40,853 nucleotides of DNA from Paracoccaceae bacterium (GCA_025458385.1 JALOSO010000001.1:1-40853); one strand, 5' to 3'. Positions 1-40,853 are shown, counted from the first letter of the stretch. Numbers and translations are program-made. The notes: generated by a model not told the origin, from the sequence alone.

Positions 1-2
1 CC

Positions 3-3554
<3,552 letters not shown>

Positions 3555-3562
3555 CCGTTGGA

Positions 3563-4570
3563 TCAGCGGCCCGGTGCCGGTGCGGCGGTGCTGCTGCGGA
3601 TGACAAGTTCGACCGGCAGGATCGTGTCTTCGGCCCCGGGCTGGCCCGCCAGAACCGCAAGAAGGCGTTGCGCTGCGACGCGCCCAAGGGCGGCATGGGG
3701 TTGGCGGATCGTGGTCAGCGCCGGCGTGATATGGGCAATCAGCTCGATGTCGTCAAAGCCGACCACCGATACGTCTTGCGGCACCCGAATGCCGTGGCGC
3801 TGCACCGCGCCGATAAAGCCGCACGCCATGGCATCCGAGGCAAAGGTCAGCGCGGTCGGGCGGTGATCGGCAGGCTGCGCAAGCCAGAGTGCTGCCGCCC
3901 GCTGCCCGGCTTCGAGAGAAAAATCGCCGTCATGGATCGCGGTTTGTGGAAACGGCAACCCACGGGCGGCAAGTGCGGCGGCGGTTCCGGCCAGACGGGC
4001 TTGGGTCAGCACATTGCCCGCGGGCCCCGAGACATGGCCAATGCGGCGATGGCCCAGATCTGCCAGATGCGCCACGGCAAGCCCGGCGGCGGAGGCATTG
4101 TCGATCCGCACGCGCGGGGCGGCAAGGTCCGGCACCCATTCGCAGGCCTCTACCAGCGGGACCCGACCGCGCAAGGCCTCGGCCGGCAGACTGCCATCCA
4201 GCACGATCAGCCCATCCGCACGCGATGGTTCGGCATAATCCAAAAGCCGCTCCGCGCCCGAGGTCCGGGTATCGGCAATCAAAAGATTATATCCCGCTGG
4301 CCCAAGCACAGACGCGATACCGGAAAGAATCTTTGAAAAAAATGGGTTCGCCAGATCCGGCACCAGGGCCACGATCCCCCCGGTGCGCCGATGGCGCAGA
4401 TTGCGCGCGGCCATATTGGGCCGATACCCCGTCGCGGCGACGGCAGACTGGACTGCGGCACGGGTGTCGGCGCTGACCATGGCGGGGTTGGACAAGACGC
4501 GGCTGACCGTTGCGGTCGAAACACCCGCCAGTCTGGCCACGTCGCTGATCTTTGTCCGTATATGTCGCAT
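3563..4570 (-). CDS. LacI-family transcriptional repressor
   Basis: N-terminal HTH KISDVARLAGVSTATVSRVLSNPAMVSADTRAAV followed by a periplasmic-binding-like effector domain; divergent from a sugar ABC operon. Confidence 0.95.
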   Translation of the reverse strand: MRHIRTKISDVARLAGVSTATVSRVLSNPAMVSADTRAAVQSAVAATGYRPNMAARNLRHRRTGGIVALVPDLANPFFSKILSGIASVLGPAGYNLLIADTRTSGAERLLDYAEPSRADGLIVLDGSLPAEALRGRVPLVEACEWVPDLAAPRVRIDNASAAGLAVAHLADLGHRRIGHVSGPAGNVLTQARLAGTAAALAARGLPFPQTAIHDGDFSLEAGQRAAALWLAQPADHRPTALTFASDAMACGFIGAVQRHGIRVPQDVSVVGFDDIELIAHITPALTTIRQPHAALGRVAAQRLLAVLAGQPGAEDTILPVELVIRSSTAAPAPGR

Positions 4571-4630
4571 GACACCCCCTTACGCGGCAGGCTGGGCCAT
4601 CTCAATCCGCTATGCGCGCAAGAATGGTAT

Positions 4631-4644
4631 TGCAAACGATTTCA
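4631..4644. promoter_or_regulatory. LacI-family operator 1 (TGCAAACGATTTCA)
   Basis: Exact match to the generic TGNAANCGNTTNCA pattern in the gap between the lacI-type gene and the ABC operon. Confidence 0.75.
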
Positions 4645-4662
4645 TCCCAAGTCTAATGTCAA

Positions 4663-4676
4663 TGTAATCGATTTCA
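4663..4676. promoter_or_regulatory. LacI-family operator 2 (TGTAATCGATTTCA)
   Basis: Second exact match to TGNAANCGNTTNCA, 32 bp downstream of the first. Confidence 0.75.
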
Positions 4677-4762
4677 GCCGCCAGTCTTTGGGAGGAGCCG
4701 ATGCGGATGATCCGGGGGAGCGCCCCCAACTCCGGCCTTGCGCCGGGGCGTTGTGACTTGCA

Positions 4763-6259
4763 ATGACGCCCTGTCTTTCCCTGTCAGACGTGCGCAAGGC
4801 CTTTGGGCCGATCGAAATTCTGCATGGCATCGATTTCGACCTGTATCCGGGCGAAGTGCATGCCCTGATCGGAGAGAATGGCGCAGGCAAATCGACACTG
4901 ATGAAAATTCTTGGCGGCTATCTGCGCCCGACCTCTGGCTCTGTGCAGCTGGACGGGGCACCTGTCAGCTTTCAAAGCGGGGCAGAGGCCGAGGCGCGGG
5001 GGATCGTGGTGATCCACCAGGAATTCAATCTGGCGCCCGATCTGACCGTGGCCGACAACATCTATCTGGGCCGCGAACTGGGCGGGCTGTTTCTGGACCA
5101 CAAGGCGATGCGGGAGGGCGCGCAGGCGCTTCTTGATCAACTCGACTGCCCGGTCAGCCCGGATGCCCGCATCCGCGATCTGCCGGTTTCCGACCGTCAG
5201 ATGGTCGAGATCGCCAAGGCGCTTGGCCGCAAGGCGCGCGTGCTGATCATGGACGAGCCGTCGGCGGTGCTGACCCAGCGCGAGGTGCAGGTTCTGTTTC
5301 GCATCATCGACAAGCTGCGCAGTGCCGGTGTCGCGCTGCTTTACACCTCGCACCGGCTGGAGGAGGTCAGCCATCTGGCCGATCGGATCACGGTTCTGCG
5401 CGACGGTGCCGTGGTGCGCCGCGCGATGCGCAACGAGTTGTCCGAAGATGGCATGGCAACCGCGATGGTGGGCCGCGATCTGGCCGATATCTTTCCGCCG
5501 CGCCGCACAGACTTCGGCCCTGTCGTGCTTGAGGTGCAGGATTTCGCCGTGCCGCCGCTGGTGCAAGGCGTAAGCCTTGCCCTGCGGCGCGGCGAAGTGC
5601 TGGGGATTTCGGGCCTTTTCGGCGCCGGGCGCACCGAACTGGCCGAAGGTCTCGTGGGCCTGCGCCCGCATCATGGCATCATCCGGCGCAACGGGGCGGC
5701 GGTTGCCGTGCGGTCCCTGTCAGATGCAGAGCGCCATGGCATCGCCTATCTGACCGAAGATCGCAAGGAACGCGGCCTGCTGCTGGACAAGTCGCTGCGC
5801 GAAAACCTTACACTGTCCACCCTGCGCCGCTTCGGGGCGCTGTTCCTGTCGCGCCCCGCGGAGGACGCGGCCCTGACCCAGGCGATCAGCGATTTCGACA
5901 TCCGCGCCCCGCGCCGCGACATCGCGGTGGGCAACCTGTCGGGCGGCAACCAGCAAAAGCTGCTTCTGGCCAAGACCATGCTGCCCGCCCCCGAAATCGT
6001 CATCATTGACGAACCGACGCGCGGCATCGACATCGGCACCAAAAGCCAGATCTACCACTTCATCGATCGACTGGCCCGGCAGGGCCTGAGCGTCATCGTC
6101 ATCTCCTCTGACATGCCCGAAATCCTTGGCCTGTCCGACCGGGTGCTTGTCATGCGGCAGGGCCGTGTTGCGGGCGTTCTGGACGGGACGGACATCAGCG
6201 AAACCGCTGTTGTGCGGCTGATCATGGGCACCAGTGAAAAGGCCGCACCCCATGTCTAA
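4763..6259 (+). CDS. Sugar (CUT2) ABC transporter ATP-binding protein, two ABC domains
   Basis: Walker A GENGAGKSTLMKIL, second-domain signature LSGGNQQKLLLAKTM, DEPTRGIDIGTK; RbsA/XylG-like length (498 aa). Confidence 0.95.
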   Translation: MTPCLSLSDVRKAFGPIEILHGIDFDLYPGEVHALIGENGAGKSTLMKILGGYLRPTSGSVQLDGAPVSFQSGAEAEARGIVVIHQEFNLAPDLTVADNIYLGRELGGLFLDHKAMREGAQALLDQLDCPVSPDARIRDLPVSDRQMVEIAKALGRKARVLIMDEPSAVLTQREVQVLFRIIDKLRSAGVALLYTSHRLEEVSHLADRITVLRDGAVVRRAMRNELSEDGMATAMVGRDLADIFPPRRTDFGPVVLEVQDFAVPPLVQGVSLALRRGEVLGISGLFGAGRTELAEGLVGLRPHHGIIRRNGAAVAVRSLSDAERHGIAYLTEDRKERGLLLDKSLRENLTLSTLRRFGALFLSRPAEDAALTQAISDFDIRAPRRDIAVGNLSGGNQQKLLLAKTMLPAPEIVIIDEPTRGIDIGTKSQIYHFIDRLARQGLSVIVISSDMPEILGLSDRVLVMRQGRVAGVLDGTDISETAVVRLIMGTSEKAAPHV

Positions 6260-7223
6260 GATATCGCTGTCCGCCACAGGCCCGCTGGCCGCCCTTGTGC
6301 TGCTTGTGGTGCTTGGGGCGTTTCTGAATGACAACTTCCTGTCTGCCGGCAACATCACCAATGTGCTGGCACGATCCGCCTTTATCGGCATGATCGCGGT
6401 GGGGATGACCTTTGTCATCACCTCGGGCGGGCTTGACCTGTCCGTCGGTTCCATGGCCGCCTTCATCGCGGGGATGATGATCCTCGCGATGAACGCTTTG
6501 GTGCCGACGCTGGGCATCGGCATGCCACTGGTGCTTGCCGGGATGGCTGTCGCCCTTGTCGTCGGGCTGTTGGCGGGGGTCGGGAACGGGCTTTTGATCA
6601 CACGCGCCGGCATCGAACCCTTCATCGTGACGCTTGGCACCATGGGCATCTTCCGCAGCCTTGTGACCTGGATCGCCGATGGCGGCACCCTGAGCCTCGA
6701 TTTCGAGGCGCGGCAATTCTATCGCCCGGTCTATTACGACGGCCTGTTCGGCATCGCCTGGCCGATCATCGTCTTTGCCATCATCGCGGTGGCGGGCGAA
6801 ATCACCATGCGCCACACCCGCTTTGGCCGGTATTGCGAGGCGATCGGGTCGAATGACAAGGTGGCGCGCTATTCCGCGGTCAAGGTAGAGAGGGTGCAGC
6901 TGTGGACCTACATCGCCCTTGGCATGTTGGTCGGCCTTGCCACGATCCTTTACGTGCCCCGGCTTGGCTCTGCCTCAGGCTCGACCGGCCTGTTGTGGGA
7001 GCTGGAGGCCATCGCCGCCGTCATCATCGGCGGCACCGCGCTCAAGGGCGGCTATGGCCGGGTCTGGGGCACGGTGGTTGGTGTGCTGATCCTGAGCCTG
7101 ATCGACAATATCCTGAATCTTGCTGACCTCGTCTCGCCCTATCTGAACGGGGCGATCCAGGGGGTTATCATCGTGCTCGCGGTTGTGTTGCAACGCGGGA
7201 AATCATCCGCCGAAGGGCGGTAA
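6252..7223 (+). CDS. Sugar (CUT2) ABC transporter permease
   Basis: Hydrophobic protein with GMTFVITSGGLDLSVGSMAA and EAIAAVIIGGTALKGGYG, typical of RbsC/XylH. The ATG at 6252 (MSKISLS) overlaps the upstream stop; the listed ORF begins at 6234. Confidence 0.93.
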   Translation: MSKISLSATGPLAALVLLVVLGAFLNDNFLSAGNITNVLARSAFIGMIAVGMTFVITSGGLDLSVGSMAAFIAGMMILAMNALVPTLGIGMPLVLAGMAVALVVGLLAGVGNGLLITRAGIEPFIVTLGTMGIFRSLVTWIADGGTLSLDFEARQFYRPVYYDGLFGIAWPIIVFAIIAVAGEITMRHTRFGRYCEAIGSNDKVARYSAVKVERVQLWTYIALGMLVGLATILYVPRLGSASGSTGLLWELEAIAAVIIGGTALKGGYGRVWGTVVGVLILSLIDNILNLADLVSPYLNGAIQGVIIVLAVVLQRGKSSAEGR

Positions 7224-7228
7224 CACTT

Positions 7229-7247
7229 CGCCGCCGGGAGGGCGGCG
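7229..7247 (+). other. Intercistronic stem-loop CGCCGCC-gggag-GGCGGCG
   Basis: Perfect 7-bp inverted repeat between the permease and substrate-binding-protein genes; followed by the SD-like aagggagg. Confidence 0.5.
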
Positions 7248-7265
7248 ATCAAGGGAGGAAAGACC

Positions 7266-8225
7266 ATGAAGCGCAGAGACCTTTTCGGAGCTACAGCCGC
7301 CCTGACGCTTGGCATCGGCCTTGCGACAGGCGCCATCGCGCAGGACCAGACCTATACCATAGGCGTTTCGATCCCCTCGGCGACGCATGGGTTCATGGGC
7401 GGGCTGAACTGGCATGCACAGCAGACCATCGAACGGCTGGAGGCAACCTATCCGCAGCTTGATTTCGTGCTGGCCACCGCGGGCGAGCCCGGCAAGCAGG
7501 TCGATGACCTTGAAGACATGCTTGCAACCCGCAACATCGATGCGCTTGTGGTGCTGCCCTTTGAATCGGAGCCGCTGACCGGGCCGGTCAAGGCCGTCAA
7601 GGATGCGGGCAAATGGGTCACGGTCGTGGACCGCGGCCTGTCGCAACCGGGCATCGAAGATCTGTATGTCGCGGGCGACAACACGGCGTTTGGCCGCGTG
7701 GCGGGCGAATACTTCCGGCAGAACCTGCCTTCGGGGGCCAAGATCGTGGTGCTGCGCGGCATCCCGACCACGTTGGACAACGAACGCGTCGATGCCTTCC
7801 AGGCCGCAATCGACGGGTCGGGGATCGAGATCGTGGACATGCAGCACGGCAACTGGAATCGCGACGACGCCTTTACCGTGATGCAGGATTTCCTGTCAAA
7901 GCATCAGCAGATCGATGCGGTCTGGGCAGCGGATGACGACATGGCGCTGGGTGTGATGGAGGCGATCGCACAGGCCGGTCGTGAGGATGAGATGTGGATC
8001 GTTGGCGGTGCGGGGATGAAAGAGATCATCAAGCGCATCATGGACGGGGACAAGCAGATCCCCGTCAACGTGACCTATCCGCCGGCACAGATTTCCACGG
8101 CCATCGAAATGACGGCGCTGCGCTTTGTCTCTGACACCCCGGTCTATGGCCGCTTCATCATCGGGTCCACCCTGGTGACGCAGGAAAATGCCGCGGCCTT
8201 CTACTTCCCCGACAGCCCGTTCTGA
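7266..8225 (+). CDS. Sugar ABC transporter substrate-binding protein (periplasmic-binding protein type 1)
   Basis: Twin-arginine-like signal MKRRDLFGATAALTLG...AIAQ, RbsB-like fold motifs, last gene of the ABC operon. Confidence 0.93.
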   Translation: MKRRDLFGATAALTLGIGLATGAIAQDQTYTIGVSIPSATHGFMGGLNWHAQQTIERLEATYPQLDFVLATAGEPGKQVDDLEDMLATRNIDALVVLPFESEPLTGPVKAVKDAGKWVTVVDRGLSQPGIEDLYVAGDNTAFGRVAGEYFRQNLPSGAKIVVLRGIPTTLDNERVDAFQAAIDGSGIEIVDMQHGNWNRDDAFTVMQDFLSKHQQIDAVWAADDDMALGVMEAIAQAGREDEMWIVGGAGMKEIIKRIMDGDKQIPVNVTYPPAQISTAIEMTALRFVSDTPVYGRFIIGSTLVTQENAAAFYFPDSPF

Positions 8226-8237
8226 CCCATCCCTTGC

Positions 8238-8262
8238 GTGCCGGACAGCACTTGTCCGGCAC
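8238..8262. terminator. Hairpin between convergent genes (GTGCCGGACA-gcact-TGTCCGGCAC)
   Basis: Perfect 10-bp stem with 5-nt loop between convergent CDSs; no clear T-tract, so intrinsic terminator activity is uncertain. Confidence 0.5.
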
Positions 8263-8297
8263 CCCCCGACCGTGGCCCTGCCCTGTCTGGCGGCGTG

Positions 8298-10133
8298 TCA
8301 GGCCGGTTCGGCCACGGGCGGGCGGTTTATGATCTGTTGCAGAACATGGCGGAGTTTTTGCGGGTCCACCGGCTTTTGCACGACCGGAACGGTCTGAAAC
8401 TCTGCGGGCAGATGCTCGGGACCATAGCCCGAAACGAAACAGAACGGGATGCCGCGACGGGTCAGGATGGCCGCGACCCCGTCAACCTTTTCGCCCCCCA
8501 GATTGCCATCGAGAAGCGCCAGATCGATGGACTGCTGTTCGGCGGCGACCAAGGCGTCGCGCAGGGTTCGGGCCACCGCGACAACCTCGGCGCCCACATC
8601 CTCCAGCTCATAGCTCAGGTCAAGCGCGACCAGCGGCTCGTCCTCGATCAACAGGACCCGCCGCCCCAGCAACGCCTCGCCCACCAGCGTGGGCGCAAGT
8701 ACAGACGACGGCGCCTTGATCGTGCTGCGATCCGCTTCAACCCCGCGCAGAAGGCGAATGGTCCAGACCACACCTTCGGGGCGCCAATCGACCGTGACGG
8801 TGCCGTCCTCGCCACCCGCGCTGGTATCAATCAGGGTCAGGCCAAAACCACTGCGTGCGGGCGCGCGCACAGGCGGCCCCCCCAGCTCGCGCCATGTCAA
8901 GACCAGCCCCTCGCCTTCGGTTTGCCACGACAGGTGGATTTCGCCGCCGGGAACAGAGAGCGCGCCATATTTCTGCGCATTGGTGCCAAGCTCGTGCAAG
9001 GTCAGCGCAAGACGCAGCATGTTCTCTGGCGAAATCTGCACCTGCGGCCCTGAACGGCGCAGCCTGTCGCCATCCAGCGTGCCTGCCTTGATCTGATCGT
9101 TGATCAGATCGTTGAGCGGCGCGCTGGACCATGTCGCATCCGACAGAATCGAATGGGCCCGCGCCAAAGCCTGCAAACGGCCCGAAAAACTGGTGTTGAA
9201 ATCGGCCAGAGTCGCAGACTGGCGCAAGGTTTGCCGCGCAATCGCCTGCACATTGGCCAAGGTGTTCTTGATGCGATGGTTCAGTTCACCGATCAGAAGC
9301 GACCGCATCTCCTCGGCCCGGCGCTTTTCAGTCACGTCAAGAATTTGCAAGGTCAGGGATCGGTGCTGCCCCCCCGGTTCGCACAAGGACGAGCCGTAAA
9401 GCACACAGGCAATCTCGCGCCCGTCGCTGGACCGAGCGGTCACTTCCGTGGTGTAGCGGGGCGGCGCGTCGGACCCGATATCTGCGTCGATCCAGCCTTT
9501 CAGTTCGGCAACCGCCTCGGGTGGCAGCCAACCCGTCTGCACAAGCGGCTTGCCCAGCATCTCGCGCGGTTGAAATCCGAAAATCCGCGCGGCCCCCTGC
9601 GACCAGCTGCGCACCTGCAAACCGCAATCCAGTTCAACCACCCCAAGCGGCGAATTGTCGGCATGCGCCTTGAGCCGCGCCAAGGCCTGATCGCGATGCA
9701 GGGCAATGGTGCGCATTTCGTCGCGCTGGCGGGCCAGTTCACGGGCCTGCTGTCCAAGTTGAAAGAACACTTCACATTTGGATTTCAGGATGGCCGGATC
9801 GATCGGCTTGAAAATGAAATCGACGGCGCCCGCCTCATAGCCACGGAACCGCCGGGTTTCATCCATATCGGCAGCGGTGACAAAAATGATCGGCAGACGG
9901 CGCGTGCGCTCGGCACCGCGCATCAACTCGGCAAGCTCATAGCCATCGATTTCGGGCATCTGAACATCGAGCAGCGCCAAAGCATAGTCATGGACCAGCA
10001 TCAATTCCAGCGCTTCGCCGGCCGAGCGCGCCTTGTGCAACTCCAGCCCGTCGCGCCGCAGCAAGGCTTCGAGCGCGACAAGGTTTTCTTCTATGTCATC
10101 GACAAGAAGGAACCTGATCACTCTATCTGGCAT
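8298..10133 (-). CDS. Hybrid signalling protein: receiver - PAS - HWE-type histidine kinase - receiver
   Basis: N-terminal REC (FLLVDDIEEN...LLDVQMPEIDGYEL...DFIFKPI), kinase H-box LLIGELNHRIKNTLANVQAIARQTLR, C-terminal REC (VLLIEDEPLVALDL...ALLDGNLGG...VQKPVD). Start chosen at MPDRVIRFLLVDD rather than the longer ORF start at 10283. Confidence 0.9.
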   Translation of the reverse strand: MPDRVIRFLLVDDIEENLVALEALLRRDGLELHKARSAGEALELMLVHDYALALLDVQMPEIDGYELAELMRGAERTRRLPIIFVTAADMDETRRFRGYEAGAVDFIFKPIDPAILKSKCEVFFQLGQQARELARQRDEMRTIALHRDQALARLKAHADNSPLGVVELDCGLQVRSWSQGAARIFGFQPREMLGKPLVQTGWLPPEAVAELKGWIDADIGSDAPPRYTTEVTARSSDGREIACVLYGSSLCEPGGQHRSLTLQILDVTEKRRAEEMRSLLIGELNHRIKNTLANVQAIARQTLRQSATLADFNTSFSGRLQALARAHSILSDATWSSAPLNDLINDQIKAGTLDGDRLRRSGPQVQISPENMLRLALTLHELGTNAQKYGALSVPGGEIHLSWQTEGEGLVLTWRELGGPPVRAPARSGFGLTLIDTSAGGEDGTVTVDWRPEGVVWTIRLLRGVEADRSTIKAPSSVLAPTLVGEALLGRRVLLIEDEPLVALDLSYELEDVGAEVVAVARTLRDALVAAEQQSIDLALLDGNLGGEKVDGVAAILTRRGIPFCFVSGYGPEHLPAEFQTVPVVQKPVDPQKLRHVLQQIINRPPVAEPA

Positions 10134-10986
10134 CGGACATCTCCTGAATGGCATTGCGGCGCCAAATGCGCTGAGACTCGTCAAAACTTGAAAACATCGG
10201 GGAATAGGCCGAGAAGCGCAGGGTTTCATGCGCGCCAAGGCCCAGGAACCCGCCCCGGGCCAGGGACCCCGCGAACAGGCCAAGGGCCCGGTCTTGCAGC
10301 GTGTTGTCGAAATAGATCAACACGTTGCGACAGGATACAAGATGAACCTCGGAAAACACCTGATCCGACGCAAGGTTGTGTTCGGTGAACACCGTCTTGC
10401 TGCGCAACGTGCGGTCAAAGGCGGCACGGCCATAGGCGGCCGTGTAATAATCCGACAGCGAGGCGCGCCCGCCCGCCTTCTGATAGTTCTGCGAAAACGC
10501 GGCCATCCGGTCCAGATCGTAGATCCCCGCCTCGGCCTTGCGCAGGGCACGGCGGTTGATCTCGGTCGCATAGAACAGGGTGCGATCGAACAGCCCTTCT
10601 TCGCGAAACAGGATGGCCAGCGAATACAACTCCTCGCCATCGGCACAGCCGGCGACCCAGACCTTGAGCGACGGGAACGTGCTCAGATGGGGCAGAACCT
10701 CGCGGCGCAAGGCAAGGTAATAGCCGGGGTCACGAAACAGCTCGCTGACCTGCACCGTCATCGCATCGATGATCGTGGGCAGCACGTCCGGTTCATGCAG
10801 CAAGCGGCGCTGCAAATCGGACAAGGTGGCACAGTCCAGCCGCCCGCAGGCAAGCTCGGCCCGCCTTTGCAGCGAAGCGCGCGAATACGACCGGAAATCA
10901 TAATGATGGCGCCGATACAGCGCCTCCAGAAACAGGTCGAGTTCCACGTCGGAGGACGACGGAAGTGGCGCGGCGTCCCGTGTCAT
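10123..10986 (-). CDS. CheR-type protein-glutamate O-methyltransferase
   Basis: CheR N-domain followed by VWVAGCADGEELYSLAILF (SAM motif) and LVSCRNVLIYFD. Confidence 0.92.
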   Translation of the reverse strand: MTRDAAPLPSSSDVELDLFLEALYRRHHYDFRSYSRASLQRRAELACGRLDCATLSDLQRRLLHEPDVLPTIIDAMTVQVSELFRDPGYYLALRREVLPHLSTFPSLKVWVAGCADGEELYSLAILFREEGLFDRTLFYATEINRRALRKAEAGIYDLDRMAAFSQNYQKAGGRASLSDYYTAAYGRAAFDRTLRSKTVFTEHNLASDQVFSEVHLVSCRNVLIYFDNTLQDRALGLFAGSLARGGFLGLGAHETLRFSAYSPMFSSFDESQRIWRRNAIQEMSDAR

Positions 10987-13900
10987 CGCGGCATCCAGAC
11001 ACGCGTCAGGGACAACAGCTTGTCAACATCAAGCGGCTTGGACAGATAGTCATTCGCCCCGGCGGCCAGACACTGGTTCTGATCCTCGGCCATGGCTTTG
11101 GCGGTCAGCATGATGATCGGCAAGGTTTTCCAGCGATCGATCTTGCGTATTTCCCGCGTGGCGGTCAGCCCGTCCATCTCGGGCATCATGACATCCATCA
11201 GCACCAGATCGATCTTTGGCTGTGCCCCATCCGCGATGCGCCCCAACACTTCCAGCGCCTCACGGCCGTTGCGGGCGATCTGGACGGTTGCGCCATGCGG
11301 CTCGAACACCCCGGTCAGGGCATAGACATTGCGAATGTCATCCTCGACCACCAGAATCCGCCGACCTTCCAGCATTGCATCGCGGTTGAGCGAGGCAGCC
11401 AGCATTTCGCGCTGTTTTTCCGGCAGATCCGACACCACCTGATGCAGGAACAAGGTCACTTCATCGATCAGCCGTTCGGGCGACTTTGCACCCTTGATGA
11501 TGATCGATTTCGAATGCCGGCGCAGGCGCTGTTCCTCGGCCTCGGTCAAGGACCGGGCGGTGTAGATGATGACCGGAGGGAAGCTCGGATCGTCGTCGGC
11601 ATCAAGCCGTTCCAGAACATCGAAACCCGTGGCATCCGGCAAGGTCATGTCCAGCACGATGCAGTCAAAGCTCTGGCTTGCAAAGGCAGCCAATGCTTCG
11701 GCAGCGGTCGAGGCGCCCACCGTTTCAACCTCGCTGTTGCCCAGAAGGGCCTTCAGCCCTTCAAGCTGCGCCGGGTCATCCTCGACGATCAGGACGCGCC
11801 GCACACGTTGTTCCAGCCGTTGCTCCAGCCGCTGGATCGCCTGCGCCAATTCCTCGCGCTGGACGGGCTTGAGCATATAGCTGATCGCACCCTGCGACAA
11901 AGCCTCGTGGGTGTAATCCTCGGCTGACACCATATGCACCGGAATATGCCTGGTGCGCGCGTCCCGCTTGAGTTGATCCAGAACCGACAGACCGGAATGA
12001 TCGGGCAGACCGACATCCAGCACGATCGCATGGGGCAGGTAGGTTCGGGCCGCGCGCACCGCTTCGTCCGCGCGCCCGACACACAGGCATTTGAACCCAA
12101 GCTCATGGGCCAGATCCAGCAAGACACCGGCAAAGGCGATGTCATCCTCGACCACCAGCATGATGCGGTCCTCTGAGGTCAGGATGTCGCGGTCATCGGT
12201 CAACCCGTCCAGCGGGGCGGGCGCTGCGGGGGCTGCCCCGTCTTGCGCTGCCTGCACGACCATGCGGGCGGGTTGCGCGCGTGCAGGCAGGGCGGGGGTG
12301 GGCGTGGACGGCTGTTCTGGCAAATCCCGCGGAAGGCTGAGCGTAAAGGTGCTGCCTTGGCCCGGCGTGCTTTGCAGCCGGATCTTGCCACCCAGCAGGT
12401 CGGCAAGCTCGCGCGAGATCGAGAGGCCAAGGCCCGTGCCGCCATAGCGCCGAGAGATCGTGCCATCCGCCTGACGGAACGCATCGAACACCGCATCCTG
12501 TTCGGTTTCGGCAATGCCGATCCCGGTATCCTGCACAGAAAAATCGATCCCATGTGCCGATGGGGCGATGCGCAGTGTCACGCGGCCCCGTTCGGTGAAC
12601 TTCAGCGCGTTGGACAGAAAATTGCGCAACACCTGTTCCAGCCGGTTGGTATCGGTGTGCAAGGTGCCCAGCCCCGGTGCCACCTCGGCCTGCAACTCCA
12701 ACCCCTTGGAGCGGGCCTGCACCTCGAACCCGCGCAACAGCTTGCGCGCAACGACTTGTGGATCGACCTCGGCGCGGATGAGATCGAGTTTGCCAGCCTC
12801 GATCTTGGACAGGTCGAGAATGTCATTGATCAGCGTCAGAAGATCCTGCCCCGAGCTTTCGATGGTCTGCGCCCAGCGCACCTGCTCGTCGGTCAGCGTT
12901 CTTCCGCGGTTTTCGGCAAGCAGTCGTGCCATGATCAGAAGCGCGTTCAACGGTGTGCGCAGCTCATGGGACATGTTGGCAACAAATTCGGATTTGTAGC
13001 GGCTTTCACGCTCCAGCGTCCGCGCCTGATCTTCAAGCGAGCGGCGCGACTGGACCAGCGCATTGCGCTGATCTTCCAGCATCTGCGCCTGACTTTCGAG
13101 CTGGGCGTTCTGCTCCTCAAGCTCTGATTGCTGATGTTCCAGCAATTGCTGGCTTTCCCTCAGCGCGCGGGTCTGTTCTTCCAACTCCTCGTTGGTCGCG
13201 GCCAGTTCTTCGGTGTAGCTGCGCAGTTCTTCGGCCTGTCTGCGGCTTTCTTCAAGCAATTGCTGCAATTGATTGCGGTATTGCGCAGACCGGATCGCGA
13301 TCCCGACCTTTTCCTTCACACGTTCAAAAAGCATCAGGTTGGCCGGTGTGGGCGCGTGGTCCATCCCCAGTTCCAGCACGCCATTGCAACCGATCCCGTC
13401 GAAGGTCGGGATGATGACGCTATGGGCGGCACGTCCCTTGATCATCGCGGTTTGCCAGCCCAGGGTCTGATCGGCACTGGCCGAAAGCGTGATGATCTTG
13501 TCGACTTCCACCGCGCGCGAGATGTGACCCTGCCCGTCACGCACGGTTTGAGGCAAGGTTTCGACATCACCGCCCCATTGGGCAAAACGCTCGAAATCGC
13601 GGCCTTGCCGAACGTAGATCACCGCGGCGCGCGCACCAACCCAGTCTGCAAGATCGCCCAGAACCTGCGACCCCAGCTTTTCCAGCGTCAGATCGCCCTG
13701 CACAGACTTGCCAAGCAGAACCTGCCCTTGCTGCACCCATTCCGCCTCCTTGAGCCGGGCACGGCTGACGATGAACAACCGCCCCGCCGCCCCCAGCAGC
13801 AGGATGATGAAGGCCGCCATGATGCGGTTCGCGGCCGCCACCGCGGGGTTCACGTCCGTGTCAACGCTGGCCGCATCCAGATAGAACCCGGCCGTCAGGG

Positions 13901-14123
13901 CCCCGGCGATGACCAGCGCGGTCACGAGAGGCAACAGCGGCTGCGGCGCTGCAAAGGTAAGGACCAGTGGCAGAAAATAACCAAGCCAGACGGCTGTCCC
14001 AAGGGGATAGATCAGGTCCAGAAAGAAGACGGCGGCAAGCGATAGGGCCACAATGCCGACGATCTGATACTTCCACTGCGTAATCACGAAACGCGTCCCC
14101 TTTTGCGCCGGCTGTCCCGCCAC
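10983..14123 (-). CDS. Membrane hybrid sensor histidine kinase (GAF - coiled coil - HisKA - HATPase - three receivers)
   Basis: N-terminal hydrophobic helices, long coiled coil, FVANMSHELRTPLNALL, HATPase N/G boxes (DTGIGI, GGTGLGLSI), and three RECs each retaining the phospho-Asp (VLDVGLPD, VLDMTLPD, LMDVMMPE). The start could be GTG 14123 or GTG 14087. Confidence 0.93.
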   Translation of the reverse strand: MAGQPAQKGTRFVITQWKYQIVGIVALSLAAVFFLDLIYPLGTAVWLGYFLPLVLTFAAPQPLLPLVTALVIAGALTAGFYLDAASVDTDVNPAVAAANRIMAAFIILLLGAAGRLFIVSRARLKEAEWVQQGQVLLGKSVQGDLTLEKLGSQVLGDLADWVGARAAVIYVRQGRDFERFAQWGGDVETLPQTVRDGQGHISRAVEVDKIITLSASADQTLGWQTAMIKGRAAHSVIIPTFDGIGCNGVLELGMDHAPTPANLMLFERVKEKVGIAIRSAQYRNQLQQLLEESRRQAEELRSYTEELAATNEELEEQTRALRESQQLLEHQQSELEEQNAQLESQAQMLEDQRNALVQSRRSLEDQARTLERESRYKSEFVANMSHELRTPLNALLIMARLLAENRGRTLTDEQVRWAQTIESSGQDLLTLINDILDLSKIEAGKLDLIRAEVDPQVVARKLLRGFEVQARSKGLELQAEVAPGLGTLHTDTNRLEQVLRNFLSNALKFTERGRVTLRIAPSAHGIDFSVQDTGIGIAETEQDAVFDAFRQADGTISRRYGGTGLGLSISRELADLLGGKIRLQSTPGQGSTFTLSLPRDLPEQPSTPTPALPARAQPARMVVQAAQDGAAPAAPAPLDGLTDDRDILTSEDRIMLVVEDDIAFAGVLLDLAHELGFKCLCVGRADEAVRAARTYLPHAIVLDVGLPDHSGLSVLDQLKRDARTRHIPVHMVSAEDYTHEALSQGAISYMLKPVQREELAQAIQRLEQRLEQRVRRVLIVEDDPAQLEGLKALLGNSEVETVGASTAAEALAAFASQSFDCIVLDMTLPDATGFDVLERLDADDDPSFPPVIIYTARSLTEAEEQRLRRHSKSIIIKGAKSPERLIDEVTLFLHQVVSDLPEKQREMLAASLNRDAMLEGRRILVVEDDIRNVYALTGVFEPHGATVQIARNGREALEVLGRIADGAQPKIDLVLMDVMMPEMDGLTATREIRKIDRWKTLPIIMLTAKAMAEDQNQCLAAGANDYLSKPLDVDKLLSLTRVWMPR

Positions 14124-14153
14124 TCAGCAAAATTTTACTTGCCAACATTCAGG

Positions 14154-14178
14154 AACGCATTCGCGGGCAGCGGGTTCC
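14154..14178 (-). promoter_or_regulatory. Candidate sigma-EcfG-type promoter: GGAAC-N16-CGTT
   Basis: On the minus strand GGAAC (14178-14174), 16 nt, CGTT (14157-14154), about 30 nt upstream of the hybrid-kinase start; matches the published alphaproteobacterial GGAAC-N16/17-CGTT consensus. Confidence 0.55.
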
Positions 14179-14296
14179 CGCTGTCGGAAACTTTTTTCGC
14201 GCGCTGGCGCCGACACAGCCAAAGGCGCCTGACCCGCGTGCATCAGGGCTTTGACAAGGTTGACGCGGTTGTCGGCACAAGGCCGCAAGGCGGGTG

Positions 14297-15058
14297 TCAG
14301 CGCAGTTCCAGCAGGCCCCCGTCCACCGGAATGATCTGTCCTGTCATCCACGCCGACCGCTCTGTCGCCAAGAACAGGATCACCTCTGCAATCTCTTGCG
14401 GCGTGCCCCAGCGCGCTATGGGATAGCGGCCGATCACCTGTGCCAAAAGTGCCTGAAACTCTGCCTCATCGGCGGCCCGTGCGCGAAACTGCGACTCGGA
14501 CAAGGGCGTGCGCACCGCACCGGGGGCAACCGCATTGACACGCACGCCACGCGCCGCGAAATCGGCCGCGAGTTGCCGGGTCAGTGCAACGACGGCGCCC
14601 TTGGCGGCGGAATAGGCCGCCACGCCCTTCATCCCCGAAAGACCCACCGTCGAAGCCGTGAAAACAAGCGTTCCCCCCTGCGCGAGCAGATGCGGCATCA
14701 CCGCGCGCGCCGTCAAGAAAGCGCCGGTGGCGTTGACCTGCATCGCACGGTTCCAGCTGTCCAGCGAAAGCGACAGCACATCGCCCTCGACCATCGCGCC
14801 CGCGTTCGCGATGCAGGTGTCAACCTGCCCCGTCCAGCCGATCGCCGCATCGACCATAGCCGCGACCGAGCTTTCCTCCGCCACATCGGCACGCACAGGC
14901 CGTGCCTGATGGCCCAAGGCGATCAATTCCGCCGCCGTCTGGTGTGCCGCGGCTTCGTTCAGGTCGGCGCAGAGCACGGCAAAGCCGTCGGCGGCGCAGC
15001 GTTCGGCAGCGGCCCGCCCGATTCCTGACCCCGCACCCGTGACAATCGCGGTTTTCAT
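14297..15058 (-). CDS. SDR-family oxidoreductase
   Basis: TGAGSGIGRAAAERCAADG Rossmann motif, YSAAKGAV catalytic motif, C-terminal IIPVDGGLL. ATG at 15058 overlaps the stop of the upstream gene. Confidence 0.92.
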   Translation of the reverse strand: MKTAIVTGAGSGIGRAAAERCAADGFAVLCADLNEAAAHQTAAELIALGHQARPVRADVAEESSVAAMVDAAIGWTGQVDTCIANAGAMVEGDVLSLSLDSWNRAMQVNATGAFLTARAVMPHLLAQGGTLVFTASTVGLSGMKGVAAYSAAKGAVVALTRQLAADFAARGVRVNAVAPGAVRTPLSESQFRARAADEAEFQALLAQVIGRYPIARWGTPQEIAEVILFLATERSAWMTGQIIPVDGGLLELR

Positions 15059-15747
15059 CAGGCCGGGTCCGGGGCAAAGATCTGCGGATACATGGCCCGC
15101 ATCGCGTCTTGATCCATCTCGATCTTGAAGGCGTGCCGATCCTTGAGCGTCAGCGCACGCTGTGCAGCAGGTCTGGCATCCAGTTCCGCCATCAGTCTTG
15201 AAATATTGGGAAACTCTTGCAAGGCCCCGTCGCCGAGCATGGCCGGGATGCGCGGCGCCCACCCCCAGACAGCCATGTCGAGGATCGTGTAGCGATCGCC
15301 CATCATGTAACGACCCTGAGCCAGACGATCGTCGATGATGCGCCAATGCCTGCGCGCCTCATAGTCATAGCGCTTGCGCGCATAGGCGTTGTCGCCGGGC
15401 GCAAAATTGCGGAAGTGAACGGCCTGCCCCGAAAACGGCCCGACGCCCGAGGCGATGAACATCAGCCAGGACAGCAGGGCGCCCCGGTTCTGCGGCGTCG
15501 CCTCGGGCAGGAACTGCCCGGTTTTTTCCGCCAGATACAGCAAGATGGCATTGCTGTCGAAAACGACCACATCGCCATCCACCAGGGCCGGCACCTTGGC
15601 ATTCGGATTGATGGCAAGATAGGACGGCTCGTGCTGCTGGCCCCGCTTCGTATCGACGGCCACACCTTCATAGGGCAGACCGGATTCTTCCAGAAACAAG
15701 GCGACTTTCAACGGGTTGGGCGCCGCGTTGTAATAGAACTTGATCAT
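15058..15747 (-). CDS. Glutathione S-transferase-like protein
   Basis: Thioredoxin-like N-domain MIKFYYNAAPNPLKVALFLEESGLPYEGV...NPNAKVPALVDGD..VFDSNAILLYLAEK. Confidence 0.9.
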   Translation of the reverse strand: MIKFYYNAAPNPLKVALFLEESGLPYEGVAVDTKRGQQHEPSYLAINPNAKVPALVDGDVVVFDSNAILLYLAEKTGQFLPEATPQNRGALLSWLMFIASGVGPFSGQAVHFRNFAPGDNAYARKRYDYEARRHWRIIDDRLAQGRYMMGDRYTILDMAVWGWAPRIPAMLGDGALQEFPNISRLMAELDARPAAQRALTLKDRHAFKIEMDQDAMRAMYPQIFAPDPA

Positions 15748-16661
15748 CAGGGCTGTCCTTGTGTTTGGGGCGTGACACGGGTCTTCCAGACCCAGTCCGC
15801 GATTTCTGCATGCGTTGCGAACCAGATCGGCCCGCGCGATCTTGCATGCGCAATCAACTGGTCCAGGATCCAGATCCGGGATCGATAGCCGATGACAAAG
15901 GGATGCATCACCAACTGGAACATCCCGCCCTCGTCAAAGGCCGCATCAAACTCGCGCCGGAAAATGTCGAACACCGCGTCTGGCGGGGTCCAGGGCCGGG
16001 TCGCCGGATCGCGGTTGAAAAGCAGGTAAACCGCGTCATCGCGCACCCATTCGACCGGCACCTCGACCACGCCCGTCGGCTTGCCATTCGTGACCAGTTC
16101 ATAACATTCGTCATCGGCCATCAGGCTGCTGTCATAGGCAAAGCCCAGTTCGGCCACGAGGTCGATGGTGTGCGGGCTCAGATCCCACTGGGCCGCACGA
16201 TGGCCCACGGGGCGCTGCCCGGTCAGCCGTTCCAATGTGTCGCGGGCGCGCAGCATCAACTCGCGCTCGGTGCTGCGATCCAGGCGCGAGGTGTTTTCGT
16301 GAATCCAGCCATGCACCCCGATTTCATGCCCTGCGTCGGTAATGGGGCGCATCGCATCAGGATCGATCAGGGCCGCAACGGCGGGTGTGAAAAAGGTGGC
16401 GCACACATCGTGACGGCGCAGCACCTCAAGCACGCGCGGCACCCCCGTGCGGCGCCCGAACTCCCCCCAGGCAAGCCGCCCGATGGCGGCACGCCCCTGC
16501 CCCAGTTCAAAGGTTTCATGATCGGCATCAAAAGACAGCGCCACCGCACAACGCGCATCATTGGGCCAGCGCGCAGGCTTGAGCGGTTGTCCCGCGCGCA
16601 CCCGGTGGATCAGGCGGCGCCATTCATCCTCGGGCATATCCCAGACGCGGTCAGGCAGCAT
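15747..16661 (-). CDS. Polysaccharide deacetylase (CE4) / PuuE-allantoinase-like amidohydrolase
   Basis: AVALSFDADHETFELG, ATFFTPAVAALIDP, GHEIGVHGWIHENTSRL: NodB-homology/PuuE-like motifs. Start MLPDRVWDMPEDEW chosen over the ORF start at 16709. Confidence 0.85.
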   Translation of the reverse strand: MLPDRVWDMPEDEWRRLIHRVRAGQPLKPARWPNDARCAVALSFDADHETFELGQGRAAIGRLAWGEFGRRTGVPRVLEVLRRHDVCATFFTPAVAALIDPDAMRPITDAGHEIGVHGWIHENTSRLDRSTERELMLRARDTLERLTGQRPVGHRAAQWDLSPHTIDLVAELGFAYDSSLMADDECYELVTNGKPTGVVEVPVEWVRDDAVYLLFNRDPATRPWTPPDAVFDIFRREFDAAFDEGGMFQLVMHPFVIGYRSRIWILDQLIAHARSRGPIWFATHAEIADWVWKTRVTPQTQGQP

Positions 16662-16845
16662 CACGCGCCCCCGATGATGGCGTATCGCACGGTGGCAAAG
16701 GTGGCGCAAAGATGGACATGTTCACCAGACGGGGCTTTCTGTTCAATATGAAAACATTTGTTTGCATATCGCCCAAAAACACTACAAAGCCGCGACCCGC
16801 ACTGTCCACACTTTTCGCACAAAAGTTCGAATTTTTCGGCGCACC

Positions 16846-17502
16846 CTATGGCTGCAACTCGGCGACCAGCTGGTCCGTCGTAACCTGCCTGCAATAGCCC
16901 TTTATCGCGGCGATGGATGCCGCCTGACGCGCCGCCCCGAAGGTCAGGCAGGCATCTGTCACCTGTGTCACCAGATAGCCCAGATCACAGGCATCGCGAA
17001 TGGCGCTTTCAACACATTGATCGGTCAGGACACCACAGATGATGATCTGCTGCACTCCCAGGTTCCGCAGCACGTAATCGATATGGGTGGAGACAAAGAC
17101 GCTGGAGGAGGATTTCGGGAACACCATCTCATCCCCCTGTGGCGCGATCTCGTCCAGCACCTTTCCGTCCCACGACCCCTTTGGCACATTGAAGCCGCTG
17201 ATCTTGTAATCAAGGCTTCGGTCGCGCCCATCCAGCGTCAGGCTCTCGATGGTCGTGAACATCACCTCGACCCCCGCCTTGCGCGCCGCCGCCTGCACGC
17301 GTTGCATCCGTGGCAGGGTCTGGCTGCGCAGCTCTGCCAGAAACGGATCCCGGCGCTCGGCGCATTCTGCGGGCGTCATGCTTGCCCACTCGGCCCCGTC
17401 CGGATGGCAGGAGAAGTTCTGCACATCGATGAACAGCAAGGCCGCGCGATTCGGCACGATCGGAATTTCACGAGATGTGGTTGACAAGAATGGCGACTGC
17501 AT
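16846..17502 (-). CDS. Isochorismatase-superfamily cysteine hydrolase
   Basis: AALLFIDVQNFSC (catalytic Asp), KSSSSVFVSTHIDYVLRNLGVQQIIICGVLTDQCVESAIRDACDLGYLV (catalytic Cys region). Start at MQSPFLSTTSREIPIV. Confidence 0.88.
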   Translation of the reverse strand: MQSPFLSTTSREIPIVPNRAALLFIDVQNFSCHPDGAEWASMTPAECAERRDPFLAELRSQTLPRMQRVQAAARKAGVEVMFTTIESLTLDGRDRSLDYKISGFNVPKGSWDGKVLDEIAPQGDEMVFPKSSSSVFVSTHIDYVLRNLGVQQIIICGVLTDQCVESAIRDACDLGYLVTQVTDACLTFGAARQAASIAAIKGYCRQVTTDQLVAELQP

Positions 17503-17766
17503 GGCGACCTTTTCCGGGATATGGCGCTGCCGAAGCAGCAAAATAACGCACATATGTTCAGCATGTTCTGCCGCGAAAGCAAGCTGTTGAGCGGGCAGAC
17601 CTGCGCGCACAGCCGCGACCCATGCGGCAAGATAACGATATATATAATTATATCAGACTCTTATTTGATGATCCGCACGGCGGGGCGCAGTCCAGCCGAC
17701 CGTTGCGCGAAAGATTAGCGGCGACCTGCAAGAATATCGTTGAAAAATCGATTTTTGCGCATAACA

Positions 17767-17781
17767 GTTCGCATAGCGAAC
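17767..17781. promoter_or_regulatory. Perfect inverted repeat GTTCGC-ata-GCGAAC, candidate operator
   Basis: 6-bp arms and 3-bp centre, immediately upstream of the Shine-Dalgarno AAGGAGG and the ATG at 17794 of the Pot-like operon. Confidence 0.65.
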
Positions 17782-17793
17782 AAGGAGGTTCAC

Positions 17794-18987
17794 ATGAACA
17801 GCGACCGTATCTTGCACCGGATGGCGTCCCGCAACCCCCTGCGTCAGCCCATGCAGCATTCTCTGAGCCGCAGGACATTTATGCAGGCGCTTGCCGCAGG
17901 CACCGCAGCGGCCAGCCTGCCCCTCGCGGCACAGGCACAAACGCGCCCGCTGTCGCTGTTGACGTGGGATGCCTATGCCGACCCGCGCCTGCTTGCCTTG
18001 TGGAAGGAACAGACGGGCGGCGACATCCGTTATGAAATTCACATCTCGGACCCAAGTTCGGTCAACCGACTGCGCGCCGGTGAAACCTCGGTCTGGGATT
18101 TCGTCAACCTCAACAACCCTTGGGCGCGGGGGGAATTGTGGCCCGCTGGATTGATCCGCGAATTGCCACGCGATCGGTTCGAGCCGCTTTATGCACAGAT
18201 GAAACCCAAATTCGTCGCCCCCTATCCTTGGGCCATGAGCGAGGACGGCAATCACCTGCTTGGCATTGTGCAGCGGTATGAAACCTTTGACTTCGTTGTG
18301 AATTCGGATGTGATCTCCCCCCAGCTTGCCAAGGACGAAGGCTGGGACCTGTTCAACAACCCGGATTTCACCGGCCGCTACGGCATTCTTGCCTATGAGG
18401 ACTGGAACGTGATGGACATCTGCATGGGCGCAGGGGTTCACCCGTTCAAAGTAAAGACCGATGAAGAAGTCGCGAAATTCGAAGAAACGGCCAAGCGCTG
18501 GATTCAGAACGCGAAACTGATCACCACGGATTTCGTGCAGCTGAACCTTGCCATCCTGAATGGCGAGATCGATCTGTATTTCACCGGCGGCACCTATACC
18601 ACGGCGGCAGCGCGGCTGGAGGGGGTCAGCAATCTCTATGCCATAACCCCCAATTCGGGGCCGGCCGATGGCAAGGGTGGCATCAACTGGATCGAAATCA
18701 ACTCTGCGGTGGCCAACCCCGACCCGCTGGATGCGGCTTTCGACTTCCTCGAATTCATCACAACCCCCGACGCGGCCGAGATCGTGGCGCGCGGCAACGG
18801 CAACTTCCAACCCGTCGCCCAGATGGCAAACCCCGAACTGATGGCACGCTTCTCGACCGAGGAGCTGGCCGCCATCCAGTGGGATGAATTCGATGAACGG
18901 GTCAGCAACGCGGTCGAGTTCGACATCGTCCCCGATTACGACCGGCTGTATGACATCTACTCCGCAGCGATGCGCGCAAGGGGCTAA
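17794..18987 (+). CDS. Spermidine/putrescine-type ABC transporter substrate-binding protein (PotD-like)
   Basis: Tat-like signal SRRTFMQALAAGTAAASLPLAAQA, then PotD-like LLTWDAYADPRLLALWKEQTGG; SD AAGGAGG precedes the ATG at 17794. Confidence 0.85.
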   Translation: MNSDRILHRMASRNPLRQPMQHSLSRRTFMQALAAGTAAASLPLAAQAQTRPLSLLTWDAYADPRLLALWKEQTGGDIRYEIHISDPSSVNRLRAGETSVWDFVNLNNPWARGELWPAGLIRELPRDRFEPLYAQMKPKFVAPYPWAMSEDGNHLLGIVQRYETFDFVVNSDVISPQLAKDEGWDLFNNPDFTGRYGILAYEDWNVMDICMGAGVHPFKVKTDEEVAKFEETAKRWIQNAKLITTDFVQLNLAILNGEIDLYFTGGTYTTAAARLEGVSNLYAITPNSGPADGKGGINWIEINSAVANPDPLDAAFDFLEFITTPDAAEIVARGNGNFQPVAQMANPELMARFSTEELAAIQWDEFDERVSNAVEFDIVPDYDRLYDIYSAAMRARG

Positions 18988-18990
18988 GGC

Positions 18991-20028
18991 ATGACCAAAT
19001 CCCCGGCGGCCCTGTCGCTGACGGGTCTGACCAAGCGGTTCGGCGCCATGACGGCGGTCGATGACATATCCATCGACATCCGCGAGGGTGAGTTCTTCAC
19101 CATCGTCGGCCCTTCGGGCAGCGGCAAATCCACTCTGGTCCGGCTTCTGGCCGGGCTGGAGGCGCCAACCTCTGGCCGCCTGCATTTGCGCGGTCTTGAT
19201 ATCACTGCGATGCCAGCCAACCGTCGGCCAACGGCCATGGTGTTCCAGTCCCTCGCCTTGTTCGATCATCGCTCGGTCGGGCAGAACATCGAATTTGCGA
19301 TGAAGATGAAAGGGGTCGCGCCAGAGGCGCGGCGGCTTCGGGCTCTGGAATTGCTGCGCCTGGTTCGCCTGCCCGAAAGCTATTATGCGCGACCCGTGAC
19401 GCAATGTTCAGGCGGCGAGCGTCAGCGCGTGGCCCTTGCCCGCGCCTTGGGGTCCGACCCCGAGATCCTGTTTTTTGACGAACCGCTTTCGGCGATCGAC
19501 TACCGCTTGCGCAAGACGCTGGAGGTGGAGCTCAAGGAACTGCATCAGCGCACCGGCAAGACCTTCATCTACATCACCCACAGTCTGGAAGAAGCCATGG
19601 TCCTGTCGGACCGCATCGCCATCATGCGGGCGGGCCGCTTTGAGCAGATCGGCACCCCGGATGAGATTTATCGACACCCCACCAGCCGCTTCGTCGCAAG
19701 TTTCATGGGCGAGGTGAACATCCTCGCCGTGTCGCAAACCCCCGCGGGCCCCGTGTTCGCCGATCTGGAGTGCGCGGCACCCGAAGCTGCCGGCGCCTTT
19801 GCCGTGCTGCGCCCGGAATCCCTGCGCCCGGATGCTTCGGCACCCGTGACATTCGCCGCAACCGTCACCCAGAAGCTGATGCTTGGGTCGCGGACCCAGT
19901 TTCACCTGCGCGCGGGGCAGGCCGCCCTGATCGCCGAGATTGCGGCAGGGTCCGGTGCTTCGCTAAGCCTTGGTGAAACGGCACGCTTCGGCTTTGACCC
20001 GGCCGATATTGCCTGGGTGCAGGCATGA
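18991..20028 (+). CDS. ABC transporter ATP-binding protein (PotA-like)
   Basis: GPSGSGKSTLVRLLAG, QCSGGERQRVALARAL, EILFFDEPLSAID, C-terminal TOBE-like region. Confidence 0.93.
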   Translation: MTKSPAALSLTGLTKRFGAMTAVDDISIDIREGEFFTIVGPSGSGKSTLVRLLAGLEAPTSGRLHLRGLDITAMPANRRPTAMVFQSLALFDHRSVGQNIEFAMKMKGVAPEARRLRALELLRLVRLPESYYARPVTQCSGGERQRVALARALGSDPEILFFDEPLSAIDYRLRKTLEVELKELHQRTGKTFIYITHSLEEAMVLSDRIAIMRAGRFEQIGTPDEIYRHPTSRFVASFMGEVNILAVSQTPAGPVFADLECAAPEAAGAFAVLRPESLRPDASAPVTFAATVTQKLMLGSRTQFHLRAGQAALIAEIAAGSGASLSLGETARFGFDPADIAWVQA

Positions 20029-20870
20029 TGCGGCGCAATCCCGGCTTCTGGTTTGCGCTGCCCCTGATCGCTGCGATGCTTTTGTTCTTTGCGGCGCCCT
20101 TGGTGATTGTGGTCTGGTTCAGCCTGATGCCGCCGCGCAGCTTTGATCTGACAACCGATTTCGGGCTTCAGAATTACCAAAGCGCCTTTGCAGACGGATA
20201 CGGCCCGCCGCTGATGTGGTCGCTGATCGGCGCCACCCTGACGACCGCCATCACCGCAGCCCTGGCCTGGCCCACGGCAAAAATCCTCCACCGACATGCG
20301 GGCCGGTGGGCAAGCATCGTCACCGCGCTGATCGCCTTGCCGATCTTCATTTCAGAAAGCGTGCGGCTGTTCGGCTTGTCGGTGTTCTTGATGCCCGGCG
20401 GTGGCATTCTGGCCGGAACGCTGAAGGCGCTGTTTGACGTGCAGATCGGCACGATCCTGAACACGCGCTTCGCTGCGCTGCTTGGCATGGTCTATATCCA
20501 CTTCCCCTTCATGCTGTTTCCAATGCTGCTTGGCGTGGGCATGATCCCCGCGGACCGGATCGAGGCGGCGCAGGATCTTGGGGCGGGCCGCTGGGCCATT
20601 CTGCGCGAGGTCGAACTGCCGCTTGCCGCGCCCGGCCTGCTGGTTGGCGGTCTGCTGACATTCGTGCTGTGCCTTGGCGCGAATGCCGAGGCTGCCATTC
20701 TGGGCGGCCGGGCCGTGACCGTCATCACCGCAGCGATCGAGCAAAGGTTCAATTACGCACAGGATTGGCCCATGGGGGCGGCGCTGACCGTGCTGGTCAT
20801 CCTGGTCACGGCGGCACTGGTCTTTCCTGCTGTCCGGCGGATCGACCTGAACAGGATCATCCGGCGATGA
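20025..20870 (+). CDS. ABC transporter permease (PotB-like)
   Basis: Multi-spanning protein with EAAQDLGAGRWAILREVELPLAAPGL (EAA loop); ATGA overlap with the ATPase. Confidence 0.9.
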   Translation: MMRRNPGFWFALPLIAAMLLFFAAPLVIVVWFSLMPPRSFDLTTDFGLQNYQSAFADGYGPPLMWSLIGATLTTAITAALAWPTAKILHRHAGRWASIVTALIALPIFISESVRLFGLSVFLMPGGGILAGTLKALFDVQIGTILNTRFAALLGMVYIHFPFMLFPMLLGVGMIPADRIEAAQDLGAGRWAILREVELPLAAPGLLVGGLLTFVLCLGANAEAAILGGRAVTVITAAIEQRFNYAQDWPMGAALTVLVILVTAALVFPAVRRIDLNRIIRR

Positions 20871-21661
20871 TCGGCGGGCGCGCACGCAATTGGGTCAAGG
20901 TGATTTGGGTCTGCACGATCCTGACGGCCCTTTATCTGCCGATCCTGTCGGTTCTGCTCGCCTCGTTGGCGAACACCCGCTACATGCGCTTTCCGCACAA
21001 GGTATGGAGTCTGGATGCCTACCGCGGCGCGGCGGCCGATTACACAACAGTCACGCTGCATGTGATTTCGCTTCAGATCGCGGTCTGGGTGGTGCTGTTG
21101 TCGGTTGTTCTGGGCACGCTCGGCGCCATGGCCTATGCCCGCTATGACTGGCGCGGGCGCACCCTGTTCCAGAAGATGCTGGTGCTGCCCATCTTTTTTC
21201 CGCAGCCGGTTCTGGGCCTTGCACTTCTGCTTTCGATGTCGGCGCTTGGCATCGCGCCAAGCTGGAAAACGGCCGTGGTCGCCCATGCCGTGTGGATCGT
21301 TCCGATTGTCACCCTTGTCATCTCGATCCGCCTGTTCGGCTACGACGTGGCGCAAGAGGAGGCGGCCTTCGACCTCGGCGCAAGCCGTTGGCAGGTCGCG
21401 CGCGAAGTGACCTTCCCCGCCTTGTGGCCCGGCATCTTTTCCGGGGCCTTGTTCGCCTTTCTGCTGTCTTGGTCCAATCTGCCGTTGTCCATCTACACCA
21501 GCGGCGCGGATACGCCCCTGCCGTTGTGGCTGTTTTCGCGCACCGCAACCAATTACTCGCCCCTCGTTCCGGCAATCGCGGTCATCGGCACCTTTGTGTC
21601 GGGGCTTGTTGTTCTTGCCCTTCTCTTGCTGCGACGGGTGCTGTCTCGGGCAGCCAATTGA
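20867..21661 (+). CDS. ABC transporter permease (PotC-like)
   Basis: EEAAFDLGASRWQVAREVTFPALWPGIFSG EAA loop; ATG at 20867 (MIGGRARNW) overlaps the stop of the previous permease. Confidence 0.9.
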   Translation: MIGGRARNWVKVIWVCTILTALYLPILSVLLASLANTRYMRFPHKVWSLDAYRGAAADYTTVTLHVISLQIAVWVVLLSVVLGTLGAMAYARYDWRGRTLFQKMLVLPIFFPQPVLGLALLLSMSALGIAPSWKTAVVAHAVWIVPIVTLVISIRLFGYDVAQEEAAFDLGASRWQVAREVTFPALWPGIFSGALFAFLLSWSNLPLSIYTSGADTPLPLWLFSRTATNYSPLVPAIAVIGTFVSGLVVLALLLLRRVLSRAAN

Positions 21662-21668
21662 ATAAACC

Positions 21669-21689
21669 TTTGTGCGCTTTACGCACAAA
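21669..21689. promoter_or_regulatory. Perfect inverted repeat TTTGTGCG-cttta-CGCACAAA, candidate operator
   Basis: 8-bp arms, 5-bp centre, in the gap between the PotC-like gene and the SnoaL-like gene. Confidence 0.65.
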
Positions 21690-21717
21690 AGCGCGCCATG
21701 CGCAGGCCAGGAAATCG

Positions 21718-22182
21718 ATGGAACAAAGCACGACATTGCAGGATGTTCTGGATCGGGAGCAGATCACCGCCCTGATCCACGCCTATTGCTTTCACTTTGA
21801 CCGCAACGAGCCAAACGCGCTTGCGGCGCTGTTCACGCCCGATGCCCGTGTGGACTATGGGCCCGAAGCACAGCTTCTGACCGGAACAGAAGCCATTCGC
21901 GCGGCTGTGGCCAAAGGCTTGGCCGAAACCTTCGCCGCAACAAGCCACCATGTGTCAAACATCAGTATTCGCTTGGAATCCGCGACAGTTGCGACCAGCA
22001 TCTGCTATCTCTACGCATGGCACCGCTATCATTCCGGCGCCCCCGATGGCGAGCTTTGGGCGCAGTATCACCACAGCTTTGTGCGGACCGAAGCGGGCTG
22101 GAGAATCCAGGGCCTGACCCTGAAGGCCGCTGGCACCAAGGATTTTCACCGCCGAACCATGCATGGCATTGGCCGCGCCTGA
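21718..22182 (+). CDS. SnoaL-like / NTF2-fold protein
   Basis: LQDVLDREQITALIHAYCFHFDRNEPNALAALFTPDARVDYGP ... YHHSFVRTEAGWRIQGLTL, typical of the SnoaL_4-like NTF2 fold. Confidence 0.82.
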   Translation: MEQSTTLQDVLDREQITALIHAYCFHFDRNEPNALAALFTPDARVDYGPEAQLLTGTEAIRAAVAKGLAETFAATSHHVSNISIRLESATVATSICYLYAWHRYHSGAPDGELWAQYHHSFVRTEAGWRIQGLTLKAAGTKDFHRRTMHGIGRA

Positions 22183-22227
22183 CTGGCGCCAAGCCATTTG
22201 GGCCATCGGACCGATCGAAAACGGCAA

Positions 22228-22246
22228 TTGTTCTATATGCGAACAA
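22228..22246. promoter_or_regulatory. Inverted repeat TTGTTC-tatatgc-GAACAA, candidate operator
   Basis: Perfect 6-bp arms; core GTTC-N7-GAAC is the same spacing as the site at 17767; upstream of the TRAP operon. Confidence 0.6.
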
Positions 22247-22350
22247 AAGAAACTATTGCGCACAAAACGATTCTGATGAAGTAATTGTGAACGATCCCGA
22301 GGGCACCGCATGCCCCGAGATGACCAGGGCCAAGATCAGAGGACGCGCTC

Positions 22351-22878
22351 GTGCAGACTATCGTTTCAGCTGTGGACAGACTGAATGCAGGCGTGACCCT
22401 TGTGGTCGGCCTGCTGCTGATGGTGGTGACGGTCTCGGTCTTTGGGCAAGTGACCGTGCGGTTCATCCTGACGACAGGCGGCATCAATATCAGCGCGCCC
22501 TGGACCGAAGAACTGGCCCGGTATTCGCTGATCTGGATGGTCTTTCTGGGCGCCGGCGTCGGCGTGCGCCACGCGCAGATGATCGCGCTGGAATTCGTGA
22601 TCCGCAAACTGCCGGCCCGGGTCGGCATCCCGTTGCGCTATGTGTCGATCCTGCTTGGCATCGCCTTCTTTGCGCTGATGTTCTGGGTCGGCCTCGGGTT
22701 CGTGGACCTTGGCCGGTCCGAAACCAGCCCGGTGCTGGGGATCACAAAGGATTACGTCTATTGGGCCATGCCCTTTGGGGCGGCGTTGATGATCCTGAAC
22801 TCGCTTGCCCTGGTCATCGATACCCATCTCAACGCCCGCGACATCCGCTTCGTCGCTGATGAAACGCCGGAGGTCTGA
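22351..22878 (+). CDS. TRAP transporter small permease (DctQ-like)
   Basis: Four hydrophobic segments, WTEELARYSLIWMVFLGAGVGVRHAQMIALEF; GTG start. Confidence 0.92.
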   Translation: MQTIVSAVDRLNAGVTLVVGLLLMVVTVSVFGQVTVRFILTTGGINISAPWTEELARYSLIWMVFLGAGVGVRHAQMIALEFVIRKLPARVGIPLRYVSILLGIAFFALMFWVGLGFVDLGRSETSPVLGITKDYVYWAMPFGAALMILNSLALVIDTHLNARDIRFVADETPEV

Positions 22879-22881
22879 ACC

Positions 22882-24153
22882 ATGGCCGGATTGATCCTTG
22901 TTCTTCTTGGCTTGTTCGCGATCAGTGTGCCGATCGCCCTTGCCCTTGGCATGGCATCCTTGCCGGTGCTGATCGAACGCGGCGTGCCACTGATCGCGGT
23001 GCCGCAGGTGGTGTTCGAGTCTCTGGACAGCTTCACCCTGATGGCGCTGCCGCTGTATGTGCTCGCCGGGCGGTTGATGCAGTTCGGCGGGATTGCGGAA
23101 CGGCTGGTCGATCTTGCCAAGGCGCTGCTCAGCTGGGTGCGCGGCGGGCTGGCGGCGGCGGTGGTTCTGACGTCGATGCTGTTTGCCACCATTTCCGGCT
23201 CGTCGGCGGCGACCGCGGCCGCGGTGGGGTCGATGCTGATCCCCGAGATGGAAAAGCAGAAATATCCGCGGCCGTTCAGTGCGGCCACCACCGCGGCGTC
23301 GGGCGAACTTGGCGTGATCATCCCCCCATCGGTGGCCATGATCATTTATGGCGTCACCACCGGCGTTTCCATCACCGACATGTTCATCGCGGGCTTCCTG
23401 CCCGGGCTTCTGATCGGCCTGTCCCTGATTGCAACCGTCATCGTCATTTCAATTATCAAGGGCTACGGCGATCGGCAGGCCTTTGTCCTCGGCCCCTATC
23501 TGCGCGGCCTGTGGAAAGCGGCAAGACGCGCCTCGTTGTCGCTGTTCTTGCCGGTCATCATCCTTGGCGGCATCTTTGGCGGCATCTTCACCGCCACCGA
23601 AGCCGCCGTGGTGGCAGTGATCTATGCCATCCTGCTCAGCGTGTTTGTCTATCGCGAGATCAGCTTTCGCGAAATGCCGCGCATCTTTGCCGATGCGGCC
23701 GTCACCTCGGCGGTGGTCATGATCATCGTGGCCTTTGCGGCCATGTTCGGCTTTGCCCTGCATCTCATGCGCGCGCCGCAGATCATCGGCGGGTTGCTCA
23801 GCACGCTGACCGACGATCCTCTGATGTTCCTGCTGCTGGTCAACCTGTTCCTGCTGGGCGTCGGCATGTTCATGGAAACCTTCGCCGCCATCATCATCCT
23901 TGGTCCGATCCTTGCCCCGATTGCGGCAAGCTACGGGATCCATCCGGTGCATTTCGGGATGATCATGATCGTCAACCTTGCCGTTGGCATGGTGACGCCG
24001 CCGGTTGGGGTCAATCTGTTCATCGCCTGCGGCATTGCGAAGATCTCGATGGAACAGCTGATCCGGCCGCTTGTCGTGTTCCTCGTCGTTCTGATCGGGA
24101 ACCTGATGCTCATCACCTACGTCCCCAGCATTTCGCTGGTTCTGCTTGACTGA
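22882..24153 (+). CDS. TRAP transporter large permease (DctM-like)
   Basis: SGSSAATAAAVGSMLIPEMEKQKYPRPFSAATTAASGELGVIIPPSVAMIIYG; 423 aa. Confidence 0.96.
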   Translation: MAGLILVLLGLFAISVPIALALGMASLPVLIERGVPLIAVPQVVFESLDSFTLMALPLYVLAGRLMQFGGIAERLVDLAKALLSWVRGGLAAAVVLTSMLFATISGSSAATAAAVGSMLIPEMEKQKYPRPFSAATTAASGELGVIIPPSVAMIIYGVTTGVSITDMFIAGFLPGLLIGLSLIATVIVISIIKGYGDRQAFVLGPYLRGLWKAARRASLSLFLPVIILGGIFGGIFTATEAAVVAVIYAILLSVFVYREISFREMPRIFADAAVTSAVVMIIVAFAAMFGFALHLMRAPQIIGGLLSTLTDDPLMFLLLVNLFLLGVGMFMETFAAIIILGPILAPIAASYGIHPVHFGMIMIVNLAVGMVTPPVGVNLFIACGIAKISMEQLIRPLVVFLVVLIGNLMLITYVPSISLVLLD

Positions 24154-24183
24154 CAACCCGCAATCAACACGGAGGAAAACCCA

Positions 24184-25173
24184 ATGAACGCGTTCAAGAC
24201 CCTGATCGCATCGGTCGCCAGCAGCATCGTGCTTGCCGGCGGCGCCGTTGCAGAAACCTACAACATGACGCTCGCCCATGTGCTGAGCGACCAAAGCCCC
24301 TATCAGGTGATCCTGACGCATTTTTCCAAATTGATGGAAGAACGCTCGGGTGGCCGCATCACGGTCGAAATCCAGTGCTGCGCCCAAGCCGGGAATGAAA
24401 CGCGGGCCATCCAGTCGATCCGCACCGGCATTCTGACCGGCGGCTTCATCGGCGGGTCCACGCTTGAAACGGTGGTGCCCGCCTATCGCGTGCTGTCCCT
24501 GCCCTATCTGTTCGACAACAAGGCCCAAGCCTACGAGATCCTGCAAAGCGACATGGGGCGCGAGATGATGGATCTGCTGGGCGAATATGACATGTATGGC
24601 CTTGGCTTCGGGTCCAGCTATGAACGCAGCGTGGCCTCGCGTGCGCCGGTTCGGATCGAAACCGTGGATGATCTGGCGGGCGTGAAAATCCGCGTCTTGC
24701 CGACCCCGGGTTTTGTCGAGGCTTACAATGCCTTTGGCACCCAGCCGACCCCGATGGCTTATGGCGAACTGTTCATGGCGCTTCAGAACAATGTCGTCGA
24801 TGCGATCGAAATTTCGCCTGACGCCTTGGTGGCAGACAAGTTCCACGAAATCGTCAACAGCTACACCATGCTGACGGTGCACCAATCAACCACCGTCTTC
24901 CTGCTGTCGAAGTCGTTCTGGGACTCGCTGCCTGATGATCTGAAAGAGATCGTGCAAACGGCGGCCACGGAATCCATCGCCGTTGGCATTGCAGCGCATG
25001 ACAAACTGGCCGCGGACGGCATCGAAACCGCACGCGCCGCAGGTGTCGAAATCATCGAACCCGATCTGGCTCCGTTCAAGGAAAAGGCAAAACTGGCTTG
25101 GGATGTGATCCTGAAGGACCAGCCCGAAGCGCAAGAGTATCTTGCCCGCATCCAGACTGCGCTTGGCCGTTGA
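24184..25173 (+). CDS. TRAP transporter substrate-binding protein (DctP-like)
   Basis: Signal peptide, LAHVLSDQSPYQVILTHFSKLMEERSGGRITVEI, RVLPTPGFVEAYNAFGTQPTPMAYGELFMALQNNVVDAIE. Confidence 0.96.
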   Translation: MNAFKTLIASVASSIVLAGGAVAETYNMTLAHVLSDQSPYQVILTHFSKLMEERSGGRITVEIQCCAQAGNETRAIQSIRTGILTGGFIGGSTLETVVPAYRVLSLPYLFDNKAQAYEILQSDMGREMMDLLGEYDMYGLGFGSSYERSVASRAPVRIETVDDLAGVKIRVLPTPGFVEAYNAFGTQPTPMAYGELFMALQNNVVDAIEISPDALVADKFHEIVNSYTMLTVHQSTTVFLLSKSFWDSLPDDLKEIVQTAATESIAVGIAAHDKLAADGIETARAAGVEIIEPDLAPFKEKAKLAWDVILKDQPEAQEYLARIQTALGR

Positions 25174-25208
25174 TCTGCCGCGCTGTGTGACACGCATTGA
25201 TACCCAGA

Positions 25209-25238
25209 CCTTGGGCCGGGCACTTGACCGGCCCAAGG
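25209..25238 (+). terminator. Hairpin downstream of dctP-like gene (CCTTGGGCCGG-gcacttga-CCGGCCCAAGG)
   Basis: Perfect 11-bp stem; weak pyrimidine-rich tail, no run of Ts. Confidence 0.5.
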
Positions 25239-25296
25239 CGACCTTCCTTTCGTGCGGGCGCAACCCGTGCCCGGCACCTGCAAGGCGGAGATCGGC

Positions 25297-26598
25297 ATGC
25301 CCTCAGACGGTCATTTTCTGTTCCTTGGCAATCAGGATCTGAACGGTATCCTGCGCGGCCGATCGGTTCCCAAGGCCCGGGTCGCCGAAGCGATGGCCGA
25401 AGGTCTGCCCTGGGTTCCGGCCAACCTGACCATCGGCGCGCTGAATGGCCTGCCCCCGGATACGCCGTTCGGGCCTTTGGGGGAAATCCGGTTTGTGCCG
25501 GATCCCGCTGCCCGCATTACCCTGGGGGCGCAGGATGGCGGCCCGGCATTCGACCTTGCGCTGTGCGACGCGCGCCAGATGGATGGCGCGCCATGGGCGT
25601 GCTGCCCACGCACCGCGCTGAAATCCGCGATCAGCGATCTTTCCCGAAGGACCGGCCTGACCCTCAAGGTCGCGCTGGAGCATGAATTTACCGTCCTTGG
25701 CCTGAACCAACCCAATCACGTGGCCTTTTCCCTTTCGGCTGGACGTGCGATCGCCCCCTTGGCGCAACGTGTGATCGACGTGCTGGATCGCGCGGGCATC
25801 GCGCTGGAGCAATTTCAGGCCGAATATGGCGCGTCGCAATTCGAGATCAGTTCGGTTCCGACCGACCCGCTGACGGCGGCCGACCGGACCGTCCTCACGC
25901 TCGAGACGATCCGGGACACGGCGCGCGGCATGGGCCTTCGGGCCAGCTTCCTGCCCAAACCAGCCCTGGATGAGGTTGGCAACGGCGTTCACATCCACTT
26001 TTCGCTTTGGGATGGCCCGCGCAACGTGACAGCAGACCAGGACTGGTTGACCCCGCGCTCGGCCCCCTTTGTCGCAGGGGTGCTTGACCACGCGGAAAGC
26101 CTGCTGCCCCTGACGATCCTGTCGGCCAATTCCTATGCAAGGGTGCGCCCGCATTCCTGGGTGGGGGCCTATACCTGCGTCGGGCTGCGCAACCGCGAGG
26201 CGATGATACGGCTTGTTCCAAGGGCCCCGGCGTCTGACGGAACGCATCCCAAAGCATCGCTGGAATACCGGGTGTGCGATGCAACGGCGAACATCTACCT
26301 GGCCCTTGCAGCCATCATCCGGGCCGGCCTTGCGGGCATCGCCGCCGGTTCTGCCGCCCCGCCCAACGTGCAGCATGACCCCGATACGCTGGAACCATCC
26401 CAGCGAGCCGCCTGGAACATCCGGCCGTTGCCTGCCTCGCTGTCAGAGGCCCTGACCCCATCGGCGCTTGCCGACGCGTCTGCCTGGCTGGGACCAGAGC
26501 TTGCGTCGGTCTATTTTGGGTGCCGCCGCCATGATGCCCGTCAGGCCGCCGATCATACGTTTGACGAACTCGCGGCAAAACTTTCGCTGGTTTACTGA
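25297..26598 (+). CDS. Glutamine synthetase-superfamily ligase (type I GS-like; substrate unknown)
   Basis: LEHEFTVLG, QAEYGASQFEI, GNGVHIHFSLWDG, NSYARVRPHSWVGAYTCVGLRNREAMIRL, ASLEYRVCDATANIYLALAA keep the GS catalytic-motif order. ATG 25297 preferred (SD AAGGCGGAG) over the GTG at 25252. Confidence 0.88.
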   Translation: MPSDGHFLFLGNQDLNGILRGRSVPKARVAEAMAEGLPWVPANLTIGALNGLPPDTPFGPLGEIRFVPDPAARITLGAQDGGPAFDLALCDARQMDGAPWACCPRTALKSAISDLSRRTGLTLKVALEHEFTVLGLNQPNHVAFSLSAGRAIAPLAQRVIDVLDRAGIALEQFQAEYGASQFEISSVPTDPLTAADRTVLTLETIRDTARGMGLRASFLPKPALDEVGNGVHIHFSLWDGPRNVTADQDWLTPRSAPFVAGVLDHAESLLPLTILSANSYARVRPHSWVGAYTCVGLRNREAMIRLVPRAPASDGTHPKASLEYRVCDATANIYLALAAIIRAGLAGIAAGSAAPPNVQHDPDTLEPSQRAAWNIRPLPASLSEALTPSALADASAWLGPELASVYFGCRRHDARQAADHTFDELAAKLSLVY

Positions 26599-26693
26599 CG
26601 CGGCAGCGATGCGCAGGGCACTGAAACAGCCATAGCGCGAACTAATGTTCAAAAATTTGTTTACAGGCGCCCTGCCAAGGCTTAGCGTATCAA

Positions 26694-26721
26694 GAACTTT
26701 TGTGCGCAATGTGAACTTTTG
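26694..26721. promoter_or_regulatory. Direct repeat GAACTTTTG(tgcgcaatgt)GAACTTTTG, candidate operator
   Basis: Two GAACTTTTG copies 19 bp apart upstream of the Dpp/Opp operon; the left copy extends to GAACTTTTGTGCG, the reverse complement of 16816-16828. Confidence 0.5.
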
Positions 26722-26789
26722 CCACGCAACGAGCAAAGGCACAGGGCGCCACAGTCCCACCCCAAAAAACAGCAACACGGAGGATCAAA

Positions 26790-28397
26790 GTGAATCGACT
26801 TGGTTTTGCCATCCTGGCAACCCTTGCGCTTGGCGGCCCAACCGCCGCCCTTGCCCAAGAGGTGCTGACCATCGGTGTGCGGTCCGAAGCGGCAACGCTT
26901 GACCCGCACTGGACCCAGCTTTCAGCGGATCTTCAGCTGCAAGAGCACATCTTCGAGCATCTGGTCGATCTGGACAGCGCATCGCAGCCTGCGCCCGGCC
27001 TGGCTTTGTCCTGGGCGCCGATCAATGACACAACGTGGGAATTCAAACTGCGGCAGGGCGTGACCTGGCACGATGGCGAGGCGTTCAACGCCGACGACGT
27101 GATCTATTCGTTTGACAGGCTGAAGGCCGGGATCGAAGGGGCAACCGCAAGCCCCGCGTTCCAGCTTGCCAAGGGCGGCAAGGTCTGGACGAAGGTGGAC
27201 GACTATACGATCCACATCACGACCGAAGGCCCATATCCCACCATGGCCGAAGATTTGGCCATGATCCCGATCGTCGCCCAGCACGTGGTGCCGGGCAAAA
27301 CCCCGTCGGTGGATTTCAACTCTGGCGCGGCGGCCATCGGCACCGGGCCGTTCGTCTTCAAGGAATTCAGCCCCGGCAACCGCATCGTCGTGGCCAAGAA
27401 CCCCAACTGGTGGGGCGGCGACCCCGGCTGGGATGAGGTGGTGTTCCGCCCCGTCGGCGAAGACAGCGCGCGGCTGGCCGCCCTGCTCAACGGTGACGTG
27501 GACATGATCGACTACCCGCCAACGGTTGATCTTCCACAGCTGGAGGCAAACGAAAACTTCCGTGTCTCGACCATCGCGTCGGATCGTCTGATCTACATGA
27601 TGCCGTCCTATCGGCACATCGAACCCTATATCACCGCCAATGATGGCAGCCCGATGATGAACCCGCTGCGCGATTGGCGCGTGCGCAAGGCGCTGTCGCT
27701 GGCGATCAACCGCGACGCCATCCGCGACCGGATCATGGGTGGTGCCGCACTTCCCACGCGCAACATCGTGCCGCCGGGCTTCTTCGGCTATGTCGAGGAT
27801 CTGCAACCCGACGCTTATGATGTCGAGGCGGCCAAGGCCCTGCTGGCCGAGGCGGGCTATGCCGACGGGTTCCGCATGACGATCCACGGCCCGAACGACC
27901 GCTACATCAACGATGCCCGCATCGTCGAAGCCGTGGCGCAGTTCTGGACGCAGATCGGGATCACGACCGAGGTCGATACCATGCCGCGCGCGGTGTTCTT
28001 CTCGGATCTGATCCGCGGCGGGGCCGACAGTTTCGCGGGTTTTAACAGCCCGAAGTTCTCGATGTCGCTGACCGGCTGGGGCACTGTCGCGGGCGAGGCG
28101 ACCTATACGGTGTCAGGCATCCTTGAAACCTACAACGCGGCGACCGGCGGCGGAAACGGCAACTTTGGCCGCTATTCCAACCCGTCGATCGATGCAAAGT
28201 CGGTGCTGGCCAAGCAGACGATCGACCGCGACGCACGCCTTGCGCTTTTGCAGGACGCAACCCGCTGGGGGATGGAAGACTACTCCCTGATCCCGCTGCA
28301 TTTTCAGGTCAACAAATGGGCCATGAAGGCAGGGCTTGAACACTTCCCCCGCACGAACGAGCGCACTCTGGCAACCGAAGTCAAACGTGTTGACTGA
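26790..28397 (+). CDS. Peptide/nickel-type ABC transporter substrate-binding protein (SBP family 5)
   Basis: LTIGVRSEAATLDPHWTQLSADLQLQEHIFEHLVDLD, GTGPFVFKEFSPGNRIVVAKNPNWWGG; GTG start after CGGAGG. Confidence 0.95.
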   Translation: MNRLGFAILATLALGGPTAALAQEVLTIGVRSEAATLDPHWTQLSADLQLQEHIFEHLVDLDSASQPAPGLALSWAPINDTTWEFKLRQGVTWHDGEAFNADDVIYSFDRLKAGIEGATASPAFQLAKGGKVWTKVDDYTIHITTEGPYPTMAEDLAMIPIVAQHVVPGKTPSVDFNSGAAAIGTGPFVFKEFSPGNRIVVAKNPNWWGGDPGWDEVVFRPVGEDSARLAALLNGDVDMIDYPPTVDLPQLEANENFRVSTIASDRLIYMMPSYRHIEPYITANDGSPMMNPLRDWRVRKALSLAINRDAIRDRIMGGAALPTRNIVPPGFFGYVEDLQPDAYDVEAAKALLAEAGYADGFRMTIHGPNDRYINDARIVEAVAQFWTQIGITTEVDTMPRAVFFSDLIRGGADSFAGFNSPKFSMSLTGWGTVAGEATYTVSGILETYNAATGGGNGNFGRYSNPSIDAKSVLAKQTIDRDARLALLQDATRWGMEDYSLIPLHFQVNKWAMKAGLEHFPRTNERTLATEVKRVD

Positions 28398-28428
28398 CGC
28401 ATGAGCAGGGCGAGGCAAAGGGAAACCC

Positions 28429-29406
28429 ATGGCTGAATTCATCCTCAGACGCATCCTTCAGGCGCTTTTGGTCCTGTTCGTGATGACCGTGCTGGTGTTC
28501 TTCGGGATCCATGTCATCGGCAACCCCGTCGATCTCTTTGCTTCGTCCGAGTGCACCAAGGCCTGTCTGGACGAGATCATGGTCAACCTTGGTCTCGACC
28601 GTCCGGTCTGGCAGCAATATCTGATCTTCCTCGGCAATCTCGCCGAGGGGGATCTGGGCCGCTCCTTCACCCACGGCGTGCCCGCGATGAGCCTGATCTG
28701 GGAACGGTTTCCAGCAACGCTTGAACTCGCGGTCGCGGCCTTGGTGCTGGCGCTTGGCATCGGCCTGCCGCTTGGCTTCTACGCTGGCCTGCGCCCCGAA
28801 AGCATCCTGTCCAAGGTCATCATGGCCTTGTCGATGATCGGCTTTTCCGTGCCGATCTTCTGGATCGGTCTGATCCTGATCCTGACGTTTTCGGTCTATC
28901 TGGGATGGCTTCCCGCCATTGGCCGGGGCGAGCTTGTCTCCGTTTTGGGGCTGGAGGTGAGCTTTCTCACCCTCGACGGGCTGCGCCATCTGGCGATGCC
29001 GGCCTTCACCCTGTCCCTTCTGATGATGTCGATGGTCATCCGCCTGACCCGGGCGGGCCTGCGCGAAGTGATGACGTCAGATTACATTCGCTTTGCCCGG
29101 GCCAATGGCGTGCCGGAATACCGTGTGCTGGGTTGGCATGCGATGAAGAACCTGCTGATCCCGATCGTCACCGTGCTTGGCATGGAATTTGGCGGGGTCA
29201 TTGCCTTTGCCGTGGTCACGGAGTCGATCTTTTCCTGGCCCGGCGTTGGCAAGATGCTGATCGACGCGATCAGCGTGCTGGATCGGCCGTTGATCGTCGC
29301 CTACCTGATCTTCGTGGTCACGATGTTTGTCCTGCTCAATCTGGTGATCGACATCCTTTATTCGCTGCTTGATCCGCGCGTGCGCCTTGGCGCCGGGGCG
29401 GTCTGA
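28429..29406 (+). CDS. Peptide-type ABC transporter permease (DppB-like)
   Basis: FILRRILQALLVLFVMTVLVFFGIHVIGNPVD ... ARANGVPEYRVLGWHAMKNLLIPIVTVLGMEFGGVIAFAVVTESIFSWPGVGKML. Confidence 0.95.
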   Translation: MAEFILRRILQALLVLFVMTVLVFFGIHVIGNPVDLFASSECTKACLDEIMVNLGLDRPVWQQYLIFLGNLAEGDLGRSFTHGVPAMSLIWERFPATLELAVAALVLALGIGLPLGFYAGLRPESILSKVIMALSMIGFSVPIFWIGLILILTFSVYLGWLPAIGRGELVSVLGLEVSFLTLDGLRHLAMPAFTLSLLMMSMVIRLTRAGLREVMTSDYIRFARANGVPEYRVLGWHAMKNLLIPIVTVLGMEFGGVIAFAVVTESIFSWPGVGKMLIDAISVLDRPLIVAYLIFVVTMFVLLNLVIDILYSLLDPRVRLGAGAV

Positions 29407-29408
29407 GG

Positions 29409-30302
29409 ATGGCCATGATCACCGCCGAACGTCCCTCGCGCCTGCGCGCCTTCACCACCGCCTTTCTGGGCTCGCCCACCGCGACCGTTGCGCTCTGCGT
29501 CTTTGTCGCGATGACCCTTGCAGCGATTTTTGCGCCCCTGATCGCACCGCAAGACCCTTATGACCTGCGGTCGGTGTCGATCCTCGACAACCTTCTGCCG
29601 CCCGGTGAAACGAGCTTTGACGGCCTGACCTATTGGCTTGGCACCGATGGCCAAGGGCGCGACATGCTGTCCGCCATGCTTTACGGCTTGCGGATTTCGC
29701 TTGTCGTCGGCCTTGCCTCGGGGGTGATCGCCCTTGCCTTTGGCACCTTGGTCGGATTGGTCGCCGCGTTTCGGGGCGGCTGGGTCGATGCGCTGTTGAT
29801 GCGGATCGTCGATCTGCAACTCAGCCTTCCCACGATCCTTGTCGCCCTGATCCTGCTGGTCATTCTGGGGCGAGGGATCGACAAGATCATTGTGGCGCTT
29901 GTGGTGGTGCAATGGGCCTATTTTGCCCGCACCGTGCGCGGCGTGGCCCTGGTCGAGAATGCAAGGGATTATGTCGATGCCGCACGCGGCCTGCGGCTGC
30001 CGCCCTTGCGTATCTTGTTCCACCACATCCTGCCCAATTGCCTGCCCACCCTGCTTGTCGTGGCGACGATCCAGATGGCACAGGCAATTTCGCTGGAAGC
30101 CACGCTCAGCTTCCTTGGCCTTGGCCTGCCCCCGACGCGGCCCTCTCTGGGCCTGCTGATCGCAAACGGGTTTGATTACCTGCAATCGGGCCGCTGGTGG
30201 ATTTCGGTGCTGCCCGGCGTGGTGCTGCTGGTGCTGGTCGTGTCGATCAACGTCGTGGGGGATCGCCTGCGCGACGTTCTGAACCCCCATCTGAGAGGCT
30301 GA
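29409..30302 (+). CDS. Peptide-type ABC transporter permease (DppC-like)
   Basis: GTDGQGRDMLSAMLYGLRISLVVGLASGVIAL, EATLSFLGLGLPPTRPSLGLLIANG. Confidence 0.95.
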   Translation: MAMITAERPSRLRAFTTAFLGSPTATVALCVFVAMTLAAIFAPLIAPQDPYDLRSVSILDNLLPPGETSFDGLTYWLGTDGQGRDMLSAMLYGLRISLVVGLASGVIALAFGTLVGLVAAFRGGWVDALLMRIVDLQLSLPTILVALILLVILGRGIDKIIVALVVVQWAYFARTVRGVALVENARDYVDAARGLRLPPLRILFHHILPNCLPTLLVVATIQMAQAISLEATLSFLGLGLPPTRPSLGLLIANGFDYLQSGRWWISVLPGVVLLVLVVSINVVGDRLRDVLNPHLRG

Positions 30303-30304
30303 CG

Positions 30305-31291
30305 ATGGCCCCTGTTCTGACTCTGCGCGGTCTGACCACGGTCTTTGGCAAGGGCACACAGGAATTGCGCGCGCTCGACGGCGTCGATCTGACCGTCAAC
30401 GCAGGCGAGATCGTGGCGCTGGTCGGCGAAAGCGGATCTGGCAAATCGCTGACCGGATTTTCCATCAATGGCCTGCTGCCCGCAAATGCCCGGATCACGG
30501 GCGGCAGCATCGATCTGTCCGGCACGGATCTGCGGACGGTTCCTGCGCGCGAGATGCGCAAGATCCGCGGCAAAGAGGTCGGGATGATCTTTCAAGACCC
30601 GATGATGACGCTGAACCCCGTGCTGCGGGTTGAAACGCAGATGCGCGATGCCTTGCGCGCCCACGATCCCCTGCCCCGCGCCGCCCTGCGCGAACGGCTG
30701 ATCGCGGCGCTTGCCGAAGTGGGTATTGCGGCACCCGAACAACGCCTGCGCGCCTGGCCGCACGAGCTTTCGGGGGGGATGCGGCAGCGTGTGGCGATTG
30801 CCACCGCCCTGCTGCACAGCCCGAAACTGATCATTGCGGACGAGCCGACAACCGCGCTTGACGTGACCATTCAGGGTCAGATCCTCGCCCTTGCGCAAAA
30901 GCTGTGCAAGGAACGCGGCACCGCGCTGATCTGGATCACGCATGACCTGGCCGTGGTGGCCGGGATCGCGGACCGCGTGTCGGTCATGTATGCGGGCCGC
31001 GTGGTCGAGGAAGGCCCGGTCGATGCCGTGCTTGACGCCCCGGCCCATCCCTATACCCGCGGCCTGATCGACAGTGTCGCGGCAAACCAGCCAAAAGGCA
31101 CCCGCCTGCCGATGATCCCCGGCCGGATGCCCTTGCTGTCCGACCTGCCCAAGGGCTGTGTCTTTGCGCCGCGGTGCAGCCGCCGCAGCGCCCTGTGCGA
31201 CAGCACCTCGCCTCCGCCGCGTGCCACGGGCCAGGGGCAAACCGTGCGCTGCCATCATCCGTTGACCGAACCTGCCGGAGCACTCGCATGA
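30305..31291 (+). CDS. Peptide-type ABC transporter ATP-binding protein (DppD-like)
   Basis: GESGSGKSLTGFSINGLL, ELSGGMRQRVAIATALLHSPKLIIADEPTTALDVTIQ; ATG at 30305 (MAPVLTLRG). Confidence 0.95.
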   Translation: MAPVLTLRGLTTVFGKGTQELRALDGVDLTVNAGEIVALVGESGSGKSLTGFSINGLLPANARITGGSIDLSGTDLRTVPAREMRKIRGKEVGMIFQDPMMTLNPVLRVETQMRDALRAHDPLPRAALRERLIAALAEVGIAAPEQRLRAWPHELSGGMRQRVAIATALLHSPKLIIADEPTTALDVTIQGQILALAQKLCKERGTALIWITHDLAVVAGIADRVSVMYAGRVVEEGPVDAVLDAPAHPYTRGLIDSVAANQPKGTRLPMIPGRMPLLSDLPKGCVFAPRCSRRSALCDSTSPPPRATGQGQTVRCHHPLTEPAGALA

Positions 31292-32262
31292 CGGCACAGC
31301 TTCCCATCCTCGAGGCGAAGGGCCTGACCAAGACCTTTCGCCAGAACGACACGCTCTTGTCGCGTATCCTGGGCAGGCTTGGCCTTGGGCCGGGGCCGCA
31401 AGTGGTGCGCGCCGTTGATGGCGTGGACTTCACCCTTTACCGCGGCGATGTGCTGGGCATCGTCGGCGAATCCGGTTGCGGCAAATCGACCCTTGGCCGC
31501 ATGGCCGCCGGCCTTACCCGCCCTTCGACGGGCGCGGTGCTGCAAGAGGGCAAGCCACGGGATCTGACCGAAGGCCTCGACCGGCAGATGATCTTTCAGG
31601 ATCCGTTCTCATCGCTCAACCCGCGCAAGCGCGTGACCGAGTTGATCGGCGAGGCGCCGCGCGTGCATCGCATCGTCGGCCCCGGCGAGCTGGAAGAATA
31701 CGTTCGTCAACTGATGGAACGCTGCGGCATCGACCCCGCGTTTCATGACCGCTTCGCGCATCAGTTTTCGGGCGGCCAGCGCCAGCGCATCGGGATCGCC
31801 CGTGCTCTTGCGGTCAAGCCCGAAGTGCTGATCTGCGACGAGGCGGTCTCTGCGCTCGACGTGTCGGTGCAGGCGCAGATCGTCAATCTTTTCATGGACC
31901 TGCGCGAAGAACTGGGCCTGACCTACATCTTCATCAGCCACGATCTGGGCATCGTTCGCCATCTCGCCGACCGCGTTCTGGTCATGTATCTGGGCCGCGT
32001 CGTCGAAGAAGGGCCTGCCGAGGATGTCTTTGACGCGCCCCAGCACCCCTATACCCGCGCGCTTGTCGCGGCGGTGCCGCGGCTTGACCGTCGGCACACG
32101 ATCTTTCGCCCCGTCTCGGGCGAGATCCCCTCGCCGCTCAACCCACCCTCGGGCTGCCATTTCCACCCGCGTTGCCCGCTGGCAACCGACCGCTGCCGCA
32201 GCGAAAGCCCCGCCCTGCGCGAGATCGCGCCGGGCCGCCGGGCCGCCTGCCACCTGATCTGA
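31288..32262 (+). CDS. Peptide-type ABC transporter ATP-binding protein (DppF-like)
   Basis: GESGCGKSTLGRMAAGL, FSGGQRQRIGIARALAVKPEVLICDEAVSALDVSVQAQIVNL; ATGA overlap with the upstream gene. Confidence 0.95.
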   Translation: MTAQLPILEAKGLTKTFRQNDTLLSRILGRLGLGPGPQVVRAVDGVDFTLYRGDVLGIVGESGCGKSTLGRMAAGLTRPSTGAVLQEGKPRDLTEGLDRQMIFQDPFSSLNPRKRVTELIGEAPRVHRIVGPGELEEYVRQLMERCGIDPAFHDRFAHQFSGGQRQRIGIARALAVKPEVLICDEAVSALDVSVQAQIVNLFMDLREELGLTYIFISHDLGIVRHLADRVLVMYLGRVVEEGPAEDVFDAPQHPYTRALVAAVPRLDRRHTIFRPVSGEIPSPLNPPSGCHFHPRCPLATDRCRSESPALREIAPGRRAACHLI

Positions 32263-32288
32263 ATCCGAACCACCCAAGGGAGTAACCG

Positions 32289-33437
32289 ATGGCTACCTAT
32301 CACGACCGCATGACCCGCTTCCGGGCCCTTCTGCCCGGAAAGGCCGATCTTGTATTCATCCCTTTGGGCACGGATCTGGACTATCTGACCGGCATTCACC
32401 GCGACATTCCGAATTACGGGCGCAACCTGCACCCTGGCATGTGGCTGGAAGGCGCATGGATCGCCCCGGACCGTGACCCCATCCTGACGCTGCCGCGGAT
32501 GACCGTCGAATTCGGTTCCACCGCGGGCACCGATGGGCTGGACGTGCGGGTTCTGGGCGATTGGGACGATCCGGCCGCGATGGCAAAAGGCATCCTGACC
32601 GAGCTTGGCGTGCGCGAGGGCGCCACGATCGCCACCTCGGACAATGCCGAAGCCGAAAGCCTGATAGAGCTGCAAAAGCTGGTTCCGGCGGCACGCTTCA
32701 CCTCGGCCACGCATATCTTGCGCGCGCTGCGGGTGATCAAGGACGCCGACGAGATCGCCACCATGCGCGAGGCGGGCCGCATCACCGAAGCCGCCTTTGC
32801 CGATGTGCTGGCGCGTCTGAAGATCGGGATGACCGAACTCGATATCGTGGCGGAAGTGGACTATCAGATGAAGCGCCACGGCTCGCTTGGGCCGTCCTTC
32901 ACCACCTCGCTTTACAACACCGGGCCGAACCACCCGATGCGCTTTGGCCGCCGTCTGGAAACCTGGCCGCGCGTGCTTACGGCGCCCGTCTCGGTGCTGT
33001 TCGACTTTGGCGCGGTGCATGACGGCATGTGCTATGACTTTGGCCGCACGGTCAGCTTTGGCGCGCCCAGCGACGAGCAGATCAAGGTGCACCGCCTGAT
33101 CATGGACAGCCAGCGCGCCGGGATCGAGGCGCTGAAGGCCGGGGCCACCACCTGCGAAGACGTGGATCGCATTGCCCGCGACGTCATCGCCGACGCCGGC
33201 TATGGCGACAAGTTCCGTCACCGTCTGGGCCATGCCATCGGATGGGATGTGCACGAACCGCCCTTCCTGACCAAGGGCGACAAGACCCCGGTCGAGGAAG
33301 GCATGATCTTCACGATCGAGCCGTCGATCTTCCAGGACGGCACCTTCTCGGCCCGGGTCGAGGATTGCATCGTGGCCCGTCCAGGCGGCGGCGAGGCGCT
33401 GACCAAAGGCTGGCAAGACCTTGTCGTGGTGGAATGA
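32289..33437 (+). CDS. M24-family metallopeptidase / creatinase-fold protein (Xaa-Pro peptidase-like)
   Basis: Conserved ligand motifs FDFGAVHDGMCYDFGRT, LGHAIGWDVHEPP, FTIEPSIF, ARVEDCIV. Confidence 0.93.
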   Translation: MATYHDRMTRFRALLPGKADLVFIPLGTDLDYLTGIHRDIPNYGRNLHPGMWLEGAWIAPDRDPILTLPRMTVEFGSTAGTDGLDVRVLGDWDDPAAMAKGILTELGVREGATIATSDNAEAESLIELQKLVPAARFTSATHILRALRVIKDADEIATMREAGRITEAAFADVLARLKIGMTELDIVAEVDYQMKRHGSLGPSFTTSLYNTGPNHPMRFGRRLETWPRVLTAPVSVLFDFGAVHDGMCYDFGRTVSFGAPSDEQIKVHRLIMDSQRAGIEALKAGATTCEDVDRIARDVIADAGYGDKFRHRLGHAIGWDVHEPPFLTKGDKTPVEEGMIFTIEPSIFQDGTFSARVEDCIVARPGGGEALTKGWQDLVVVE

Positions 33438-33441
33438 AAGA

Positions 33442-33465
33442 AAAGGGGGCGGAAACGCCCCCTTT
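33442..33465 (+). terminator. Intrinsic terminator-like hairpin AAAGGGGGCG-gaaa-CGCCCCCTTT
   Basis: 10-bp stem with GAAA tetraloop followed by TTTGTT, 5 nt after the M24 stop; lies between convergent genes. Confidence 0.85.
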
Positions 33466-33547
33466 GTTCCTTCCTGCGCGCCTGACCTGTCTTGCGGCCA
33501 CATCAGAGGCCAACAGGCACACTTTGTCCAAGGCGGCTGCGGTTATC

Positions 33548-34996
33548 CTAAAGCCCGCCGATGCAGGTGTATTTCAGATCAAGGAAATCCTCGATCCCCT
33601 GACGCCCGCCCTCGCGGCCGACACCGGATTCCTTGATTCCGCCGAACGGCGCTTCGGGGGTGACGATGGCCACCTCGTTTATCCCCAAAAGACCATAGCC
33701 GAGCTGATCCTGAAGCCGGAACATACGTGCCATATCTTGTGTGTAGGCATAGGCAGCAAGCCCATATTCGGTGTCATTGGCCAAGGCCACCACTTCGTCC
33801 TCGGTGTCGAACCGATAGATCGCGGCGACGGGGCCAAAGATTTCCTCGCTGTTCATCCGCATATCTGTGGTCGCGTTCTTCACCACGGTCGGCTGAAAGA
33901 ACAGCCCGCCACGGGCATGGCGACCACCGCCCGTGACCAGCTGCCCCCCCTTGGAAAGCGCATCGGCCAGCAGGTCCTCCATCTTGGCGATGGCGGCCTC
34001 GTCGATCATCGGGCCTTGCTCGGCCCCCGCTTCATGGCCCGGTGCCACCTTCATGGCCGCCACACGCGCGGCAAAAGCCTCGGTGAAGCGGTCATAGATG
34101 CCCGACTGCACATAAAGCCGGTTGGTGCAGACACAGGTTTGCCCGGCATTGCGGAACTTGGCAAACAGCGCACCGGTCACGGCCCGGTCCAGATCGGCGT
34201 CGTCAAACACCATGAAGGGTGCATTGCCGCCAAGCTCCATCGACACCCGCTTGACCGTTCCAGCCGCCGCGCGGATCAGATCCTTGCCGATGTCGGTGGA
34301 CCCGGTGAAGGTGATCTTGCGCACCTTGGGGTTGGCCATGATCTCACCGCCGATGGCACGCGCGCTGCCCGTCAGCACGTTGACCACACCGGGCGGGAAG
34401 CCTGCCTGTTCGGCAAGCTGCCCCCAGACCAGCGCCGACAGCGGCGTGGCGCTGGCCGGCTTCACCACCACGGTGCAGCCTGCGGCAAGCGCTGGCCCGA
34501 TCTTGCGCGCAAGCATGGAGGACGGGAAGTTCCACGGCGTGATGGCCGCCACGACACCCACCGGATGCCGGGTCGTCATCAGCCGCCGTCCCTTGACGGG
34601 CGACGGAATGATCTCGCCATAGATCCGCCGCGCTTCTTCCGCGAACCAAAGGACATAGGCCGCGCTTGACGCGATCTCGGCCCGCGCCTCGACCAGCGGT
34701 TTGCCCTGCTCCGCGGTCATCATCCAGGCCAGGGCTTCCTGGTTGTCGAGAATCGCCTGATGCAGGCGCCGCATCATGGCGACACGGTCGTTCAACGGCA
34801 AAGCCGCATAGGCCGGGAAAGCCGCATGGGCCGCGTCAATCGCACGCCGGGTTTCCACCTCCCCCGCATTTGGCACGCGCGCGATCACATCGCCCGTCGC
34901 CGGGTTGGTGACATCAAACACCGCGCCGGATTCGGCCCCGACCCAAGCGCCGCCGATCAGGTTGGCCTGATGCACAAGATGCGAAAAATCAGTCAT
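33548..34996 (-). CDS. NAD(P)-dependent aldehyde dehydrogenase, succinate-semialdehyde dehydrogenase type
   Basis: FTGSTDIGKDLI, MELGGNAPFMVFDDADLD, FRNAGQTCVCTNRLYVQ, PEAPFGGIKESGVGREGG. Confidence 0.93.
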   Translation of the reverse strand: MTDFSHLVHQANLIGGAWVGAESGAVFDVTNPATGDVIARVPNAGEVETRRAIDAAHAAFPAYAALPLNDRVAMMRRLHQAILDNQEALAWMMTAEQGKPLVEARAEIASSAAYVLWFAEEARRIYGEIIPSPVKGRRLMTTRHPVGVVAAITPWNFPSSMLARKIGPALAAGCTVVVKPASATPLSALVWGQLAEQAGFPPGVVNVLTGSARAIGGEIMANPKVRKITFTGSTDIGKDLIRAAAGTVKRVSMELGGNAPFMVFDDADLDRAVTGALFAKFRNAGQTCVCTNRLYVQSGIYDRFTEAFAARVAAMKVAPGHEAGAEQGPMIDEAAIAKMEDLLADALSKGGQLVTGGGRHARGGLFFQPTVVKNATTDMRMNSEEIFGPVAAIYRFDTEDEVVALANDTEYGLAAYAYTQDMARMFRLQDQLGYGLLGINEVAIVTPEAPFGGIKESGVGREGGRQGIEDFLDLKYTCIGGL

Positions 34997-35020
34997 GTCA
35001 TGTCCTTGTATTGGGCTGCT

Positions 35021-36400
35021 TCAGCCAAGCACCTCTGTGACCGCGTCCTTGAGGGCCGAGGTCAGACGGTCAGCTTCGGCTGTGGTCAGGCACAGCGGCG
35101 GCGCAAAGCCGACGATATTGCCCTCGGGCAAAGGCCGCGCGATCACGCCGCGCGCCAGCATCGCCGCGGTGATTTTTGGCACCACGGTCATCGGCGGATA
35201 CCAGGTGCGCGCAGCGGGGTTTTCCATGAATTCCACAGCCAGCATCAAGCCTTCGCCGCGGATTTCCGCCACGTTGGGATGGGTGCCCAGCGCATCCTTC
35301 AACGCGCCCTTGAAATAGGCACCGACCTTTGCCGCGTTGGGCACCAGATCCATCTTGTCGATCAGGTCCAGCGTCGCCACGCCCGCAGCCGCACACACCG
35401 GATGCGCCGAATAGGTGAAGCCATGGGCAAGAAGGCCGTGTTCTTCGGACCCGGTCAGCAGAACATCCATCACGCGCTGCGAGATGATCGAGCCAGACAG
35501 CGGCGCATAGGCCGAGGTCAGCCCCTTGGCCACCGTGATGAAATCGGGGCGCAGACCGAAATGGTCAGACCCGAACATCGACCCGGTCCGGCCAAAGCCC
35601 GTCACGACCTCATCCGCGATCAAAAGGATGCCGTGGCGATCCAGCACCTCTTGGACACGCGCCCAATAGCCGGCAGGCGGCGGAATGATGCCGCCGGTGC
35701 CCATCGCGGGCTCTCCGGCAAAGGCGGCGATGGTGTCGGGGCCTTCGGCCTCGATCATCTGCTCCAACTCGGCGATCAGCCAGTCCAGATAGCCGGCTTC
35801 GTCCATGTCATCTTGCGGGCGCCGCAGATGATGTGCGGTATGGGTGTGCAAGAACCCCGGCAACGGCAGGCCCATGCGCGTGTGATACCCCGGCAGGCCG
35901 GTCATCGAGCCAGACACGATGCCCGACCCATGATAGGCGCGCCACCGCGAGATGATCTTGCGGCGCTGGGGCTCTCCACGCAGGATGTGGTAGTGCCAGG
36001 CCAGCTTTACGTTGGTTTCATTGGCATCCGACCCGGACAGGCCAAAGAACACCCGGCTCATGTGCTTGGGCACGCGGTCCATCACCATCTTGGCCAGACG
36101 GATGGCAGGTTCGTTGCCATGCCCACCAAAGGTGTGGAAAAACGCCAGCTCATGCGCCTGTTTTGCAATCGCATCGGCGATTTCCGGGCGACCATAGCCT
36201 GCGTTCACGCAATAAAGCGCGGCAAAGCCATCGAGAAAACGGTTGCCGTCACGATCGACAACCGTGCAGCCTTGGCCCCCCGTCATGATCCGGCCCGCCA
36301 CCACGCCCTTGGCATGGTTTGCGATATGCGTCGTCGGATGCAGGAAATGCGCGGCATCCCATGCGGCGAGGTCATCGTTCAGGCGTGGGTCAAGGGTCAT
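35021..36400 (-). CDS. Class-III (omega) aminotransferase
   Basis: [45 protein letters not shown] (PLP-Lys region). ATG at 36400 ([10 protein letters not shown]) chosen over the long ORF start. Confidence 0.93.
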
Positions 36401-37095
36401 ATCAAGCTCTCCTGCCGGGTGTTGGCGATCAGTTCCGGCACGCTGGCCTGATTGGGCAGCGACAGCAGGAAGGACACCATGCCCGCAACGGTTTCGGGCG
36501 TCAGACGATCTGGTTTCGGAGTGGCGCCCACGACATTGGCGATCAGATCGGTGTCGATCGCCCCGGGGCACAGGGCGGTGGCGCGCACGCCATCGTCCCA
36601 GGCGGCCGCACGCACCGCCTGCGTCATCGACAACAGCGCGTGCTTGGTCATCGAATAGCCCACGCTGGTGCCGTTGCGATAACGCTTTGCGTCGGTCGAG
36701 GCGATGTTGATCACCCGCCCCTGCCCGGTCTTGCGCAGATGCGGCAAGGCTTCCCTTATCAGGCGGAACGGCGCTTTGACATTGACCGCCCACATGGCGT
36801 CAAGGTCATCTTCGCTGCCGCGCTCGAAATCGACCATGGTCATGATACCGGCATTGTTCACAAGCGCGTCGATGCGTCCGAACCGCGCGACCGCGGCGGC
36901 AACCCAGGCGGTGGCGGCATCGGGGTCTTTTGCGTCAAACGGCACGGCCTGAACGCGATCCGGGGCACCGAATTGCGTGGCCTGATCCAGGTTGCGCAGG
37001 CCGAGCGACAGGGACCAGCCTTCGGAAACAAGCCGTTCGGCAATCGCGGCGCCAAGCCCGCGACCCCCCCCGGAAAGAAGCGCGACCCGGGACAT
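36397..37095 (-). CDS. SDR-family oxidoreductase
   Basis: [36 protein letters not shown] 37095 overlaps the upstream stop. Confidence 0.9.
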
Positions 37096-37880
37096 CAGAA
37101 CAGCCCCTGATAAACGCCGCCATCGTTGACGATGTTCTGCCCCGAGATGAACCCCGCCTGAGCCGAGCACAGGAAGGCAATCAGATCGCCGCATTCCGAA
37201 GGATCGCCCAACCGCCCGGCCGGGCAGGTTTCCAGACGGTTCTTCAGAATGGCCTCATAGGTGGTGTTCCCGCGCTTGGCATGGCCATGCAGGTTTGTGT
37301 GCAAGGCATCGGTGTCGAACAGGCCGGGGCAGACCGTGTTGACGGTGACGTTATGCGGCAACAACTCGCGCGACATCGCCGCAACCGCGCCCGACAGGGC
37401 AAGGCGCGCCGCGTGCGAATGGGCAAATCCCACTTGCGGAAACTTGATGAAGCTGACGCTCATGTTCACCACGCGGCCAAAACGCCGCTCGATCATGCCC
37501 GGCGTCACCGCCTGGATCATTTCGATCGAGGACAGGAAATGCACCTCAAGCCAATGCCGCCAATCTTCGGGCGTGATCTGGCTGGCAGGGGTAGGCACCT
37601 GCCGCACACCGGGATTGTTCACCAGAATATCAACCGGCCCCGCAGCCGCCAGAATCTCGGCCCGGCCCTCGGCGGTGTTGAAATCCACAGCAATAGGGAT
37701 CGCCTCCACCCCGAATTCGGCACGGATGGTTGCCGCCGCTTCTTCAAGCGGGCCTGCGCTGCGGGCGTTCATCACCACCGAAACGCCCTCGCGGGCCAAG
37801 GACCGTGCCGCAGCAAGCCCCAATCCGCGCGATGCGGCGGTTACAATCGCCCGCCGCCCCCGAAGTCCCAAGTCCATCAT
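37095..37880 (-). CDS. SDR-family oxidoreductase
   Basis: VTAASRGLGLAAARSLAREG, NNPGVRQ, GQNIVNDGGVYQGLF; overlapping start/stop with both neighbours. Confidence 0.88.
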   Translation of the reverse strand: MMDLGLRGRRAIVTAASRGLGLAAARSLAREGVSVVMNARSAGPLEEAAATIRAEFGVEAIPIAVDFNTAEGRAEILAAAGPVDILVNNPGVRQVPTPASQITPEDWRHWLEVHFLSSIEMIQAVTPGMIERRFGRVVNMSVSFIKFPQVGFAHSHAARLALSGAVAAMSRELLPHNVTVNTVCPGLFDTDALHTNLHGHAKRGNTTYEAILKNRLETCPAGRLGDPSECGDLIAFLCSAQAGFISGQNIVNDGGVYQGLF

Positions 37881-38797
37881 GCCACCTTTGATTTGGGCGC
37901 CAGAAGCGCATCCATGCCGGCTTTCAACCCTTGAAGCGGTGCGCCGGTCAGCCCGCGCAGAGGCGGACGCAACTCTCCACCGCCGGGAAGGCCAAGGAAA
38001 TTCATAGCAGCCTTGGTCGCAGGATAAAGGGTGCGCCCATCCGAGGTGAACAGCTCGGTCATCTCGATCCCGATGCGCTGCAGCGCCCAGGCCTCGTCCA
38101 TGCGGCCTGCCTTGGTCGCGTGCCACAGGTCAAGACAGCCCTTGTCCCACACATTGGGAAAGCAATCGATCAAGCCGTCGGCCCCGGCGAGGGTGGCCGC
38201 GACGCCAAAGACCGAGGAGGGGCCGCAATAGACGCGGATGCGGTCGCTGACCCGCAGCAGGGTTTCATGGAAATTCTTCCAGTTGCCAGACGATTCCTTG
38301 ATTGCCACCACCTTGTCCAGATCGGCAAGCCGGTCGGCAATGGCCGGGGAAATGGCATTCCCCGCATTGCCGGGAATGTTGTAAAGAACGATGGGCAAGA
38401 CACTTGCCGCATTCACCGCCTCGAAATGAGCGATGATCTCTGACTCCGTCAGATGCGCAAAATAGGGCGGCAAGACCAGCACCCCATCGCCCCCCGCCTC
38501 CTTGACGGCGTGGATCTGCTCGATCACCTCGTCCTGGCGGATCGCGCCGGTGCCCACGATGGTTGGCCCGCGGCCCTTTGCGGCCATGACCGTCAGCTTG
38601 GCAAGCCGTTCACGTTCCTTGAAATTCAGCGCCCAGAACTCGCCCGTGCATCCCGCCGCGACCATGCCGGTTGACCCGGCCAGATAAAGCCGGTCGACAT
38701 TCGCCATGAACGAGTCTTCGTCGATCGACAGATCCTGTCTGAAGGGTGTGGTGATTGCGGGCATGGGGCCCGCCCAATCGATGGAATGACGGTTCAA
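37877..38797 (-). CDS. DapA/NanA-superfamily (dihydrodipicolinate synthase-like) lyase/aldolase
   Basis: AAGCTGEFWALNFKERERL, VLYNIPGNAGNAISP, KVVAIKESSGNW (Schiff-base Lys). Confidence 0.92.
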   Translation of the reverse strand: MNRHSIDWAGPMPAITTPFRQDLSIDEDSFMANVDRLYLAGSTGMVAAGCTGEFWALNFKERERLAKLTVMAAKGRGPTIVGTGAIRQDEVIEQIHAVKEAGGDGVLVLPPYFAHLTESEIIAHFEAVNAASVLPIVLYNIPGNAGNAISPAIADRLADLDKVVAIKESSGNWKNFHETLLRVSDRIRVYCGPSSVFGVAATLAGADGLIDCFPNVWDKGCLDLWHATKAGRMDEAWALQRIGIEMTELFTSDGRTLYPATKAAMNFLGLPGGGELRPPLRGLTGAPLQGLKAGMDALLAPKSKVA

Positions 38798-39939
38798 GAC
38801 ACAACTCCTTTGGAAGCAACGCGCAACGGCGCAGCGATAGAGGGCTGGGCGCTGGCTGCGCCCGATGAATTGTTCAACCTGCGGCCATGCGGGCCGGCGG
38901 CAAAGACATGCGCCTGTGTGGTATCAAGCCAGACCGGAACCCGTTCCCCCATGCGCAAGGCCGGGGTGCCAGCAACACGGGCGATCACCCGCACGCCGGG
39001 CGCAATCGCCAGGGTCACAATGGTTTCGTGCCCTGTCGCCTCGGTCAGAACGATCTCGCCGGTCAGGTCGCCCTTTCCCAGATGGACATCTTCGGGGCGG
39101 ATGCCAAAGGCCGCGGGTCCGGCCGCCGCCCCACCGTCAAGCGCAGGGACAGCCAGACGCAAACCGGCATGTTCAAAACACCAGTCCGAGCCAGACTTGA
39201 CCAGCGCGCCATCAACCAGCGTCATGCCGGGCGTTCCGATGAAACCGGCGACAAAACGGTTGGCCGGGCGCGCATAAACCTCGGCCGGTGGTGCGAATTG
39301 TTGCAGGTTGCCGCCTTCCATGATGGCGATCCGGTCCGCCATCGTCATGGCTTCAAGCTGGTCATGGGTGACATAGACCATGGTGCGCCCAAGGCGACGG
39401 TGCAGCTCGATCAGTTCGGCCCGAAGCTGGCCGCGCAACTTGGCGTCAAGGTTCGACAGCGGTTCGTCCAGCAAGAACACCTTCGGATCGCGGATCAGCG
39501 CCCGCCCCAAGGCCACACGCTGTTGTTGCCCACCGCTCAGTTGCTTTGGCTTGCGGTCCAAAAGCGCTGTCAGATGCAGCATCTCGGCGGTCTTGGCGAC
39601 CATGGGGCCGCGCTCTGCCTTTGGCACGCCCCGCTTTTTCAGCGGATAGGCGATGTTTTCGGCCACCGTCATATGCGGATAAAGCGCATAGGACTGAAAC
39701 ACCATGGCGATGTCACGCTCGCCCGGGGGCAGATCATTCACCCGGCGATCACCGATGATGATGTCGCCGGTGGTCGGAAACTCAAGGCCGGCCAGCATGC
39801 GCAGGGTCGTTGTCTTGCCACAGCCCGAAGGCCCCAGCAGCGCCACGAATTCACCCGCCTTGATCGACAGATCCAACCCGTGCAGCGCGGTAAAGCTGCC
39901 GAAGGATTTTGTGACAGTGCGGAAATCGACATTGGCCAT
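38794..39939 (-). CDS. CUT1-type sugar/glycerol-phosphate ABC transporter ATP-binding protein (UgpC/MalK-like)
   Basis: LLGPSGCGKTTTLRMLAGLE, LSGGQQQRVALGRALIRDPKVFLLDEPLSNLDAKLRGQLR, C-terminal TOBE domain. Confidence 0.95.
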   Translation of the reverse strand: MANVDFRTVTKSFGSFTALHGLDLSIKAGEFVALLGPSGCGKTTTLRMLAGLEFPTTGDIIIGDRRVNDLPPGERDIAMVFQSYALYPHMTVAENIAYPLKKRGVPKAERGPMVAKTAEMLHLTALLDRKPKQLSGGQQQRVALGRALIRDPKVFLLDEPLSNLDAKLRGQLRAELIELHRRLGRTMVYVTHDQLEAMTMADRIAIMEGGNLQQFAPPAEVYARPANRFVAGFIGTPGMTLVDGALVKSGSDWCFEHAGLRLAVPALDGGAAAGPAAFGIRPEDVHLGKGDLTGEIVLTEATGHETIVTLAIAPGVRVIARVAGTPALRMGERVPVWLDTTQAHVFAAGPHGRRLNNSSGAASAQPSIAAPLRVASKGVVS

Positions 39940-39942
39940 GGA

Positions 39943-40773
39943 TCAGCCTTTCACGGCGCCCGCGCCGAAGCCGCGGGTCAGATAGCTTTGAAGGAAGGCG
40001 AAAACGATGATCAGCGGCACGCTCATCATCACCGAGGCGGCCATCAGCAGCGACCATTCGATGTTGAAGGACGAGATCAGCATGTTCATCACGCCGGTGG
40101 TCAGCGGGCGCGCTTCATCCGAGTTCACAAGGACAAGCGCGTAAAGGTATTCGTTCCAGCTCAGGATAAAGGTGAACAGCGCGGTCGAAATGATGCCGGG
40201 CAACAGCTGCGGCAAGATCACATCGACAAAGGCGCCCATCCGCGTCGCCCCATCCACCATCGCCGCATATTCAAGGTCATCCGGAACCCCCGCCATGAAG
40301 GACCGCATCAGCCAAAGCGCATAGGGCAGCGCAAAGGTGGTATAGGCAATCACCAAGGAAAACAGGGTGTTCGACAGCCCCAGACTGACCAGCATCAGAT
40401 AGAGCGGGATGATAAGCACGACCGAGGGCAAGAGGTAGGTAAACAGCACCAGAAAGGCCAGCCCCTCGCGCCCCCGATAGCGAAACCGGACAAGGCTGTA
40501 GGCGCCCAGCGTGGCCACACCCACCACAAGCAGGGTTGTCACCGTGGACAGCATCACCGAATTGCGGAAATAGACCAGAAAGTTGGTCTGGGTCAGCAGA
40601 TGCCAGTAATGCTCGAACGTCCAGCTTTCGGGCAGCATCGTGGGCGGCCGGCGGAACAGTTCGGATTGCGGCTTCACCGAGGTGACGAGCATCCAGAACA
40701 GCGGAAAGGCAACGGCCAGAATGGTCGTCCAGGCAAACAGGTTCAAAACCACGGGGCCAAGGAATTTGCGCAT
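39943..40773 (-). CDS. CUT1-type ABC transporter permease (UgpE/MalG-like)
   Basis: FPLFWMLVTSVKPQSELFRRPP, LEYAAMVDGATRMGAFVDVILPQLLPGIISTALFTFILSWNEYLYALVL. Confidence 0.95.
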   Translation of the reverse strand: MRKFLGPVVLNLFAWTTILAVAFPLFWMLVTSVKPQSELFRRPPTMLPESWTFEHYWHLLTQTNFLVYFRNSVMLSTVTTLLVVGVATLGAYSLVRFRYRGREGLAFLVLFTYLLPSVVLIIPLYLMLVSLGLSNTLFSLVIAYTTFALPYALWLMRSFMAGVPDDLEYAAMVDGATRMGAFVDVILPQLLPGIISTALFTFILSWNEYLYALVLVNSDEARPLTTGVMNMLISSFNIEWSLLMAASVMMSVPLIIVFAFLQSYLTRGFGAGAVKG

Positions 40774-40853
40774 CAGGAAGCCCCTTTTTCACGGGTTCGG
40801 CGGATATACACGATCATGAACACCAGCAGGATCGCCATCATCGATACGGCCCA
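40773..40853 (-). CDS. C-terminal end of an upstream gene, probably the partner ABC permease (truncated by window end)
   Basis: Minus-strand reading ends ...WAVSMMAILLVFMIVYIRRTREKGAS*, with TGATG stop/start overlap with the next permease; hydrophobic helix plus basic tail. Confidence 0.7.
   Translation of the reverse strand, partial: WAVSMMAILLVFMIVYIRRTREKGAS

What the first reader, a model, noticed from the sequence alone, without database searches (positions are those of the whole stretch)
16816..26706. Exact 13-mer shared by two non-coding gaps 10 kb apart, within a candidate regulon spanning five operons
CGCACAAAAGTTC occurs at 16816-16828 (+), and its reverse complement GAACTTTTGTGCG at 26694-26706. 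Related words (CGCACAAA, GTTC-N7-GAAC) occur in the gaps at 17.77, 21.67 and 22.2 kb. All lie in promoter-type gaps serving the CE4 operon, Pot-like ABC, SnoaL-like gene, TRAP and Dpp/Opp operons. No regulator gene is present between 14.3 and 40.8 kb, so the cognate factor would act in trans. This is the best candidate for an undescribed regulatory unit in the window: several uptake systems and N-related enzymes under one dispersed operator family.
Basis: partly seen in the sequence, partly recalled or inferred. Interest (0 to 1): 0.65.

Follow-up and report, generated by a model that had tools for sequence, protein, structure and literature searches.

The report
Conserved operators of an IclR-type regulon
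The repeated word is part of a real on/off control site that an IclR-type regulator very probably uses to switch several neighbouring uptake and breakdown operons in Rhodobacter-like bacteria, and the regulator's gene seems to lie just past the broken right end of this contig.

Summary
CGCACAAAAGTTC is exact at 16816 (+) and 26694 (-). Allowing two mismatches there are six copies (0.92 expected), all in the named gaps. The idea of a dispersed operator family under one trans factor is supported and can be made specific.

The 13-mer is the inner part (GCAC-N4-GTTC) of a three-box operator, GTKC-N7-GMAC-N4-GTKC. In intergenic DNA of relatives' islands these two spacings stand far above all others, in two independent sets. 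A model trained only on other genera finds eight sites in the window's 3.2-Mb assembly: six in these gaps, two inside genes elsewhere. Four control genomes give 0-1.

The box arrangement is that published for IclR-family regulators (PcaU type). A regulator passing the PcaR/PcaU/PobR subfamily cut-off is encoded at the island's edge in relatives, divergent from the ugp operon. An exact three-box site lies in its promoter in 24 genomes. The window contig breaks about 2.4 kb before where this gene is expected, so 'no regulator' is truncation.

Binding, sign of regulation and ligand are untested; site positions favour repression. The substrate is unknown, probably a nitrogenous compound. New member of a known kind.

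The parts
16809..16833 (.).
   Evidence: 16/19 columns invariant in 5 species
17546..17559 (.). Site B1: CGCACATATGTTC, just upstream of the isochorismatase-family gene
   Evidence: conserved in relatives
17757..17783 (-). Site B2: three-box GCAT-AACA-GTTC-GCATAGC-GAAC, abutting the Shine-Dalgarno of the Pot-like ABC operon
   Evidence: 16.6 bits, E 3e-4 in window; held-out genome scan; present upstream of this gene in most Rhodobacterales loci
21664..21694 (.). Site C: TTTGTGCGCTTTACGCACAAAAG, upstream of the SnoaL-like gene
   Evidence: conserved arrangement in relatives
22229..22264 (.). Site D: GTTC-TATATGC-GAAC-AAAA-GAAA-CTATTGC-GCAC, tandem 19-bp period, upstream of TRAP-GS
   Evidence: 32/36 columns invariant in 5 species
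26636..26651 (.). Site E1: GCGAACTAATGTTC, upstream of the putative -35 (TTTACA at 26661)
26693..26721 (-).
   Evidence: exact composite pattern
14297..16709 (-). SDR, GST-like and polysaccharide-deacetylase (CE4) genes; operon downstream of site A
   Evidence: Pfam
16846..17504 (-). Isochorismatase-family hydrolase
   Evidence: Pfam
17794..21661 (+). PotD-like binding protein, ATPase and two permeases
   Evidence: Pfam; 93% identical ortholog in Pseudotabrizicola
21718..22182 (+). SnoaL-like gene
   Evidence: Pfam
22351..26598 (+). TRAP transporter DctQ-DctM-DctP and glutamine-synthetase-like ligase
   Evidence: Pfam, NCBIfam
26790..33437 (+). Dpp/Opp ABC transporter and M24-family hydrolase
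   Evidence: Pfam
33548..40773 (-). ALDH and class-III aminotransferase-SDR-SDR-DHDPS-like-UgpC-permease; start of the operon and iclR are cut off by the contig end (iclR expected to start near 43.2 kb)
   Evidence: Pfam; collinear full-length version in P. algicola and two relatives

Best explanation
The 13-mer is the central part of a three-box operator, GTKC-N7-GMAC-N4-GTKC, bound by an IclR-family regulator of the PcaR/PcaU/PobR subfamily. Its gene lies at the right-hand edge of this catabolic island, divergent from the ugp operon, and is lost from the window because the contig ends about 2.4 kb too early. One dimer is expected to read the outer pair of boxes (GTKC-N7-GMAC), and a second dimer or alternative dimer mode the inner pair (GMAC-N4-GTKC), with tandem sites about 19 bp apart. 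The sites sit at putative promoters or directly before the ribosome-binding site of the CE4, isochorismatase, Pot-like, SnoaL, TRAP-GS and Dpp-M24 operons and, in relatives, the ugp-aminotransferase operon and iclR itself. The most likely action is repression in the absence of a pathway ligand, relieved when the substrate or an intermediate binds, so that the uptake and catabolic operons open together and the regulator controls itself. Shown here: architecture, positions, conservation, linkage, co-occurrence. Inferred: identity of the binding protein, sign of regulation, ligand.
For: Spacing: in intergenic DNA of six relatives' islands GTKC-Nk-GMAC occurs 18 times at k=7 (0-4 at other k), and GMAC-Nk-GTKC 14 times at k=4 (0-4 at other k). 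In 15 further loci the counts are 30 (others 0-8) and 29 (others 0-10). Specificity: the held-out model gives 6 of 8 hits in the window's assembly in the window gaps, the other 2 in genes; 12 of 14 in P. formosa on the island contig; 0-1 in four control genomes. Conservation: 127/165 site columns invariant versus 135/674 elsewhere in the same gaps. Regulator: IclR passes TIGR02431 (296.8 bits, cut-off 284.75). It is found in 9 of 199 family genomes, among them all six relatives with the close transporter ortholog, and in 14 of 14 further Rhodobacterales genomes with it. An exact three-box site lies in the iclR/ugp intergenic region in 24 genomes; 0 of 680 shuffled upstream regions had one. In P. 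algicola the order of the window continues ugpA-ugpSBP-site-iclR. Published IclR motifs: TGTYCRYW3RYGRACA (group 1), TGRAACAN1-2TGTTYCA (group 2), three-box sites combining both, tandem sites 18-22 nt apart, PcaU motif TTTGTTCGATWATCGMACAMA (PMC8222616).
Against: No binding or expression data. The iclR gene and ugpSBP are not in the window's assembly, which is about 80% complete, so the regulator is inferred from relatives. Some window sites (A, B1) have only the inner box pair intact. An unweighted exact pattern is not specific genome-wide (8 hits in a control genome); only the weighted model is. Two relatives also carry an XRE-cupin regulator in the island. Repression is judged from position only.
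Confidence: 0.87

Rival explanations
1. The operators belong to the XRE-cupin (PuuR-like) regulator found inside the island of some relatives.
For: An XRE-cupin gene lies in the island of G141 and G025; an XRE regulator is annotated in the Antarctobacter island. It resembles PuuR weakly (53 bits, cut-off 211), and the island holds a polyamine-type ABC and a glutamine-synthetase-like ligase.
Against: No match at E 1e-15 in P. formosa (99% complete), G119 or G163, and only distant ones (29-34%) in G040, although the sites are there. The box grammar is the published IclR one, and the site is in the iclR promoter of 24 genomes.
Confidence: 0.05
2. The same IclR sites act mainly for activation (PcaU/PcaR-like) rather than repression.
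For: The subfamily contains activators (PcaU, PcaR, PobR; own knowledge). Site E1 lies upstream of the putative -35 box, a place suited to activation.
Against: E2 covers the putative transcription start and B2 abuts the Shine-Dalgarno, places typical of repression.
Confidence: 0.3
3. Chance word sharing or a dispersed repeat without regulatory function.
For: The exact 13-mer also occurs once in a coding stretch of the assembly.
Against: Spacing peaks in two independent sets, held-out genome-wide scan, conservation and autoregulatory position.
Confidence: 0.01
4. The LacI regulator at 3563-4570 in the same window is the cognate factor.
For: It is the only classical DNA-binding regulator identified among the window genes tested.
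Against: It stands next to its own Rbs-type ABC operon; in P. algicola and Pseudorhodobacter metH directly flanks the island and no lacI or Rbs-type gene is found in between, yet all sites are present. The half-sites do not have LacI-type grammar (own knowledge).
Confidence: 0.01

Closest known systems
PcaU (Acinetobacter baylyi) / PcaR (Pseudomonas putida) operators
   Same: Same 15-bp outer pair spacing GTTC-N7-GMAC (PcaU motif TTTGTTCGATWATCGMACAMA) and an additional external third box that PcaU needs for binding (PMC8222616); island regulator passes the PcaR/PcaU/PobR subfamily cut-off.
   Different: Core is RCATWGC rather than GATWATC; targets are several transporters and nitrogen-related enzymes spread over many operons, with no pca/pob genes seen in the window.
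IclR-family three-box sites of Suvorova and Gelfand 2021 (32 orthologous groups)
   Same: Alternating three boxes combining group 1 (TGT-11-ACA subgroup) and group 2, tandem copies about 19 bp apart.
   Different: Whether this orthologous group is among the 181 they studied could not be checked (supplementary tables not readable here).
PuuR (XRE-cupin) polyamine regulons
   Same: Some island genes resemble polyamine catabolism (PotD-like binding protein, glutamylputrescine-synthetase-like ligase far below cut-off).
   Different: Regulator class and operator grammar differ; XRE-cupin gene absent from most islands.

Membership tests
IclR-family regulon, PcaR/PcaU/PobR subfamily (TIGR02431) | Regulator scores above the curated subfamily cut-off | tested here: met
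   P. formosa island IclR 296.8 bits versus 284.75; PF01614 above cut-off
IclR-family regulon, PcaR/PcaU/PobR subfamily (TIGR02431) | Operator of alternating boxes, group 1 pair plus group 2 pair | tested here: met
   Spacing scans peak at N7 and N4 only; consensus matches PMC8222616
IclR-family regulon, PcaR/PcaU/PobR subfamily (TIGR02431) | Site in the regulator's own promoter (autoregulation, divergent operon) | tested here: met
   24 genomes, all but the two most distant homologs (48-49% identity) of those with upstream sequence
IclR-family regulon, PcaR/PcaU/PobR subfamily (TIGR02431) | Regulator gene present in the genome that carries the sites | tested here: inconclusive
   Present in all 20 other Rhodobacterales genomes with the close transporter ortholog; absent from the window's 80%-complete assembly, whose contig ends before the expected place
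IclR-family regulon, PcaR/PcaU/PobR subfamily (TIGR02431) | Control of protocatechuate / 4-hydroxybenzoate (beta-ketoadipate) genes | tested here: not met
   No such genes among the Pfam-identified window genes, so it is a subfamily relative, not an ortholog of PcaR/PcaU/PobR in function
IclR-family regulon, PcaR/PcaU/PobR subfamily (TIGR02431) | Direct binding and ligand response | not testable with these tools
   Needs EMSA or footprinting and expression data
XRE-cupin (PuuR-like) regulon | XRE-cupin gene present wherever the sites are | tested here: not met
   No match in G136, G119, G163 or G000

The most novel reading that the evidence does not exclude
One PcaU-type IclR regulator commands an unusually large regulon in Rhodobacterales: at least six operons in the window and, in relatives, further operons with glycine-dehydrogenase-like, opine- or imino-acid-oxidase-like and hydroxyproline-dehydratase genes. 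Together these would define an undescribed catabolic pathway for an imino or amide nitrogen compound fed by several alternative transporters.
Probability: 0.4. Interest if true: 0.6.

Novelty: new member of a known kind. Interest (0 to 1): 0.42.

Why it matters
It ties at least six operons into one pathway of unknown substrate in freshwater and marine Rhodobacterales, and shows that the missing regulator is a contig-end artefact. The regulator gives a handle (deletion, ligand screen) for finding the substrate. The alternating boxes add a well-populated case for the open question of whether IclR proteins use two dimerisation modes on one operator.

Tried and rejected
The exact 13-mer as a genome-wide word: only one extra exact copy, coding. 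Unsupervised motif search (own EM) drifted into GC-rich and AT-rich low-complexity patterns and gave nothing; replaced by the spacing scan. The unweighted composite pattern genome-wide was not specific (a control genome without the regulator had 8 hits); replaced by the weighted model. XRE-cupin as regulator considered and rejected. LacI of the window considered and rejected. An attempt to find ugpSBP or iclR on another contig of the window's assembly failed. The two extra model hits in the window's assembly turned out to lie inside genes. [quoted passage not shown] Literature searches found no paper on this regulon; the library lacks most subscription journals.

Full report
OBSERVATION. The exact 13-mer CGCACAAAAGTTC is at 16816-16828 (+) and 26694-26706 (-). 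With two mismatches allowed there are six matches in the 40.9-kb window against 0.92 expected, and no shuffle reached six. The exact word is not enriched genome-wide: the assembly's one other exact copy is in a coding stretch.

SURROUNDINGS. From left to right the island holds SDR-GST-CE4 (-), an isochorismatase-family hydrolase (-), a PotD-like ABC transporter (+), a SnoaL-like gene, a TRAP transporter with a glutamine-synthetase-like ligase, a Dpp transporter with an M24 hydrolase, then ALDH and an operon aminotransferase-SDR-SDR-DHDPS-UgpC-permease (-) that runs off the contig. The same gene set, partly rearranged, is found in six other family genomes. It is collinear with the window in Pseudotabrizicola algicola and a Pseudotabrizicola MAG, and nearly so in Pseudorhodobacter sp. 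MZDSW-24AT. P. formosa has the same order but lacks the Dpp-M24 genes at that place.

WHAT THE WORD IS. Comparing gaps with P. formosa showed the words to be conserved footprints and suggested two box spacings. These were tested by counting GTKC-Nk-GMAC and GMAC-Nk-GTKC for k from 0 to 21. In intergenic DNA of six relatives' islands only k=7 (18 counts; others 0-4) and k=4 (14 counts; others 0-4) stand out. Fifteen further loci gave 30 at k=7 (others 0-8) and 29 at k=4 (others 0-10). The unit is therefore GTKC-N7-GMAC-N4-GTKC, three boxes of alternating direction. Site D carries two units in tandem with a 19-bp period.

SPECIFICITY AND CONSERVATION. A sequence-only model was built from 18 sites of eight genomes, none from the window's genome or P. 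formosa. In the window's 3.19-Mb assembly it gives eight hits at E up to 5: six in the window gaps, two elsewhere inside genes. P. formosa has 12 of 14 on the island contig. Four control genomes without the regulator ortholog have 0, 1, 1 and 1. Four further genomes that have it (G141, G040, G025, G185) have 9-13, but these contributed training sites and are not held out. In four to five collinear species 127 of 165 site columns are invariant, against 135 of 674 in the rest of the same gaps. Upstream of the PotD-like gene the site recurs in most Rhodobacterales loci and is missing from the gammaproteobacterial ones.

THE REGULATOR. IclR-family genes were listed in seven genomes. One set of orthologs (58-88% identity to the P. 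formosa protein) stands next to the island in P. formosa, G040 and G141. It passes the PcaR/PcaU/PobR subfamily cut-off. It occurs in 9 of 199 family genomes, including all six relatives that carry the close PotD-like ortholog, and in 14 of 14 further Rhodobacterales genomes with that gene; six of the nine other genomes lack a close copy. It lies divergent from ugpSBP, and an exact three-box site is in the shared intergenic region of nine family genomes (in G119 split over two contigs), 14 further Rhodobacterales genomes and one Salinarimonas genome, against 0 of 680 shuffles. In P. algicola the order after the permease at which the window ends is ugpA-ugpSBP-site-iclR, with iclR 2.47 kb beyond that permease. 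The window's iclR is thus expected near 43.2 kb, past the contig end at 40853. Neither iclR nor ugpSBP was found elsewhere in the 80%-complete assembly.

COMPARISON WITH THE KNOWN. Suvorova and Gelfand (PMC8222616) describe IclR-family group 1 sites (subgroup TGTYCRYW3RYGRACA), group 2 sites (TGRAACAN1-2TGTTYCA), three-box sites joining both, and tandem sites 18-22 nt apart; the PcaU motif TTTGTTCGATWATCGMACAMA has the same N7 spacing and its third box is needed for binding. The operators here follow that grammar. This is therefore a new member of a known kind, not a new kind. Functionally it is not a PcaR/PcaU/PobR ortholog, as no pca or pob genes were seen among the window's genes.

MECHANISM. 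In the dpp gap a putative promoter (TTTACA, 17 bp, TAGCGT) is flanked by E1 upstream and E2 at the expected start; B2 abuts the Shine-Dalgarno of the Pot-like operon. Such positions suit repression relieved by a ligand; a PcaU-like activating role is not excluded. The substrate is unknown. [quoted passage not shown]

VERDICT. Observation confirmed, interpretation supported and extended; interest moderate because the architecture is known for the family, while the regulon and its substrate appear undescribed in the papers that could be searched.

Noticed in passing
3563-14123: A LacI-Rbs-type ABC cassette and a HWE kinase / CheR / hybrid kinase block lie between metH and the island in the window, whereas metH directly flanks the island in P. 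algicola and Pseudorhodobacter (L164, L163): apparently a lineage-specific insertion.
   Followed up: partly
L127:14873-19058; L128:9023-13398: In relatives three-box sites precede a cluster of ATP-NAD-kinase-like, GcvPA-like and GcvPB-like genes, suggesting a dedicated glycine-decarboxylase-like enzyme in the same regulon.
   Followed up: partly
[quoted passage not shown]
   Followed up: partly
L029:18559-19242; L042; L162:29699-30421: XRE-cupin (PuuR-like) or XRE regulator inside the island of some relatives (G141, G025, Antarctobacter plasmid), perhaps a second input into the same genes.
   Followed up: partly
G136 joined island (L021-L023), 27.97-30.68 kb: P. formosa carries a second TRAP transporter where the window has the Dpp-M24 genes.
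   Followed up: no
L173, L180, L181, L184, L187, L190: Mostly gammaproteobacterial loci keep close (71-81%) PotD-like orthologs but lack this IclR and its sites, so the transporter may be under a different regulator there.
   Followed up: no
L200: The iclR homolog of Tateyamaria pelophila shows one in-frame TAA in the draft assembly.
   Followed up: no
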